Shown piece by piece: positions 1 to 64,000 of a stretch of 64,000 nt of DNA. Source of the stretch: Solidesulfovibrio carbinolicus (lineage in GTDB: Bacteria; Desulfobacterota; Desulfovibrionia; Desulfovibrionales; Desulfovibrionaceae). Made by a program: the position numbers and the translations under genes. The first letter of the stretch is position 1; each line of letters begins with the position of its first letter. The notes beneath the pieces were generated by a model. It was not told the DNA's origin. It was given only the letters and a program-made list of their open reading frames with translations, and did not search any database. The stretch covers positions 2,170,001 through 2,234,000 of the forward strand of contig NZ_CP026538.1 of assembly GCF_004135975.1 (NCBI RefSeq). Direction: 5' to 3'.

Positions 1-1192
1 GCTGCTTGATGGTGCGGAAAAGGCAGGCAATGCCCTTGCCGAAGCCGTAGCCCGGCATGAAAATGATGGAGAGCAGGCCGGCGAACAGGATGGCCGTACC
101 CGGAGTGGACAGCAGATTGACGTTGAACACGGCCGGGTAGGGCGCGTCCTTGGCCACGATGGGAGCGGTTTTGACGACCAGATTATGCAGGCCCGGCCAC
201 TCGAACTTCATGATGAAGATCTTGTCCAGGATGGCCTTGAAGGAATCGATGCCCCAGAAAAAGACCATGATGGCCAGGATGATGTAGGGCAGCCAGGCGC
301 GGAAGATCTCGCCACCGGAGAACTGGGCCTCGACGGTGCGCTGGGCGGCCGGAGCTTCATCCGGGAAGTGCCAGGTCTGCTTGGGCTTCCAGACTTTGAG
401 GAACAGCCCCAGACCGAGGATGGTCACAATGGCGGAAATGATGTCGGGCAGGTAGGGGCCGACGTAGTTGGAGACCAGGAACTGGGAACCGGCGAAGCAC
501 ACGCCGGCGATGATGACGGCGGGCAGGACTTCCATGGTGCGCTTGAAACCGCACATGGTGACGGACAGCCACAGCGGCACGATGATGGACAGGAAGGGCA
601 GCTGGCGGCCGCAGATGGCGCTGATTTTCATCATGTCGAGGTCGGTGACCTTGGCCGCGACCACGATGGGGATGCCGATGGCGCCGAAGGCGACCGGGGC
701 GGTGTTGGCGATGAGGCAGATGCCGGCGGCGTACAGCGGGTTAAACCCAAGGCCCACCAGCATGGCGGCGGTGATGGCCACCGGGGTGCCGAAACCGGCG
801 GTGCCTTCGATAAACGAACCGAAGGCAAAGGCGATGAAGATGGCCTGGAGCCGGCGGTCATCGGTGATCTGGGCCAGGGAGTTCTTGATGATGTTGAATT
901 CCCCGGACTCGACGGTCATGTTGTACACCCAGATGGCGGTGACAACGATCCAGACGATGGGGAACAGGCCGAAGGCGGCGCCGTAGAGGGTGGCGTCAAC
1001 AGCCAGGCCCACCGGCATTCCCCAGGCCACGATGGCCAGGATGACGGCGGTGAGCGTGGCGGCAAAAGCCGCTTTGTGGCCGGCCATGCGTTTGACCGCC
1101 AGCATGTAAAACAGCATGTACAGGGGAATGCCTGCCACGAGTGCGGAAAGCCCGTAGCTTCCGAGCGGTTGGTACTGTTGGACCCACGACAT
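1..1192 (-). CDS. lctP: L-lactate permease (partial, cut by window start)
   Basis: Membrane symporter of the lactate permease (LctP/GlcA) family, which brings lactate into the cell for the oxidation enzymes encoded just upstream. About 397 codons are visible. The family is usually near 550 residues, so the C-terminal quarter lies outside the window. The translation is a run of hydrophobic helices with family-typical stretches such as FGSFIEGTAGFGTPVAI near residue 105. The start at 1192 (MSWVQQYQ) was chosen because family members begin with this short polar head before the first helix. It is the last visible gene of the minus-strand lactate operon and follows a GC-rich hairpin. No defect is visible. 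Confidence 0.9.
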   Translation of the reverse strand, partial: MSWVQQYQPLGSYGLSALVAGIPLYMLFYMLAVKRMAGHKAAFAATLTAVILAIVAWGMPVGLAVDATLYGAAFGLFPIVWIVVTAIWVYNMTVESGEFNIIKNSLAQITDDRRLQAIFIAFAFGSFIEGTAGFGTPVAITAAMLVGLGFNPLYAAGICLIANTAPVAFGAIGIPIVVAAKVTDLDMMKISAICGRQLPFLSIIVPLWLSVTMCGFKRTMEVLPAVIIAGVCFAGSQFLVSNYVGPYLPDIISAIVTILGLGLFLKVWKPKQTWHFPDEAPAAQRTVEAQFSGGEIFRAWLPYIILAIMVFFWGIDSFKAILDKIFIMKFEWPGLHNLVVKTAPIVAKDAPYPAVFNVNLLSTPGTAILFAGLLSIIFMPGYGFGKGIACLFRTIKQ

Positions 1193-1284
1193 GTTCTCTC
1201 GCTCCTTTGGTTGGAAAGTTGACCAGCCGCTCCCGATCCCGTCGCCGCGAAGGGCCGGGGTGCGAGCCAAACCGCTATTGGACA

Positions 1285-1322
1285 GGCCCTCCCGAACCCG
1301 GACACGAGGGTCCGGGAGGGCC
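1285..1322 (-). terminator. GC-rich intercistronic hairpin
   Basis: A 15-bp stem with one mismatch and an 8-nt loop lies between the DRTGG protein gene and the lactate permease gene. No T-run follows on the minus strand, so it is more likely an attenuator or mRNA-processing hairpin that separates permease expression from the rest of the operon than a full terminator. Confidence 0.45.
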
Positions 1323-1330
1323 GTGTCGGC

Positions 1331-2395
1331 TTACAGGCCGAGGTTTTTTTTCAGCACCGCCATGTTGACGGACTGCTGCACGATCTTGGTGCCGTGCTCG
1401 ATGCGCGAACGGTCGCGCAGCTTTTCCCGGGTGAGCATGAGTTCCATCTTCTTGGCCACGGAGAAGGTGTCGTCGCGCACCACGATGACGGGCACGCCCT
1501 TGTCCTCGGCCTTGGCCAGGATCATGTCGTTGGGATAGAGGTTGCCGGTGAGAATGAGCGCCGAGCAGTTGCCTTCCAGGGCCACGAGCTGCAGGTCGGC
1601 CCGGTCGCCGCCGCACAGGATGGCCACGTCCTTCTGGCGCTTGAAGAAGGTGACGAAGTTCTCCACCTGCATGGTGCCGATGAGGAAGTTGACCACCAGC
1701 TTGTCGTTTTTCGGGGGAGCGGTGACCAGGCGGCCGCCCAGGCCCACGGCTAGGTCGGAAGCGCGCACGGCGAACATGATGGGATCGTGGGGCACGATGC
1801 CGAGCACGTCCACGCCCCGGCGCTTGAGGAAGGGCACGATCAGGGTCTCGGCCTCTTCGCGGAAGTGCTCGGGCACGTCATTTAAGATGACGCCGACAAG
1901 GTCGTCGCCCAGGGCTTCCTTGGCGGCGGCCAGATAGTCGTAGTTGTATTCCTGGAGGTAGCGGTCGACCAGGATGACCTTGGTGCCCAGGGCCTGGGAC
2001 ACGGACACGCCGTCCACGCCGCAGTACTTGCCGGAGTAGAGGAAGCTGCCCGAGCCGCCGACCAGCATGAGGTCCTTGTCGGCGGACAGCTTCTTGTAGC
2101 TGTCCACAATGCCCGGCAGCAGATTGGCGCAGTCTTCCAGGAAGGCGCGCATCCGGAAGTCCCGGGTGATGACCACCGGGGTCACCAGGGAGGGATTCTC
2201 GGACAGGCCCAGGGCCTGCTGCATGAAATAGGCGTCTTCGTCGCCGATCTGGTTGCCGATCTTATGGGGAACCGCGCCGATGGGCTTCATGTAGCCCACG
2301 CGCTGGCCTTCGCGCTGGAAGTGCTGCCCCAGGGCCAGGGTGACGAGGTTTTTGCCCGAATATCCCTGGGTAGACCCGATGTAGAGACCGATCAT
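1331..2395 (-). CDS. BioD-like P-loop protein with DRTGG domain
   Basis: A 354-residue protein that matches the N-terminal, non-catalytic half of long phosphotransacetylases. It has a BioD/CobB-like P-loop domain (GSTQGYSGKN at residues 7-16) and a DRTGG domain at roughly 215-320. The phosphate acetyltransferase catalytic domain is absent. It sits 24 bp after the ADP-forming acetyl-CoA synthetase gene in the same operon. In long phosphotransacetylases this region is regulatory, sensing metabolites. By inference the free-standing form here is a regulatory or sensing partner of acetate-forming metabolism, but no reaction can be assigned. Confidence 0.75.
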   Translation of the reverse strand: MIGLYIGSTQGYSGKNLVTLALGQHFQREGQRVGYMKPIGAVPHKIGNQIGDEDAYFMQQALGLSENPSLVTPVVITRDFRMRAFLEDCANLLPGIVDSYKKLSADKDLMLVGGSGSFLYSGKYCGVDGVSVSQALGTKVILVDRYLQEYNYDYLAAAKEALGDDLVGVILNDVPEHFREEAETLIVPFLKRRGVDVLGIVPHDPIMFAVRASDLAVGLGGRLVTAPPKNDKLVVNFLIGTMQVENFVTFFKRQKDVAILCGGDRADLQLVALEGNCSALILTGNLYPNDMILAKAEDKGVPVIVVRDDTFSVAKKMELMLTREKLRDRSRIEHGTKIVQQSVNMAVLKKNLGL

Positions 2396-2419
2396 AGGTA
2401 TGTTCCTCCTGGGTTCGTT

Positions 2420-4525
2420 TTAGGCGGAAAGGGTGATGCGCACGTCGGCCACCACGGCCTTCTCGGCATTGACCAGCACCGGATTGAATTCGGCTTCGAC
2501 GATTTCCGGGAAATCCAGGGCCAGCTCGGACATGGTGATGAGAATGTCCTCGATGGCCTGGAAGTTGACGGGCTGTTCGCCGCGCACGCCCTTAAGGAGC
2601 ATGTAGGACTTGATCTCCCGGATGATGCCCTTGGCGTCGTCGCGGCCCAGGGGGGCTAGGCGGAAGGCGATGTCCTTGAGGATTTCCACGTAAATGCCGC
2701 CCAGGCCGAACATCAAAAGCGGCCCGAACTGGTCGTCGCGCTTGAACCCGATGATGATTTCCTTGCAGCCCTTGGGGGCCATCTCCTGGACCAGACAGCC
2801 GGCGATGTAGGCTTCGGGCCGCATGCGCTGGGCCCGGGCCGTGATGTCAAAGAAGGCGTTGCGCACGGCTTCGGCGTCGGCCAGGTTCACCTTGACGCCG
2901 CCCACGTCGGACTTGTGCGAGATTTGGGGCGAGGCGATCTTGAGGACCACGGGGTAACCGATCTTGTCGGCGGCGGCAACGGCTTCGTCCGAGGAGCGGG
3001 CTAGGCCGGTGTTGGGCGTGGGCAGGTTGTAGGCGCGAAGCACTTCCTGGGCCTGGAATTCCACCACTTCGGTGGCGCCCTTGGACCGGGCCTCGTTGAT
3101 GACCAGCCGCGCCTTCTGGCGGTTGCGCCGGACTTCGGGGTACTCCTGGGCCGGGGTCTGCCGCCACAGGTAGTAGTTGTACATGGTCTCGATGCTCTTG
3201 ATCAGCGGCTCGGGGTAGATGGAGCAGGGGATGCCGGCGTCGGTGAGCATCTTCTGGCCGGGGCGGGTGCGCTGGCCGCCCATGTAGTTGACGAAGATGG
3301 GCTTTTTGGTCTTTTTCGAGACCTCAATGATGGCTTCGGCCGTCTCGATGATCTCGGCCGAGGCCGTGGGGGTCAACAGCACCAGAATGGAGTGGACCTG
3401 GGGATCGTCGATGACCACTTCCAGGGTCTTGCGGTAGCGCTCGGCCGGGGCGTCGCCGATGAGGTCGACGGGGTTGTAGAGCGACGCGTAGGGCGGCAGG
3501 AATTCCTTCATGCGTTCGATGGTGGAATTTGACAGCCGGGCCATGTTGAGGCTGGACTTTTCCGTGGCGTCGGCGGCCAGGATGCCGGGGCCGCCGGAGT
3601 TGGTGACGATGCACAGGCCCGGCCCCTCGGGCAGGGGCTGGGTGGAGAAGGCCTGGGCCAGATCGAACAGCGTGGCCATGTCATTGGCCCGGATGACGCC
3701 GGTCTTGCGGAAGGCGGCGGTGTAGGCCTGGTCCGAACCGGCGATGGCGCCGGTGTGGGAGGAGGCGGCCTTGGCGCCGGCGGTGGTGGTGCCGGACTTG
3801 ATCATGATGACCGGCTTTTCCTGGGTGACCTTGGCGGCCTGCTCAATAAAATCCGCGCCGTGCTCGACGTTCTCGATGTACCCGAGAATGACCGAGGTGT
3901 TGGGGTCGGTGCGCAGGTACTCCAGCATGTTGCCTTCGTTGATGACGGCTTTGTTGCCAAGGGACACGAACTTGGAGAACCCGACGTTTTCGCCCAGCGC
4001 CCAGTCGAGAATGGCGGTGCACAGCGCCCCGGACTGGGAGAAAAACGCGATGGAGCCTTTTTCGGGGTAGCCGGCGGCGAACGAGGCGTTATTATTGTCA
4101 TGGGTGCTGATGAGCCCCAGGCAGTTGGGGCCGACCATGGCGATCTCGTGCTCGGTGCACAGCTCGATCAGGCGCTGTTCCAGGGCATAACCTTCCTTGC
4201 CCACTTCCTTGAAGCCCGCCGTGATGATGACGGCCGAGCGCACCTTGCGCTTGGCCAGGGCTTCCATGGACGGCACGACGGCGGCCACGGGCACGACGAT
4301 GACGGCCATGTCCAGGCCTTCGGGCAGGTCCTCGATCTTCTTGGTCACCGGCAGGCCGAGGATCTCGTCGGCCTTGGGGTTCACGGGGATCAGCGTGCCC
4401 TTGTACCCGGCCTCCAGCATGTTGGCCACGACCGTGTGGCCGACCTTGCCCGGGGCGGCGGAGGCCCCGATGACGGCTACGGTTTTGGGCGCGAACAGCG
4501 CGTGGATGTTGTCTTTCAAACTCAT
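2420..4525 (-). CDS. Acetate--CoA ligase (ADP-forming)
   Basis: Cytoplasmic enzyme converting acetyl-CoA + ADP + Pi to acetate + CoA + ATP, the substrate-level phosphorylation step of lactate oxidation. At 701 residues it is a single-chain alpha-beta fusion: a CoA-binding domain (about 8-130), succinyl-CoA ligase-like domains (150-460) and a C-terminal ATP-grasp domain (480-701). The expected phospho-histidine region (SSHTGAIAG) is at about residue 257. In D. vulgaris the matching operon position holds pta and ackA, so this enzyme appears to replace that two-step route. It lies between the Fe-S lactate dehydrogenase subunit gene and the DRTGG protein gene, all co-directional with short gaps. 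Confidence 0.9.
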   Translation of the reverse strand: MSLKDNIHALFAPKTVAVIGASAAPGKVGHTVVANMLEAGYKGTLIPVNPKADEILGLPVTKKIEDLPEGLDMAVIVVPVAAVVPSMEALAKRKVRSAVIITAGFKEVGKEGYALEQRLIELCTEHEIAMVGPNCLGLISTHDNNNASFAAGYPEKGSIAFFSQSGALCTAILDWALGENVGFSKFVSLGNKAVINEGNMLEYLRTDPNTSVILGYIENVEHGADFIEQAAKVTQEKPVIMIKSGTTTAGAKAASSHTGAIAGSDQAYTAAFRKTGVIRANDMATLFDLAQAFSTQPLPEGPGLCIVTNSGGPGILAADATEKSSLNMARLSNSTIERMKEFLPPYASLYNPVDLIGDAPAERYRKTLEVVIDDPQVHSILVLLTPTASAEIIETAEAIIEVSKKTKKPIFVNYMGGQRTRPGQKMLTDAGIPCSIYPEPLIKSIETMYNYYLWRQTPAQEYPEVRRNRQKARLVINEARSKGATEVVEFQAQEVLRAYNLPTPNTGLARSSDEAVAAADKIGYPVVLKIASPQISHKSDVGGVKVNLADAEAVRNAFFDITARAQRMRPEAYIAGCLVQEMAPKGCKEIIIGFKRDDQFGPLLMFGLGGIYVEILKDIAFRLAPLGRDDAKGIIREIKSYMLLKGVRGEQPVNFQAIEDILITMSELALDFPEIVEAEFNPVLVNAEKAVVADVRITLSA

Positions 4526-4562
4526 TCGGCTACCTCGCTCGCCAAGTTGGTTGTGTGCCGGA

Positions 4563-5867
4563 TCAGCGGCCGGCCAGGGTCTCCGCGTAGATTTCCACCG
4601 GATGCCTGATGGCCAGCGTATCGCCGGCCTGTGACAACATGTCGCCTATCTGGAGCATGCAGGCCGGGCAGCTCGTGGCCGCCACCGCCGCGCCCGTGGC
4701 CACGATGTTGTCCCGCTTGCGCTTGCCGATACGTTTGGACAGGTCGTAATGCTGCAGCGTGAAGCTGCCGCCGGAACCGCAGCAGGAATCCGCGCCCTCC
4801 ATTTCCTGGAGTTTGTAGCGCGGATTGCAGCCGATCAGCGCCCGGGGTTCGGCGGAGATGCCCAGGGACTTTTTGAGGTGGCAGGGATCGTGGTAGGTCA
4901 CGGTTACCGGCTCGCCGGAAACGGCGACGTCGGCCGGCGTAACACCCACGTCCTGGATGAGGAAGGCGCTTACGTCCTTGACCTTGGCCGACAGTTCCTT
5001 GACCTGGTAGCGGGTCGTGGCCGGCAGATCCTCGGCCATCAGGGGCCAGATTTTCTTGATGGTGGAAGTGCAGGTGGCGCAGGGCGTCACCAGCACGTCG
5101 AAGTCGGATTCGGCAAAGACCTTCATGTTGAGGGCCACGAGCTTCTCGAAGGTCTCGCGGTCGCCCGAGGACAGGGCCGGGATGCCGCAGCAGGCCTGGG
5201 CATGGGGCATGAAGACGCCGACGCCGTGGTGGTCGCAGACCTTAAGGACCGCTTCGCCGATGCGCGGGAACATTTTGTCCACCACGCAGCCGTAGAAAAA
5301 CGCGATCTTGAGGCCGGAGTGGCCGCGCGGCGTGTCACGCTGCGTGGCGACGTCATGCAACGGCTTGTCGGCCAGGGGCGCGAAGTGGCGGCCGCCGATG
5401 AGGTCGGAGAAGACCCGGGCGCAGGACGAACCCAGCATGTCGTTGACCGGCTTGGTGAAAAGTCCCTGGAACTTGGAGGCCACGCCAAGTACGGTGTCGA
5501 AGAGCTTGGGGTTTTGCAAAAGGCCCCGGAAGATGGCTCGTTTGACCGGCGGCAGGCCGTAGTAGCCGGTCAAAAAGGCCCGGGCCTTGAAGAAGATGTC
5601 CAAGGCCTTGACGCCGCTTGGACAGTTGGCCTGGCAGGAACCGCACAAAAGACAAGCGTCCAGGCGTTCCTTGACTCCGGCCGGGTCCTTGATGACCTCG
5701 TCGGCCAGACATTCGAGCAGGGCGATCTTGCCCCGGGCCACATGTCCCTCCAAGCCGGTCTCGGCGTAGATGGGACACACGGCCTGGCACATGCCGCAGC
5801 GCATGCAGGCCACGAGCTGGTCATCGATCTGTTTGAGCAGCCCAACGAGCTGACGCATCTCGCTCAT
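4563..5867 (-). CDS. Lactate/glycolate dehydrogenase iron-sulfur subunit (GlcF-like)
   Basis: Electron-transfer partner of the FAD subunit encoded immediately upstream. Two ferredoxin-type 4Fe-4S motifs (CMRCGMCQAVCP near residue 21 and CLLCGSCQANCP near residue 70) are followed by two cysteine-rich CCG domains like those of heterodisulfide reductase HdrD and GlcF. The start at 5867 (MSEMRQL) was chosen over the longer frame because it lies one base after the upstream stop codon, giving tight translational coupling. The length (434 aa) fits the family. The probable role is passing lactate electrons to the membrane quinone pool or to Hdr-type complexes. Confidence 0.88.
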   Translation of the reverse strand: MSEMRQLVGLLKQIDDQLVACMRCGMCQAVCPIYAETGLEGHVARGKIALLECLADEVIKDPAGVKERLDACLLCGSCQANCPSGVKALDIFFKARAFLTGYYGLPPVKRAIFRGLLQNPKLFDTVLGVASKFQGLFTKPVNDMLGSSCARVFSDLIGGRHFAPLADKPLHDVATQRDTPRGHSGLKIAFFYGCVVDKMFPRIGEAVLKVCDHHGVGVFMPHAQACCGIPALSSGDRETFEKLVALNMKVFAESDFDVLVTPCATCTSTIKKIWPLMAEDLPATTRYQVKELSAKVKDVSAFLIQDVGVTPADVAVSGEPVTVTYHDPCHLKKSLGISAEPRALIGCNPRYKLQEMEGADSCCGSGGSFTLQHYDLSKRIGKRKRDNIVATGAAVAATSCPACMLQIGDMLSQAGDTLAIRHPVEIYAETLAGR

Positions 5868-5868
5868 G

Positions 5869-7248
5869 TTAGGCCCCCGTGATCTTGCCCGGATTGAGGA
5901 TGTTCTTGGGATCAAGGGCGGCCTTTAAGCGCTTGGCGTACATGATGGAACCCTGGCCCACTTCCTTGACCATGTACTTGGACTTGGCCATGCCGATGCC
6001 GTGCTCGCCGGACAGCGTGCCGCCCAGGGACAGGGCCACGTCGAAGATCTCGTCGATGGCCGCTTCCACCCGGGTGAATTCGGCGTGGTCGCGCTTGTCG
6101 GTGAGGATGGTGGGATGCAGGTTGCCGTCGCCGGCGTGGCCGAAGGTGCCGATGGTCAGTTTGTACTTCTCGGCGATCTTCTCCAGCGCCCCGACCATGG
6201 CCGGGATCTTGGAGCGCGGCACGGTGGCGTCCTCAAGCACCGTGGTCGGGCGCACCCGGGCCAGGGCCGATAGGGCGGCGCGGCGGGCTTCCCAGACCTT
6301 GTTGCGCTCGACGGCGTCCTTGGCCACCTGGATGCGGGTGGCGCCGACGCGCTTGCAGATGGCCTCGACCTCGGCGGCTTCGTCCTCGACCTGGGCCGGA
6401 TGGCCGTCCACTTCGATTAAGAGCAGGGCCTTGGCGTCGGTGGGCAGCCCGGCGTGGGCGAAGTCCTCGACGGTCTTGATGGTGAAGTCGTCCATGTACT
6501 CAAGGGTCGCCGGGACGATCTTGGCGGCGATGATGGCGGCCACGGTTTCCGAGGCTTTGCCCAGGTCGTCGAAGATGGCCATCATGGCCTTGCTGGCCTT
6601 GGGCGGCGGCACGAGCTTCAAGATGATCTCGTTGAAAACGCCCAAGGTGCCTTCGGAACCGACCATGAGGCCGTGGAGGTTCATGCCGGTGACGCACTTG
6701 ACGGTGCGCGACCCGGTTTTGACCAGCTCGCCGTCCACGTCATAGAAGCTCATGCCCATGACGTAGTCCTTGGTGACGCCGTACTTGAGGCCGCGCAGGC
6801 CGCCGGCGTTCTCGGCCACGTTGCCGCCCATGGTGGACACGGCCTGGCTGCCCGGATCGGGCGGGTAAAAAAGGCCCCGCTTGGCCACCTCGGCGGCGAA
6901 CTTGGCCGTGACCACGCCGGTCTGGACCACGGCGTACATGTCGGCTTCGTTGATCTCAATGATCTTGTTGAGCGCGCCGGTCAGCACCACCACCCCGCCT
7001 TCGGAGGGGATGGTGCCGCCGCTTAAATTCGTTCCCGAGCCGCGAACGGTCAGCGGCAGCCCGAGCTCATTGCAGGTTTTAACCACCCGTCCCAGAGCCT
7101 CGGGCGTCTCCGGACGCACGGCCAAGGCCGGGAGCTGGGGGGGAAGGACCGCCGCGTCGTAGGCGTAATTGTGGCGGTCCACCTCGCTGGCCAGGACGTT
7201 GCCCGTGCCGACGATTTCCTCGAACTTCTGGGACAGGTGGTTGCTCAT
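5869..7248 (-). CDS. FAD-linked lactate dehydrogenase / GlcD-type oxidase
   Basis: Flavoprotein subunit that oxidises lactate to pyruvate (GlcD/D-lactate dehydrogenase family). The 459 residues hold an N-terminal FAD_binding_4 (PCMH) domain with the family signature RGSGTNLSGG near residue 70, and a C-terminal FAD-oxidase domain with the GHAGDGNLHP metal/substrate motif near residue 370. The protein ends in a typical NPGKI segment. It lies 20 bp downstream of the PFOR gene and one base before the Fe-S subunit gene. Stereospecificity (D- versus L-lactate) cannot be read from sequence, but the GlcD fold favours D-lactate or glycolate. Confidence 0.9.
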   Translation of the reverse strand: MSNHLSQKFEEIVGTGNVLASEVDRHNYAYDAAVLPPQLPALAVRPETPEALGRVVKTCNELGLPLTVRGSGTNLSGGTIPSEGGVVVLTGALNKIIEINEADMYAVVQTGVVTAKFAAEVAKRGLFYPPDPGSQAVSTMGGNVAENAGGLRGLKYGVTKDYVMGMSFYDVDGELVKTGSRTVKCVTGMNLHGLMVGSEGTLGVFNEIILKLVPPPKASKAMMAIFDDLGKASETVAAIIAAKIVPATLEYMDDFTIKTVEDFAHAGLPTDAKALLLIEVDGHPAQVEDEAAEVEAICKRVGATRIQVAKDAVERNKVWEARRAALSALARVRPTTVLEDATVPRSKIPAMVGALEKIAEKYKLTIGTFGHAGDGNLHPTILTDKRDHAEFTRVEAAIDEIFDVALSLGGTLSGEHGIGMAKSKYMVKEVGQGSIMYAKRLKAALDPKNILNPGKITGA

Positions 7249-7269
7249 CGTTTTTCTCGCTTGGCTACG

Positions 7270-10923
<3,654 letters not shown>

Positions 10924-10978
10924 TTAAAGGTTGTCGTTCGACCGAATGGGACAAGGCCGGGTCGACCCTGCCGCATAG

Positions 10979-10993
10979 GCAAGTCGTGTGCCA
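10979..10993 (-). promoter_or_regulatory. Sigma-54 promoter of the lactate operon
   Basis: Read on the minus strand the site is TGGCAC-ACGAC-TTGC, matching the -24/-12 consensus TGGCAC-N5-TTGC at every defining base. It lies about 70 bp upstream of the por start codon. The adjacent response regulator has the sigma-54 contact motif GAFTGAD, so it is the natural activator. A start of transcription near 10,967 is expected. Confidence 0.85.
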
Positions 10994-11146
10994 TCACGGC
11001 AAAATGCAAGAATTCCGATGAATTGCCGATAAGATGCAACCGCTCCGGGTCCAGGCGGGTTGCCGTATCCGAGAAGCCGGATGCGGCTTCAGGGGCTAAT
11101 ACCCTGAAATGTATGACTTCGTAAAGCGCTGCTCCAAAGGCGGTTA

Positions 11147-11189
11147 GTCTGATTTTTCAGACGCATTAGTTGAGTCTGGTTTTTCAGAC
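11147..11189. promoter_or_regulatory. Paired palindromic activator sites (UAS)
   Basis: Two near-identical palindromes, GTCTGATTTTTCAGAC at 11147-11162 and GTCTGGTTTTTCAGAC at 11174-11189, are 27 bp apart. They lie 150-200 bp upstream of the sigma-54 promoter, the normal place for binding sites of an NtrC-type activator. The inferred ligand is the response regulator encoded at 11525-12964. Confidence 0.7.
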
Positions 11190-11311
11190 TTAACGCTTCA
11201 AGCCGCGCTGCGCCGGGACAGGGAGTTCAACCCCTTTCGTGCCACAGACAAGGCTTTTTGGCACGTAAAAAGGGCTGAAAATGACTTTGTTCCAAAAGTC
11301 CCAAGGAATGG

Positions 11312-11343
11312 GTCTGGCTTTATTCAGACTTGAACAGTCTGAA
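11312..11343. promoter_or_regulatory. Further copies of the GTCTG/CAGAC activator motif
   Basis: The half-sites recur as GTCTGG-N6-TCAGAC (11312-11329), overlapping TTCAGAC-N7-GTCTGAA (11323-11343). Spacing is looser than in the proximal pair. They may be secondary sites used for looping, or sites acting in autoregulation. The motif occurs in this intergenic region in at least three places. Confidence 0.5.
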
Positions 11344-11524
11344 AAAGACGACACGGCTGTGGCGTGGCGAGCAATGGCAAGCCGTTACGTCCAGGCGACG
11401 ACTGGCAACCACCTGCACCGGGCGTCCGGGCATGGGCCGTGGCGTTGGACGGGCGGAGGGGGCGAATCTGACAACTGAATTTTGATAACCGGTTTGTCGG
11501 CGAGTTTGTGCCTGAATTCCCAAG

Positions 11525-12960
<1,436 letters not shown>

Positions 12961-12964
<4 letters not shown>

Positions 12965-15900
12965 GCGGCTATCGTCTGGGGTTTGGCGTCGAGCACCTCG
13001 CGGATGGCCGCCGAGATGATCGCCTGGTTGTAGGGCTTGAGCACGACCTTTTTGATGTTGCCGGCCAGTTCCCGGTCCTCGATGTCGCCCATGCGGCCCG
13101 AGACGAGGATGACGGGCAGGCGGGGGGCGATCTCGGCCACCTGTTTGGCCAGTTCCAGGCCGTTGGCGTCGGGCATGTCGTAATCGGTGATGACCACGTC
13201 GAAGGCGTCGGGAGCCTCGGCCAGGGCGGCCAGGGCCGGGGCGGCTCCGGGCTTGGCCGTGACCTCGTGGCCGAGCTGGGCCAGGACGCGCGGGATGGTC
13301 AGGAGCTGGTCCTCGTCGTCCTCGACAAAAAGGATGCGGTCGCGGCCCCGGTTGGCGGCCGGGCGCGGCACGGCGGCCGGCGCATCGCCCTCGTCGAGCA
13401 GCGGCAGGAAGATGTCAAAGACGGTGTGTTCTCCCGGGGCGCTCGTTACCCGCACGCCGCCTCGGTGGCTCTTGACGATGCCGCGCACCACGGCCAGCCC
13501 CAGGCCCGTGCCTTCGTTTTTCTGCTTGGTGGAGAAAAACGGATCAAAGATCTTGTCCACGATGTCGCCGGCAATGCCCGGGCCGGTGTCGGCCACGATG
13601 ATGCGGGCGCAACGTCCGGCCCGCGTTCCCACCTGCCCAGCCTGATCCTCGTCCAGGCTGTCCTCAGTCAGCCTCAGGGCCAGGACACCGCCAGTGGGAC
13701 GCATGGCCTGGAAGGCGTTGGTGCACAGGTTCATAACGATCTGGTGGAGCTGGGTGGGGTCGGCCCGGCAGGCCACGGGCGCGTCAGGGGTTTCCACCAC
13801 GATTTTGATGTTGCGCGGCAGCGAGGCCCGGATCAGCCCGGCCGCCTCGTTGACCACGTCGGCCACGTTGATGGGCGCGAACCCGGCCTGGGACGGGCGG
13901 GTGAAGGAGAGTATCTGCTTGACCAGCCGGCTGCCGCGCTCGCCGGCCTTGAGCACCCGGCGCAGATCGTCTTCCATGGGATCGTCCGGGTCCATGTCCA
14001 TGAGCGCCAGCTCGGTGGAATTGATGATGGAGGTGAGGATGTTGTTGAAGTCGTGGGCGATGCCGCCGGCCAGAGTGCCGATGGCTTCCATTTTTTGCGA
14101 CTGGAGCAGCTGGCGCTCCAGGCTGACCTTCTGGGTCACGTCCTCGGCCGTGGACAGGACGCCGACCACCGCCCCCCTGTCGTCGTGGAGCGGCACCTTC
14201 TTGATTTCGAGCAGCACGTCCAGGCCCCGGACGTTGCGGGCGGCCAGCTCCCCGGCGACGGGGCGGTTGTGGTGCATGACGTCGATGTCCGTGGCCCGCA
14301 CGGCGTCCACGTCCTCGGGGCGAAGCGGCAAGGCGGCGTCGTCGCGGCCCATGAGGTCGGCCAGGCCGTCAAAGCCGAAGAAATCGATGAAGGCCCGGTT
14401 GGCCCCCATGTAGCGCAGGGCCTTGTCCTTCCAGGACACAAGCTGGGGGATGTTGTCGAGGACCAGACGCAGCATTTCCTGGGATTCGCGCAGGGCCCGC
14501 TCGGCCTCGTGGCGCTTGGTCACGTCCTCCACCACGCCCTCGACAAAGGCCAGATAGCCCTCCGGGTCGGCCACCAGCCGGATGGTCACGTTGGCCGTGA
14601 CCTGGCGGGCGTCGGGCCGCACGAAACGGGTCTCGAACTGGGCCGTGGCGTCCTCGTCCACGGCCGAGTCAATCAGCGCCGTAAAGCGCTCCCGGCCGCC
14701 GAAAAGCACCTCCACCATGTCGCCCCGTCGGCGCAGCAAGGTATCGAGATCGTCGACGCCGAGCATGGACAGCATGGCCGGGTTGACGTCCACGGCCGCG
14801 CCATCGGGGGTCATGCGGAAAATGCCCAGGGCCGAGTTTTCGAAGATGCCGCGGTATTTCTCCTCGGCCAGGCGCAGGCGCTCGGCGGCACGCTTGAGTT
14901 CCGAGACGTCGTAGAGCACGCCCACAAGCCCGGCGATCTGTCCCTTGGCGCTTTCGTAGACGGCCCGGTGCAGGATGACCGAGTGGGGCGTGCCGTCGGC
15001 GGCTTCGATGTCGGTTTCGGCCATGCGCACGCCGGGTTCGCGCAAAAGCCCGGCGTCTTCGGCGTCAAGGGCGCGCGACAGCGGCGAATCGGCCACTCCG
15101 GCGCAGGCGTCCACGGTCCGGGGATCGTCGCCCGCGCCGCAAAGCGCCCGGAAGGCCGGGTTGCAGCCACGGTATTGCCCGGCTTCGTCCTTATAATAGA
15201 TGGGAATGGGGATGGTGTTGACCAGGGTTTCCAGGAACGACACCTGGTCCTTGATTTTTTCCTCCACCGAACGACGGCGCAGGATGTTGGTCACGAGCAG
15301 GACCATGACGTAGCACAGGATGAGCAGGCTGATGATGATGGTCCAGAAGACCGCGATGTTGATGTGGTAGAAGGGGTAAGGTTCGTTTATGAGCGTAAAG
15401 CCGGTAGGCAGTTTGTCCGTGGTAATGCCCAGGCGCAGCATCTCGCGGAAGTCGAAGATAAACGTGTCGTTGGTTTTGGAGACGATGGGCAGCTCGGCCA
15501 CGGGCGTGCCGTGCAGGAGCCTGTCGGCCATCTCGGCGGCGATGCGGCCTTCCTCGAAACCGCTGTGCAGCCGCCCGCCGACGATGCCGTGGCCGAGCAT
15601 GAACTGCCAGGCGCTGTAGATGGGCACGTCGGAATTGGCCCGGATGGCCGAGAGGACCTCGTTGACGGAATAGACGTCCTTCTCGGTATCCTTGTAAAAA
15701 GGGATGAGAAAGATCATGGCCTCGTCGGACAGATCGCGGACCCGGCCGAGGATGCCGGTCAGCGTCAGGTTGTCCTCGTATTCGAAGGTGAGCCGGCCGG
15801 CGAAGTCCGGCTCCACGGCCCGCAGCTGGTTGCCGATGGCCACGCCCGTCACCGAGGTGTCGCCGAAGATGACGAGCTTGTCGCGGCCGGGATGAAAGCG

Positions 15901-16371
15901 CAGGGCCAGTTCCAGGGTGGTCTTGATGTCCGGGTTTTCCAGGACGCCGGTGAAGTTGGGGTGGCCGTCGAGCCAGGCGGGCTTGAAGTCGTTGACGCCG
16001 CAAAAGACCACCGGCGTGCCGGGAAACAGTTCGTCGTGGTATTCCCGCAGGAAGTCGAAGGCGTAGTTGTCCGAGGCCAGGATGACCTCAAAGCGGGTGT
16101 TGCGGTACTTGAGCTTGTAGAAATCGTGGAGCATGGCCCGCAGCACGGGGTCGGCGTACTTTTTCGAGTCCATGTACTCGATTTGCAGGTCCACGTTGAA
16201 GTCCGAGGCGGCGAAGGCTTCGCGCACGCCGGCCAGGATCTCGTCGGACCACTGGTAGCCGTTTTGGTAGGCATTAAAAAACAGGACGTTCTTGCGGATC
16301 TTCTCAGCCCGGGCAGGGCTGGCCAGAACCAGCAGGAGCAGGGCGAGGCAACAAAGAAGCCTTCGGGCCAT
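12961..16371 (-). CDS. Hybrid sensor histidine kinase with periplasmic ABC-type sensor
   Basis: 1,136-residue membrane sensor. A signal peptide (1-22) leads into a periplasmic region resembling the ABC-transporter substrate-binding family PF04392 (about 30-335) and a transmembrane helix near 345-365. Three PAS domains (about 375-740), a HisKA dimerisation domain (phospho-His near 772 in GGIAHDFNNIL), an HATPase domain and a C-terminal receiver (Asp near 1060) follow. Fused to a kinase, the sensor region probably binds a small carboxylate or related ligand. Its location with the lactate regulator suggests lactate or a related signal, which is inference. Confidence 0.9.
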
Positions 16372-16575
16372 GGGGACTCGCGAGGGAAAAAGTGTCGGGC
16401 CGCGCGGCCCGGGGAATGTCGTTTCCGAAGTTTGTCATGGCCGGCCCGGAAGTCAAGGCCTTGGCCCGGCTCCCCTTGGCGGCGACGGATTGGGTGCGGA
16501 TTGCGGCCTTCGGCCCAGGCCGCCGCTGTGGCTACAGCGGGAAAGGATGTCGCCACGTGTGTCGCCACGCAAGAG
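16372..16575. other. Divergent intergenic region
   Basis: About 200 bp between the divergent sensor kinase and ftsY genes. No ORF with coding character is present. No convincing sigma-54 or sigma-70 match was found for the kinase direction. Confidence 0.5.
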
Positions 16576-16604
16576 TTGCTTCCAGGGAGCCTAAAAGTTA
16601 TACT
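16576..16604 (+). promoter_or_regulatory. Sigma-70-type promoter for ftsY
   Basis: TTGCTT (-35) and TATACT (-10) are separated by exactly 17 bp and lie 66 bp upstream of the ftsY ATG. The spacing and the match are good for a housekeeping promoter in a GC-rich genome. Confidence 0.65.
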
Positions 16605-16669
16605 TTTTGGCCGCGCCGTCCGGCGCGCCCGGTTTGCCAACCCCCTTTCGCACAGAAGGACCACGCCCC

Positions 16670-18487
16670 ATGGGTTTTTTTTCCAAGCTCAAGAAATTCT
16701 GGACGGCGGACAACGCCCCGGAAGCCACGGTTCAACCCGCCGCCGAAGCTCCGGCCGAGGCTTCTGCTCCGGTTGACGAAGTCGCGCCTGTCGCCGCCGA
16801 TGCGGCAGCATCGTCTCCGGCTGCCGAGCCGTCAGCCCAGGTTGCCGCTCAACTCGTGACCGATCTTTCACCACTCGCCGCGCCGGAACCGGCCGACAGC
16901 ACGTCCCAGCACGAACCGGCCCCCGGCCGGGAACCCGTTGCCGCGCCCCAGGCAGCGGCCCCGATGCCGCATCACGACGTAGTCGATGCAGAGCCTTCGT
17001 CTGAAGACCGGCCGGCCCCCCAGGCCGAAGCAACGCCGGCCATCCAGCCTGACGTTCCTGCATCCGAGGCCGAACCGCTGGCCGGGACGGCCCCGACGCC
17101 GCAGCCGGAACCCACGTCCGAACCGGCTCCCGCGCCTGAATCGAAGCCGGCTCCCGCCCCCGAGGCGCAGGCCATCGCCGCCGTGGCCGAACCCGTTGTC
17201 TCCACGCCCAAGCCCCAGCCTGTCGCCGCGCCCGAACCGACTTCCGTCGCCCCGGCTCCGGCCGCCCCCGCCGCAGCCGAGGACGCGCCGTGGCGCAACG
17301 CCCTGGTCCTGGCCCTGCGTCAGGCCGAACCCAAGCTGTCCGTCTGGCTCGACGTGCTGCTGGCCGACGTGGACGTGGCCGGGCCGGTCCTGTGGGAGCG
17401 CCTGCGGTTCCTGTTCGAGAGCCTGGAAGCCCCGAGCGCCGAGGCCGACGCCTTTGTCGCCAAGTTCGCCGACTGGGTGGCGGTCATGGAGTACGACGAG
17501 GTGGAGTTGTTCCGCTCCGAACTCCAGTACCGCCTGGCCCTGGCCCTGGACCTCGAAGACGAGGAAGACGAGCGCAACCGGCTTTTCCTCAAGCTCTCCG
17601 AAGGGCTGGCCAAGACCAAGGAACAGATCGTCAAGCGCATCGACGGCCTGCTTGGCCGCCATGCCGTCATCGACGAGGCCTTCTGGGAAGAGCTCGAGGA
17701 GATCCTCATCATGGCCGACGTGGGCTTCGAGCCGGCGGCCAAGCTGCTGGACGCCCTGCGCGACAAGGTCAGAAAGCGGGGAACCACCGATCCGGCCGTG
17801 TTCAAGGAGATCTTGCGCGAGGAGCTGGCCGAGATTTTCCGCACGCCCAAGACCATCAAGGCCATCAATCCGCCCGAAGTGGTCATGATGATCGGCGTCA
17901 ACGGCGTGGGCAAGACCACCACCATCGCCAAGCTGGCCCACCGCGACATGATGCGCGGCAAGAAGGTGCTCATCGCCGCCGGCGACACCTTCCGGGCGGC
18001 GGCCATCGAGCAGCTGCACATCTGGGCCAAGCGCGTGGGCGCGGACTTTTACAGCAAGGGCGCCAACGCCGACCCGGCGGCGGTGGCCTTCGAGGCCATG
18101 GACAAGGCCCTGGCCGAGGGCTTCGACGTGGTTTACCTGGACACGGCCGGCCGGCTGCACACCAAGACCAACCTCATGGAAGAGCTGCGCAAGATCCACC
18201 GGGTGGTGGGCAAGAAGCATCCGGGCGCGCCCCACCGCTCGGTGCTGGTGCTGGACGCCACCACCGGCCAGAACGCGCTGTCGCAGGTCAAGCTTTTCGG
18301 CGAGGCGGCCGGGGTGGACGAGATCATCCTGACCAAGCTCGACGGCACGGCCAAGGGCGGCGTGGTGGTCGGCATCGCGCTGTCGTTTGCGGTGCCCATC
18401 ACCTATGTGGGCCTTGGCGAGAAGATGGAAGACCTGCGGCCCTTTGACGGCCAGGATTTCGCCCAGGCGCTTTTAGGGGTGGACTAG
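16670..18487 (+). CDS. ftsY: Signal recognition particle receptor FtsY
   Basis: GTPase that receives SRP-ribosome complexes at the inner membrane. The 605-residue protein begins with an amphipathic helix (MGFFSKLKKFW), then a long Pro/Ala/Glu-rich acidic A-domain (about 20-205), an N domain and the G domain (GVNGVGKTTT near 408, DTAGR near 490, TKLDG near 555). The start at 16670 replaces a longer in-frame start because the helix MGFFSKLKK is the conserved N-terminus and AAGGA lies 12 bp upstream. The A-domain is longer than in E. coli and of low complexity. It is transcribed alone, with its own promoter and terminator. Confidence 0.96.
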   Translation: MGFFSKLKKFWTADNAPEATVQPAAEAPAEASAPVDEVAPVAADAAASSPAAEPSAQVAAQLVTDLSPLAAPEPADSTSQHEPAPGREPVAAPQAAAPMPHHDVVDAEPSSEDRPAPQAEATPAIQPDVPASEAEPLAGTAPTPQPEPTSEPAPAPESKPAPAPEAQAIAAVAEPVVSTPKPQPVAAPEPTSVAPAPAAPAAAEDAPWRNALVLALRQAEPKLSVWLDVLLADVDVAGPVLWERLRFLFESLEAPSAEADAFVAKFADWVAVMEYDEVELFRSELQYRLALALDLEDEEDERNRLFLKLSEGLAKTKEQIVKRIDGLLGRHAVIDEAFWEELEEILIMADVGFEPAAKLLDALRDKVRKRGTTDPAVFKEILREELAEIFRTPKTIKAINPPEVVMMIGVNGVGKTTTIAKLAHRDMMRGKKVLIAAGDTFRAAAIEQLHIWAKRVGADFYSKGANADPAAVAFEAMDKALAEGFDVVYLDTAGRLHTKTNLMEELRKIHRVVGKKHPGAPHRSVLVLDATTGQNALSQVKLFGEAAGVDEIILTKLDGTAKGGVVVGIALSFAVPITYVGLGEKMEDLRPFDGQDFAQALLGVD

Positions 18488-18516
18488 CGGCGCGGCCGCC
18501 TTTCCCCGCAAGACAA

Positions 18517-18565
18517 GGGCCGAGCGGTCCATCGGCTTACGCCGATTAACCACGCGGCCCTTTTT
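18517..18565 (+). terminator. Rho-independent terminator of ftsY
   Basis: Nested GC-rich inverted repeat starting GGGCCG and ending GCGGCCC, with an inner perfect ATCGGC/GCCGAT stem and TTAC loop, followed directly by TTTTT. It lies 30 bp after the ftsY stop codon. Confidence 0.8.
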
Positions 18566-18684
18566 ACGCTTTCGGCATTCGTCTCCCCCTAAACCCTTCG
18601 GGGGGGGGGCGGAGGTACGAACCGAGGAATACTTGCCCGGGAGCCACAACATGTGGTCCCGGTAGCAAGAATAATCGAGTGAAC

Positions 18685-18734
18685 TGTCAACCATGTTCCC
18701 GGTTCAAAGTGTCAACTATGTTTCCGGTTGCACA
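18685..18734. repeat. Tandem 25-bp repeats resembling an IS21-family end
   Basis: Two adjacent 25-bp units both begin TGTCAACnATGTTnCCGGTT. Multiple end repeats of this style (TGTCAA...CCGG) are typical of IS21-family termini. No istA/istB gene is present within several kilobases, so this is probably a left-over end. The rest of the 350-bp gap between ftsY and the next gene holds only the terminator and an imperfect hairpin near 18630-18667. Confidence 0.45.
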
Positions 18735-18839
18735 AGGGACGGCCGCCCCCCGCCCCGCTGAGGCAACGGTGGTTCCAGTCCGGGGCTAGATCCCCACGAC
18801 TTGGCTTAATTGACCTTCTGCAGGATTTTAAAATCTTTA

Positions 18840-20912
18840 TCATTCTAGAGATAATAACATAGGAGTATTGTCACCGGTCCAAAGTCTAGCTGAACCGAAA
18901 AGAGTGAGGCGGATGGTGAACTCGGCACTCTTAGGGGTAAAGGAGCCCTCCAGGCGCGGCTCGAAAAGGGCTGTAGAATTATCCGAAACGGAACCCTCAT
19001 ACCGAAGGAAAGGATGGTAGAGTACTCCGTCGCTTGACCAAGCAGCCTCAACCCAGCTGTCTGATCCGAGGTTTGGAACCTTAGGGTAGATGGTCAGGCG
19101 GGCTATCTGTACCGACTTTTCCGCAGTGACGGCGTAGATGATCGTGCCCCTTTCGCTTTTCTCGGCCCGGCCCATGAAACGCGCCCCAAATTCATTACCT
19201 GCTTGAAGCCCCGAGGAACTGACGAGGGACACAGCCAAATACGGCCGGACGCTTTCGATCTGCCCTCCCGGTTCGGTGAGTAAATATTGGTTGCCAGGCC
19301 GAGGACGATAGATCGAGCAATTCGAAAGTTTCTTAGATAAAAAATAGGTGCTGTTGACGAAACGCACAACTTCTGGGTCGAGAAACGTCGGGGTCAGGAC
19401 GATGGCGGAGAACTGTCGGCTGACAATATCCGCTGCCATTCTGGATCGATGAAACGACCATAGCCCCACTTGTTCGAAGAACCGCGTTTCCGTGCCATCA
19501 AAAAAACGGAGTTGCTTCCCCAGGGATGCAAGGAAGGGAGCGGCTCCTTCGGCATTAATGAGGATGGGGCCTTCTCCTGCCTCCTCGAGCAGCGCCTCCA
19601 CTTCGTTCGGCATGGCTGTGGGAAAAGTGCTTTTGGTCCTGTCCCAAGGTAATTGGTTCAAGGGCAGCAGGGCCAGCAGGAGAGCATAAGCCATGGCTCG
19701 CCGCCAAGCTGGCATGGTCGTGGCTAAGTCCGCCAGGAAAACCCCGGCGCGAAGCGTCAGGATAATGAGCATTCCAATAAAATAATTGTTGTCCGCGCCC
19801 CAAGTGCTGACCAGCTTGACGAGAAACGGGAGATGGACCAGGGCCAGCCAGTCGAATAGATGCAGTTTGCCGCGTCGCAAACCGTCAGCCAGAGCCAGAA
19901 GGCTTACCAAAATCAAGCCCAGGTAAGCCCGGACGAAACTCAAGAGCCTCGGCCAAGCGTTGGCGAGGTTGGTGACGGAAGGATCGGCCGCCAGTTTTGC
20001 CGGATACCAGACGGTATGCATCAGAAAGGTTCCGCCTGTCGCCCAGTGGAGCGCCAAAGCCAACACAACACTTGCGCCGCCAACGAGCAGTGTCAGGCGC
20101 AGACACGTTTTGAACCGTATCCCCTTGACCACAAAGGCCGTTGCCAGCCCACAACACACGGCCATGGTTTGCTGTTTCGTGAACAGTGCTGCGGTCAAAA
20201 TCAAGGCAGTCGCCACAGGCCAACTGGTGTTGTCGGCTTGGTTCCTGGTAGCAAAGAGGCCTACAGCCGCGAAAGCAAGACACCAAGCCAGCAAATCCGG
20301 TCGGATATGCAGGATATATCCTGTGAGATAGGGACTGGTGGCAAAGGCAAGGGGGACGGTCAGGGCGAAAAACAAGTTCTGCGTCTGCCGGCGGATGATC
20401 CAGACCATGACGATAAGGAGCATCAGCCAGCCAAAGTAACTGACCAGATGGCCAGCGGAAACAACATTATTGCCCAAGGCAAACAAAGCGATGACTGCGG
20501 CCAGACAATGATATATCGGCGTATAGAGGGTAACCAGGAACGGGTAATCCTGCATATCAGGGTATAGACTGCATCCATTTGTCAGAAGCCATATTTTAAC
20601 TACTTCACGGCCATCAATAAGAGCATGTACAGTTCTGTTGTGTAAAGCTTCAAAAGCCACGTTAGCTTCGAAAAGAAGGCCAGAAGTCAAGTCTCCTATC
20701 GCCAAAACATTCAGAAAAATCCCAACAAAAAGTCCAAAGTAGGTCCTGATAGGCAATGATTGAGACATCGATAAAAATAACCAGCTCAGTACGCCGAGGG
20801 CGTAGATTACTACAAAATGAGAGCGACAATAAACGAGGACAATTAGCGCTGATATAAATCCGCCATACAGGAGAAGAAAAGGCAACTCTAGAAGTTGCGA
20901 TCGCCTGTTCAT
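18840..20912 (-). CDS. Multi-spanning membrane protein, GT-C glycosyltransferase-like
   Basis: 690 residues with about ten or more hydrophobic helices over the first 430 residues and a soluble C-terminal part of mixed beta character. The layout (many helices, an early loop with conserved aromatic and acidic residues, a C-terminal extracytoplasmic domain) resembles GT-C lipid-linked sugar transferases of the ArnT/PMT kind. No diagnostic DD or DE loop motif can be named with certainty, so a glycosyltransferase role is inference. The gene is clearly poorer in GC than ftsY and the lactate operon and lies between two insertion-sequence remnants, suggesting horizontal acquisition. No operon partner exists. 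Confidence 0.55.
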   Translation of the reverse strand: MNRRSQLLELPFLLLYGGFISALIVLVYCRSHFVVIYALGVLSWLFLSMSQSLPIRTYFGLFVGIFLNVLAIGDLTSGLLFEANVAFEALHNRTVHALIDGREVVKIWLLTNGCSLYPDMQDYPFLVTLYTPIYHCLAAVIALFALGNNVVSAGHLVSYFGWLMLLIVMVWIIRRQTQNLFFALTVPLAFATSPYLTGYILHIRPDLLAWCLAFAAVGLFATRNQADNTSWPVATALILTAALFTKQQTMAVCCGLATAFVVKGIRFKTCLRLTLLVGGASVVLALALHWATGGTFLMHTVWYPAKLAADPSVTNLANAWPRLLSFVRAYLGLILVSLLALADGLRRGKLHLFDWLALVHLPFLVKLVSTWGADNNYFIGMLIILTLRAGVFLADLATTMPAWRRAMAYALLLALLPLNQLPWDRTKSTFPTAMPNEVEALLEEAGEGPILINAEGAAPFLASLGKQLRFFDGTETRFFEQVGLWSFHRSRMAADIVSRQFSAIVLTPTFLDPEVVRFVNSTYFLSKKLSNCSIYRPRPGNQYLLTEPGGQIESVRPYLAVSLVSSSGLQAGNEFGARFMGRAEKSERGTIIYAVTAEKSVQIARLTIYPKVPNLGSDSWVEAAWSSDGVLYHPFLRYEGSVSDNSTALFEPRLEGSFTPKSAEFTIRLTLFGSARLWTGDNTPMLLSLE

Positions 20913-21048
20913 GGCTTACAATTCCAACACATGACTCACTCCCAAATGCATTTTCATTTTTAAACCTTACAGGCCGCGAGAGGAATGTCTCCATATGCTA
21001 TTTGTGGCATGGGGTCTAGACCAAAATGGTTTTCCCAAGTGTAGCGGT
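20913..21048. other. Short gap beside the IS3 remnant
   Basis: 136 bp with no ORF. A second copy of GGTCTAG lies at about 21014, near the left IS end, possibly a trace of an earlier insertion. No promoter was recognised with confidence. Confidence 0.3.
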
Positions 21049-22353
21049 CTAGGGTCTCTTGGACAGTTTCACCCTTAAAGTTATGCCGCCCTGGCGACTT
21101 CGGTTTTCTGCTTTTCCCTGACCTGAGCCGGCGACCTGTAGCCGTGCCGCCCGATCCGCCACTTGCGGTTGTAGGTTTCCTTGAAGGCCAAAAGCGCCAG
21201 CCGGAGTTCCTCAACGGTCTGGAAGCTACGAAACCAGAGAAGATTTTCCTTGAGGATACGGACAAAGCGTTCGGCGATGCCGTTGCCCTGAGGCTCGCGC
21301 ACGTAGGACGCCGAGTCCTCAATGCCGAGAAAGGCGATCTCCTGCTGGAAATCCTCGGCGATGAACTGACTGCCGTGGTCGTGCCGCAAGGTCAGCCCCC
21401 GAGCCACATCCTGGCCGAAAGTCCCAAAACTGTGACGCACACCCTGCCGGATCGGCTCCAAGGCCTCGAACCGCGTGCCACGCTTGGCGGCATGGATGCC
21501 GACCAATTCCAGTGAGCAACGATCGATGGCGAAGAATATGGCGGCGTTGCCTTCCGCGACGGTAAGCGTTGCCATCATGTCCGTGCCCCACATCTCGTCC
21601 ACCCGCTGGGTCTTGATCGTCCCGTCATGGGCCTTGGGGCCATGACGGCCGGCCAGATGGCTTGTAGGTCGAGAGCGCGTTTTCGCGCATGAGGCGCAAC
21701 GTCCGCGCCGGGGAAGTCCTGATTCCTTTGTCCCGAAGGCCAGCCCAGACCTTTCGATACCCCTCGCCGTGAAAAGGACTTTCCCGAATCTCGGCCTTGA
21801 TGCGCTCAACCAGGACCGCATCGCTATGCCCGCCTTGAGGGCCACGTCGTTTGGCAGGAACAGCCTCGACCACGCGCCGACGTCGCCAGTATACCGTGGA
21901 ACAAGGGAGCGCCCAGACACGGCAGATCAGCGCCAGCCCGTAGTTCTTCCCTGTAGAGGCCGAGGCGGCTTGGCTCATTTCCTCGACCTCCCCCGGGCCA
22001 AAGGGCGGTTTTGCTCCAGCCGGGCTATCTTCTCGCGAAGCAGCTCGTTTTCCATGGCCTGCTCGCCGATTTTCTCCCGGAGCCGGCCGACTTCAACGGA
22101 TTCCCTTGCCGGTAGCGGCTTGAGACCCATTCCCCGGCCTCTAGGAAGGTGTCGCGCCACTGGGACAGCGTCGCGGCGGTCACCCCCAACTCCCGGCTCA
22201 CCAAGTCAATGTCCTCGCCTCGAAGCTGCCGCAGCACGGCCTGGGTCTTGTGACGCGCCCAAAATCGCTTGGGCGCCCCTTCCTCTCTCTGCATACGACA
22301 CCTCCCGTGCGGCAGAGTTATACCGCCAAGTTGGTGTCCAAGAAAACCCTAGG
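21049..22353 (-). mobile_element. Degenerate IS3-family insertion sequence
   Basis: The ends carry imperfect inverted repeats: CTAGGGTCTCTTGGACA at 21049-21065, and its counterpart ending in TGTCCAAGAAAACCCTAG at 22335-22352. Between them are orfA- and orfB-type transposase pieces on the minus strand in three or more frames. The element is no longer able to make an intact transposase. Confidence 0.7.
21081..22294 (-). pseudogene. IS3-family transposase, orfA/orfB broken by frameshifts
   Basis: OrfA starts at 22294 with a helix-turn-helix of the transposase_8/HTH_21 kind (LGVTAATLSQWRDTF) and shifts frame near 22150-22190. Its coiled-coil end (GEQAMENELLREKIARLEQ) continues in another frame. 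OrfB begins near 21978 and runs into the HTH_21 region in one frame to about 21650. The integrase core (rve) then continues in a different frame to 21081, with the DDE-region pieces DEMWGTDMM, DHGSQF and QGNGIAERF. The programmed -1 shift normal for IS3 explains only one of these breaks, so the gene is dead. Confidence 0.75.
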
Positions 22354-22503
22354 CCAATCCACAGGCATTCAGCTGGACTCTCGAAATCAGCCCTTTCTCG
22401 TCATGTTAACACCTGGCAAGGATTAAACACCGCGTTGAAAATACGATCCGAGGCCAAGCCACATCAAGGATCAAGCCGCGTCCAGCGAAATGGCGTCCCA
22501 TTC

Positions 22504-22734
22504 TCACCCAATCCACCCTTCAATTTCCTGGCGCGTGGGCATCTTCCCCGCAGCCTTGACCGCGCCGTCGATGACCAGGCCTGGCGTTACGAAGACGCCC
22601 AGCATGGCGATCTGCTGCAGGTCGGTCACCTTTTCCACGGTGGCGTCGCAGCCCTTGGCCGCCACCACGTCCTTGACCAGCTTTTCCAGCTCATTGCACT
22701 TGGCGCAACCCGTGCCGAGCACCTGAATCAACAT
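22504..22734 (-). CDS. Small thioredoxin-like redox protein (CxxC)
   Basis: 76-residue member of the mini-thioredoxin family (redox-active disulfide protein 2, TM0996-like). The active-site pair is Cys-Ala-Lys-Cys at residues 10-13, and the cis-Pro region VTPGLVIDG is near residue 49. The protein is cytosolic. It follows a CMD-family protein and a YraQ/ArsP-type permease in one minus-strand group. Permeases of this kind are often paired with such mini-thioredoxins, which may reduce the metalloid or a cysteine in the transporter. The gap of about 150 bp between this gene and the IS remnant is empty. Confidence 0.8.
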   Translation of the reverse strand: MLIQVLGTGCAKCNELEKLVKDVVAAKGCDATVEKVTDLQQIAMLGVFVTPGLVIDGAVKAAGKMPTRQEIEGWIG

Positions 22735-22755
22735 TGATTGGCTCCTTGTTGGCGG

Positions 22756-23079
22756 CTATTTCTGGCAGCCGCAGTCGATTTTTCCGGCCACGATGTCGGC
22801 CACGTCGCCCAGCACGTCATGGGTCCAGCAGTCGTCGGCGCCGGCCGCCTCGCGCATAACCAGGGCCAGGATGTAGGCCAGCTCCTGCAGGCTCGCCCCG
22901 GCGTCCAGCGCCCCCTTGAAGTGCTTGAGCACGCAGGGCTTGGACCGGGCCTTGACCGACACCGCGAAGCAGATGAACTGGTAGGTCTTTTCGTCGATGA
23001 GCCGCTTCTCGGCATAGAGCGCGTCCATCTCGTCGAGTTTCGCCGCGAACTCCGGGAACAGTTGGGCCAGGAAACGCAT
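22756..23079 (-). CDS. Carboxymuconolactone decarboxylase (CMD/AhpD-like) family protein
   Basis: 107-residue all-helical protein of the CMD fold. The usual CxxCxxxH redox site of AhpD is reduced here to a single cysteine followed by histidine (KPCVLKHFKG near residue 50), so a peroxidase-type disulfide at that site is unlikely. A CGC pair sits at the C-terminus, where it could be metal-binding or redox-active. It lies between the permease and the mini-thioredoxin genes with gaps of about 10-20 bp, so it belongs to the same transcription unit. The substrate is unknown. Confidence 0.7.
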   Translation of the reverse strand: MRFLAQLFPEFAAKLDEMDALYAEKRLIDEKTYQFICFAVSVKARSKPCVLKHFKGALDAGASLQELAYILALVMREAAGADDCWTHDVLGDVADIVAGKIDCGCQK

Positions 23080-23088
23080 ACGGACCTC

Positions 23089-24192
23089 CTACAGGATCAG
23101 GTTGAAGACATAGCCTACGATGAGGATGCCACAGCCGACAATGCCGGCAAACGCCAGCAACAAAGGCGGTTTGAGGACCTTGCGCAAAATCACCATCTCC
23201 GGCAGCGACAAGGCGATGACGGCCATCATGAAGGCCAACACCGTGCCCAACGCCGCGCCCTTGGACAGCAGCGCCTCCACCACCGGCACGATGCCGGCGG
23301 CGTTGGAATACATGGGAATGCCGATCAACACCGAGACCGGCACCGACCACCAGTTACTCTCGCCCATGACGCCGGCCATGAAGCCCTCGGGCACGTAACC
23401 GTGGATGCCGGCTCCGACGCCGATGCCCAAAAGCACCCATTTCCAGGTGCGCCCCAGGATGTCGCGCACGGCCTGGAGGGCGTAATCAATGCGGCCGTCC
23501 GGGCTGAGGTCCGTCACCGAGGCGTCGCCGCCGCCGGCCCGGATGGCCAGCACCCAGTCTTCGACGTAACGCTCCAGATTGAGCCGGCCAAGCACCCAGC
23601 CCGCCACCACGGCCACGGTCAGCCCCATGGCCATGTACAGCGCCGCAACCTTCCAACCAAGCAGGCCGTAGAGCAGCACCACCGCGATCTCGTTGACCAT
23701 GGGCGCGGAGATAAGAAAGGAAAACGTCACGCCAAGGGGCACGCCGGCCGAAACGAAGCCGATGAAAAGCGGCACGGCCGAGCAGGAGCAAAAGGGCGTG
23801 ACGATGCCCAGCAGCGCGGCCATGACGTTGCCGGCGGATTCGCGTTTGCCGGCCAGGATGCGGCGGGTGCGCTCGGGGGTGAAAAACGAGCGGATGATGC
23901 CGACGCCAAAGACGACCAGGGTCAAGAGCATGAGCACCTTGGGGGAATCGTAGAGGAAAAACTCGACGGAATCGCCAAGATGCGACCCGCGCTCCAGGCC
24001 TATGATGTCGTAGGTGAGGAATTGGGCGATGCCGAGCAGCTTGCCGTAAAGATAAAACCAGGCGGCCAGCCCGACGGCCCCCAGGATCAGGCGGCGCGGC
24101 GCGGGCCAGCCCCGACCTGCGGCGGCGATCTGTCCCGATGCACCCCCAGGGCAGGCGCAGGATCCTTTTGTGCTTGTCTCATTGTGCGGCAT
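23089..24192 (-). CDS. YraQ/ArsP-type permease (DUF318)
   Basis: 367-residue inner-membrane permease with eight or so helices. The family signature FCSCSAVPLFIGF, with paired cysteines, lies near residue 130, followed by a second half-repeat. Characterised relatives (ArsP) export trivalent organoarsenicals, and others are linked to metal or thiol homeostasis. The start at 24192 was chosen because the longer frame adds a non-hydrophobic tail upstream of a perfect palindrome that looks like an operator. It heads the group permease, CMD, mini-thioredoxin. The N-terminal extension has two cysteines (SCAC) that may bind metal. Confidence 0.8.
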   Translation of the reverse strand: MPHNETSTKGSCACPGGASGQIAAAGRGWPAPRRLILGAVGLAAWFYLYGKLLGIAQFLTYDIIGLERGSHLGDSVEFFLYDSPKVLMLLTLVVFGVGIIRSFFTPERTRRILAGKRESAGNVMAALLGIVTPFCSCSAVPLFIGFVSAGVPLGVTFSFLISAPMVNEIAVVLLYGLLGWKVAALYMAMGLTVAVVAGWVLGRLNLERYVEDWVLAIRAGGGDASVTDLSPDGRIDYALQAVRDILGRTWKWVLLGIGVGAGIHGYVPEGFMAGVMGESNWWSVPVSVLIGIPMYSNAAGIVPVVEALLSKGAALGTVLAFMMAVIALSLPEMVILRKVLKPPLLLAFAGIVGCGILIVGYVFNLIL

Positions 24193-24223
24193 GGTTGGCA
24201 CTCCCGGCCGGCAGCGGCCTTGA

Positions 24224-24255
24224 TTTGCTATTTGGTCAAAAGGCCAAATAGCAAA
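24224..24255. promoter_or_regulatory. Palindromic operator candidate before the permease
   Basis: Perfect 12-bp inverted repeat, TTTGCTATTTGG and CCAAATAGCAAA, with an 8-bp centre. It lies 31 bp upstream of the permease start codon. Its A/T-rich symmetric form suits an ArsR/SmtB-type dimer, and an ArsR gene lies 1.6 kb upstream. It could also fold as an RNA hairpin in the leader. Confidence 0.5.
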
Positions 24256-24504
24256 ATCCCCGACGCCCGGCAAGGGGGATTTTGCGGCTCTGCCGTAGGA
24301 AAATGGGTGCGGAGCAACGAGACTATGGCGACGGGCGGCGAGACAGTGGCTGAAGAAGCGACGCCACAACGCCTACGGCCGCATCCGCCTTTCGTTGCAG
24401 CAGGTGATGATTGGCTTTCCAGGGCGTTTTTGGAACCAGTAAGTTGATTCCACGGCACTGCAGCGAGACGGGGAATCTGACTGCAGCGGCCCCACGCTTC
24501 CAGA

Positions 24505-24532
24505 CCGGGGCGGGGAAAAATCCCCGGCCCGG
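24505..24532 (-). terminator. GC-rich hairpin after the MOT1 gene
   Basis: 12-bp stem with one mismatch and an AAAA loop (24505-24516 with 24521-24532), located 14-41 bp after the transporter stop codon. There is no trailing T-run on the minus strand, so termination strength is uncertain. Confidence 0.4.
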
Positions 24533-24545
24533 GATCACCGTTCGT

Positions 24546-25727
24546 TTAGAGCTTTATCCACTTGCGGCGCAGTGCGTTGTCGAGAATGACGCCGACCACG
24601 AAGGCCACGCCCATGTGCCACATGGCGAACCCGGCCACCACGATCATGGTGTAGAATTCGTCGCGCTTGTTGCCTATGTCGCGCACGGTGACGGCCAGTT
24701 CGGCCCCGGCCAAAAAGAGGATGACGCCAAGGATCGAGGGCGGGAACATCTTGAAGATGACGGCCACGGACTGGCTGAAAAAGAGCGCGATAATGATGAC
24801 GATGGACCCAAGGATGACCAGCGACCCGCCGGTGCGCGCGCCAAAACGCACGTGGCCGGCCATGCCGCCCGCGCCGTGGCACATGGGCACGCCGCCGAAC
24901 AGCGGAGAAATGATGTTCATGATGCCCTGGCTTAGGCACATGGTGCGCTCGGTGACGGGCCGGTCCGGGAACAGTTCGTTGTTCTCGGCGGCGATGGCCA
25001 CCACGGCATTGCCAAGGGTCAGCGGGATCTGGGGCAGGGTGAAAAGCAGCGTGCCGGTGACCAGATCGTTCCAGGTCATCTGGTGCAAGCCGAATTCCGG
25101 CAACCGGAAACCAATGCTCACCTGGGTCAGCTCCGACCACAGGGCCGGATTGCCGATGAGCGCGGCCACGACGCCGATCAGCAGCAGCACGAACATGGCC
25201 GGGATTTTCGGATTGGAGAGCAGCACAAACGTAACGGTCAGCCCAATGCCGGCCAACACCGGCTCGGCCACCATGCGGTGGATGCCCTCCACCACGAACG
25301 ACATGCCAAGGCCGAGCATGATGCCGCGCACCACGGGCTTGGTGGCGAGCTTGGCCACGTAGTCGATGGTGCCGGTGAGGCCGATGACGAGCCAGAACAA
25401 TCCGGTGGTCAGGCCGGAACCGAAAAGCGCCGCCGGGGTGATGCCGCCGGCCACGGCGGCCGCGCCGATGGCCTTCATGGGCTGGATGGGGATGGGGGTC
25501 TTGTAGAACAATCCGGCCGCGATCTTCCAGGCGCCGAACATGAAGAGCAGCCCCAGGGGGTCGATCCCGAGGATGGTGATATAGGCCACGACAAAGGGAA
25601 TGAGCGTGCCGATGTCGCCAAACGCGCCGGCCCATTCCATGTGATCGTAGCGGTTGCGGGTCTTTTCGCCGGCCGCCTGGCCGGGGGCCGTTTCCAGAAC
25701 CTCTTGTGCCTTCGCGCCGTCGTTCAT
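24546..25727 (-). CDS. MOT1/SulP-type molybdate or sulfate transporter
   Basis: 393-residue integral membrane protein with about ten helices, matching the MFS_MOT1 family of putative sulfate/molybdate transporters. It has a family-like first helix (FGDIGTLIPFVVAYITI) and the conserved PMCHGAGGMAGHVRFGARTG motif in the C-terminal half. The start at 25727 (MNDGAKAQ) has AAGGCGG just upstream, and an in-frame GTG seven codons earlier is less likely. A 24-bp palindrome lies about 80 bp upstream. Substrate cannot be settled from sequence. Molybdate uptake would serve formate dehydrogenases, sulfate uptake would serve respiration. Confidence 0.75.
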   Translation of the reverse strand: MNDGAKAQEVLETAPGQAAGEKTRNRYDHMEWAGAFGDIGTLIPFVVAYITILGIDPLGLLFMFGAWKIAAGLFYKTPIPIQPMKAIGAAAVAGGITPAALFGSGLTTGLFWLVIGLTGTIDYVAKLATKPVVRGIMLGLGMSFVVEGIHRMVAEPVLAGIGLTVTFVLLSNPKIPAMFVLLLIGVVAALIGNPALWSELTQVSIGFRLPEFGLHQMTWNDLVTGTLLFTLPQIPLTLGNAVVAIAAENNELFPDRPVTERTMCLSQGIMNIISPLFGGVPMCHGAGGMAGHVRFGARTGGSLVILGSIVIIIALFFSQSVAVIFKMFPPSILGVILFLAGAELAVTVRDIGNKRDEFYTMIVVAGFAMWHMGVAFVVGVILDNALRRKWIKL

Positions 25728-25806
25728 GGTGGTGCCGCCTTGTTGCACGGTGTGGAGCCAAGCCCGCCGGGACGATCCGGTTCGGGCCGGTATCCGATTG
25801 TCTATG

Positions 25807-25830
25807 ACACGGATTTTAGAAAATACGTGT
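25807..25830. promoter_or_regulatory. 24-bp palindromic operator between arsR and MOT1 genes
   Basis: ACACG-N-ATTTT-AG-AAAAT-N-CGTGT, symmetric at 20 of 24 positions plus the centre. It is 80 bp upstream of the transporter start and 37 bp after the arsR stop codon. It is a dimeric-repressor or activator site. The sequence differs from the permease palindrome, so a second regulator may be involved. Confidence 0.55.
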
Positions 25831-25866
25831 TATCAAGGCAAGACAAAAATGGCTCCACGTGCCTCG

Positions 25867-26208
25867 TCAACTCCCTGACTGTTGCCGCAAGTCCTTGAGA
25901 TAAATAATTTGTTCTTCAATTTGTTGCGCAAAGAAATGTTCAACGCAGGACAGGAAACCCGTGACGCAGCCCAGTCGCAGGGAATAATAAACGCTGGTTC
26001 CCCGGCGTTCGTCGGCTACGATGCCGGCTTCCTTGAGGATGCTTAAATGCTTGGAGACCGTGGAGACGTCCGAGCCGACAAGATCGCGCAACTCGCACAC
26101 GCACAGCGCGCCTCGGCCCAGAGCTTCGACCATGAGCAGGCGGCTGGGATGTCCCAGGGCTTTGAAGACCTTGGCCCGTTGGGCCACATCGGCAGGCGGT
26201 TTGGTCAT
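25867..26208 (-). CDS. arsR: ArsR/SmtB-family metalloregulator
   Basis: 113-residue winged-helix repressor. It carries the classical arsenic/antimony sensor motif (ALCVCEL, equivalent to ELCVCDL) in the alpha-3 region near residue 37, and a recognition helix SDVSTVSKHLSILKEAG. A further cysteine pair in the C-terminal half (GCVTGFLSCVEHFF) could complete a metal site. The start at 26208 was preferred because GAGGAG precedes it at proper distance. Likely controls the transport genes downstream by releasing operator DNA when As(III), Sb(III) or a related soft metal binds. Confidence 0.85.
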   Translation of the reverse strand: MTKPPADVAQRAKVFKALGHPSRLLMVEALGRGALCVCELRDLVGSDVSTVSKHLSILKEAGIVADERRGTSVYYSLRLGCVTGFLSCVEHFFAQQIEEQIIYLKDLRQQSGS

Positions 26209-26343
26209 GGGGCTCCTCAAACTCTCGGCTCACGTCATAGGTAGGGACCTGCCGCCAGGATACCGGGGCAGGCGTTGGCCAGAAAACCATAAGGAAGGGG
26301 CAACGTGGACTGAAGACCACTCAGGAGGTTGGAAATAACCTGC

Positions 26344-26411
26344 AATGGCGGAAGCGTATAGGAGTCGAACCTACCTGTGACCTCTCGACCACACACCGGA
26401 TTTGAAGTCCG
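26344..26411 (-). repeat. att site, truncated tRNA-Sec 3' half (distal end)
   Basis: Exact copy of the tRNA-Sec 3' region from encoded CCA through T arm, long variable arm and anticodon loop to the middle of the anticodon stem. After 26411 it diverges from the functional tRNA. It marks the element end furthest from the integrase. Confidence 0.92.
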
Positions 26412-26491
26412 AAACAAAACCCAGGCCCCGCCCCGACATTACCAACTATCCTCAAGAAATTTAAGGAATTTGTGACCTCACGTGAAACCCT

Positions 26492-26595
26492 GAAATTACC
26501 CCAGATCACATAAATCCTCGCAGCCGGTGCAGCAAAAGTGCAGCAAGTGCAGCGGAGCCAAAACTAGCCCGAAATCCGAAATTACACAAGATCAC
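26492..26595. repeat. Direct repeats inside the element end (possible integrase arm sites)
   Basis: An 18-bp sequence GAAATTACCCCAGATCAC (26492-26509) recurs with two differences at 26578-26595. Between them lie three copies of GTGCAGC (26527-26552). A similar TGCAGCA pair lies at the other end, next to the integrase start (about 46802-46820). Such short repeats at both ends fit arm-type binding sites for a tyrosine recombinase or its directionality factor. Confidence 0.4.
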
Positions 26596-26636
26596 TTGAC
26601 GGGCCGACCCATGTCGAGCTAAATTGGCTTCGCGGA

Positions 26637-26866
26637 TTGGCTAGAGCGGGCCGTATTGGGCGGCTAGAATACCCGGCACAGGCGGCAAACTTCACAGGGG
26701 CCGCCCTGTTCACGACGAGCACTCGCGAATTCATCCGCAACGCGACTCGGTCGGCATACCCTGTCAGTAATCCCCCTTGGGGGGACTGCTGGCAGTGCGT
26801 GCGAAGACCGGGTCTTTCTGTTTTTCCCGCCTTCGCGCGCACCTGTCAGCAGGACAGGAGCCGACT
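26637..26866 (+). other. Structured leader upstream of the AlpA-like gene
   Basis: No convincing gene, but several stems: CCCCC-TT-GGGGG at 26772-26783; a 12-bp stem with one mismatch pairing 26795-26806 with 26831-26842; and CCTGTC/GACAGG (26842-26858), whose right arm covers part of the AGGAG ribosome site. The region recalls leaders of P4-like satellites that use small structured RNAs for immunity, but this is recognition by appearance only. A role in controlling translation of the downstream gene is inferred. Confidence 0.35.
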
Positions 26867-27244
26867 ATGCGCGCCACCACTACTACCACCGCCGCGATCG
26901 ACATTGATTCTGCTGCCATCCTCGGCACAGAACAGCTTGCTACACGCATCGGCAGCACAGCCCGAGCCGTTGCCGTGGCTGTCCACCGCCGAGCCTTCCA
27001 CTTAGTTCCCCAACCCTTCAAAGTAGGCCGCCGGCTGCGCTGGCGGATCGAAGACGTTGACGCTTGGATTGCTGAACAAAAATCAGCACATACGATCATG
27101 CCCGCCGCCCCCGCTCCGAAGCGCCGAGGCCGTCCGACCAAGACCGAAGCCCGCGCCAAGGCCGCAGCCAAGGCCCTGGCCGAAGCCCAGGCCCAGGCCC
27201 AAGCCCAGGCCAATGCCGCCGCCCCGGCCGGCGAGGGGGCGTAG
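26867..27244 (+). CDS. AlpA/excisionase-like DNA-binding protein with basic Ala-rich tail
   Basis: 125 residues. The N-terminal 70 form a winged helix of the MerR/AlpA kind (GTEQLATRIGSTARAVAVAV, then RWRIEDVDAWIAEQ). The tail starts with an AT-hook-like KRRGRP and continues as an Ala/Gln/Lys-rich helix with repeated AQAQ units. AlpA-like proteins act as excision or transcription factors in integrated elements. The basic tail recalls nucleoid-type DNA binders. The start at 26867 is set by AGGAG at 26856-26860, and the longer frame upstream is not supported. The gene ends one base before the primase-like gene, so they are probably co-expressed. Confidence 0.6.
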   Translation: MRATTTTTAAIDIDSAAILGTEQLATRIGSTARAVAVAVHRRAFHLVPQPFKVGRRLRWRIEDVDAWIAEQKSAHTIMPAAPAPKRRGRPTKTEARAKAAAKALAEAQAQAQAQANAAAPAGEGA

Positions 27245-27245
27245 T

Positions 27246-28787
27246 ATGCAACTTCTCACACCCCAGGCCCAAAAGCCGGTCAATATCCCCGGTTTTCGCC
27301 ATCCTTCCCAAATTCTCACTTATTCCGGCGTTGACAAAGATTTTGTCTACGATTCCGAGAAAAAGGCTTTTGTTTGTTCAAACGAAGCCTTTAGCGTTTT
27401 TTGGGAAGCGTTGGAAGATCGTTACGACGACGCCGAGGCTCACAAAAGAGAACTTGGCACGCCTTGGCCCTATGAATTCACGTGCCTTTTCAACGAAAGC
27501 CCTATTTCAAAAGCCTTTTATCTCGAAAAAGGAGAAGTGAAAAGGGTCGATAAAAAATTGAACGTCTACAGAGGAACAGCCGAAAAAGTCGGCGTCTACT
27601 CATTGCGAGATTATACAAATATCCGCTTGAGCGGATTGACTAACCAAGCCTTGCAATACAGCGTTTGCGATTATGACATTGCAAACATCATCATGGACGG
27701 CGAATACCAAGCCGCTTGCGGGGATTTGAGCAATTGGAACCCCAAAAAGGGCAAACCCAAAACTTTTGAAGAACAAGAAGCTTATTTTGCAAATGGCCTT
27801 CCAATTATCGCGAGAACAGGCCTTTTTTTTGATTATGCGTGGCGTCCGGGCATTTTAGCATTGGATTTTGACAATCCTATGCCTGAAGCCGAAGCGCTTG
27901 AAAAACTCTACAAAGCAGCGCCAGCTTTACGCTATGCGCCACATGCTGTTTACGACTCCACATCTACATATATTTATCACAAAGACAAAATGCTTCGAGG
28001 CGGCGGTAAATATCGCGTTGTTTTTCTAGTCACAAATGCAACACACATTGGGCGCGCAATTGAATCCATTTTCAAAAGAGCTATCATAAATGGCGACAAT
28101 TTTTACAAATGGTCAAAAGATGCACAAATTAAGCCGGATGGATTGATTGACAAAGCAACCGGGCGAAAGAATCAAATTGATTACACGAGCGCTGTTTGTA
28201 TTCCACCGCTTGAGCAAAAGCGCCTGGAACCACGTTATTATAATGAAAGCGCCGAGCCGGTTAATTTGCGTTATGCCGCGCCATCTTTATCAAAAGATGA
28301 AGAAGAAGCTTATGCCGCCGCCGATGAAGAGGCCAGGGCACGGCTTTGGGAATGTGCGCCGGCTGGAGCTGTAAAGCCGGAACCAAGAAAGACAAAGCCC
28401 CAGACGCCAAAAACAACGGAAAACAAAGCGCCAAGGTCTTTTCGTACAAACATTGTCGAAAGAGGCAAAATTGATGCTGGGACCATTATAAATACGGAAA
28501 TTGGACCGTATAGCTGGCGAAAAATCATGGAGAATAAAGAAAAATTCCATGGGATGAACTGCGAAAATCCAGTTCGGCCGGGGAATGATGCACGGATTTA
28601 TACGCTAGATAAGCCGGGAGTTTGGTCATTTGTTGACAACGGGACATATTACCCCGCCCCGGCTCTCGCTCGTGACATCGCGCGAGCGAAGAAAGCCGAG
28701 AAAGCAAAGCAAAATGCCCGGGACGTAGAGGCATTTAAAAAAATGCATAAAATCAAAATGTTAAAGGCAAAGCTCGGCAAGAAGTAG
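27246..28787 (+). CDS. Probable replication primase (archaeo-eukaryotic primase-like)
   Basis: 513 residues. The central part contains a hydrophobic-D-F-D motif (ILALDFDNP near 205), a Ser/Tyr-rich strand ending in His (STYIYH near 241), a GGGKYRVVFLV strand and later a QIDYTS segment near 315. The order and spacing fit the three catalytic motifs (DxD, sxH, hD) of the AEP superfamily found in plasmid and phage replication proteins. The C-terminal third is Lys/Ala-rich. It is coupled to the AlpA-like gene and followed by a helicase gene and an origin-like region, consistent with an autonomous replication module. Family assignment rests on motifs seen by eye. Confidence 0.5.
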   Translation: MQLLTPQAQKPVNIPGFRHPSQILTYSGVDKDFVYDSEKKAFVCSNEAFSVFWEALEDRYDDAEAHKRELGTPWPYEFTCLFNESPISKAFYLEKGEVKRVDKKLNVYRGTAEKVGVYSLRDYTNIRLSGLTNQALQYSVCDYDIANIIMDGEYQAACGDLSNWNPKKGKPKTFEEQEAYFANGLPIIARTGLFFDYAWRPGILALDFDNPMPEAEALEKLYKAAPALRYAPHAVYDSTSTYIYHKDKMLRGGGKYRVVFLVTNATHIGRAIESIFKRAIINGDNFYKWSKDAQIKPDGLIDKATGRKNQIDYTSAVCIPPLEQKRLEPRYYNESAEPVNLRYAAPSLSKDEEEAYAAADEEARARLWECAPAGAVKPEPRKTKPQTPKTTENKAPRSFRTNIVERGKIDAGTIINTEIGPYSWRKIMENKEKFHGMNCENPVRPGNDARIYTLDKPGVWSFVDNGTYYPAPALARDIARAKKAEKAKQNARDVEAFKKMHKIKMLKAKLGKK

Positions 28788-28800
28788 CGGCCAAAGGAAA

Positions 28801-28866
28801 GGCCCCGCGATTCGCCGTCGCGGGGCCATTCAGGGAAATGAATGGGTAGCGTGTTAGCCCATTCAT
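28801..28866 (+). terminator. Two hairpins between primase-like and helicase genes
   Basis: GGCCCCGCGA pairs with TCGCGGGGCC (28801-28827), then ATGAATGGG pairs with CCCATTCAT (28838-28866). Neither is followed by a strong T-run. They could attenuate read-through or control helicase translation, which begins 36 bp later. Confidence 0.5.
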
Positions 28867-28901
28867 AGTCCCCCAGATGCAGGAAGTCAAGGGGAAAATG
28901 T

Positions 28902-31451
28902 ATGGGCCTACAAATTTTTGATGTTATTACAGACTATTTTGTTCCAGATTTTGAGCTAGACGCTAATTTCTGGAATCAATTTGTTCCTATCTACAATTCA
29001 GAGGTTCCAGAAGTAGCTGAAGCATCGCCGCGTTGCGACGATGCGCCTTTTTTTATTGTCTCGCCGGGGAAACCGTGCCGTTCGTTTATCCCTACCGAAA
29101 CTCCAAAAGAGCCTGAAAAATCCCCAAAAAGCCAGCCTGAAGTCGATTATATTAAGAAAATCACATTCCCAACAATCCAGCAATTCGAGTATCCCAAAAT
29201 TCCACTTTCTGAAGTGAGAAAAACCATGAGCGACGCCGTTTCCGGCAGTCGGAATGTAGTTATCGCGACTACGCCCGGCAGCGGCAAGACAACGACAATC
29301 AAAAAACGTATCGAAGAATTGTGTAAACAAGAAAGAACTGTTTTATATGCTGCTCCAACTAACAAAGTTGTTGACGAAACCGATGCAGCACTAAAACAAG
29401 TGCTTTATGCGCAAGAAATTCATAATACAATTCGCTACGAAGCAAGAAATGAGGACAATTGCAAACATTTCAATGCCTGTAGAGTCGCAATGGCTTTAAA
29501 TCAATCTGTTTACAAAACAGTTTGTATCAAGCGATGCGACGAAAAGAAAACAGGCGAAGACAGGTGTTGGTATCTTGCACAGCTTGATAGTTATGAGAAC
29601 GGCGTAATTTCCGGCACACATGATGCTTCGCCCTTCGTTATTAGCAAAGTTTTGGACAATAGCACAAGATTTGACGAGATTTTGATTGATGAGACGCCCA
29701 GGCCGGCGTTTGTTTCTAGTGATTCGATTACGCTCAATAATTTTCGGCTTTTGCAAGAAGGAATGCAAGAGACTGAATGGTTCAAAAAACTTTCTAATTT
29801 TATCAATAACAACATGCTAAAAATTGGAGAAAAGCACTATATACAAATGCCTTTATGCGTTAGCAATGAACATGTTGCGCAAATGAACGAATCCGGGGCT
29901 TGGGAAGCATTAAAGAAAGTCTTTTTTGACGCAGACTCAATAAAGCATCGTCGCGCTTGTGTTGAAAGAGAAAAACAAAATCAAGAATACAATAAAGGCC
30001 TGCCAAAAATCAACAAGGCTCGTTTAAAGCAATACAAACTAGAAAAAGAAGCATTTTTGATCGATCAAAAGAAGACAGGGATTTTAATTGCTCAAGAAAA
30101 ATACCCCGAGTTCGTGCCGACGCCAGAACGGAACGAAATGCCGGCCTTTATTCATTCTGATTTACCAAACAAGCAAAGCTGGGAAGAAAAATGGCGTGAA
30201 AATCAATGGATCACTCGTGAAGAGTGTCCAGTTCATAATTTGGGCATCAACGGTAAAGACATCGCCGAGGCTATCATAAAATTTTACGAGTTGGCAAAAA
30301 TCTACGAAGATTCAGAAGCGGCAATTAACGGTCTTGAATTTGAATTTTTCAGAGCCGCGTTGGGGCTTTCTGAAGATGATGCATATATTGAAGCGAAAGA
30401 AATCACTATCAAGTCAAAAGACCCAGATGAAGACGACAAAACCCAAAAAAGCATTGCTTTTCGTATTGTCAAGCGTAAAAAAATGGAATTCGGTCAATCA
30501 CGGCTTGTTGTTTTGGATGGAACCGCCGACGAAGAAGAGCTTAGGGCGCTTTTTGATTGCGAATTCGATTTTGTCAAAGCTGATTCAATGCTTCAAAAAA
30601 CATATACAGTGTTTTTTGAACAATCATTAGGTTCCCGCGATGCGCGCTATCTCGCGAAAAGCGCATTGAGTAAGAAAAGGCCTGATGACAAAAGGATTCG
30701 TCGTCTTTTAAGCCGATCTATTGCAAAGTTAAAAAAGACTAATAAAAAAGTGCTTTTATTAACCTTCAAAGACCTGTCTGATGTTTTGTTAAAAATCGCA
30801 AAGGAGATTGACCCGAGCCGTGAATACGTTAATACTCATTATTACGGAAACAGGGGATTAAATGAATTTGAAGATTGCGATGCAGTAATTGCAATCGGTA
30901 CGCCTTTTGTGTCGCCGATTGACTTTGAACCAATTTCAATAAAACTTTTCGGCTATGTGAATGAGCAATGGATTGCGAGGCAAGGATTGCGTGAATTGAT
31001 TCAATCAATTCACAGAATTCGGCCTATTAACCATGAAACAACCATCATTTTGACGGGGAACTATTTCCCGACCGAAGCTTTTGGAAGGCCAGATTTACAC
31101 ATCCAGGCGCAAAGAGACGGAGAACGTGACAAATTAGTGCAAAAGGCCGTTGAATTGTTAATCCCGATTGCAAAAGAGCTAAAATGTTTGACGCAAGAAA
31201 TTGCGGGGGAATACGGACTTTTTGATGAAGAAGACTTCAAAAGCATTGAAAAACACGAACAAGACGGGAAAGAGGTTGTTTTAAGGTGGACTCACAAAGA
31301 ATGGCCGACAATTATTAAAAAGGTAGCCAAAATTTGCGGCTTGCCGGTTGTTGCACGACAGCAAAAACGAGGCGCGCCAAGGCTGGCGGCCGGGGCGGAT
31401 CGGGCGTTCGTTGCCCTGGGGCGCAAGCGGCGGGCTGGCGGGCTTCAATAA
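28902..31451 (+). CDS. Large superfamily 1/2 helicase
   Basis: 849 residues. Walker A TTPGSGKTTT near 125 is followed by motif Ia (VLYAAPTNKVVDE). Walker B is the unusual ILIDETPRP near 261, and a C-terminal RecA-like domain ends with a motif VI-like QSIHRIRP near 704. The long insert between the two RecA folds (about 290-560) is Lys/Glu-rich and probably helical. Cysteines around 187-225 (CKHFNAC, then a CIKRC pair and a later Cys) may bind zinc or an Fe-S cluster. Most of the gene has low GC, but the last 30 codons are GC-rich with a basic tail, suggesting replacement of the 3' end. It is likely the replicative helicase of the element. Confidence 0.7.
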   Translation: MGLQIFDVITDYFVPDFELDANFWNQFVPIYNSEVPEVAEASPRCDDAPFFIVSPGKPCRSFIPTETPKEPEKSPKSQPEVDYIKKITFPTIQQFEYPKIPLSEVRKTMSDAVSGSRNVVIATTPGSGKTTTIKKRIEELCKQERTVLYAAPTNKVVDETDAALKQVLYAQEIHNTIRYEARNEDNCKHFNACRVAMALNQSVYKTVCIKRCDEKKTGEDRCWYLAQLDSYENGVISGTHDASPFVISKVLDNSTRFDEILIDETPRPAFVSSDSITLNNFRLLQEGMQETEWFKKLSNFINNNMLKIGEKHYIQMPLCVSNEHVAQMNESGAWEALKKVFFDADSIKHRRACVEREKQNQEYNKGLPKINKARLKQYKLEKEAFLIDQKKTGILIAQEKYPEFVPTPERNEMPAFIHSDLPNKQSWEEKWRENQWITREECPVHNLGINGKDIAEAIIKFYELAKIYEDSEAAINGLEFEFFRAALGLSEDDAYIEAKEITIKSKDPDEDDKTQKSIAFRIVKRKKMEFGQSRLVVLDGTADEEELRALFDCEFDFVKADSMLQKTYTVFFEQSLGSRDARYLAKSALSKKRPDDKRIRRLLSRSIAKLKKTNKKVLLLTFKDLSDVLLKIAKEIDPSREYVNTHYYGNRGLNEFEDCDAVIAIGTPFVSPIDFEPISIKLFGYVNEQWIARQGLRELIQSIHRIRPINHETTIILTGNYFPTEAFGRPDLHIQAQRDGERDKLVQKAVELLIPIAKELKCLTQEIAGEYGLFDEEDFKSIEKHEQDGKEVVLRWTHKEWPTIIKKVAKICGLPVVARQQKRGAPRLAAGADRAFVALGRKRRAGGLQ

Positions 31452-31511
31452 ATTCAGGTAGTTAGAAAATGGATTTTCAAGGAAAAGTCTGTAAAAACAA
31501 GTGTTTAACTC

Positions 31512-31599
31512 CGATTAAGTTCGACTCTAATACAAACCCTGTTTTAAAAGTTTTGAGGAATTTGGCTCTTATGTATTCTCTTAGAGTCGAACTTAATCG
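31512..31599. repeat. 19-bp perfect inverted repeat
   Basis: CGATTAAGTTCGACTCTAA at 31512-31530 and its exact reverse complement at 31581-31599, separated by 50 bp of A/T-rich sequence. It is too far apart for a simple terminator. It lies directly after the helicase gene and before the hairpin pair, so it may be an initiator-protein or recombinase binding site. Confidence 0.75.
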
Positions 31600-31665
31600 A
31601 GGATAAATGCTTGATATTTATAGGGATTTGTAAATTTTCATTTAAGTAGTTGTAATGCTTCAAGA

Positions 31666-31781
31666 AAGTTTCATGGGTGCTGGCGCACCCATGAAACTTG
31701 ACTGCCCCTGCGTTCGCTCCTGCCCCCCCCGCACGAAGAAGCAGTCAAGGTTTCCTGGCGGCGCGAGCCGCCAGGAAACCT
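31666..31781. repeat. Two related hairpin sites in inverted orientation (ssi-like origin signals)
   Basis: Plus strand 31666-31705 is a 15-bp stem with 4-nt loop followed by GACTGC. Minus strand 31781-31741 is the same design: a 15-bp stem, a 4-nt loop, then TGACTGC. The stems match at 11 of 15 positions and the 3' flanks TTGACTGC are identical, so these are diverged copies facing each other 35 bp apart. RSF1010-type plasmids have two 40-nt hairpin sites (ssiA, ssiB) on opposite strands where a dedicated primase starts synthesis. The layout here is alike. No sequence identity to RSF1010 is claimed. Confidence 0.6.
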
Positions 31782-31784
31782 CTT

Positions 31785-32297
31785 CATCTAGCCACCCCTT
31801 CAAATCGCTCGCCACAGCCCTCCTAGACCGCCAGCCCACCCTTTGCCCTATCCCGCCAGCCCGGCCCAAAATTTCCGAATTTTTCAACCCGATTTTTCCA
31901 CCCAAAAACCTTATTTGTTTGCCACCTCTATGTTTCAACCCCTTTTTCATGAAAAACCACCTCATCCCCCCGAACTCTTAAAAACCAAACAGCCGCCCTC
32001 GGGGGAGGGAAAAAGCCCCGACAGAACAGCCCCGAGCCAAGAGCCATCCCCGGGGGAACGCCCCGGGGATTCCGAACAGCCAAACAGCCAACAGCCAACA
32101 GCCAACAGCCCGCCCCCCCCGGCCCCCACCATCCGCGCCTTTCCCCACCCAGCCCAAGCATTCCCCCCGCAAACACCCGACATTACTACGCAATCTAAAG
32201 CAAAACCGAGCATTCCCAAGAATAAACCCGCCCAGCCAGAGAAAAAACCCGTCCTAAAAAAGCATTCATTGCACAAATTCCAAAACAACTTTACTTC
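31785..32297. other. C-rich, G-poor non-coding region with short tandem repeats
   Basis: About 500 bp with strong strand bias (C far exceeds G on the plus strand). It contains five copies of AACAGCC at 32075-32110, four of them tandem with 7-bp period, and a perfect ATCCCCGGGG/CCCCGGGGAT inverted repeat at 32046-32070. Open frames crossing it are Pro-rich artefacts. Together with the hairpins before it, this is the best origin-of-replication candidate of the element. Confidence 0.5.
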
Positions 32298-32328
32298 TTG
32301 CCTTTTCCCCATAAATCCTCTATATAAT
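32298..32328 (+). promoter_or_regulatory. Promoter candidate for the first collar protein gene
   Basis: TATAAT at 32323-32328, 34 bp before the ATG, with TTGCCT 19 bp upstream. The -10 is perfect but the spacing is longer than ideal. Confidence 0.45.
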
Positions 32329-32362
32329 ATCCGTATCTCAACAAATAACCCCGGAGCCACTT

Positions 32363-33013
32363 ATGCAACGCTCATGCATCACAGCCCTGGCCGCCCTCAT
32401 CTTGACTGCATCTATCGCCGACGCCCAAGTCCGCCGCACGTCCGCCGACCTTTCGCGCGAGGAAGTTTTGCCTACAGTCTCCACGTCGGCCCCACTTATA
32501 CCTGTTGGCTCGCTTATGTCATTTCCGAGTAACATACCCCCATCCAATCTCCCAAACTGGCTCGAATGTAACGGTCAAGCTATACCTGTCGGCGCTAAAT
32601 ACGACAGATTGCGCTCGATGGTCGGCCCCAACGTTCCAGACTACACAAACGGCCAATTTTTACGTAGTACAACAGATGCAAGCCGCGTAGGCACTACAGT
32701 AGCCGACTCTATACGCTCTCATACTGTAGAAGTACCCGGCCAAGCTGCTACTGTAAGTGGTACAGCCGCACCACAAAACTTTGACTACGTTTGGACTGGC
32801 GAGTCAGAGGCCGCAACTATGACATCAGCACCTAACTCCACCGTGGGAGTCGGCAACTACAACAACACGTATAACTCTGCAAGCGGCGTCACAAGCGGCG
32901 GTACAATCACTGGCATTGCAGCAGTGCAACCGACAACTGGTACGTACAACGGCTCTAGCGAGACTGCGCCTATTCATAGTTACGTGCGTACGTACATCCG
33001 TGCCGTACAATAA
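32363..33013 (+). CDS. Secreted protein with phage tail-collar-like domain
   Basis: 216 residues. A signal peptide (1-22, cleavage after ADA) leads to a tail-collar-like segment (VGSLMSFPS then NWLECNGQAIPVGAKYDRL, about 48-82). A Ser/Thr/Gly-rich beta-type middle and an end AxxHSYVRTYIRAVQ follow, like the C-terminus of collar/tip proteins. Phage collar proteins lack signal peptides, so this one is exported by Sec to the periplasm or surface. No other virion gene is present. Receptor-binding proteins of conjugative pili (PilV type) use related folds, so a role in recipient contact is plausible but inferred. It begins with GGAGCC ahead of the ATG. Confidence 0.65.
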   Translation: MQRSCITALAALILTASIADAQVRRTSADLSREEVLPTVSTSAPLIPVGSLMSFPSNIPPSNLPNWLECNGQAIPVGAKYDRLRSMVGPNVPDYTNGQFLRSTTDASRVGTTVADSIRSHTVEVPGQAATVSGTAAPQNFDYVWTGESEAATMTSAPNSTVGVGNYNNTYNSASGVTSGGTITGIAAVQPTTGTYNGSSETAPIHSYVRTYIRAVQ

Positions 33014-33016
33014 CTG

Positions 33017-33045
33017 TTGACACGCCAACCAAAACCCCATATATT
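33017..33045 (+). promoter_or_regulatory. Consensus sigma-70 promoter for the second collar protein gene
   Basis: TTGACA and TATATT are separated by exactly 17 bp. The -10 ends 31 bp before the start codon. This is the strongest housekeeping-type promoter seen in the element, so the short second collar gene is probably expressed on its own and constitutively. Confidence 0.75.
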
Positions 33046-33076
33046 GTCTCTACAACATCAACCCAGGAGCCACATC

Positions 33077-33412
33077 ATGCCCCGCATCATCGCCACCCTC
33101 GCCGTCCTGCTGTCCATCGTCGCCGCCATCCCCGCTTTTGCACAGTCTCAATATCAACAAAACCCCCTTCAAATCGGCGTCATTATTCACTCGACCGACC
33201 CCCGCATGCTCCCCGGGGGTATGGAAGGCTGGCTTCTGTGCGATGGCCGCCCCGTCCCTGCCGAGTTTCCCGAACTTATTGCAATCATTGGGGAAACTCT
33301 CCCGAATCTGCCGGCTATCGACATGACCGCTTACGGTGGCTCGGGCCTGTCTTATGCTTACATTAACGCCACCCCCCTTATCCCTCTCGCGCAAAAGCAG
33401 TCAAACACCTGA
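33077..33412 (+). CDS. Short secreted tail-collar-like protein
   Basis: 111 residues. A signal peptide (1-22, cleavage after AFA) is followed by a compact collar segment (VIIHSTDPRMLPGGMEGWLL, then CDGRPVP, about 33-68) parallel to that of the upstream gene. It then stops without the long Ser/Thr-rich region and C-terminal HSYVRTYIRA block. It is either a natural short paralogue or a truncated copy. AGGAGCC precedes the ATG. The tandem pair may supply two forms of one surface module. Confidence 0.6.
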   Translation: MPRIIATLAVLLSIVAAIPAFAQSQYQQNPLQIGVIIHSTDPRMLPGGMEGWLLCDGRPVPAEFPELIAIIGETLPNLPAIDMTAYGGSGLSYAYINATPLIPLAQKQSNT

Positions 33413-33445
33413 TTTCGTTTGACAAAATGCGCGTTTACATAGACA

Positions 33446-33476
33446 GCCCGGGGCTAACCACCCCGGGCCTTTTTTT
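33446..33476 (+). terminator. Rho-independent terminator after the collar genes
   Basis: GCCCGGGG/CCCCGGGC stem, 7-nt loop, then CTTTTTTT. A textbook intrinsic terminator. Confidence 0.9.
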
Positions 33477-33533
33477 ATTCCAAGTCTCCGAAATTATTGG
33501 GTAATGACAGAATGACAAAATGACAAAAGGAAA

Positions 33534-33551
33534 GGGGGCCACGTGGCCCCC
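33534..33551. terminator. Bidirectional terminator at the end of the DotA-like gene
   Basis: GGGGGCCA-CG-TGGCCCCC palindrome, with A-rich sequence on one side and CTTTTTCTTT on the other, so it can act on both strands. It separates the convergent collar and DotA-like units. Confidence 0.75.
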
Positions 33552-33586
33552 TTTTTCTTTGGTGTTTTCTTTTGTCGGCAGGCTAA

Positions 33587-36292
33587 CTAGCTGTTTTTCT
33601 TGTCTAATCCAGCCAATCCCGGCCCCAGGAGGTTTTCGAAAGCCGCCCTGGACTTCCCGCCGGCCATGCCCTGGCCTTGGCCTTGGCCCTGATCCTGGCC
33701 GCTGGCCGCCGCACTGCCGGCGTCGGCGATGCCCTGGCCGAGGTCGCCACCGGCCGCCGGGGCTGGGCTGGTCGCTGTCCCGGCCGGCTTTGCGCCGCCG
33801 CCCTGGCCCAGGCCTTGGCCTTGGCCTTGGGCTTCGCCGAGGCCCGCATTGCCCATGATCCCCTCACCCGCCGCACCGGGGCGGGACGGGCTGGCGGGCT
33901 TGGCCGCCGCGCCACCGCCACCGCCACCGTTTTTCGGCCCACCGGCCGGCAATTGAGCCATCCCCGGCCCAATTTCCCCTTTTTTGCTCCCTGTTTTGTC
34001 TTCTTTCCCCGGCTCCTTTGGCAATTGCGGCCTAGGACCAGTTCCGAGCCGATTTGCGGCCATGTTGCCAAGACTTGTCACATGTCCCCCAAACATCGCA
34101 ACTGCACGCCCGGATTGTTGATGCATATCGTTTTCGTCGCCCAAGCCTCCGCTTTGAGCACTTCCGATCCATTTCGACATCTGGGACGGCAAATAGCCGA
34201 TGCCTTTGGTAAAAACGAGCACAATCAAGCCGTACATCGACGCAATGACGACAACTGTATAGACAAGGTTCGCGGTCAGCCCCATTTTGATGAATTCGCC
34301 ATTTGAGACGAACCAAGCAGAAAACAGGACATAATACATGTGCCCGCACACACGGACGACGGCAATTGCAAAAACGGTTCCTAGAACGAGCAGGACCGGC
34401 CGAATTACAATATCAATCAACAAAAGATAGCCTTTTCGGGCCGCTTCGCCGGCAAACCCTTCCCCCTTTGGTAAAGCGTGGATACATGCCCAAAAAGGGG
34501 CCGCAACCAAGCTTTCCACGACAAGAAAAATCCACGTCACTAATGCCCGAATCCAATACAGAAATGGGGTTATTGGACAAATGTAAGCCAAAACGACGCC
34601 GCAAGTGACTAATGCGGCCCCGATCACGAACGCCGCGCTCGTAATCATCGACGAAACGCCCAGGATTCCATTTGCGCCTGGAATTTTGTCGGCGAAGCCG
34701 ACAATCAGGCTAGCAACGCCGGAAAGTCCTGCTGTGCCAAATGCCGCATATCCCGCACTGATTAAGCGGTTTCCCATCGCTGCAATCACAACAAACGGGT
34801 CTTTTGACTCAAATTGCCTCAAAACCCCGGCCAAAATGCCAACATCGCCAATATCTCCACCGGCCATATCATTGCTCATAACGAGCTTTGATGCGATTTT
34901 TTCAATCCAGCCCTGTAAACCTCCCCCTTTTCCGTCTGCTTGCACTGATGCAGTGTATGAGTAGTTTTCGAGGATTTTGGATGAAAAATAGCCGGCAGAG
35001 TTGACAAATGCCGCAATTGCTGCGGGACTCCACCCCGCGTTCGCGATTCCGGTCCAAACCTGCCAACCGGCAGGCGAAAGCACTTTTTTGACAGCGCTGT
35101 TATCAATGACCGAAAATTCGGGATGGACTAACAAAAGGTCGTCTGCATCTCTTTGAAGCGACGCGACCGAAAAATTGTATAACCCGGCCCCAAACCACCC
35201 TTTTTTCGTCGTTGTTCCGTCAAAATCAAGTGCTTTCTTGACTTTGGCTTGCCAATCCGCGTTGTTTGACAAATAAGCTGAAGCGGCCTCTTTTGTCGTT
35301 TCCGTGACGTTTGTAACGTACTCCTTGATTAAATCTTTATAATTTTTGGCAGACGTGCTGCCCCGGGTGATTTTGACGATAGAAGCAAGCGCATTGTCAG
35401 ACTCAATGTATTGACTCGCGATGCCCCGCATTCCTTCCCACAGCGTTTCTGCTGCTGCAATACGCGCATCCGCAATTTGCCGTTGAAGAGAAGATTTTTC
35501 GTCATCCCCGGCGGGATAAGCATAGGAAACGCTCCCAAGCATCCCTTTGTCAGTCCCTTGAATGCTTCGAGCATAAAGCGAAATTCTGTTGTCCTTTTTT
35601 TCGACAACATAGTATTTTGAGGCCCTGATAATTGTTTCGCTTGTTTCGGGGGTTGTTTCCCAATACGAACTTCTTTGCAGTTCGTCTAAATTTTGCACAA
35701 CGGCAGCGGAAAACATCGTGGGGAGAAATGCATACGCTTCCTCGGAAAGCGTGTTGCTTGTCAACGAAACGATATTTTGGCTTGTTTCAGCAAGGATTTT
35801 TGCGCTTGCATCCCAAACCGCGTTAGCAAGATTGATACTTAGCGAAATGCAGGCGACAATTGCCACTTGCAGCAAAGAAAGCCCTTTAAGAACTGGAACG
35901 GTCAACGCGAATGCAGACGCATGGCGCACCGGAACCCATAAGCTGTTATATGTGCCACCACCCAACTTTTTGCCTTCATGCGCTGTAGAAACAGAGAAAA
36001 TGCCCCACATATAAAGAATTAGCGCTGACAAACACGTCAATGCAGCTAAATTGAGCGTTGCGAGAACAGAAACGATCAATCCGGCATACGGATTTGTCCA
36101 GTTTGCCAAATCTTCAATGTCGCCCGCGACATTGGTCAAAACATCGCCGAGGAGGTTTTTGAGCATTGCCGCGCTCAAATCCGACTTTTTCTCAATTTCC
36201 ACGTGCGAGGGAAGGTCAATTTGCACGTCTGCCGCTGCCGCCTGCGTGCTGGCGCACAAAAGCAGCGCCAGCACAATGAAGAAGGTTTTCAT
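33587..36292 (-). CDS. DotA/TraY-family type IVB secretion membrane protein
   Basis: 901 residues. A signal peptide (1-20), several transmembrane helices around 70-165 and again 540-720, and the family-typical stretch GGGTYNSLWVPVRHASAFAL near 120 match DotA of Legionella and TraY of IncI plasmids. The last 160 residues are Gly/Gln/Pro-rich with repeated GQGQ units and a GC-rich coding sequence unlike the rest. DotA-type proteins sit in the inner membrane as part of the transfer channel. In IncI plasmids TraY is also the donor factor recognised by entry exclusion. It is the last gene of a three-gene minus-strand operon. No other channel component is encoded in the element. Confidence 0.75.
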   Translation of the reverse strand: MKTFFIVLALLLCASTQAAAADVQIDLPSHVEIEKKSDLSAAMLKNLLGDVLTNVAGDIEDLANWTNPYAGLIVSVLATLNLAALTCLSALILYMWGIFSVSTAHEGKKLGGGTYNSLWVPVRHASAFALTVPVLKGLSLLQVAIVACISLSINLANAVWDASAKILAETSQNIVSLTSNTLSEEAYAFLPTMFSAAVVQNLDELQRSSYWETTPETSETIIRASKYYVVEKKDNRISLYARSIQGTDKGMLGSVSYAYPAGDDEKSSLQRQIADARIAAAETLWEGMRGIASQYIESDNALASIVKITRGSTSAKNYKDLIKEYVTNVTETTKEAASAYLSNNADWQAKVKKALDFDGTTTKKGWFGAGLYNFSVASLQRDADDLLLVHPEFSVIDNSAVKKVLSPAGWQVWTGIANAGWSPAAIAAFVNSAGYFSSKILENYSYTASVQADGKGGGLQGWIEKIASKLVMSNDMAGGDIGDVGILAGVLRQFESKDPFVVIAAMGNRLISAGYAAFGTAGLSGVASLIVGFADKIPGANGILGVSSMITSAAFVIGAALVTCGVVLAYICPITPFLYWIRALVTWIFLVVESLVAAPFWACIHALPKGEGFAGEAARKGYLLLIDIVIRPVLLVLGTVFAIAVVRVCGHMYYVLFSAWFVSNGEFIKMGLTANLVYTVVVIASMYGLIVLVFTKGIGYLPSQMSKWIGSAQSGGLGDENDMHQQSGRAVAMFGGHVTSLGNMAANRLGTGPRPQLPKEPGKEDKTGSKKGEIGPGMAQLPAGGPKNGGGGGGAAAKPASPSRPGAAGEGIMGNAGLGEAQGQGQGLGQGGGAKPAGTATSPAPAAGGDLGQGIADAGSAAASGQDQGQGQGQGMAGGKSRAAFENLLGPGLAGLDKKNS

Positions 36293-36322
36293 GTCTAGGA
36301 GTCCTCTATATGTAGATGTCGG

Positions 36323-36694
36323 CTAGACGCCGGCTTTGACGAAATTTGCGACGACGTAGAAAAGGAGCGCAACTCCCGCGCCTGTTGCCACAAGCCGTAT
36401 TGTCAGTATACCCCATTTTCCCGTTGACGTGCGAAACGCATCAACATACGTCAGCAATGCAATTTTGAGATGATCGAGAAAATTAGGCTCTCGTTCGCCC
36501 GCCAATTGTCGTTTGTAGATTTCCGATAATCCTTCCAAGCTGCCGTATTTTGCTTCGTATTCCGCCTGTTCTTGTTTCGCATCCGAAACAATCGCTTTGA
36601 TGCGTTTCAAAATAATCCATCCAAAATATGCGGCGATAACGGCAATGGCAGCGTATTGGGCCAGGAATCGTTCGATTGTGTGCGCGGTATCCAT
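36323..36694 (-). CDS. Small two-helix membrane protein, IcmV/TraX-like by position
   Basis: 123 residues with a hydrophobic helix at about 12-32 and another at about 95-120, separated by a charged helical stretch. In Legionella the small membrane protein IcmV is encoded directly before dotA, and IncI plasmids have the TraX/TraY pair. This gene stands in the same place, 30 bp upstream of the DotA-like gene. Sequence similarity itself could not be tested. AGGAGC lies ahead of the ATG. It likely acts with the DotA-like protein in the inner membrane. Confidence 0.5.
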   Translation of the reverse strand: MDTAHTIERFLAQYAAIAVIAAYFGWIILKRIKAIVSDAKQEQAEYEAKYGSLEGLSEIYKRQLAGEREPNFLDHLKIALLTYVDAFRTSTGKWGILTIRLVATGAGVALLFYVVANFVKAGV

Positions 36695-36726
36695 TTTGTT
36701 TAGCTCCTATATAATGTTGTCTAGTT

Positions 36727-37377
36727 TTACGCTTCGGCGTCGGAATCGGCCGCGTCGGCTTCGGGCGTGGGCACAGTCGTGGAAAATTCAAGCTCGACGT
36801 CAGGAACGGTTCCAATATCAAGCCGGCCTTTCCATTCCGTTTCGTTGAACGCTAAACAGGCGATAGATAGGCCCCTTTCAAGCACGTCCACGAGTTTTTC
36901 AAACTTCCCCGCGAATTCCTTTGGCACCGAAATTTGAACGGTTTTGGGGTCGCGTTTGGGCCTGTCCTTGTTCAAAATCGCTTGGACGTAATAGACGAAT
37001 GTTTTTGTGCTAATTTGCAATTCAAGCCGCTTTTGGAAGGCTCTGTGAATGGCTTCGTATCCGACACCAGATTCTTTTAGCTCCAAAATCTTGTCGATTT
37101 TCTGTTCGATAACTTGCTTATCGGACAGTTCAATCTTGACGTGGGACTTTTTCAATTCGTCCAGATCCTTGTCTATTGCTGCCATCGCCTCCGCATCGCG
37201 CGAAACAGTGATTTTATGTGCGCGTTTCCGCTTCGGGGTCTTTTTGGCCTTGGTTTCGGTTTTGTTTTCAGTAGAGGTTGTTTCGGAAAAAACGGAGACA
37301 TTTTTGGGATCGGCAACAGGACTTGAGTCGGAATTTTTCAATTCCGGTTTTTGGGAAGTCGTCGGCTGGGAATTCAT
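36727..37377 (-). CDS. Unknown soluble protein with HTH-like segment, first gene of the DotA-like operon
   Basis: About 216 residues from the MNSQ start, which has GAGGT about 10 bp upstream; a longer frame starts at 37464. The N-terminus (1-55) is polar and disordered, followed by a basic KKTPKRKRAHK patch and a helical region. A segment like small conjugation-plasmid HTH proteins (ILELKESGVGYEAIHRAFQK) lies near 100-140. The C-terminal part may form a small beta domain. Its position between the candidate oriT and the secretion genes would fit an oriT-binding accessory protein or operon regulator. Function unknown. Confidence 0.5.
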   Translation of the reverse strand: MNSQPTTSQKPELKNSDSSPVADPKNVSVFSETTSTENKTETKAKKTPKRKRAHKITVSRDAEAMAAIDKDLDELKKSHVKIELSDKQVIEQKIDKILELKESGVGYEAIHRAFQKRLELQISTKTFVYYVQAILNKDRPKRDPKTVQISVPKEFAGKFEKLVDVLERGLSIACLAFNETEWKGRLDIGTVPDVELEFSTTVPTPEADAADSDAEA

Positions 37378-37527
37378 CGCTTTTACCTCGCTTTTGGTGG
37401 TTTGTGTGTGAATATCATCGTGTTCGGTGGTAACAGTAGGATTTGCATCAACGCTGTGTAACATTGTTTTTGTCTCTTGTTTGCCACCACTAGGTGGGTT
37501 GTAGGTTTTTTGTGGTGTAGTGTGGAC

Positions 37528-37570
37528 CTCTGTAGTAGAGGCATAGTAACACTGCTGACCGGGCTGTCAA
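37528..37570 (-). promoter_or_regulatory. Promoter and operator of the DotA-like operon
   Basis: On the minus strand TTGACA (37570-37565) and TACTAT (37548-37543) are 16 bp apart. Directly downstream lies the palindrome CCTCT-N5-AGAGG (37528-37542), placed where a bound repressor would block transcription. A second palindrome CCACC-ACTA-GGTGG lies at 37484-37497. Confidence 0.6.
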
Positions 37571-37640
37571 CGGCCACCCAACCACTTTCGTACTTTGTGA
37601 ATTTAATTTTTTGACCAGTATAACGTCGAAATCGGTTGAC

Positions 37641-37760
37641 GGGCCAGGGCGGTATGATAAGGATAAGACGAATTCAGGTGAAGAGGCAGGATTGCCCAGG
37701 GGACCCCGCTACGCGGGCCGTTGCTTCGCGCCTGTCTCTGGGCCTCCTGCTCCTGCGGAG
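37641..37760. other. Candidate origin of transfer (oriT)
   Basis: The minus strand reads CAATCCTGCC at 37694-37685 and contains ATCCTG, the core nick hexamer of IncP/MOBP relaxases. An imperfect inverted repeat (GCAGGA-TT-GCCCAG at 37686-37699 with CTGGGC-C-TCCTGC at 37738-37750) overlaps it. A second small stem (CCCGC-TAC-GCGGG) lies between. The region is non-coding and immediately precedes mobC and the relaxase gene, the usual oriT position. Predicted cleavage is between 37687 and 37686 on the minus strand. Confidence 0.45.
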
Positions 37761-37873
37761 GGCTGAAGAGGCGGCCCGGAGGCCGCAAGACCGCCCTGGC
37801 GGCGACAACGAACGAACCTTTGGAGAGACAGGAATGAAACGGATCAATTGGCGAACCATTAACGAGGCACATC

Positions 37874-38146
37874 ATGGGTAAAGGACGGGTCTACACCGAA
37901 GTCGCTAAATGCCGGGTGACGCCGGAGCAGATGGCGCAGATCGAAAAGGATGCCGAGGCCTATGGCAAATCCGTGGCGGGCTACATCCGCGACCGCCTGA
38001 CCGGCCGCCGCATCCAGGCTAAAACCGATCAACAGATGCTCGCGGAGTTGCGCAGGATCGGCCAGGGGATCATCAAGCATTGGCGCGTCAACGCGCCCGA
38101 GCTTGCCGACGCAATCGACCGGCTGGCCGACCGCATCAATAGATAG
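37874..38146 (+). CDS. mobC: MobC-like relaxosome accessory protein
   Basis: 90-residue ribbon-helix-helix protein of the plasmid mobilisation MobC/NikA kind. It has a beta strand with basic residues (KCRVTPEQMAQIEKDAEAYG), a YIRDRLTG helix and a C-terminal helical tail. Such proteins bind oriT and load the relaxase. It is GC-rich, in contrast to the flanking low-GC genes, and lies 15 bp ahead of the relaxase gene. GAGG precedes the ATG. Confidence 0.75.
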   Translation: MGKGRVYTEVAKCRVTPEQMAQIEKDAEAYGKSVAGYIRDRLTGRRIQAKTDQQMLAELRRIGQGIIKHWRVNAPELADAIDRLADRINR

Positions 38147-38161
38147 AGAGAGGGGCCGCAC

Positions 38162-41100
38162 GTGATCGTCAAACGCGTCAAGCAATCCGACCGAGGCGGG
38201 GCCAAGGCCGCCAGCCAATCCGGCGGCGCGGCGGCGAGCCGGCGCACAAGCGATTACGTGCGCGGTCTTGACGAGCGCCACGCCGCCGCGACGGCAGCGG
38301 GCGAACGGATCGAGGCGACCGGCTATAGCTGCCCGGGTCGGCCTGAAGTGCAGGACATTGACGAGGCGGCGCGGTGGTTGGATCGGGAGGCCGAGGCGTA
38401 CCAAATGCAGGGCGGCCAGGGCAGGCCCTATGACCATTGGGTCATTTCGTTTGAAGCAGGGGAGCGGCCAACAGAAGTCCAGGTTGCCGAGGCCGTTGAA
38501 ATTTTCCGCCGCAATCTCGGGGTGCCTCCCGAAGCCCCGCTTTTGTGGGGCTTGCACAACGACACGAAAAATTTTCACATCCATGCCCAGGTTTCGACCG
38601 TTATTGCCAATAACTGGGGTCGCCTTGAGGTCCGCAGCTTGAACACCGTGGACGTGACGCGAGACGACAAGCGCGGGGGGCGGCTGCGCTTCTACGCGCA
38701 CAAAGCCGCGTCCAGGGCGTGCGCTGAAATCTGCGAGCGCCAGGGGTGGGACGCAAAAAATTTGGCCTGGGACAAGCATGGTCAGCGCGTGACCAAGGCC
38801 GTCCCGGCTGACGGGGTGCGCCTTCCGCCCCGGATCAAAGATTATGAGGCGACCCACCGCCACCAGCACCCGGCGCACGTCCTGGCCTTGGCCGCGCTGC
38901 CGATCCTCGCCGCCGCACAGAGCCGCGCCGAGGCCGTGGCCGGGCTGGCGGCTATCGGTATTGAGATGGATATTAAGCCGACGAAGTCGGGTCGAGATGG
39001 GGCTGTGTTGTCCTCGCCCATTAGCGGCGGTCGGCTGGCTCTGTCAGCGCTGCCCAGAGAGTGCGCCTTATCATCTATAGACGCCCGCGCCGCCGCCATG
39101 GGCCGCCCCATCGCCTCCCAGGCCACACCCGCCAGCCCGCCCCGTGTTTCCGGCGCAGGCGCGGTCAGGCTCGCACAGCCCCAACGCACCGCCGCCCCCT
39201 GGACCCCGGCCAGGGTTGGGAATCAGGCGAAACGGATCATTTCCGGGGCGTTGTCCTGGTCCGATATTTTGACCGATTTCCGCCGCGAGGGATGGACCCT
39301 CGCCCGCGCCGGAAAATCGGGTGCGGTTATCGTCGCAAAATCGGCAGACGGAGCGCCCGAAATCCGGGTCAAAATGTCGGACGTTCCCGGGCGCAATTCC
39401 CTCAATAACATTACTAAAAAATTTGATGACTTAACCTTAGAAGACGCGGTCGAAAGCGGCAAAATTTCTCGCGAACTTTTCGATGCCGTCGTGACGTATC
39501 CACAAGCCGAAAAAGCGGCTGAAAAAGCGGCAATTTTGGCGGTCGGAAATGCGCAAGAAATCCCGACTGATCCCAATGCCATTATTCTTCCTCAAAACGC
39601 ACTCGATGAAGAGGCCCTTTCCGGCCAGCCGTCCGCGCTCCGAAAGTTGGGCGAAGTGGCTCGGGACACGATTAGAGAGTCTTTGTCTCAAGATAAGTCG
39701 ATTGTTCAAACAATCGACCGCCTTGCTCAAAAGGGCATTCAAATCGAGCTTTTCCAGAAAGAAGGCGTTGGCCTCGTTTCTCTTCGTCTTTCAGCAGTCG
39801 GAATCAAAGGTTCCCTGGCTTTATCATCGCTTCCGGCAGATTGCCGTTTGAAAGCCTTGGCCGCAAAATTCAACGAAAAGTACAGAGAAACCCCCGACAA
39901 GCGCCATTACAACCCCGAGGCGGCCAAAGCGGCTGAATTAGTAGAGATCGACCCCGAAGATGATTTGATCGAGATCATTCGCAAAAATCTTGCCAAAATC
40001 GCTTCACAAAACGCCCACGGCACCAAAATTTTCGACTGGTCCAGGGATACGCGCAAGCTCAAGAAAGTTGAGGAAAAGCCCGCCGATGAAAGCGCGGCTT
40101 TGGACATTTCCGCGCCGGTTGATCTTAAAGGCGCAGAAAAAGAGGCTTGGAAAGCTGGGGAACTCGTTAAACACGAGTTTAAGAGCGCTTTGGCCGCTTA
40201 TAACAAACAAACAGAGGAAAATAACGGCACTAGGTCAATGTGGGATTTCGTTATCCCTGCATTGGAAAAACGCGGCTGGCGTCTTGAAATGACGGAGACA
40301 GGGGCGCAAGTCTCAATAAAAGGACAAAAGCCCATCGATTTGGCCGAGCTTGAACTAAACTTTACGGCTTATTGCAAAATATTTGGCGAACCAAACATTG
40401 AGATGAAGAAAGAAGGTCTTTCTAGGGAAGAGCTTCAAAATCTCAAAGAAGAGGTGCAGTTCGCAAGATTCGCTCAATTCGCAGCAATGGACGTGCGCAA
40501 TATTTTCAAGGGCGGCGATTTTGACGCGATTATGAGCGAAATAGAGGCAAGGGGCTGGCGGATTGAAGCGGCTGGGAATAGCGCTCAAATCATCGTCAAT
40601 GACCGCTTAACGGTGCCATTATGGCACGCCAAAGTGGATTACGAGGATTTGTGCGAAAAGTGGGGCCGTGAGCCAGCTTTTCAGATTGCGGGCTGGCGCG
40701 AGATGAGCGCACAGCAACAGCATTTTGAGATGCAAAAACGGCAACTTCGACAGATTTTCAGAGCTAAATCGTGGGAAAGCATTGTTCAACGTCTTGAACT
40801 GCAAGGGGCGCGGCTTGAATTGACGAAAAACGGTGAAGGCGGCCGGGTTGTTCTCAAAGACGGGACGAGGGTCAAAATAAGCGAATTCACCCGCAGTCTG
40901 AAAACCTTGCGCGAGAGGAAACAGGGCGATCTTAATCGGCTCATGGCCGTGCGAGAAGCCGCAAAACGTACAGAGCGAGCGATTGAGCGGCAAAAGGCCA
41001 TGGACGCCAGGATTCAAGAGCAAAAGCGGCCAAAGCAGCAGGAAACGTCACGATACCAAGTGCCGTCCCTCAAAACGCCGCCCCCGGCTCAATCTTTTTC

Positions 41101-41290
41101 CGAATTGCGCAACATCGTTGCGGAACTTCGGAAAACAAACCCTGCCGAGGCTGACAGAGTAGAAAAAGAGGCCTTGGCAGCACAAAAGGCCCGAAATAGT
41201 CGTTATCAGTCAATGTCTCAAACAAAACAATCAACAACAGAAGGTCATCATGTCAAATCAATCGACTCCGCTCGAACAAGCGCAAAATAG
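38162..41290 (+). CDS. MOBP-type relaxase with repeated C-terminal domains
   Basis: 1,042 residues. The relaxase domain (about 1-200) has a candidate catalytic Tyr in SDYVRGL near 31 and a metal-binding motif HNDTKNFHIH near 135, as in VirD2/MobA(P) relaxases. After it, at least six divergent copies of a 45-60-residue unit with pattern W..I...L...GW.LE...GA.V are seen near 255, 367, 513, 693, 786 and 870. They resemble the short repeats found in the C-termini of some large relaxases. The gene changes from GC-rich (to about 39,300) to GC-poor, suggesting fusion of two origins. It nicks oriT and pilots the strand. It overlaps the next gene. Confidence 0.82.
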   Translation: MIVKRVKQSDRGGAKAASQSGGAAASRRTSDYVRGLDERHAAATAAGERIEATGYSCPGRPEVQDIDEAARWLDREAEAYQMQGGQGRPYDHWVISFEAGERPTEVQVAEAVEIFRRNLGVPPEAPLLWGLHNDTKNFHIHAQVSTVIANNWGRLEVRSLNTVDVTRDDKRGGRLRFYAHKAASRACAEICERQGWDAKNLAWDKHGQRVTKAVPADGVRLPPRIKDYEATHRHQHPAHVLALAALPILAAAQSRAEAVAGLAAIGIEMDIKPTKSGRDGAVLSSPISGGRLALSALPRECALSSIDARAAAMGRPIASQATPASPPRVSGAGAVRLAQPQRTAAPWTPARVGNQAKRIISGALSWSDILTDFRREGWTLARAGKSGAVIVAKSADGAPEIRVKMSDVPGRNSLNNITKKFDDLTLEDAVESGKISRELFDAVVTYPQAEKAAEKAAILAVGNAQEIPTDPNAIILPQNALDEEALSGQPSALRKLGEVARDTIRESLSQDKSIVQTIDRLAQKGIQIELFQKEGVGLVSLRLSAVGIKGSLALSSLPADCRLKALAAKFNEKYRETPDKRHYNPEAAKAAELVEIDPEDDLIEIIRKNLAKIASQNAHGTKIFDWSRDTRKLKKVEEKPADESAALDISAPVDLKGAEKEAWKAGELVKHEFKSALAAYNKQTEENNGTRSMWDFVIPALEKRGWRLEMTETGAQVSIKGQKPIDLAELELNFTAYCKIFGEPNIEMKKEGLSREELQNLKEEVQFARFAQFAAMDVRNIFKGGDFDAIMSEIEARGWRIEAAGNSAQIIVNDRLTVPLWHAKVDYEDLCEKWGREPAFQIAGWREMSAQQQHFEMQKRQLRQIFRAKSWESIVQRLELQGARLELTKNGEGGRVVLKDGTRVKISEFTRSLKTLRERKQGDLNRLMAVREAAKRTERAIERQKAMDARIQEQKRPKQQETSRYQVPSLKTPPPAQSFSELRNIVAELRKTNPAEADRVEKEALAAQKARNSRYQSMSQTKQSTTEGHHVKSIDSARTSAK

Positions 41291-41588
41291 TGCGTATAAG
41301 CGCATTCTTGCCAACGATTACACTTGCCGGGGGTGCAAATACGGTACGCTTATCACGTCAAAACAGGAGAAGTCTTTCGAAAAGGATGGCAGTACTCATT
41401 TCGCTTACACTGTCGAGCTTACAATCGTTTGCAACGTGCAATCGAAAAAACTTATCCTCTTTCAAGAGGTTTTCGACGGGAAGGGACAGGAGAACTGGAC
41501 AAAAATGGACGACCTTACAACCATTCTATTTTGTGAAGCCAGGGAAGAAAAATCGTCTCAAACACAATCGGAAGGCGAGGATGCTTAA
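41250..41588 (+). CDS. Unknown 112-residue protein with CxxC
   Basis: Begins inside the relaxase 3' end (41-bp overlap) with AGAAGG ahead of the ATG and overlaps the next start by 8 bp, so it is part of a tightly packed mobilisation operon. The sequence has a Cys-x-x-Cys (TCRGCKYG near 25) that could bind zinc, then alternating beta strands (FAYTVELTIVC). No signal peptide or membrane helix is present. I do not recognise the family. The position suggests a helper of DNA processing or of the following protein. Confidence 0.6.
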   Translation: MSNQSTPLEQAQNSAYKRILANDYTCRGCKYGTLITSKQEKSFEKDGSTHFAYTVELTIVCNVQSKKLILFQEVFDGKGQENWTKMDDLTTILFCEAREEKSSQTQSEGEDA

Positions 41589-42225
41589 AACTCTTAAAAA
41601 CTTCTTCTTCGATGATGAAGAAGAAGTCGTTTCACCCTCCCCGCTGCAAAACGTGGCGGGGAGGGTGATTGAAGAAGATTTCCGCAAAAGGCTTCGTGCG
41701 GAAATCATTATCGATTACGTCGATCAAGACATGCTTTTTCATGATTTCTTGCAACCATCGGTCTTGATACAATTTCAAAAATATCATCATCAAGCGATTT
41801 TCTATGTCAATCCAATTGACAAGCGGCTTCGTTTTGAAGTCATGAATCAACTAAATCAAATTTATGGCAAGAAAGACATTGAAATTGAGCAAATCAAGTC
41901 GCGTCTTAGCGATACTTGGGGCGTCAGACTGCATAGCGACGAATACGCAACCAGGGCATCAACATGGGATAAATCCCCATGTCATGATAAAATGACACGC
42001 ATTGTTACCCATGTCCGCAATGGAGGCTTTATTGAGCGACCAAACATCAAACGGCCCGAAGTCGTGGCCGAATTACAGACTTGCCAAGAATCGGCTGTTT
42101 CCAGGGAAAATGCCGCATCAAACGAGATTGCCGAATCCCTTCGCGAGTCTCTTCTAAAGCATCGATGCGGTAAAAGGCGCGAATCTGGCGGAAATGGAGA
42201 ATCCGGCGGCTTTCATCCCATTTAG
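41581..42225 (+). CDS. Unknown 214-residue soluble protein
   Basis: Starts 8 bp before the end of the preceding gene (translational coupling, GGAAGGCGAGG upstream). It opens with a very acidic patch (FFFDDEEEVV) followed by mixed alpha/beta sequence and a basic Ser-rich tail. No motif is recognised. It is the last gene of the mobC-relaxase unit and ends before a bidirectional terminator. An acidic N-terminus could contact the relaxase, which is speculation. Confidence 0.55.
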   Translation: MLKTLKNFFFDDEEEVVSPSPLQNVAGRVIEEDFRKRLRAEIIIDYVDQDMLFHDFLQPSVLIQFQKYHHQAIFYVNPIDKRLRFEVMNQLNQIYGKKDIEIEQIKSRLSDTWGVRLHSDEYATRASTWDKSPCHDKMTRIVTHVRNGGFIERPNIKRPEVVAELQTCQESAVSRENAASNEIAESLRESLLKHRCGKRRESGGNGESGGFHPI

Positions 42226-42340
42226 CCCAACATTTAAGCCAAAACCCCTAAATTTTCGCTGTTGAAATTTGGAGTTTTCGGGCCGGGAGGAACCCGGGAG
42301 GGGTTGGAGGTCATGACGGGCAGGCGAAGCCCAAAAAAGA

Positions 42341-42363
42341 AGCCCCGGCATGACCGGGGCTTT
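42341..42363. terminator. Bidirectional terminator
   Basis: AGCCCCGG-CATGA-CCGGGGCT with TTT on the plus side and CTTCTTTTTT on the minus side. It ends the relaxase operon and the opposing NlpC/P60 gene. Confidence 0.88.
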
Positions 42364-42387
42364 GTCGTGGGGAGGGATGGCCGGGGG

Positions 42388-43590
42388 TTATGACATCGCG
42401 GCCATAGCGCGGGCGTGGGCGTCGTCGCCGGCCTCGGCGGCGGGGGAGAATTCAAGGGCGGCGACGGCTTTGGCGTTGGCGCTTGCCAAAGCGGCTTTGT
42501 TGCACAAACTTTCGGGAGTAGCGATAAAAATACCGCTGCCCTTTGCCGTGTAGCGATTGATGAACTTGTCCATTTCAGTGACTTTAAGCCCACTTCCGTG
42601 AACCGGGTCTTTCGGATCGGGCGTATATTCCGCAACCATCATTTTGCCTGACTTATCGCGAAACGTCATCGCAACGTGGTCAATTCCGTTCGCGCGGCCT
42701 TTATCCCACCCCTTATTACCCGTATCGAGTCCGATCATACAGCCAGGACGCGGGTTTTTGAGCAATTCTTGCGGCGTGATCCTTCCGCCGCGTTGCATCG
42801 CCGTTGTAACCATGTCGGCGGCGCAACCTTGCGGGAATTTATCAAAAACGGCCTTTCCCGCTGATTCGTTAACGTTTTTGCCTACCCGCTTCATCATTGC
42901 GCTAACAAACGCCGAACAGTCCATTTTCCCGTCTAAATCGGCCCTTCCGCCGTAAGCGTAAGGGTAGCCCTTGGCTTTAAGGCCATCAATTGCCTGATTG
43001 ATGCTAGAATTGATCGAATTATCGAGCCAATCCCCGCCTTTCTCGCCGGGCTGGATTTTGGGGACTTTTTGAAGAGGAAGCGCCGCAATGTCTTTTTCGA
43101 GGCCTTCCATGGCCTTTTTGAAGGTTTCCGGGTCCATAAACGCCACTTTTATGCCCTTGGCGTCGAAACCGGGCAAAGGCCGCACTTTGATAGTATTTGG
43201 ATTACCCGACACGACTTCGCACGGCGTTGAAACAGGCCCCTCGCGCGTAAACACGCTTTGAAGCATAATCGGGGCGCGTTCGATTTTTCGCGACAGATCG
43301 GCGGCAATTGCTTGCTGTTGAGCCGCCGGGCGGTCGCGGATGCCAATATCCACGGCCTGGACTGGCTGGCCGGGGCCGGAAAATTTCGCAAACCCGGCGT
43401 CGAGGCCGTGGAATTTTGTGGCAGTCAAAAAGGTGTCGCCGCGCACGTTGATAAATGCGGCAGGCCACGCTTCGCGATTATTGCCGATTGTTCCGCGCGT
43501 TGCTGGCGTTAATAAATTTGGATCGGACGGCGTGATTGGCTGTTGTTTTGTCGGCTGTGACGTGGTCGATGCGTTTTGCTTGAGGCCCAT
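42388..43590 (-). CDS. NlpC/P60-type cysteine peptidase
   Basis: 400 residues from the MGLKQ start, chosen because AAGGAG lies 7 bp upstream. The C-terminal half has the NlpC/P60 layout: YAYGGRADLDGKMDCSAFVS with the catalytic Cys near 225, and GIDHVAMTF with the catalytic His near 304. The N-terminal half is unrecognised, with beta-rich segments. No signal peptide or membrane anchor is visible, so export would need the conjugative channel, lysis or another route. Such enzymes cleave peptidoglycan stem peptides, which could help a transfer apparatus cross the wall or act in the recipient. Transcribed alone against the relaxase operon. Confidence 0.7.
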   Translation of the reverse strand: MGLKQNASTTSQPTKQQPITPSDPNLLTPATRGTIGNNREAWPAAFINVRGDTFLTATKFHGLDAGFAKFSGPGQPVQAVDIGIRDRPAAQQQAIAADLSRKIERAPIMLQSVFTREGPVSTPCEVVSGNPNTIKVRPLPGFDAKGIKVAFMDPETFKKAMEGLEKDIAALPLQKVPKIQPGEKGGDWLDNSINSSINQAIDGLKAKGYPYAYGGRADLDGKMDCSAFVSAMMKRVGKNVNESAGKAVFDKFPQGCAADMVTTAMQRGGRITPQELLKNPRPGCMIGLDTGNKGWDKGRANGIDHVAMTFRDKSGKMMVAEYTPDPKDPVHGSGLKVTEMDKFINRYTAKGSGIFIATPESLCNKAALASANAKAVAALEFSPAAEAGDDAHARAMAAMS

Positions 43591-43945
43591 AAGACACTCC
43601 TTGTAGTTATTACCCCCATAAAATCCATACATGGAATGCCAAACAATAGCAAGTAAAGAGTAACAGCCGGCCTTTATGGCGCGGTGCGTGCGTTACATCG
43701 GTCAGGCGCGCAGGGCTGGCCGGTCACAGGCGGCGCGAGGGCGTGGGCGGGGGGTTCTCAAGCCGGGGAGCCACGGCCCGAGGCGGGCCTATCTGGGGCA
43801 AGCCCCAGCCCCCAAAGCATAGATAACAACCCGAATAAATTGGATATTTATTTTGAAAATCGCCTTAGATTTACCTTGCATATGCGCCCATTGGGCGTAT
43901 GACTGAAGTCAAGACGACTAAAGACCGAAACAGCCGGAGGATAAA
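43591..43945. other. Intergenic region with palindrome
   Basis: About 355 bp with no supported gene. GC-rich in the left part, A/T-rich in the right. A near-palindrome (ATGCGCCCATTGGGCGTAT, 43882-43900) lies 46 bp before the next start and could be a repressor site for the small-gene cluster. GGAGG at 43935-43939 is the ribosome site of the next gene. Confidence 0.4.
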
Positions 43946-44503
43946 ATGGACAATTTTACATACTGGCTAGAGAACGTCGCAGACATCCCGGAGGAAGACG
44001 AAAACGGGAACTGGCGCGACCTAGAAACCGGATTTCAATACGATCCAAAAATTAATTATGAAGCTTGCGAAAAAGGCACACAAAGAAAGACATTAAGCGA
44101 AAAGGCCATGTCTGGGCGCGAAACTGCAAAAGCTTTTGGCGGCAAAGCTCTTAAAGGCTCATTTAAACAAAAAGAATGGGCTGAAAAAATCCGCGCAGGC
44201 AAATTATCATCAATGACAGATGAACAAGCCAAATTAGCTTGTGATCCAAACGGGCTGTTAACTCATTCAAAGTTTTGGATTGAGAATCGTTTTAAATCTG
44301 GAACGGAAATCGCCGAATTTGTCACAGAACAAAAGGGCATGTTGAAACAGTATCGTGCATATCCCCAAACAGGGCACGAGGAAGAAAAGAAAATCCTTGC
44401 GGCGAAATACAACGCCCTTACCGAAAAATGGCTAGATCAAAAGGAAGAAAAAACATCAACGACGAAAGATGAAACACCACTTGAACAGTGGGGAGGATTT
44501 TAA
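43946..44503 (+). CDS. Unknown 185-residue charged protein
   Basis: First gene of a cluster of four small genes before the integrase. Highly polar, acidic at the N-terminus, Lys-rich later, no cysteine motif and no membrane segment. A region around 55-80 (GRETAKAFGGKALKGSFKQK) looks like a basic surface patch, and 84-150 is probably helical. GGAGG lies ahead of the ATG. No family recognised. Low GC like its neighbours. Confidence 0.6.
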   Translation: MDNFTYWLENVADIPEEDENGNWRDLETGFQYDPKINYEACEKGTQRKTLSEKAMSGRETAKAFGGKALKGSFKQKEWAEKIRAGKLSSMTDEQAKLACDPNGLLTHSKFWIENRFKSGTEIAEFVTEQKGMLKQYRAYPQTGHEEEKKILAAKYNALTEKWLDQKEEKTSTTKDETPLEQWGGF

Positions 44504-44512
44504 GGCTAAAAT

Positions 44513-44761
44513 ATGACCCCAGAACAAAAACAACAACAAATCGAGTTTATTAAGCGTTCGGAAAAAATCCTAGGCTTTAATGCTGGGGAAATGGCGCGGG
44601 CACTTTTCGTTGACTATGATACTTACGGAAAATGGAGGCGAGGACAAAGAGAGCTTAAAGCGGCACCGACAACAAGCATTAGAATGCTGGTTGTCATGAA
44701 AATTTGTAACGCAGCAAAAGAAGATGCGTTTACAATGTGGACAAATCAAATCCAGCCATAA
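44513..44761 (+). CDS. Small helix-turn-helix protein
   Basis: 82 residues, consistent with a Cro/XRE-like helix-turn-helix: first helix QQQIEFIKRSEKILGF, then NAGEMARALFVDYDTYGKW and RRGQRELKAAP. It begins 9 bp after the previous stop codon. It may be the repressor of this cluster, acting at the palindrome at 43882-43900, or a control protein for a larger set of element genes. Confidence 0.55.
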   Translation: MTPEQKQQQIEFIKRSEKILGFNAGEMARALFVDYDTYGKWRRGQRELKAAPTTSIRMLVVMKICNAAKEDAFTMWTNQIQP

Positions 44762-44791
44762 GGCTTTAAACATTTAACATTGGAGCATACC

Positions 44792-45265
44792 ATGGATATT
44801 ACTCTTTCAATCGACAATCTCACTACCGAGGACGCCCTTTCTTGCGACATTTATGAAATCAGGCGCGCATACGTCATTTTATCGCGCGACGGTGTCGTGA
44901 CGGCACAAACGCTTTCCGAGGCTCAAAACGAGATTTTAAAAGAAAGTGTCGAATTTTTCGAGGTGCAGACCGACGTCGATTGTAACGAGCTTTTGAAAAC
45001 ATTGCACAGAGCTGACGTGCAAAGCATGTTCAGGGACATTTACAAAGAACACATTGAATATGAAGCACGCCACAGGGACGGCGAAATATTTATGAAGACG
45101 GGAAAAACGGAATTTCCTGTTCTTCCGACAGAGCCGGACCACGAACCGAGCGACGGACATGAAGCGTCGCTAATGCTCGCAGAAATTTTCAGCGACATTT
45201 GCCCGCCGGAAATCGAATATCAGCCGCCGGTCGATCCGAAAGAGATCGAGGCCATCGAATTTTAA
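44792..45265 (+). CDS. Unknown 157-residue acidic protein
   Basis: Start ATG at 44792 with TTGGAG nine bases upstream; an in-frame TTG at 44780 is less likely. Acidic throughout (many Asp/Glu), with helical propensity and few hydrophobics. No motif recognised. A net-negative small protein beside an HTH gene recalls DNA-mimic or anti-defence proteins of mobile elements, but no sequence evidence supports a particular one. Confidence 0.55.
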   Translation: MDITLSIDNLTTEDALSCDIYEIRRAYVILSRDGVVTAQTLSEAQNEILKESVEFFEVQTDVDCNELLKTLHRADVQSMFRDIYKEHIEYEARHRDGEIFMKTGKTEFPVLPTEPDHEPSDGHEASLMLAEIFSDICPPEIEYQPPVDPKEIEAIEF

Positions 45266-45301
45266 GCGCCAGTTCTTAACAATAAAAAACAGGAGGCCAT
45301 T

Positions 45302-45676
45302 ATGGAAGCGTGGCATTTTTTCGCTGGATCGTTTGCTTTATTGGTCATGATTTTCATCTGCATATCGTTTAACTGCAAACATCGCGCAACAGACGAAGAA
45401 TTTCGACAAGCCGGCGTTGCTGTTGATTTCAAAAAATCCACTGTAAAAATCAACAGGAGGATATACTCTATTGACGACATAAAATCATGGCGAAGCGAGT
45501 CGAAGTCAAGAGGAGGATCGACTGCATATATTTACTTGAACGACTTCAAGCGGCCAATGCACAGAATATCATTTGTAACGATTACGGGCGCTGAAGTATT
45601 TCTGCAACGGCTCAATTTAGCAATTGAGCGTTGTTACGAATATCGGGCGCAAAACAATGCGGCGGCGGCGGATTGA
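45302..45676 (+). CDS. Unknown membrane-anchored protein
   Basis: 124 residues. One N-terminal transmembrane helix (about 5-24), then a soluble domain with a short beta-rich fold (STVKINRRIYSIDDIKSW, IYLNDFKRPMHRISFVTI), probably a PH-like or small beta domain. CAGGAGGCC precedes the ATG. Last gene before the terminator at 45701. Possible role in surface or entry exclusion is speculative. Confidence 0.6.
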   Translation: MEAWHFFAGSFALLVMIFICISFNCKHRATDEEFRQAGVAVDFKKSTVKINRRIYSIDDIKSWRSESKSRGGSTAYIYLNDFKRPMHRISFVTITGAEVFLQRLNLAIERCYEYRAQNNAAAAD

Positions 45677-45700
45677 CGCACGGGCGAGGAAGCCCAAAAG

Positions 45701-45736
45701 AAAAGGCCCCGGGGGTGAACCTGGGGCCTTTCTTTT
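45701..45736. terminator. Bidirectional terminator between small-gene cluster and integrase
   Basis: AAAAGGCCCC pairs with GGGGCCTTTCTTTT around a 12-nt loop, with A-rich and T-rich flanks on the two sides. It separates convergent units. Confidence 0.8.
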
Positions 45737-45752
45737 GGTATTTTCTTTGAGC

Positions 45753-46775
45753 TTATGCCCCGGCCTGGGCTTCTCCACGCTTTGCACCGTTCAAGCGTTT
45801 GACAAGTCTCTCTGTTCGCAAATGCGCGTACCGTGCCAGCATTTGCAGCGTTTCATGCCCGGTAATTTCCTTGATTTCCATAACATCCAAGTCTGTCTCT
45901 TCAAAAAGTCGGCTGATAGCCTCATGACGCAAGTCATGGAAGCGGAAATTCGGGATGCCGGCTTTTTTGCACGCCTTTTGCATTTTCTTCGAAAGAGTTT
46001 GCCCGGCGTTGTAACTTGGGAATATTTTTCCTGAAATATGCCGAGGAAGACTGTTAAGCGCATTAACAGCAGGGATTTGTAACGGCACAGTTCGAGGTTT
46101 TCCGTTTTTCGTATCAGCTAAACGCGCAATTTGTCTTTCCAAAAAAACGTCTTTCCACTTCAACTTGACTATTTCACCACGCCGCATCGCCGTTTCTAAA
46201 GCAAACGTCACACAAGCGCGAAATTCAAAGTCGTCGCCAATAGCCTCAAAAAGCCTCTCTTCTTCGTCGTCCTCGAAACGCCGGTCGCGTCCTGAAGGAA
46301 GTTTCGGCTTCTCAAAATATTGGACAGGATTTTCCAGACTGCGCATATTCCACTTGCTTTTTGCTAAATTAAAGAGCTTTGAGAGAATAGCCAAGTCTAA
46401 ACGAATCGTATTGGCGGAAACGCCTTCTTCTAAGCGCTCTTCACAAAAAGCGGCAATATCATGAGATTGAATAGTTGCCATGATTCGACGACTCAAAGCG
46501 CGTTTTTTCAGGCCTTCGATTCGATATATCTCGGTTTGAGGGTTTTTAAGGGTCTGAACATGGGTGTTTTTGAATCGATCTAAACATTCGGCTAAAGTAT
46601 AGCGCTCGGCCTCTTTGCGCGAAACAAATTGACTCTTGTTCATCTCCGTTTCGATTTCCTTGGCCCAGGCGTCGGCCTCGGCCTTGGTATCGAACGTCTT
46701 GCACGTCGTCGGGTAGCCCCGTTTGCGGATCGTGGCTTGCCACTGGAGCGGTCCGCGCTGTTTGATCGACGCCAT
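45753..46775 (-). CDS. int: Tyrosine integrase of the element
   Basis: 340-residue tyrosine recombinase, start at 46775 set by AGGAGGTGG. The N-terminal arm-binding/core-binding domains (Phage_int_SAM-like, about 50-170) precede the catalytic domain with Arg in ETAMRRGE near 195, HDLRH near 278, GHETLQMLARYAH with His near 305 and the nucleophile Tyr near 314. It is encoded next to the intact tRNA-Sec, pointing away from it, which is the normal arrangement for tRNA-targeting integrases. It catalyses integration at the 68-bp site and excision with a directionality factor, possibly the AlpA-like protein at the other end. Confidence 0.93.
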   Translation of the reverse strand: MASIKQRGPLQWQATIRKRGYPTTCKTFDTKAEADAWAKEIETEMNKSQFVSRKEAERYTLAECLDRFKNTHVQTLKNPQTEIYRIEGLKKRALSRRIMATIQSHDIAAFCEERLEEGVSANTIRLDLAILSKLFNLAKSKWNMRSLENPVQYFEKPKLPSGRDRRFEDDEEERLFEAIGDDFEFRACVTFALETAMRRGEIVKLKWKDVFLERQIARLADTKNGKPRTVPLQIPAVNALNSLPRHISGKIFPSYNAGQTLSKKMQKACKKAGIPNFRFHDLRHEAISRLFEETDLDVMEIKEITGHETLQMLARYAHLRTERLVKRLNGAKRGEAQAGA

Positions 46776-46881
46776 TTTTGCCACCTCCTGCTGCGCTCGT
46801 TGCAGCATATTTGCAGCAAAAAGTCAAATCGGGGCTTTTTTGGAGGCTGACGGGAGGCGGGAAAATCGGAAAAAGTTCAAT

Positions 46882-46949
46882 AATGGCGGAAGCGTATAGG
46901 AGTCGAACCTACCTGTGACCTCTCGACCACACACCGGATTTGAAGTCCG
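46882..46949 (-). repeat. att site within the intact tRNA-Sec gene (integrase end)
   Basis: 68 bp identical to 26344-26411, covering the tRNA 3' end from CCA to the anticodon stem. The element supplied this segment, restoring the tRNA on insertion. Confidence 0.92.
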
Positions 46950-46977
46950 GGCGCCACACCGGTGACGAAACGCTTCC
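46884..46977 (-). tRNA. selC: tRNA-Sec (anticodon UCA)
   Basis: 94 nt including encoded CCA. Acceptor GGAAGCGT pairs with ACGCTTCC (8 bp), discriminator G, anticodon stem CCGGA/TCCGG with loop CTTCAAA (anticodon TCA), long variable arm, T loop TTCGACT. The 8-bp acceptor stem, UCA anticodon and long extra arm are the selenocysteine tRNA hallmarks. It decodes in-frame UGA in selenoproteins such as formate dehydrogenase. Confidence 0.95.
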
Positions 46978-47139
46978 ACGTGAGCCAGAGTCTATACCAC
47001 CTTTTAGCCCTGGTTTCAATCCTTGCCCGGGATTGCTTCCGCGTGGCGGCGGCGTCGCGACGGTTGTGGTCGGGCCGGGCGTTGTGGCAAAAGAAGGGTT
47101 CGCGCCCGCCGGATTTCTTCCGGGCGCTGGAGCAACCCC

Positions 47140-47625
47140 ATGAGCGCAATGATCCCGTCCGAAGTCACCTTGCTTGAGCGCCGCCGCATTGAGGCGGCCA
47201 TGCTGGCCGACGTCTACGCCGTCCTGGTCGAACGTCTGGGCCGCGACGCCGCCCTGGCCGTCATCGAGGACACGGTGGCCCGGGCCGCCAGGGCCGCTGG
47301 CCAGGCCTTCGCCGCCCTGGCCCCGGGCGGGCCGAACCTTGCGCATTTCGCCACAGTTTCGGCCATCTGGCAACGTGGCGGGGCGCTTGAGATCGTCAAT
47401 GAACGGCGCGAACCCGGCCGTGTGTCCTTCGACGTCGCGCGCTGCCGCTACGCCGAAAGCTACCGGGAAATGGGCCTGCCCGAGGAATTGGCCGTGCGCG
47501 TGTCATGTCTGCGCGACGCCGCCTTTGCCGCCGGCTACAGCCCCTGCCTGACCCTGGATCGCCCGGCCACTATTGCCTCGGGCGCGAAAACATGTCCTTT
47601 CACCTTCACCTGGAACGACGCATGA
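47140..47625 (+). CDS. ATC hydrolase-family protein
   Basis: 161 residues matching the L-2-amino-thiazoline-4-carboxylic acid hydrolase family: RCRYAESYREMGLPEEL, then the Cys-Leu-Arg-Asp segment near 122, and a C-terminal TIASGAKTCPFTF with a conserved Cys. The start at 47140 follows CTGGAGC. It shares an ATGA overlap with asnS, so the pair is translated together. In pathways where the name was earned the enzyme opens a thiazoline ring on the way to cysteine. Here the substrate is unknown. The link to asparaginyl-tRNA synthetase is operonic only. Confidence 0.65.
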   Translation: MSAMIPSEVTLLERRRIEAAMLADVYAVLVERLGRDAALAVIEDTVARAARAAGQAFAALAPGGPNLAHFATVSAIWQRGGALEIVNERREPGRVSFDVARCRYAESYREMGLPEELAVRVSCLRDAAFAAGYSPCLTLDRPATIASGAKTCPFTFTWNDA

Positions 47626-49010
47626 GCATACGCCGCACCACCGTCAAGGCCGCCCTGGAAAGCCCGTCCCCTTGTCCCGAAATCCGCGTCATGGGCTGGG
47701 TGCGCACTCGCCGCGACGCCAAGGGCTTTTCCTTTCTCGAATTAAACGACGGCTCCTGCCTGGGCAACCTGCAGGTCATCATCGATGACACGGCCCAGGG
47801 CGCGGATCTGGTCAAAGCGCTTGGCGTGGGCGCGTCGGTGGCCGTCACGGGCGAACTGGTGGCCTCGCCGGGCAAGGGCCAGCGTTACGAGGTCCGGGCC
47901 GTAGCGGTCTCGCTCCTCGGGGCCGCCGACCCGGAAACCTATCCGCTTCAAAAAAAGCGCCATTCCGATGAGTTCCTGCGCACCATCGCCCACCTGCGCC
48001 CGCGCACCAACAAGTACGGCGCGATGTTGCGCATCCGCTCGGCCCTGGCCCACGGCATCCACGACTATTTCGCCAAGGAAGGCTTCGCCCTGGTCCACAC
48101 CCCGGTCATCACCGGCTCGGACTGCGAAGGCGCCGGCGAGATGTTTCGGGTGACCACCCTGGGGCCTGAGGCCGCCGCGCTGCCGGCGGCCGAACGCCTG
48201 GGCCAGGATTTCTTCGGCAAAGAAGCCATGCTCACCGTCTCGGGCCAGCTCTCGGCCGAGCCGTTGGCCTGCGCCCTGGGCCGGGTCTACACATTCGGCC
48301 CGACCTTTCGGGCCGAGCACTCCGACACCTCGCGCCATGCCGCCGAATTTTGGATGCTCGAACCGGAAATGGCCTTCGCCGACCTTGAAGACAACATGGA
48401 TCTGGCCGAATCCCTGGTCACCCATCTGGTGCGGCTGGTGCTGGCCGAATGCGCCGAGGACTTCGGGCTTTTCGCCAAGTTCGTGGACCCGACCCTGCCC
48501 GCCACTCTGGAAAACCTGCTGGCCGAGCCCTTCGTGCGCCTGCCGTACGGCGAAGCGGTGGACATCCTGACCTCCTGCAAGAAAGCCTTCCAATATCCGG
48601 TGGCCTTCGGGTCCGACCTGCAAAGCGAACACGAGCGTTATCTGGCCGAAGAGCACTTCAAGCGCCCGGTCATCGTGTACGACTATCCCAAGGACATCAA
48701 AGCCTTCTACATGCGCCAAAACGACGACGGCAAGACTGTCGGAGCCATGGACGTGCTCGTACCAGGCATCGGCGAACTGGTCGGCGGCAGCGCCCGCGAG
48801 GAACGCCTGGACCGGCTGGAAGCCCGCATCGCGGAGCTGGGCCTGCCCCTTGAGGCCTATTGGTGGTACCTCGACACCCGGCGCTTCGGCACGGTGCCCC
48901 ATGCCGGCTTCGGTCTCGGGTTCGAGCGGCTGGTCATGCTCGTCACCGGCGTCACCAACATCCGCGACGTCATGGCTTTCCCGCGCACATGGCGGCATCT
49001 GGAGTTCTAG
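47622..49010 (+). CDS. asnS: Asparaginyl-tRNA synthetase
   Basis: 462 residues, class IIb synthetase that charges tRNA-Asn. An N-terminal OB-fold anticodon domain (about 10-115, VMGWVRTRRDAKGFSFLELNDG) precedes a class II core with motif 2 (FGPTFRAEHSDT near 225) and motif 3 (GFGLGFERLVM near 430). The start at 47622 is set by overlap with the preceding stop codon. Length and motifs are complete. Confidence 0.95.
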   Translation: MSIRRTTVKAALESPSPCPEIRVMGWVRTRRDAKGFSFLELNDGSCLGNLQVIIDDTAQGADLVKALGVGASVAVTGELVASPGKGQRYEVRAVAVSLLGAADPETYPLQKKRHSDEFLRTIAHLRPRTNKYGAMLRIRSALAHGIHDYFAKEGFALVHTPVITGSDCEGAGEMFRVTTLGPEAAALPAAERLGQDFFGKEAMLTVSGQLSAEPLACALGRVYTFGPTFRAEHSDTSRHAAEFWMLEPEMAFADLEDNMDLAESLVTHLVRLVLAECAEDFGLFAKFVDPTLPATLENLLAEPFVRLPYGEAVDILTSCKKAFQYPVAFGSDLQSEHERYLAEEHFKRPVIVYDYPKDIKAFYMRQNDDGKTVGAMDVLVPGIGELVGGSAREERLDRLEARIAELGLPLEAYWWYLDTRRFGTVPHAGFGLGFERLVMLVTGVTNIRDVMAFPRTWRHLEF

Positions 49011-49516
49011 GGCTGCGCATTTGATTGAAGAAGCGGCGAGCCGGTTTTCTTCTTCAAACGATTGGGGTTTGCATGGTTGCTACGCCTTTTTTGAAAGATT
49101 GCGGCAGCCGGCTGACGAATTGTCGGCCGGCTGCCCTGAGGTGACGCACGGGAGCAAGACGCAGCAGTTTCCCAATGAGAATGACGTCCCGAGCGAGAAC
49201 TGCGGCGGCCCCTCTTTCCTCAGGGGAAGGATGGGACGTTTTCTTGAGGCGGCAAGGGATGTTGGCTGCGCTGGGCAGTCTGCTCCACATGCTGCCCCGA
49301 GGACTGAACAGGGAGGCGGGCGTAAGCGGCGCAAGTCAGTCGGAGAGCATGGCGGGCGTCGGTAGGCTGGGCACGGGGCAAGATATGCTGGCTTGACCGT
49401 GTTGCGTTGTTCCGATTTTTTCGTTATGAAAAGAATTTAAGATATTTTGTCATGCAGCTCGCGGCGCGGCGAACTGCGGACGGGATAGATAGAAATGCTG
49501 TCATCGGGAGCGACGA
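49011..49516. other. Intergenic region after asnS
   Basis: About 505 bp without a supported gene. It contains the terminator-like hairpin at 49103-49135. The last 80 bp before the next gene are A/T-rich and probably hold its promoter; no clear consensus was found. Confidence 0.45.
49103..49135 (+). terminator. Hairpin downstream of asnS
   Basis: GGCAGCCGGC/GCCGGCTGCC perfect 10-bp stem with 13-nt loop, 93 bp after the asnS stop codon. No T-run, so possibly Rho-assisted or a processing signal. Confidence 0.5.
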
Positions 49517-50515
49517 ATGGATACGGTCGAGTTTTCCCTTGTCGTGCCCTGCTATAACGAAGAAGATGTATTGCCGCATTTTTACGCGGAAGTTGTTCCG
49601 GCCCTTGATGCGGCCTTGGGAGGCGACTGGGAGATCATTTTTGTAGACGACGGCAGCCGGGATCGTTCGCGCCAGCTGATTCTCGGTTTGCACCTGCAAG
49701 ACTCGCGCATCAAAGGCGTGTTTCTCAGCCGCAATTTTGGTCATCAGGCAGCGGTCGATACAGGCCTTTGTCATGCCAAGGGACGTTTCATTGGCGTGAT
49801 GGATTGCGATCTGCAAGACCCCGTTCAGGTCTTGTTGGCCATGTACGCCAAATGCAAATCCGGGTTGGATGTCTGCTACGGCGTGCGGGCCAGACGCGAA
49901 TCCCCCTGGCTGCTCAAGTTTTTTTACTCGTTTTTTTACTTGATCATGCACAAGGTGGCTACCCACGACTGGCCCCGCGACGCCGGCGACTTCTGCGTCG
50001 TCTCGCGCAAGGCCCTCGACGCCGTCCTGGCCTTGCCGGAAAATTCCCGGATGTTTCGCGGGCTGCGTTCCTGGGTCGGCTTTAGACAGCTGGGATTGCC
50101 CTACGACCGGCCCAATCGTCGCTCGGGAAAGAGTAAATACAACCTCCGCAAGCTCATTGATCTGGCGCTGCTCGGCTTTGTCGGCTTCACCGATTTTCCC
50201 CTGCGCTTCATTGGCGTTTTTGGTTTTGCCGTGGGCCTGTTTGCCTGCCTGCTCATGTTCTTCGTGGTGCTCAACCGGTTTTTTCCCCAGTTTTCCCTGT
50301 TCGGCTACTGGGTCGGCGTCAGTCCCGTGGCCACGACAATTCTGGTTATTTTTTTATTTTTTATGAGTATTCTTTTCGTTTTCCTGGGCGTCATCGGCGA
50401 ATACATCCGAGTGCTGCTGCAGGAGGTAAAGGGCCGTCCCTTTGCTGTTGTCGATACGACGGTGGGCGATGTCGCCAGGCCGGAAACGCCGGCCAGAATC
50501 ATGCGAAGGGAGTAA
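49517..50515 (+). CDS. Family 2 glycosyltransferase (GtrB/DPM1-like)
   Basis: 332 residues. A GT2 catalytic domain (about 5-230) holds the metal-binding signatures VDDGSRDRS near 42 and MDCDLQDP near 97. Two C-terminal transmembrane helices (about 238-262 and 275-300) follow, as in undecaprenyl-phosphate glycosyltransferases of the GtrB type. It probably transfers glucose or another hexose to a polyprenyl phosphate at the inner membrane for modification of surface polysaccharide. A methyltransferase gene follows after 9 bp in the same direction. Confidence 0.85.
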   Translation: MDTVEFSLVVPCYNEEDVLPHFYAEVVPALDAALGGDWEIIFVDDGSRDRSRQLILGLHLQDSRIKGVFLSRNFGHQAAVDTGLCHAKGRFIGVMDCDLQDPVQVLLAMYAKCKSGLDVCYGVRARRESPWLLKFFYSFFYLIMHKVATHDWPRDAGDFCVVSRKALDAVLALPENSRMFRGLRSWVGFRQLGLPYDRPNRRSGKSKYNLRKLIDLALLGFVGFTDFPLRFIGVFGFAVGLFACLLMFFVVLNRFFPQFSLFGYWVGVSPVATTILVIFLFFMSILFVFLGVIGEYIRVLLQEVKGRPFAVVDTTVGDVARPETPARIMRRE

Positions 50516-50524
50516 GCGGCCGCG

Positions 50525-51286
50525 ATGCGAAATATTGTCCATCTGTCCGAGGCGTTGCCTGTCAATATGACCGATTATTGGCATGACATCGCCAGCTTGG
50601 AGCATTTCTGGGTACGTCGTCGCCTGGAGGTCTTTCGCGCCCTTGCCGGCCAAACGGCCCGGGACATGGGACCGGCGGCCGACATCGGCTGCGGCCGCGG
50701 GCTTTTGCAAAGCCAGCTGGAACGGGAATACGGTCTGGCCGTGGACGGCTTCGATCTCGACGAAAACGCCTTGGCCCACAACCTGAGCACGTCAAGCGGC
50801 CTATACGTCTACAATATCCACGACCGGTTGCCCGAGCTGGCCGGGAAGTACAAAACGATCTTCCTGTTTGACGTGCTGGAGCATGTCGCGAATGAACTGG
50901 GCTTTTTAGCGTCCGCCTTGCATCATCTGCGGCCCGGCGGCCTGCTCTACGTCAACCTGCCGGCTTACCAGCATCTCTTTTCCGCCTATGACACCATGGC
51001 CGGTCATTTGCGGCGCTACACCCTGGCCCAGGCCGAAGACCTTGGCCGCAGGGCCGGACTGCGTCTGGTCAAATCGACCTATTGGGGGGCGCCGTATTAT
51101 CCGCTGCTGGTCGTGCGCAAATTTCTGCTGCGGCTCAAAAAAACGGAAAGCGACATTGTCGCCACAGGGTTTGACGCCAGAAGCGATAGGCTCAACACCG
51201 TCCTTGGCCATCTCGGCCGGCTGGAGCCGCTGCCCCAACGCCTGCTTGGCACTTCCGTCATGCTGGCCTGGCAAAAGGGTGCATAA
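50525..51286 (+). CDS. Class I SAM-dependent methyltransferase
   Basis: 253 residues. The Rossmann motif I is ADIGCGRGLLQ near 57, followed by GFDLDENAL near 79 and a motif IV region FLFDVLEHVANELG near 116. The arrangement is that of UbiG/Methyltransf_11-23 types. Next to a GtrB-like glycosyltransferase, it likely methylates a sugar or lipid-linked intermediate. Convergent with the PocR kinase gene with only about 20 bp between. Confidence 0.75.
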   Translation: MRNIVHLSEALPVNMTDYWHDIASLEHFWVRRRLEVFRALAGQTARDMGPAADIGCGRGLLQSQLEREYGLAVDGFDLDENALAHNLSTSSGLYVYNIHDRLPELAGKYKTIFLFDVLEHVANELGFLASALHHLRPGGLLYVNLPAYQHLFSAYDTMAGHLRRYTLAQAEDLGRRAGLRLVKSTYWGAPYYPLLVVRKFLLRLKKTESDIVATGFDARSDRLNTVLGHLGRLEPLPQRLLGTSVMLAWQKGA

Positions 51287-51308
51287 CCCGAACGCTGGCC
51301 GGGCCGCC

Positions 51309-53633
51309 TTATAACGCCGGGTCGCAGACCGTTTCCAGGCACTGCTGGGCCATGGGCAGGCGCACATGAAAGGCGCTGCCTTCCCCAAGCCGCGACTCGG
51401 CCCAGATGCGGCCGCCGTAGTGACGCACGATCTGGCGGCAGATGGCCAGGCCCAGGCCCGTGCCCTTGATGGTCGGGCTGACGATGGTGTCGCCGCGCCC
51501 CACCTGATGGAATCGGTCGAAAATCGATTCGAGCTGATCGGCCGGAATGCCCACGCCCTGGTCGCGCACGGTCATGAGCACGCCCTCGGCTTCGGCGCGG
51601 ATTTCCAGCACGACCTCGCCGTGTTCGGTAAATTTCACGGCGTTTTGCAGCAGGTTGGCGATGACTTGCACGAGCTGGTCGGGATCCATGAAGAGCGGCT
51701 GGGATGAGTCGTCGGCAAGAAAACGGAAGCGGATTTCCGGGCGCTGGGCCAGCAGGCCTTCGATGGTCTGCACGGCCTGACCCAGCACGGCCACCGGATC
51801 GATGCACTGGTCGCGCCATTGCATGTTGCCGGATTCGATGCGGTTGAGGTCAAGAACGTCGTTGATCAGGCGCGTGAGGCGTTCGGCCTCGCCGTAGACC
51901 ACGCCGAGGTTGTGGGCGATGCGCTTGGCCCGGGCAGCCAAAGCCGGATTGTCGCCGGCCAACGGGCTGAAATGCTCCCCAAATTCCCGGCCGAGGAGTT
52001 TGGCGAATCCCAGGATCGAAGTCAGGGGCGTGCGCAGTTCGTGGGACACGGTGGAGAGAAAGGCCGATTTGAGCCGGTCGAGTTCGCTTAAGCGGATGTT
52101 GGCCTCGGCCAGTTCCATGGCCTGTTCGCGCAGTTCCCGGGTGCGTTCTTCCACTTCATCTTCCAGGCGTTGCTGATGGGCCCGCAGTTCTGCCTCAACG
52201 GCCTTGACCGCGCTCAAATCCGAGAACATCCCGAGCGATCCGGCGAACTTGCCGTGTTCGTCCTGCAAGGGGCTGGCGGAGATAAGCACCCAGAGCATCG
52301 TGCCGTCGCGGCGTTCGATGCATTGCTCGAACACGTCGCTGAGGCCTTCTCGACGACGTTGCTGTTGCCTGGCTGCTCGGTGCTGGCTTTCTGGCGGCAG
52401 GAACTCGGTTAAGTTACGGCCCAACAGCTCCTGGGGCGTATACCCCAGCATGTCGGCCATGCGCTTGTTGACGAAGGTGGTGTCGTAGTTCACGTCGTAG
52501 ACCCACACCCCCTCGTGGGCCGTTTCCACGATGCCCCGGAACATGGCTTCGCTTTGGCGCAGGGCCGCCTCGCGTCGCTCCCGGTCGGTGACGTCGCGAA
52601 TGGCCTCAATGGCCCCGTTGACCTGGCCGAACTCGTCGTAGAGGGCCACGGCCTTGGCCCAGACATGGCGTTCGCCGCCGGGCATGGCGGTCAAGGTGAC
52701 CTCGGCGATGATTTCGCCCTGGGCGATGTCGGCGACATGGTAGCGCGGGTCGGGCGTGGAAACGGCCCCCCGGGCATAGTCCAGGAGCAGCGGGGTGGGC
52801 TGGCCGTAAAATGCCGCGCCGTAGGCGAAATCGCCTTTGCCGAGCATGTCGGCGGCGGCGATGCCGGTCAAGCGTTCCAAGGCCTTGTTCCAGAAGGTAA
52901 CCCGGCCGTCCCGGTCTACGGCAAAGGCGGGGTCGGGTAAAAACTCGATGATTTCCGAGAGGCTACGATCCCGGGCCTTGATGCTGGCCTGGGCCTGACG
53001 CAGTTCGTCGATACGCCTGGCCTGGTCGAAATTGGCCACGGCCAGGGCCGAAAGGTGGTTGGCGAAGTGGTGCAGGGCCTGGCAGATTTTTCCGAACCTC
53101 GCCAGGGGCATCCGCGGCACCTCGGCCAGGGCGGCCCGGAAGGCCGCCTCATCGGCCCCAATTTCGCGGGCATAGGCGGCCATGGCTTCGAGGTCGGCCT
53201 CTTCGTCCAGGACCTGGCCTACCAGCCAGTTGGCGATGTGGCGTTCGCCAACATGGATGGCCGTGCCGCCGTCGAGAAGGCCGCCGCTCAGGCAGCGTCG
53301 CACCATGGGGCCGCCAGGCGTCCCCTGGCCCAGGCAAACGTCGGACCGGATGCAGTTGGCAAGGCCCTTGGGCGTGCCGCGAATAACTTTGGCGCACAGG
53401 GTGGTGAAATTGCTCGGCCGGGTCAGCGGTCGGCCTTGGGGATCGGTTATCAGCGAGGCCACGCCCGAAGCAGCGGCAAAGGCGTCCTGGATGCGCTGGA
53501 TTTCCTCAATGTGGAACAGATCCTCGAAACGAAGCCGGGTCGAATCCACGGACAAAGCGCCCCCATGGCGCGGTTGGCCGCAAGCGTCCTGTGTTTCCGG
53601 GGCGTCACATACGGAGGGCTGATCCTGGGACAT
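51309..53633 (-). CDS. Sensor histidine kinase with PocR and PAS domains
   Basis: About 774 residues from MSQDQPS; an in-frame ATG 14 codons earlier is possible. Domains in order: PocR ligand-binding (about 35-200, with LCAKVIRGTPKGLANC and a later CLSGG, cysteines that could bind a metal or substrate), a linker helix, two PAS domains (about 235-490), a coiled coil, HisKA (VSHELRTPLTSILGF, phospho-His near 530) and HATPase (DQGVGIPADQ, GTGLGLAICRQI). No transmembrane segment, so it senses a cytosolic signal. No response regulator gene is adjacent. PocR relatives sense small molecules such as diols or hydrocarbons. Confidence 0.85.
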   Translation of the reverse strand: MSQDQPSVCDAPETQDACGQPRHGGALSVDSTRLRFEDLFHIEEIQRIQDAFAAASGVASLITDPQGRPLTRPSNFTTLCAKVIRGTPKGLANCIRSDVCLGQGTPGGPMVRRCLSGGLLDGGTAIHVGERHIANWLVGQVLDEEADLEAMAAYAREIGADEAAFRAALAEVPRMPLARFGKICQALHHFANHLSALAVANFDQARRIDELRQAQASIKARDRSLSEIIEFLPDPAFAVDRDGRVTFWNKALERLTGIAAADMLGKGDFAYGAAFYGQPTPLLLDYARGAVSTPDPRYHVADIAQGEIIAEVTLTAMPGGERHVWAKAVALYDEFGQVNGAIEAIRDVTDRERREAALRQSEAMFRGIVETAHEGVWVYDVNYDTTFVNKRMADMLGYTPQELLGRNLTEFLPPESQHRAARQQQRRREGLSDVFEQCIERRDGTMLWVLISASPLQDEHGKFAGSLGMFSDLSAVKAVEAELRAHQQRLEDEVEERTRELREQAMELAEANIRLSELDRLKSAFLSTVSHELRTPLTSILGFAKLLGREFGEHFSPLAGDNPALAARAKRIAHNLGVVYGEAERLTRLINDVLDLNRIESGNMQWRDQCIDPVAVLGQAVQTIEGLLAQRPEIRFRFLADDSSQPLFMDPDQLVQVIANLLQNAVKFTEHGEVVLEIRAEAEGVLMTVRDQGVGIPADQLESIFDRFHQVGRGDTIVSPTIKGTGLGLAICRQIVRHYGGRIWAESRLGEGSAFHVRLPMAQQCLETVCDPAL

Positions 53634-53904
53634 GGCGACTCGCTTCGTTTCTGAACCACAAAAGCGTGACAACAATACCGCATACGATGGGTTTAATACA
53701 ATGGCTAATTTCTCTCGACAACGCGGCGTTTCTGTCCTGTCGGAGAGGCTTGGGCGGGACGTTTGGGGAGGCCTGCGGCGACCACGGAAGGCGGGAAACC
53801 GCGCTGTCTGCCTCCGTTTGCCAGGGGCATGTCCTGGCTGCCAAAAGGCCCCGACCGGAGCACTTCCGGTCGGGGCCTTTTGGCGGCGCGGGGTTCAAGC
53901 GTCG
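53634..53904. other. Intergenic region holding a long terminator
   Basis: About 270 bp between the kinase start and the PHP-GT4 gene's end. Only the hairpin at 53841-53883 is notable. No supported gene. Confidence 0.4.
53841..53883 (-). terminator. Terminator of the PHP-glycosyltransferase gene
   Basis: An 18-bp perfect stem, CCAAAAGGCCCCGACCGG and its complement, with a 7-nt loop, 22 bp after the stop codon. The stem ends in TTTTGG, giving an intrinsic-terminator character on both strands. Confidence 0.75.
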
Positions 53905-56382
53905 TCAGGCGGCGTGCACCAGGCGTTGCATGGCCTTGGCCAGGGCCGGCTCCAGGGAGACGCTGGGCGTCGGCGCGCCCGGCGCTTCCTCGTACATTTT
54001 CCAGTAATCCTCGAAGGCCTGGTCGATGGTGCGCTTTTCGGCGTAATTCCGGCCGGCCCGGCCCATGGCCCTCATGAGCTCGGGATCGGCTAGCAACCCG
54101 GCCATGGCCGCGTGGAGGGCCTCGGCGTCGCCGGCCGGGACCACGACGCCGGTTTCGCCGGGCACGATGTTCTCCATGGGGCCGCCCTGGTTGGTGACAA
54201 TAATCGGCAGGCCCGAGGCCTGGGCTTCCAGGACCACGTTGCCGAAGGTGTCGGTGGCGCTGGGGAAGACGAACAGGTCGCAGGCGGCGAAAAGCCCGGC
54301 CAGCTCCTCGCCCTCGCGGTAGCCGGTGAAAACCGTGGGCGTGCCGGCAAGCTGCGCGCGCAGCTCGTCGAGATAGGGGCCGTCGCCGACGATGCACAGG
54401 GTGGCCTCGGGATGTTGGGCGACGAGCCGGCGAAAGGCCGCGGCCAGCAGGTGCAAGTCCTTTTCCCGGGACACCCGGCCGGCGTAGAGCAGACGCGGAC
54501 CATGGCCCAGGCCGAAGCGCGCCGCGAGATCCTCGTCGCGCTTGGCCGGATCGAAGCGGACCACGTCCACGCCGCGCGGGAAAAGCCGCAGCTTGGCCGG
54601 GTCCAGCCCCTTTTCGGCCAGTTCCCGGCCGGTTTCCTTGGACGGCACGTACACCAGATCCATCTGGTTGTAATACCAGATGATGCACTTCCAGGTGAGG
54701 TCTTCCATGGCCTCGTCGCCGGTGAGGATCTGGGCGTATTGGGGCAGGGCCGTGTGGTAGGTGCCGTAGATGGGCAGGCGCAGCGTCTTGGCGATGCACA
54801 GGGCGGCCAGGCCGATGGGGCCGGGGGTAGCCGAATGGATGCGGGTGAAGTTGCCGGCGTAAACGGAGTGGAGCATTTCCAGCAGGGGCGGGTAGTAGAG
54901 CTTCTGGTCGGGGTATTCGGCCAGGCTGTAGACCCCGATGGGCGTGAACTGCTGCACGCCCGGCTCGAAGATGCGGGGGCCGTGGTCGCAGGTGTAGATG
55001 CTTAAGCACTTGCCGGTTTTGATGGACAGTTCGGCCTGCTGGCGCAGGGTGCCGGACACGCCGTTTATCTCGTGGAAGGTGTCGGTGAAGTGGGCCACGC
55101 GCACGGCGGCGTCCTTGCCGTTCTGGCCGGTGAGCGCCAGCCTGGCCTGGCTGCTGAAGCGCCGGTCCTTGGTGAAAATGGAGTAGGCCAGGAAATAGGG
55201 GGCGAGCATGGTGTAGAGCGCCCCGGCCGAACCCAGGGCCCCGAAGATGTCGAAGACGTTGGCCCCGCTGACGTGATCCAGCAGCGAGCCGGCGAAATGA
55301 GCGGCCACCCGGTTGGTGGCCCGGTTGACGAAGGAGAACCAGCCGTTTTCCAAATTGTCGTTGCCAAGGACGCCGGCCCTGGCGAATTCCATGAGCGCCG
55401 GATCGGAGTGGATAAGCGATTCCGTCTCGGTGCGGATCAGTTCCCGAAGCGGGGTGCTGGCGCTTTTGCGGCGGCGGGTCAGTCCCCGGGCGAGCCGGCT
55501 TTTAAGGCGAAAGGCCAACCCCACGGCCTCCTGTTCGCCGGGTTCCAGGAACCGGTCCACGACCTTGAGGGTCACGTCCTTGTCCAAGAACCGGTCGATG
55601 CCGAAGCGGTGTTTATAGTACTGGTAGGCGATGCTGTAGAGGTTGCGGGCCATGGTGCGCGGCGTGCTCGACGCGCCCCGGGCGACAGAGGCCCCGTTTT
55701 CCAGGCCGTCGAGGAATTCGACAAGGTTTTCGGCGCCTTCCACCTCGGTGTAGGTGGAGGCGATGGTGAGCGCGCTGTGGTCGTCGGAACCGCCGATCAG
55801 ATTTTTGCGCCAGGGCTGGGCATAGCCGGGGTCGATGCCATGCTTGTCGGCCAGCCGCCAGATGGCGTCGGCGTCGAGGTTGGGGATGATGTCGCGCAGG
55901 CAGTCGTTTTGCCAGGCGTCGCGCGCGCCGTTGATCTCGAAATTGCGGAACAGCAGCAGGAGCTTTTCGAAATTGGCCACGGTCATGCGGTCGTTGACCC
56001 CGAACAGCGGGTGGGCCACGGCGTGGTGGATGCCTTCCTGGCGCAGGTAATCGACCAGCTCGTGGATGTTCTCGCGCAGGCGCTGCATCTCCCGGTGCAT
56101 GGCCTCGGTGATGTCGAAGACCAGCACATGGACCTTGCAGCGGTCGTCAGGAAAATAGGACGTGACTTCCTCGCTGACGAAGGTTCCGGGCAGATGGGCG
56201 ATGGACAGCGCCCCCTCGATGCGGTTGTGGTCGGAGATGGTCACGAGCCCCATGCCCTTGCGCCGGGCTTCCTCGTAGATGCGTATCGGTTCGGTGAAGC
56301 TCTCGGGACAGTTGAGCTTTTGCAGCACCCACTGGGACGGGCGGGTGGAGAATTTGGAGTGTACGTGCAGGTCGATTTTCAT
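53905..56382 (-). CDS. PHP-domain and GT4 glycosyltransferase fusion
   Basis: 825 residues. The N-terminal PHP-type metal phosphoesterase fold (DLHVHSKFS at 3-11, TISDHNRIEG near 48, HPLFG near 120) is followed by a helical middle region (about 260-400). The C-terminal GT4 transferase (about 420-810) has GPIGLAALCIAKTL, LLYAGRVSREKDLHLLAAAF and EAQASGLPIIVTNQGGP. The start at 56382 has AAGGAG upstream, and the longer frame is not supported. The fusion links a phosphatase-type domain to a nucleotide-sugar transferase, possibly for glycolipid or glycogen-like synthesis. Substrate unknown. Confidence 0.82.
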   Translation of the reverse strand: MKIDLHVHSKFSTRPSQWVLQKLNCPESFTEPIRIYEEARRKGMGLVTISDHNRIEGALSIAHLPGTFVSEEVTSYFPDDRCKVHVLVFDITEAMHREMQRLRENIHELVDYLRQEGIHHAVAHPLFGVNDRMTVANFEKLLLLFRNFEINGARDAWQNDCLRDIIPNLDADAIWRLADKHGIDPGYAQPWRKNLIGGSDDHSALTIASTYTEVEGAENLVEFLDGLENGASVARGASSTPRTMARNLYSIAYQYYKHRFGIDRFLDKDVTLKVVDRFLEPGEQEAVGLAFRLKSRLARGLTRRRKSASTPLRELIRTETESLIHSDPALMEFARAGVLGNDNLENGWFSFVNRATNRVAAHFAGSLLDHVSGANVFDIFGALGSAGALYTMLAPYFLAYSIFTKDRRFSSQARLALTGQNGKDAAVRVAHFTDTFHEINGVSGTLRQQAELSIKTGKCLSIYTCDHGPRIFEPGVQQFTPIGVYSLAEYPDQKLYYPPLLEMLHSVYAGNFTRIHSATPGPIGLAALCIAKTLRLPIYGTYHTALPQYAQILTGDEAMEDLTWKCIIWYYNQMDLVYVPSKETGRELAEKGLDPAKLRLFPRGVDVVRFDPAKRDEDLAARFGLGHGPRLLYAGRVSREKDLHLLAAAFRRLVAQHPEATLCIVGDGPYLDELRAQLAGTPTVFTGYREGEELAGLFAACDLFVFPSATDTFGNVVLEAQASGLPIIVTNQGGPMENIVPGETGVVVPAGDAEALHAAMAGLLADPELMRAMGRAGRNYAEKRTIDQAFEDYWKMYEEAPGAPTPSVSLEPALAKAMQRLVHAA

Positions 56383-56553
56383 GACGGCTCCTTGGGGCAC
56401 GGGGCAACGCCGGCTCGCGTCGCCGTTTGCGGCTTGTAGCGCCGGCCGCGTGGCGGTCGGATTGCGGTTGGCCGCAGTTTTGTTGACGTCGCCCGGGGTA
56501 TTGTCACGGAAATGTCGCTTGTCGCGGTTGCCTGCCTGTCCCATGGTGCATCC

Positions 56554-56751
56554 ATGGAACCACGGCGGGAAACGCCTGGAATAGGCGAAGCCGAACGGCG
56601 CGATTTCGTGCGCCAGGGCCGCGCGGTGCTGTTGTCCCTGGGGCAGCGGGATCTGGCCCGTCGCTATGGTCTGCTCGCGGCCGGGGCCTCCTCGCGGGAG
56701 GAACTGGCGGAATTGCTCCTGTCGATGCTTCAGGCCCGCCACGCCGGATAA
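56554..56751 (+). CDS. Possible small protein upstream of the GGDEF gene
   Basis: 65 residues (MEPRRETPG...), Arg/Glu/Leu-rich and probably helical. It precedes the EAL/CBS/GGDEF gene by about 40 bp in the same direction. The start lacks a good ribosome site and a longer frame begins at 56512. Codon use is plausible for the genome, but evidence for a real gene is thin. Confidence 0.35.
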   Translation: MEPRRETPGIGEAERRDFVRQGRAVLLSLGQRDLARRYGLLAAGASSREELAELLLSMLQARHAG

Positions 56752-56792
56752 GCGACCCTCTGCTGTACCGACCCCGACCAGGGAATATCCCA

Positions 56793-59099
56793 ATGGAATG
56801 GAACAACGACCATCCGCCCTACGTCAAAGGGGCGTTGCGCTCCCGCCCCGGGCCTTTGGAGGCCGGCCCCGACGACGGCTCGGGCCTGTGCGACGGCCTG
56901 GAGTCCGCTGGGGGGGAAATGGGCGTGGTGACGGCGGCGATCGCCGATTTCGCCAGCCTCTTGCCGGAGATTGACCTGGAGACCGGCTTCGAGATTTTGC
57001 GCCAGTTGGCCGAGGCCGTTCGGGAGGGGTTCGCCTGTCATTTTCCGGGCTGTCGGGCGCTGCGGTTCCAGGAAACCGGGGTCGCCTCCCAGGCCTGCGT
57101 TTTCGCCCAGGGGCCAGGCTGCCGCGAGCCCGGCGCGGTTTTGGGATATTTCGCCGCTTTCCGGGCCGCCCTGGCCGGGCCGTTGTCCCAGCGTTTCAGC
57201 CGGTTGGCCGGCCGGTCGCTTGTCGTGGAGGTCGGCTACGCCCGCCTGGACGCCGCCGCCGGAGCCGGCCCGCGCCAGTTGTTGCGGGCCTTGTGCCAGG
57301 CCCAGTGCCTGGGCAAGCACGGTTTCGACGACGAACGCCGCCGACTGCATCAGGCTTTTGAGCGCCTCCTTGCCGCCCGTGAGTGCGACGTGCGCTACCA
57401 GCCCCTGGTCGATCTGGCCGGCGGCGGCGTGCTTGGCTGGGAAGCGGCCATCCGGGGCGAAGCGGACGGCCCGTTTGCCGGCGTCGGTCAGCTCTGGGCC
57501 TTTGCCGCCACCTGCGGCGAGGAAGCGGCCCTGGACCGGCTTTTCCGGGAGCTGGCCCTGTCCCGCCTGGGGCCGATTGGCGACCGTCAAAAGCTCTTTT
57601 TGCCCATCCGCCATGCCAGCCTCGACGATCCGGCTTTTGCTGCGCCCAGGCTCGCCGCCGATCTGGAGCGCCTGGGCCTGTCCCCGGCCGACGTGGTGCT
57701 GTGCGTTTCCGAAAAAAACGTCCTGGGCGACCTGTCCTGCTTGTTTGAACGCCTGGAACCCCACCGGGCCGTCGGGTTTGCCCTGGCCGCCGACGACGTG
57801 GGCGGCGGGGCGTCCAACCTGTTGCTGCTTTCCCGGGCTCGGCCCGACTGGATCAAGACCTGTCCGGGCCTGGCCGAGGCCGTGGAAGCCAATCCCTTTA
57901 AGCGGGTGATGCTCGAAACCCTGGCGCTTTTATCGGAAAAAATCGGCGCGCGTCTGGCCGTGGCCGGCATCGCCTCGGAGCTGGCCCTGTCCACGGTAGC
58001 CTCCATGGGCGTCCATGCCGCCCTTGGGCCGCATTTCGGTCAGCCGGCCTGCCCCAAGCCGGAGCAGGTGGCCGAGTTGCCGCCCAAGGCGAACTTCGAC
58101 ATCCTGGGCGGCGGCGGCTGGCAGTCCTCGGCCCCCATCGGCAATCTGGCCGAGGCCTGCCTCACCGTGGCCGAGGACACCACCGTGGACGAGGTGCGCG
58201 GGCTCTTGGCCGACCGGCCGCCCATGACCAACGTGGTGGTGGCCGCCGCCGGCCGGCCGGTGGGCATTCTCATGAACTACCATCTGGATCGCCGGCTCAG
58301 CTCCCGTTACGGCAACTCCCTTTTCGGCCACAAATCCGTCACCCGCATCATGAACGACAAGCCCCTTGTCGCCGAGGCCGCCCAGGCCGTGGAGGCCGTA
58401 GCCCGGCAGGCCATGAACCGCGACCCGGCCATGGTCTATGACGACATTGTGGTGGTGGACGAGGCCGGACTGCTCGTCGGCACGGTCTCGGTGCAAAAGA
58501 TGCTCGACTCCCTGGCCCAGGTGCAGGTGGAGCTGGCCAAGGGGCTTAATCCCTTGTCCGGCCTGCCCGGCAACATGGCCATTGAACTGGAAGTGGGGCG
58601 TCGGGCCAAGCTCGGCGGACCGGCCAGCTGCGTTTACGTCGATCTCGACAATTTCAAGGTCTACAACGACGCCTACGGTTTTTCCAACGGCGACAAGGTG
58701 ATTCTGCTCACGGCCAGGGTGCTGGCCGAGGCCCTGCGGGGCCGGCCGGACTGTTTCCTCGGCCATGTGGGCGGCGACGATTTCGTGTGCATCACCCCGC
58801 GCGAAGAGGCCGAAGGCCTGTGCCAGCGGGCCATTGAGGCCTTTGCCGCAGCCATTGGCGATCACTACAGCCCCGAGGATCGTCGGCGCGGAGCCGTTGC
58901 CGGCAAGTCCCGCGACGGCGCGCCAGGCATGTTTCCGCTGGTGTCGCTGTCCATGGGCATCGTGGACTGCGCCTTCGAAATACCTTTTAGCGCCGAGGAG
59001 TTCAGCCAGCGGGTGGCGGAAGTCAAGAAATTCGCCAAGACCCGGGCTGGCAACTCCTATGTGCGCGACCGGCGCGCCCCCCTTGGCGCGCGGGTTTGA
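56793..59099 (+). CDS. EAL (degenerate)-CBS-GGDEF signalling protein
   Basis: 768 residues. An EAL-type fold near 190-400 carries GWEAAIRG where active enzymes have E-A-L plus further acidic residues, and it is probably inactive. A CBS domain pair (about 455-590) precedes a GGDEF domain (about 600-755) with GGDDF near 660 in FLGHVGGDDFVCI, which retains the residues needed for catalysis. The protein likely makes cyclic di-GMP in response to a nucleotide bound by the CBS pair. It is cytosolic with no membrane segment. It precedes pstB-phoU without an obvious terminator. Confidence 0.78.
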   Translation: MEWNNDHPPYVKGALRSRPGPLEAGPDDGSGLCDGLESAGGEMGVVTAAIADFASLLPEIDLETGFEILRQLAEAVREGFACHFPGCRALRFQETGVASQACVFAQGPGCREPGAVLGYFAAFRAALAGPLSQRFSRLAGRSLVVEVGYARLDAAAGAGPRQLLRALCQAQCLGKHGFDDERRRLHQAFERLLAARECDVRYQPLVDLAGGGVLGWEAAIRGEADGPFAGVGQLWAFAATCGEEAALDRLFRELALSRLGPIGDRQKLFLPIRHASLDDPAFAAPRLAADLERLGLSPADVVLCVSEKNVLGDLSCLFERLEPHRAVGFALAADDVGGGASNLLLLSRARPDWIKTCPGLAEAVEANPFKRVMLETLALLSEKIGARLAVAGIASELALSTVASMGVHAALGPHFGQPACPKPEQVAELPPKANFDILGGGGWQSSAPIGNLAEACLTVAEDTTVDEVRGLLADRPPMTNVVVAAAGRPVGILMNYHLDRRLSSRYGNSLFGHKSVTRIMNDKPLVAEAAQAVEAVARQAMNRDPAMVYDDIVVVDEAGLLVGTVSVQKMLDSLAQVQVELAKGLNPLSGLPGNMAIELEVGRRAKLGGPASCVYVDLDNFKVYNDAYGFSNGDKVILLTARVLAEALRGRPDCFLGHVGGDDFVCITPREEAEGLCQRAIEAFAAAIGDHYSPEDRRRGAVAGKSRDGAPGMFPLVSLSMGIVDCAFEIPFSAEEFSQRVAEVKKFAKTRAGNSYVRDRRAPLGARV

Positions 59100-59239
59100 A
59101 CCGTTTCGTCACGCGGGCGGCGTTTGTCACCGGTTTGCCATAAAGCCATGGCCTGATCGTCATGGGCGGCGGGCATACCGGATCAGGCCGGGCGCGATGC
59201 CGCCCCGGCCGGCACAAACGCCCAAGGACGGCTCGCCCC

Positions 59240-60001
59240 ATGCAACACAGCGTCAAAATGGCCGCGGTGGATCTCGACTTCTACTACGGCCGGTTCAAGG
59301 CTCTTGAGAGCATCAATCTGGAAATTCCCGAGCGCCGGGTCACGGCGCTCATTGGCCCGTCCGGCTGCGGCAAATCGACCTTTTTGCGGTGCTTAAACCG
59401 CATGAACGACCTCATCGCCGGCACGCGCACCGAAGGCGCGGTGCTCCTCGACGGAGTCAAGGTCAACGTGCCGAGCCTGGACGTGGTGGAATTGCGGCGC
59501 AAGGTGGGCATGGTCTTCCAAAAGCCCAACCCCTTCCCTAAGACCATTTTCGAGAACGTGGCTTATGGCCTGCGGGTCGGCGGCGTATCTGATCGCAACT
59601 ACATTTCGAGCCAGGTGGAAAAGAGCCTGGTCGCGGCCGGGCTTTTCACCGAAGTCAAGGACCGGCTCCATGATTCGGCCCTGGGCCTTTCCGGTGGCCA
59701 ACAGCAGCGGTTGTGCATCGCCCGGGCCGTGGCCCTGGAGCCGGAAGTGCTGCTCATGGACGAGCCGGCCTCGGCCCTGGACCCCATCGCCACCCAGAAG
59801 ATCGAGGAGCTCATCGCCGAGCTCAAGCGCAACTACACCATCGCCATCGTCACCCACAGCATGCAGCAGGCGGCCCGGGTCTCGGACCTCACCGCCTTTT
59901 TCTACATGGGCAAACTCGTGGAAGTCGGCCCCACCGAAGCCATCTTCACCCGTCCGGCCAATCAGCAGACCGAAGACTACGTCACCGGCCGTTTCGGCTG
60001 A
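59240..60001 (+). CDS. pstB: Phosphate ABC transporter ATPase PstB
   Basis: 253 residues, cytosolic ATPase of high-affinity phosphate import. Walker [10 protein letters not shown] near 38, Q-loop [11 protein letters not shown] near 91 and signature LSGGQQQR near 152 are present, with Walker B and PstB-typical CLNRMNDLI. The start at 59240 (MQHSVKM) was chosen over a longer frame. pstS, pstC and pstA are not adjacent, so the permease must be encoded elsewhere. phoU follows. Confidence 0.94.
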
Positions 60002-60063
60002 TGCCGCAGGCGCGCCATAGCTCGCCCAGCCAGAACCAACGCCAAGCCTTCGGGAGCCATTTC

Positions 60064-60729
60064 ATGGAAAGCAGAGCCCATTTTCACGCCGAACTTGATG
60101 CCCTCAAGGGCCGTGTCATCGCCCTGTCCGTGCTGGTCGAAACGGCCCGCCAGGGCGCGGTGGCCGCCTACCGCCAAAACGACCAGACCCTGGCCCGCCA
60201 GATCATCGAAGGCGACAAGGCCATCAACCAGCAGGCCTGCGACATCGACGAGGCCTGCCTCAAGCTGCTGGCCCTGGAGCAGCCGGTCGCCCTGGACTTG
60301 CGCCGCATCGTCGGCTACGCCCGGGCCGTTATTAACCTCGAACGCCTGGGCGACGAAGCCGTCAACATCGCCGAGGGCGCGTTGGTCGGGGCTGGGCTTC
60401 CGGGCGACTGCGACGGCGCGCTCATGGAGCTTTCCGACCATGTGGCCGGCATGTTGGCCCTGGCCTCGCGGTCCTTTGTCGAGGATGACGTGGACGCGGC
60501 CATGGACGTCTGTCGCCTGGACGAGCGGGCCAGGGAACTGGCCGTGGCCGCCATGCGCTGCATCACCGAGGCGCTTTCGCGCTGCCAGGCCGCGCCCGAG
60601 GAAGGGGTTCGGGCCATTCTCGCCTGCCGCAGTTTCGAGCGCATGGCCGGACACGCCGCCAACCTCGGCGAAATCCTGGTCTTTATCGTCAAGGGCGTCA
60701 TCCTCAGCCAAAAATGCCAGCCCCGTTAG
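60064..60729 (+). CDS. phoU: Phosphate signalling protein PhoU
   Basis: 221 residues with the two three-helix PhoU repeats and the conserved acidic motifs (RRIVGYARAVINLERLGDEA near 90 and a second, more diverged copy near 190). It modulates phosphate transport and signalling to a PhoR-type kinase. The start at 60064 has GGGAG upstream; an earlier ATG overlaps the pstB stop codon. Encoded with pstB as a pair. Confidence 0.92.
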   Translation: MESRAHFHAELDALKGRVIALSVLVETARQGAVAAYRQNDQTLARQIIEGDKAINQQACDIDEACLKLLALEQPVALDLRRIVGYARAVINLERLGDEAVNIAEGALVGAGLPGDCDGALMELSDHVAGMLALASRSFVEDDVDAAMDVCRLDERARELAVAAMRCITEALSRCQAAPEEGVRAILACRSFERMAGHAANLGEILVFIVKGVILSQKCQPR

Positions 60730-60758
60730 GGGCGGCCTGCCCTCTGGAGCCTTTGCCC

Positions 60759-61817
60759 ATGACGGCCGCCTGCGCCGACGTCATCACTGCCTGCCGCGTT
60801 CCCGTGCCCCATGTCGTGGACGTCATGCCTGGCGGAACGCGGCTTCGCGTACAGACCAACAGTTTGGCCCTGGCCCAAGCCCTGAACCGCCATTTCGCCG
60901 CCTTTCCGGGCGACGGCGGCCAGCCCGATCTGGTTGTCCAGGCCGTGGACGGCCCCAATCCCGACCTGGACCTGGCCTTTGTCCCCCATGAGTCCGAGGG
61001 CGGCAAGGAAGAGTACGCCGATTTGCCCGACGGCCGCCTGGTGCGCAAGCGCCGCACCGGGCTGCTCTTGGTCTTCGGCCCGGCCGGCAACTGGATTTTT
61101 GGCCCCTGCGCCGCCTGGCCCCAGCAGGTGGTCAATGCTCTAAACGCCCGTCTGGCTGATCGGGAACTGGCCCGGGGCGCGGCGCTTCTCCATGCCGCCG
61201 CCGTGGCTCGGGGCGAGGCCGCCCTGGCCCTGGCCGGACTGGCCGGGGCCGGCAAGACCACCCTGGCTCTGGAGCTGGTGCGGCGCGGCGCGGATTTCGT
61301 CACCAACGACCGCTTGTTCGTGACCCCCGAGCCCAACGGCTTCGGGTGTTGCGGCGTAGCCCGGCCGCCTCGGGTCAATCCCGGAACGATCCTGGGCAAC
61401 GACCGGCTGCATGGGCTGCTTGACCCGGTCGAGCGAGCCGCTTATGCCGCCTTGCCGCCGGATGCGCTATGGGGGCTTGAATCCAAACACGACGTGCCCA
61501 TTGAGACGTGTTTCGGACCTGGGCGGGTGCGCCTTCGGGCCGGACTTCGCGCCCTGGTCGTGCTGTGCTGGAAACGCGGCGGCGGCCCCGTGGTCGCGCA
61601 TCGGACCACGTTGGCAGCCGCGCCAGAACTGGTCCCGGCCATCGCCAAGGATCTGGGCGTGTTGTTTCTGGCCGGTCCTTGCCCGGCCGATCCGGCCGCT
61701 TATCTCGCTGCCCTGGGAGAACTGCCGGTGCTGGCGCTCTCCGGCGGCACGGACGTTTCCCACGCGGCCCAGTTGTGCCAGGACATCCTCTGTCGCGCCG
61801 ACGGATGTCCCCCATGA
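60759..61817 (+). CDS. HprK-related kinase B (GAK system)
   Basis: 352 residues. A P-loop GLAGAGKTTLALEL near 160 lies in a HprK-like kinase fold, with DRLFV near 186 and an N-terminal domain lacking the HprK/P regulatory part. The sequence fits the HprK-related kinase B of the GAK gene system (with CofD-like, ATP-grasp and amphi-Trp proteins). Start ATG at 60759. It overlaps the CofD-like gene by 4 bp. The GAK system's substrate has not been shown. Confidence 0.75.
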   Translation: MTAACADVITACRVPVPHVVDVMPGGTRLRVQTNSLALAQALNRHFAAFPGDGGQPDLVVQAVDGPNPDLDLAFVPHESEGGKEEYADLPDGRLVRKRRTGLLLVFGPAGNWIFGPCAAWPQQVVNALNARLADRELARGAALLHAAAVARGEAALALAGLAGAGKTTLALELVRRGADFVTNDRLFVTPEPNGFGCCGVARPPRVNPGTILGNDRLHGLLDPVERAAYAALPPDALWGLESKHDVPIETCFGPGRVRLRAGLRALVVLCWKRGGGPVVAHRTTLAAAPELVPAIAKDLGVLFLAGPCPADPAAYLAALGELPVLALSGGTDVSHAAQLCQDILCRADGCPP

Positions 61818-63073
61818 CGACCTTGCCTGTACCGAGCCTCGACGCTATTGAAGGAACCGACGTGCCAGACGCCAAACATACCCCTCGGGCGCGCATTGCC
61901 CGCACCGTACGTCTGCCCGAACCTTCCCGGGCGGCGCTTTTTCGACGCGCCCCGGAACTGGGGCCCCGGGTGCTCTTTTTCAGCGGCGGCACGGCCCTTC
62001 GCGACCTCAGCACCACGCTGATCGAATACACCGCCAATTCCATCCATCTCATCACGCCCTTTGATTCCGGCGGTTCCTCGGCCGTGCTGCGCAAAGCCTT
62101 CGGCATGCCGGCCGTGGGCGATCTGCGCAACCGCATCATGGCCCTGGCCGACCGCAGCATCACCGGCAATCCGGCCGTGTTCGAGCTTTTTGCCCACCGC
62201 CTGCCCAAGGACGTGCCCCAGGACGAACTGGCGGCTAAACTCGTGCGGATCATGAACGGCGAAGACCCGCTTATCCGCCGGGTGCCCGATCCCCTGCGCA
62301 AGATCATCCGCACCCATCTGCGCTTTTTCAACGAACGCCGGCCCAAGGACTTCGACCTGCGCGGGGCCAGCATCGGCAACTGCATCCTGGCCGGCGGCTA
62401 TTTCAACTACAACCGGATGCTCGACCCGGTCATCTACCTTTTTATGCAGCTGGTCGAAGCCCGAGGCGTGGTGCGGCCCATCGTCAACGCCGACCTGCAT
62501 CTGGCCTGTCGTCTGGCCGACGGCCGGGTGCTCATTGGCCAGCACAACATGACCGGCAAGGAAGCCGCGCCCATTGACGCGCCCATCGAGTCCCTGTGGC
62601 TGACGGCCAGCCTCGACGACCCGACCCCGGCCAGTGTGCGCATCCGCGACAAGACCGACAAGCTCATCCGCCAGGCCGAGGTCATCTGCTTTCCCTACGG
62701 CAGCTTCTATTCGAGCCTCATGGCCAACCTGCTCCCCCAGGGCGTGGGCGACGCCGTGGCCGCCGCCGACTGCCCCAAGGTCTACATCCCCAATCTCGGC
62801 CACGACCCCGAGCAGCAGGGCCTCACCGTGGCCGACCAGACGCGCCGGCTCCTGGCCGCTCTGGAAGCCGGCTGCGCCAAGGCCTGCCGCCGCGAGGACC
62901 TGCTTCGTTTTGTCTTCGTGGACAGCCGGGGAGGGCGCTACGACGGCGGCCTGGACATCCCGGCCATCAAGCGTCTGGGCGTCGAGGTGGTGGACGTGCC
63001 CCTTGCCCGGGCCGACGACTCCGGCCAGGCCGACAGCCGCAAGGTGGCCGAGCTGCTTGTTTCCCTGGCCTGA
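61814..63073 (+). CDS. CofD-like protein (GAK system)
   Basis: 419 residues of the CofD/YvcK fold. FFSGGTALRDLS near 57 and ITPFDSGGSSAVLR near 82 form the nucleotide-binding site, with GNCILAGGYFNYNRM near 192 and GVVRPIVNADLHLA later. It starts inside the HprK-B stop codon (ATGA overlap), so the two proteins probably work together. In the named GAK system it is accompanied by an ATP-grasp enzyme and small amphi-Trp/XXXCH proteins that are not in this window. Activity unknown. Confidence 0.78.
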   Translation: MTTLPVPSLDAIEGTDVPDAKHTPRARIARTVRLPEPSRAALFRRAPELGPRVLFFSGGTALRDLSTTLIEYTANSIHLITPFDSGGSSAVLRKAFGMPAVGDLRNRIMALADRSITGNPAVFELFAHRLPKDVPQDELAAKLVRIMNGEDPLIRRVPDPLRKIIRTHLRFFNERRPKDFDLRGASIGNCILAGGYFNYNRMLDPVIYLFMQLVEARGVVRPIVNADLHLACRLADGRVLIGQHNMTGKEAAPIDAPIESLWLTASLDDPTPASVRIRDKTDKLIRQAEVICFPYGSFYSSLMANLLPQGVGDAVAAADCPKVYIPNLGHDPEQQGLTVADQTRRLLAALEAGCAKACRREDLLRFVFVDSRGGRYDGGLDIPAIKRLGVEVVDVPLARADDSGQADSRKVAELLVSLA

Positions 63074-63159
63074 TTCCAGAGCTAGCGCAGTGTGGCGGAG
63101 CGCATTTTCATGGACGTTGCCGCCCCTGTCCCTGTTTTTTGATTCCAAGGAGTCCGCAT

Positions 63160-64000
63160 CATGATGCAGTGTTTCATCGGCGAGGCCGGCAAGCCGCGCA
63201 TCGTCGAAGGCGTGGCCAGAGGATGCTGGATTCACATGGTCGATCCGAGCGAGGACGAGATCCAGTACATCGTCCGGGAGCTCGGCGTGCCGCTGGATTT
63301 CCTCACCGACCCCCTGGACGTGGACGAACGGTCGCGCATTGAGCAGGAGGACGGCGTTTTGCTGCTGGTGCTGCGCGTGCCGGTGCGCCACGACGAGACC
63401 TCCGGCGGCGTGCCCTTCGCCACCGTGGCCCAGGGCGTCATCGTCGCCGGGGACCATGTGGTGACGGTGTCCAAGGTGGAAAACGAGCTGACGCGCCATT
63501 TCGTCGACGGCCTGGCCAAGCAGTGCACGCCCGAGCGGCCCGGCCGGTTCGTCATCCAGCTGCTGCAGCGAAACGCCCTCCAGTTTCTGGCCGATTTGCG
63601 GGAAATCAACCGCCTCACCAATCTTATCGAGCAGGAGTTGCACAAGTCCTCGCGGAATGAGGAACTCATCGGCCTGGTCAACATTGAAAAAAGCCTCGTC
63701 TACTTCATCACTTCGCTGCAATCCAACAATCTTATCATGAAGACCCTGCTGCGGCGAAAGATCATTACCCTGGATGAGGAAGAACGGGACCTGCTTGAAG
63801 ACGCGCTGATCGAAAACAAGCAGGCCATCAGCATGACCAAGATCTACACCGATATTTTAAGCGGCCTCATGGACGCTTTTGCTTCAATTGTTTCCAATAA
63901 CTTAAACGTCACCATGAAGTTTTTGACCTGCTTCACCATCATTCTCATGATCCCCAACATCCTGGCCGGCCTCTATGGCATGAACGTGAAGCTGCCGCTC
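63160..64000 (+). CDS. corA: CorA-family magnesium transporter (partial, cut by window end)
   Basis: About 280 residues seen. The long cytosolic domain (1-about 245) and first membrane helix (FLTCFTIILMIPNILAGLYG) lead to the GMN motif at the end of the visible part. The second helix and tail lie beyond the window. AAGGA lies 8 bp ahead of the ATG. The ion could be Mg2+, Co2+ or Ni2+ as in the family. It stands after the CofD-like gene, with 86 bp between. Confidence 0.9.

Follow-up and report, generated by a model that had tools for sequence, protein, structure and literature searches.

A lone DotA/TraY-type subunit on an integrative and mobilizable element in tRNA-Sec: a candidate swapped gate for type IVB channels

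The window analysed here is a stretch of 64,000 nucleotides from Solidesulfovibrio carbinolicus (contig NZ_CP026538.1, positions 2,170,001 to 2,234,000). According to a repeat search, it harbours an element of 20.5 kb flanked by exact 68-bp direct repeats of tRNA-Sec sequence. The features of the element, in window coordinates, are as follows.

26344-26411, no strand: left attachment repeat, 68 bp, 100% identical to 46882-46949, inside a predicted tRNA-Sec gene (26346-26443, minus strand; ARAGORN)
27057-28787, plus strand: primase-like protein, start uncertain (PHROG DNA primase, 9.9e-5)
28902-31451, plus strand: helicase-like protein, 849 aa (PF13245, 1.1e-8)
32363-33013, plus strand: secreted-looking protein with a tail-collar domain, 216 aa (PF07484, 2.4e-4, below cut-off)
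33074-33412, plus strand: second, shorter tail-collar protein, 112 aa (PF07484, 1e-4, below cut-off)
33587-36292, minus strand: DotA/TraY family protein, VirB6-type, 901 aa, intact 901-codon ORF (TIGR04346)
36323-36694, minus strand: 123-aa protein directly upstream of TraY, two hydrophobic segments, no recognisable family
36727-37464, minus strand: 245-aa protein, no convincing family match (Pfam, NCBIfam, PHROG)
37465-37873, no strand: intergenic region between divergent mobilization genes, candidate oriT
37874-38146, plus strand: NikA-like relaxosome protein, 90 aa (PF21983, 8.1e-16)
38162-41290, plus strand: MOBP relaxase, 1042 aa, GTG start (PF03432, 4.3e-9; PF22863, 4.5e-8)
42388-43632, minus strand: NlpC/P60-like peptidoglycan peptidase, 414 aa (PF00877, 1.1e-4, 22.6 bits against a cut-off of 23)
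45753-46808, minus strand: tyrosine integrase, 351 aa (PF00589, 2.6e-27)
46882-46949, no strand: right attachment repeat (repeat search), inside a predicted tRNA-Sec gene (46884-46977, minus strand; ARAGORN)

With an integrase, direct-repeat ends and NikA-like/MOBP relaxosome genes of its own, the element is, as judged from its sequence, of the integrative and mobilizable type (an IME) and occupies a tRNA-Sec gene. The relaxase and its accessory protein are recognised by PF03432, PF22863 and PF21983, and neither a mating-pair ATPase (DotO, DotB) nor a coupling protein was found with them by the IVB profiles and by Pfam on the larger ORFs. The initial annotation, which spoke of a mobilizable element, is thereby borne out by the 68-bp repeats, the tyrosine integrase, the MOBP relaxase and the NikA-like protein. 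Further matches of the last two fall under the cut-offs of their models (NCBIfam MobA, 2e-12, for the NikA-like protein; NF041893, 9.1e-21, for the relaxase). The intergenic region is a possible oriT and contains imperfect inverted repeats at 37714-37727/37765-37778 and 37734-37747/37778-37791. The 245-aa protein is perhaps a relaxosome accessory protein or a regulator: short weak homologues (31-34% identity over 76-79 aa, 36-39 bits) adjoin the nikA-relaxase genes of two sister elements, L179 in the same genome and L181. L179 also has a 21% relative of the primase-like protein. Outside Pfam, the 216-aa protein matches a tail collar fibre (PHROG 523, 1.6e-10) and the peptidase matches PHROG 329 (8e-7).

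The 901-aa protein matches the whole of NCBIfam TIGR04346 (model positions 1-656 of 656) with E 2.7e-80 and 270.8 bits against a curated cut-off of 100. In the PDB, DotA (9ngy) is reached both by the single sequence (E 2.9e-14) and by a 27-row profile that includes it (E 2.5e-91), and Foldseek ranks the DotA-IcmX protochannel 9ngy first for the predicted model (E 1.2e-15, probability 1.00; next match 0.65), DotA being the sole significant fold match. Given a TM of 0.37 and an rmsd of 14.6 to 9ngy DotA, and a pLDDT of 61, the fold agreement holds at domain level only. The T4SS_DotA equivalog NF033886 gives 137.3 bits, short of its 500-bit cut-off, and the C-terminal tail of about 190 aa is rich in Gly, Pro and Gln. 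By these comparisons the protein is a true member of the DotA/TraY family, as had been claimed from the sequence, and the TIGR04346, PDB profile and Foldseek matches reach far beyond shared hydrophobicity. DotA is described as equivalent to VirB6 and as forming a pentameric protochannel with IcmX (PMC12857230, PMC12981334).

The 123-aa neighbour, whose ORF ends 34 bp from TraY by coordinates, had been called IcmV/TraX-like. Its position and its two hydrophobic segments (residues 11-29 and 96-114) agree with that description, but no IcmV/TraX profile match was obtained: hhalign against a 12-row TraX/IcmV-type profile, itself assigned by gene position and topology only, gives probability 0.1 and E 0.53, and the label, being unsupported, was rejected. 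Pfam and PHROG give no match to the protein and NCBIfam only TolQ (E 0.063), its single-sequence model has pLDDT 61, and the best PDB match of the TraX-type profile has E 0.13.

Profiles built in this analysis for DotB, DotC, DotG, DotH, DotI and DotO and for T4CP, the kinds covered by this search, have no match within 16 kb of the window TraY, a span that takes in the whole element. A Pfam scan of the larger ORFs of the element yielded no mating-pair ATPase or coupling protein, no TraW-type partner was detected on the element, and BLAST found no ExcA beside TraY. The earlier statement that ATPase, coupling protein and other channel genes are lacking thus stands for the IVB genes searched within 16 kb. 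Neither of the two outcomes named beforehand as refuting the idea, a likeness to DotA/TraY limited to hydrophobicity and a complete IVB set on the same element type, was observed. The genome itself has one TIGR04346 match and neither DotH nor DotI, hence no complete IVB set and no IVB helper, and DotH occurs in 0/14 genomes of the genus, this one included. A first scan of genome contigs with a single protein as query gave no match. The element resembles SGI1-like elements in having a VirB6-type subunit without a complete channel. Since no other IVB gene is left on the element, TraY could be read as the relic of a formerly complete IVB element, and a reductive origin of mobilizable elements has been discussed in print (PMC11389934, available text). 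This reading is already disfavoured and appears very unlikely, since the window ORF is intact, 35 columns are identical in all rows of a 13-row alignment (columns in which the window protein alone departs being left out of the count), and this one gene persists on backbones that are unrelated and differ in relaxase and integration site, with purifying selection on the orphan genes of two groups.

SGI1 is likewise an IME without its own channel that carries a VirB6-type subunit, namely TraG, a VirB6 homologue of MPF_F; this subunit is reported to replace that of the helper and to disable exclusion (PMC5389848, PMC11493245), TraG being required to overcome exclusion (PMC5389848). The helper of SGI1 is of type MPF_F (IncC), whereas the presumed helper here is IVB; SGI1 has three subunits (traN/traH/traG) and, in the available description, no relaxase (PMC5704250), whereas the window element has one subunit and a NikA-like/MOBP relaxase. 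Nor is SGI1 the sole precedent: GISul2 and an IncP island are IMEs with TrbL, the MPF_T homologue of VirB6, plus VirB5 and an exclusion protein (TrbJ/TrbK/TrbL), and the IncP island has its own relaxosome, as the window element does (PMC5704250). Both, however, belong to MPF_T rather than IVB, and subversion is there likewise a proposal (PMC5704250). Among IVB plasmids, transfer of a traY deletion mutant is reported to be restored by traY in trans (PMC6112013), ExcA to recognise TraY, and traX-traY-excA to have possibly been exchanged en bloc within the pOXA-48 lineage (PMC12365149). This block of IncI, IncL and IncM plasmids contains the same DotA/TraY family but lies within a complete conjugative plasmid, whereas the window TraY has no recognisable TraX beside it and no ExcA was found.

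On balance, we regard it as fairly probable that TraY of the element replaces or joins that of a helper in an IVB channel, the hybrid passing element DNA. The helper, a conjugative plasmid or an ICE of type IVB, would enter the cell; TraY of the element would assemble instead of, or together with, helper TraY in the central DotA protochannel; and the hybrid channel would then let element DNA through. The most likely gain would be escape from the entry exclusion of the helper, whose known IncI target is TraY, or a channel that favours the relaxosome of the element, or both. The arrangement would then parallel, for type IVB, what TraG of SGI1 does with IncC plasmids, in the sense of "works like" only; entry of TraY into a helper channel and a change of exclusion are both what we infer.

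Other lone DotA/TraY genes lie on small, complete plasmids of Xanthomonas, Aeromonas, Pseudomonas and Vitreoscilla and on tRNA-bounded islands of 14-16 kb in Paraburkholderia and Cellvibrio. The relaxases beside them are MOBP, MOBF or MOBQ, none being recognised on some elements. That orphans turn up in other lineages, both on complete plasmids and on islands with defined ends, lends support to the replacement idea. Plasmids pXAS27, pGEV872.3, pGES5, pVF2 and pHPA0698-3 share with the window element a MOBP-type relaxase, a lone DotA/TraY, a peptidoglycan peptidase and the lack of DotH/DotI, but they are unintegrated and their peptidase is M23 instead of NlpC/P60. The small Xanthomonas plasmids differ further in carrying a coupling protein, and their records type them as non-mobilizable (MOB-suite). 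Attachment repeats were sought in nine loci and are present in the window, in L119 (47 bp, 14.3 kb apart) and in L156 (15.9 kb apart, with a MobA/MobL relaxase and RepC); none were found in L058, L114, L116, L135 and L181, where the read flanks may stop before the far end, and a candidate in L124 was rejected as merely a 19-bp match beside its tRNA. L064 and L066 combine TraY with a TrwC (MOBF) relaxase and a coupling protein.

In L058, the L063/L084 group and L119, TraY stands with integrase or replication genes and no relaxase is seen among the proteins scanned, which would suit a TraY whose role is interference: acting as a dominant negative or from the recipient side, it would block IVB conjugation by incoming or resident plasmids and so protect the host cell or lineage. 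IMEs with orphan exclusion factors do exist (Sfx; PMC11493245), although the exclusion proteins described in the available literature act in the recipient against the channel subunit and are distinct from it. Several orphans, moreover, adjoin a relaxase, with three relaxase classes represented, as use in transfer predicts, and sister elements have a transfer part, the coupling-protein-like gene, roughly at the TraY position; interference is therefore considered unlikely.

The DotH and DotI markers agree in 34/34 cases, namely in 25 other genomes and in 9 plasmid records. Both are absent from 18 of the genomes and present in 7, the completeness of the 18 being unstated, locus L134 lying outside the search and the loci including short TraY matches (L160, 244 aa; L147, 602 aa); among the plasmid records, 5 small plasmids lack both and 4 have both. 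Eight more genomes of relatives, each at least 99% complete, have TraY without DotH or DotI (G061, G099, G100, G300, G305, G309, G311, and G314), G300 and G305 being single-contig genomes. More broadly, 32/58 genomes with TraY also have DotH and 26/58 do not, while 5 have DotH without TraY. Draft assemblies or pieces from contig ends make up many of the 26 (in G142, for instance, locus L068 has DotB, DotC, and DotO), so the argument rests only on nine genomes, that of the element among them, with a completeness of at least 99% and neither marker. The statement that every lone TraY is a satellite was rejected, as the remainder of an IVB system can sit at a distance: in several genus-g45 genomes it lies apart from TraY (about 40 kb in G136, 84-96 kb in G130). 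Of the loci read in the class, 24/40 have no IVB gene near TraY and 16/40 do; 45/80 named loci extend at least 8 kb either side of TraY, 17 of these 45 having no IVB gene there. Some of the locus sets overlap in part (same contigs), and their counts are not additive. Three of these 17, L149, L153, and L165, have no nearby IVB genes, yet their host genomes contain DotH and DotI, so this lack alone is insufficient for a satellite call. Six satellite plasmid records were read whole, out of 372 plasmid records matching the Xanthomonas TraY at 1e-10 and 3940 matching the window TraY at 1e-3, and no rate is therefore derivable.

The absence of DotH and DotI from 18 of the 25 genomes would also agree with a TraY that works alone or with a non-IVB channel, for instance as a pore in the inner membrane coupled to a helper system of a different type. 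MOBF and MOBQ relaxases serve with several channel types, and a coupling protein is encoded on some of the elements themselves. Against this stands the family assignment: all 10 re-scanned orphans pass TIGR04346 and, together with the window protein, are DotA/TraY by curated profile, and members of known function act, to our knowledge, in IVB systems. Satellite-type and helper TraY are, moreover, 66% identical in Xanthomonas. Action alone or with a non-IVB partner thus seems improbable. In Xanthomonas citri DAR73910, the one strain in which co-residence was looked at, a satellite plasmid and a plasmid with an IVB gene set occur together.

As for sequence comparison, the closest counterparts to the membrane segments of the window TraY come from L067-L082, complete IVB cassettes belonging to its family (16 cassettes, means 38% and 38%), other rows giving 21-34% except one L064 segment at 37%. 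Complete cassettes (e.g., L069; N. vulgaris pDsulf-L2-2) differ in having further Dot genes near TraY, including DotB, DotC, DotG, DotH, DotI, and DotO. An unusually divergent TraY centre was considered as a signature of exclusion evasion and dropped: centre identity is 15.2% in the 16 pairs that include the window TraY and share 35-40% of their membrane residues, versus 16.2% (sd 2.3) in 221 control pairs of the same band. Low centre identity is, on these alignments, ordinary for DotA/TraY pairs and does not point to selection for evading exclusion. Estimates of dN/dS cover group A orphans (0.06-0.08 in 3/6 pairs, the other 3 saturated) and Paraburkholderia orphans (0.16-0.32 in 15/15 pairs), the window copy having no close relative. 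The ratios indicate purifying selection on orphan TraY in these two groups, which again favours replacement, as does the coupling-protein-like gene that L179 of the same genome, like L181, carries beyond the 245-aa-like gene. In the tree, the window TraY joins orphan L058 (SH-aLRT 93), a grouping not taken as evidence of kinship because of its long branches (2.44 and 2.1).

Also counted for replacement are the DotA family and fold, the bounded element, its own relaxosome genes, the lack of another IVB gene, the closeness of the membrane segments to complete cassettes, and the X. citri strain. Counted against it are the lack of a helper in the genome and of DotH in the genus, the undetected TraW-type partner, the orphan elements with no recognised relaxase, and preliminary tests in X. 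euvesicatoria, which are reported to have detected no role of Icm/Dot in plasmid transfer (PMC10432156). A further point against it is the identity to known helper TraY, about 38% in the membrane segments and 15% in the centre, at which compatibility is merely putative. The similar lone copies on several unrelated hitchhiking elements suggest a gate swapped into the channel of a helper. More tentatively, and with somewhat less than even confidence, a private VirB6-type gate may be a general strategy of conjugation satellites: beyond the MPF_F (SGI1) and MPF_T (GISul2) cases, a widespread range of unrelated MOBP, MOBF, and MOBQ plasmids and islands would have repeatedly acquired or kept DotA/TraY, in part together with a TraW-type partner, and would remodel IVB channels at the gate, the swap point because entry exclusion recognises it. 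If so, type IVB channels, IncI and IncM included, have gate-retooling satellites, and this would account for the single large membrane protein, named yet unexplained in annotation, that is retained by relaxase-only plasmids and islands. Such elements would also supply naturally occurring TraY variants with which to map the specificity of exclusion, and would allow a test of the VirB6-type subunit as the general swap point between helper and hitchhiker.

No description of orphan DotA/TraY satellites was found in the available text of the open-access literature searched. For IncP-6 plasmids, the accessible part of one paper lists mob genes and does not list DotA (PMC4785139); a DotA/TraY gene in these plasmids is not claimed. 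Some orphan elements of the DotA/TraY set carry a TraW-type partner. It is not called IcmX, as its TraW1 profile misses IcmX in the PDB; according to hhalign, the profile reaches IncI TraW (70.8%, E 3.8e-5).

The 901-codon ORF at 33587-36292 on the reverse strand is intact, and its product belongs to the DotA/TraY family, as the initial annotation proposed. The protein passes TIGR04346 with 270.8 bits (cut-off 100), covering model positions 1-656 of 656, and matches Legionella DotA in the PDB both as a single query (E = 2.9e-14) and within a 27-row profile that includes it (E = 2.5e-91). Regarding its AlphaFold2 model (mean pLDDT 61), the sole Foldseek match below 0.001 is the DotA-IcmX protochannel 9ngy (E = 1.2e-15, next 0.65), with a TM-score of only 0.37; R388 VirB6 stalk entries appear among the chance-level matches. 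The score against the DotA equivalog NF033886 is below its cut-off (137 vs 500 bits). The architecture comprises a signal-like N-terminus, hydrophobic segments in residues 1-155 and 516-694, and a low-complexity tail. The features of the element are as follows.

26344-26411 and 46882-46949: exact 68-bp repeats, spacing 20,538 bp, inside two predicted tRNA-Sec genes
32363-33412, strand opposite to TraY: two small collar-domain proteins, scores below cut-offs
33587-36292, reverse: DotA/TraY protein, 901 aa
36323-36694, reverse: 123-aa protein
36727-37464, reverse: 245-aa protein
38162-41290, forward: MOBP relaxase
Also between the repeats: tyrosine integrase
Also between the repeats: NikA-like protein (PF21983, 8.1e-16)
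Also between the repeats: primase-like and helicase-like proteins
Also between the repeats: NlpC/P60-like peptidase, score slightly below cut-off

The two tail-collar-domain proteins, which adjoin TraY, have signal-like N-termini and could be secreted adhesin-like tips; no relatives of them were found among the loci compared.

For the 123-aa protein, position (34 bp from TraY) and two hydrophobic segments are in keeping with IcmV/TraX, but the agreement ends there: it does not match the profile of the traX/icmV position (probability 0.1), and a convincing family match is absent. Near TraY, a small two-helix protein with shared motifs does occur in the bacterial family's complete cassettes, as well as in several loci with an orphan TraY (alignment, profile TraX1); its traX/icmV name is based on position and topology.

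Profiles built for this work give no match to DotB, DotC, DotG, DotH, DotI, DotO, or a coupling protein within 16 kb of the window TraY, which agrees with the earlier claim that the element carries no other channel gene; the same profiles do match in other loci of the same search. The whole S. carbinolicus genome contains 1 match to TIGR04346 and none to PF12293 (DotH) or PF11393 (DotI). DotA is described as the VirB6 counterpart, which together with IcmX builds a pentameric protochannel whose opening is needed for transfer (PMC12857230, PMC12981334). R64 needs TraY, which in pCTX-M3 can be supplied in trans (PMC6112013), and TraY is the reported target of ExcA (PMC12365149, PMC11493245). Given these properties, an element on which relaxosome genes and TraY are observed directly, and the remaining channel genes are absent, is best read as an inserter of its own gate into an IVB helper. 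Its TraY would assemble into the helper's channel, with a consequence for exclusion and a gain to the element. In the one strain examined for co-residence, X. citri DAR73910, a satellite plasmid is found together with a plasmid bearing annotated DotC/D/G/H/I/O-type genes and a DotB-type match; the TraY of the latter shares 66% identity with that of a near-identical satellite. Against gate insertion, however, preliminary tests of X. euvesicatoria Icm/Dot are reported to give it no role in plasmid transfer (PMC10432156).

Among the 348 genomes of the class, TraY occurs in 58 and DotH in 37 (both in 32, TraY only in 26, DotH only in 5). Other IVB genes lie near TraY in 16 of the 40 loci read and are lacking nearby in 24, some of whose genomes carry the rest of the system elsewhere. 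Both DotH and DotI are absent from 9 genomes at least 99% complete (S. carbinolicus, G061, G099, G100, G300, G305, G309, G311, and G314), the same DotI search being positive for G021, G130, and G136. A scan of named genomes yielded 80 loci, the best 80 of 89 relatives, and DotH and DotI were then sought in 25 genomes (behind 27 of those loci) and 9 plasmid records. Both are present in 11, including 3 genomes with no IVB gene near TraY (L149, L153, L165), both are absent in 23, and neither occurs alone. Those lacking both are 5 small plasmids and 18 genomes: 8 Paraburkholderia (including P. xenovorans LB400), Cellvibrio, Hahella, Spongiibacteraceae, Pseudoxanthomonas, Lysobacteraceae, Ectothiorhodospira, Janthinobacterium, and 3 MAGs with phylum-level names. 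All 10 re-scanned orphans pass TIGR04346. Genomes of genus g45 (G130, G136, and others; L050, L054, L182-L184) have an IVB system with the TraY locus set apart, at ~40 kb from DotO/DotG/DotH/DotC/DotB in G136 and 84-96 kb in G130, which has two TraY-type places; the cassettes of their relatives are compact.

The orphan elements vary in make-up, so several unrelated backbones have either acquired the TraY gene or retained it. On five plasmids of 18.8-40 kb (two from Xanthomonas, Aeromonas pGES5, Vitreoscilla pVF2, and one from P. aeruginosa), TraY is accompanied by a relaxase of MOBP type and an M23 peptidase; both Xanthomonas plasmids additionally have a coupling protein. In L064, L066, and, according to our own profiles, L096, TraY occurs with an integrase, a coupling protein, and a TrwC relaxase (MOBF). 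L156, bounded by 47-bp tRNA-Met repeats spaced 15.9 kb apart, contains an IncQ-type RepC, an RnlA toxin gene, and a MobA/MobL relaxase adjoining TraY, a pair common to L124 and L157. L119, between 47-bp tRNA-Val repeats (spacing 14.3 kb), encodes a reverse transcriptase as well as TraY and a TraW-type product; the 10 proteins scanned include no relaxase. In Paraburkholderia islands a 170-aa secreted-looking protein (L119, 7281-7790) separates the TraW-type gene from TraY; by eye it appears VirB5-like, a likeness that would parallel TrbJ-TrbL of GISul2. L058 (G305:C1:660000-679900), near a tRNA-Ser, encodes TraY together with an integrase, a 257-aa protein, and a DnaD/HTH protein of replication type. 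It resembles an integrative element of very small size; a search for an att repeat in it found none.

According to Nei-Gojobori estimates of dN and dS, orphan TraY of group A has dN/dS of 0.06-0.08 in 3 of 6 pairs (2 of these 3 near saturation, the other 3 pairs saturated), and that of Paraburkholderia 0.16-0.32 in all 15 pairs. Because the window copy has no close relative, its intactness and shared conserved residues are what suggest that it is functional. For its membrane segments the closest matches are 16 cassettes, all complete and from its own family (mean identities 38.2% and 38.0%), with 21-34% for other rows except one L064 segment (37%); its strong mid-protein divergence is ordinary for the family.

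SGI1 is described as swapping out TraG (VirB6) of IncC helpers, its TraG being crucial when transfer runs between helper-bearing cells (PMC5389848), and TrbL (VirB6), TrbJ, and TrbK are reported on GISul2 and on an IncP island (PMC5704250). With these precedents the kind of element is already known, and by analogy the present one may be built to work like the SGI1-type class. No type IVB counterpart was found in the open-access literature searched, consistent with the initial remark that no described element does this with DotA/TraY; the channel type, breadth, and single-subunit form appear to be new.

The window relaxase is matched in 39 of 348 class genomes; beyond the window itself, the strongest two matches are at another site of the S. 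carbinolicus genome (34% identity) and in a congener, G006 (29%). Next to both sister relaxases are a gene for a NikA-like protein and one weakly related to that of the 245-aa protein. Past the latter gene, on the same strand and roughly at the place of the window TraY, each of the two has a gene resembling those of coupling proteins (TrwB_AAD_bind, 23.7 and 36.6 bits, cut-off 20.5). From this comparison we infer that a single IME backbone takes different single transfer parts. The second element of the related relaxase lineage in S. carbinolicus (L179 and L180, G000:C1:1356000-1388000) also has a BREX-type cluster (BrxC, PglX, BrxHI, and PglZ) adjoining the coupling-protein-like gene.
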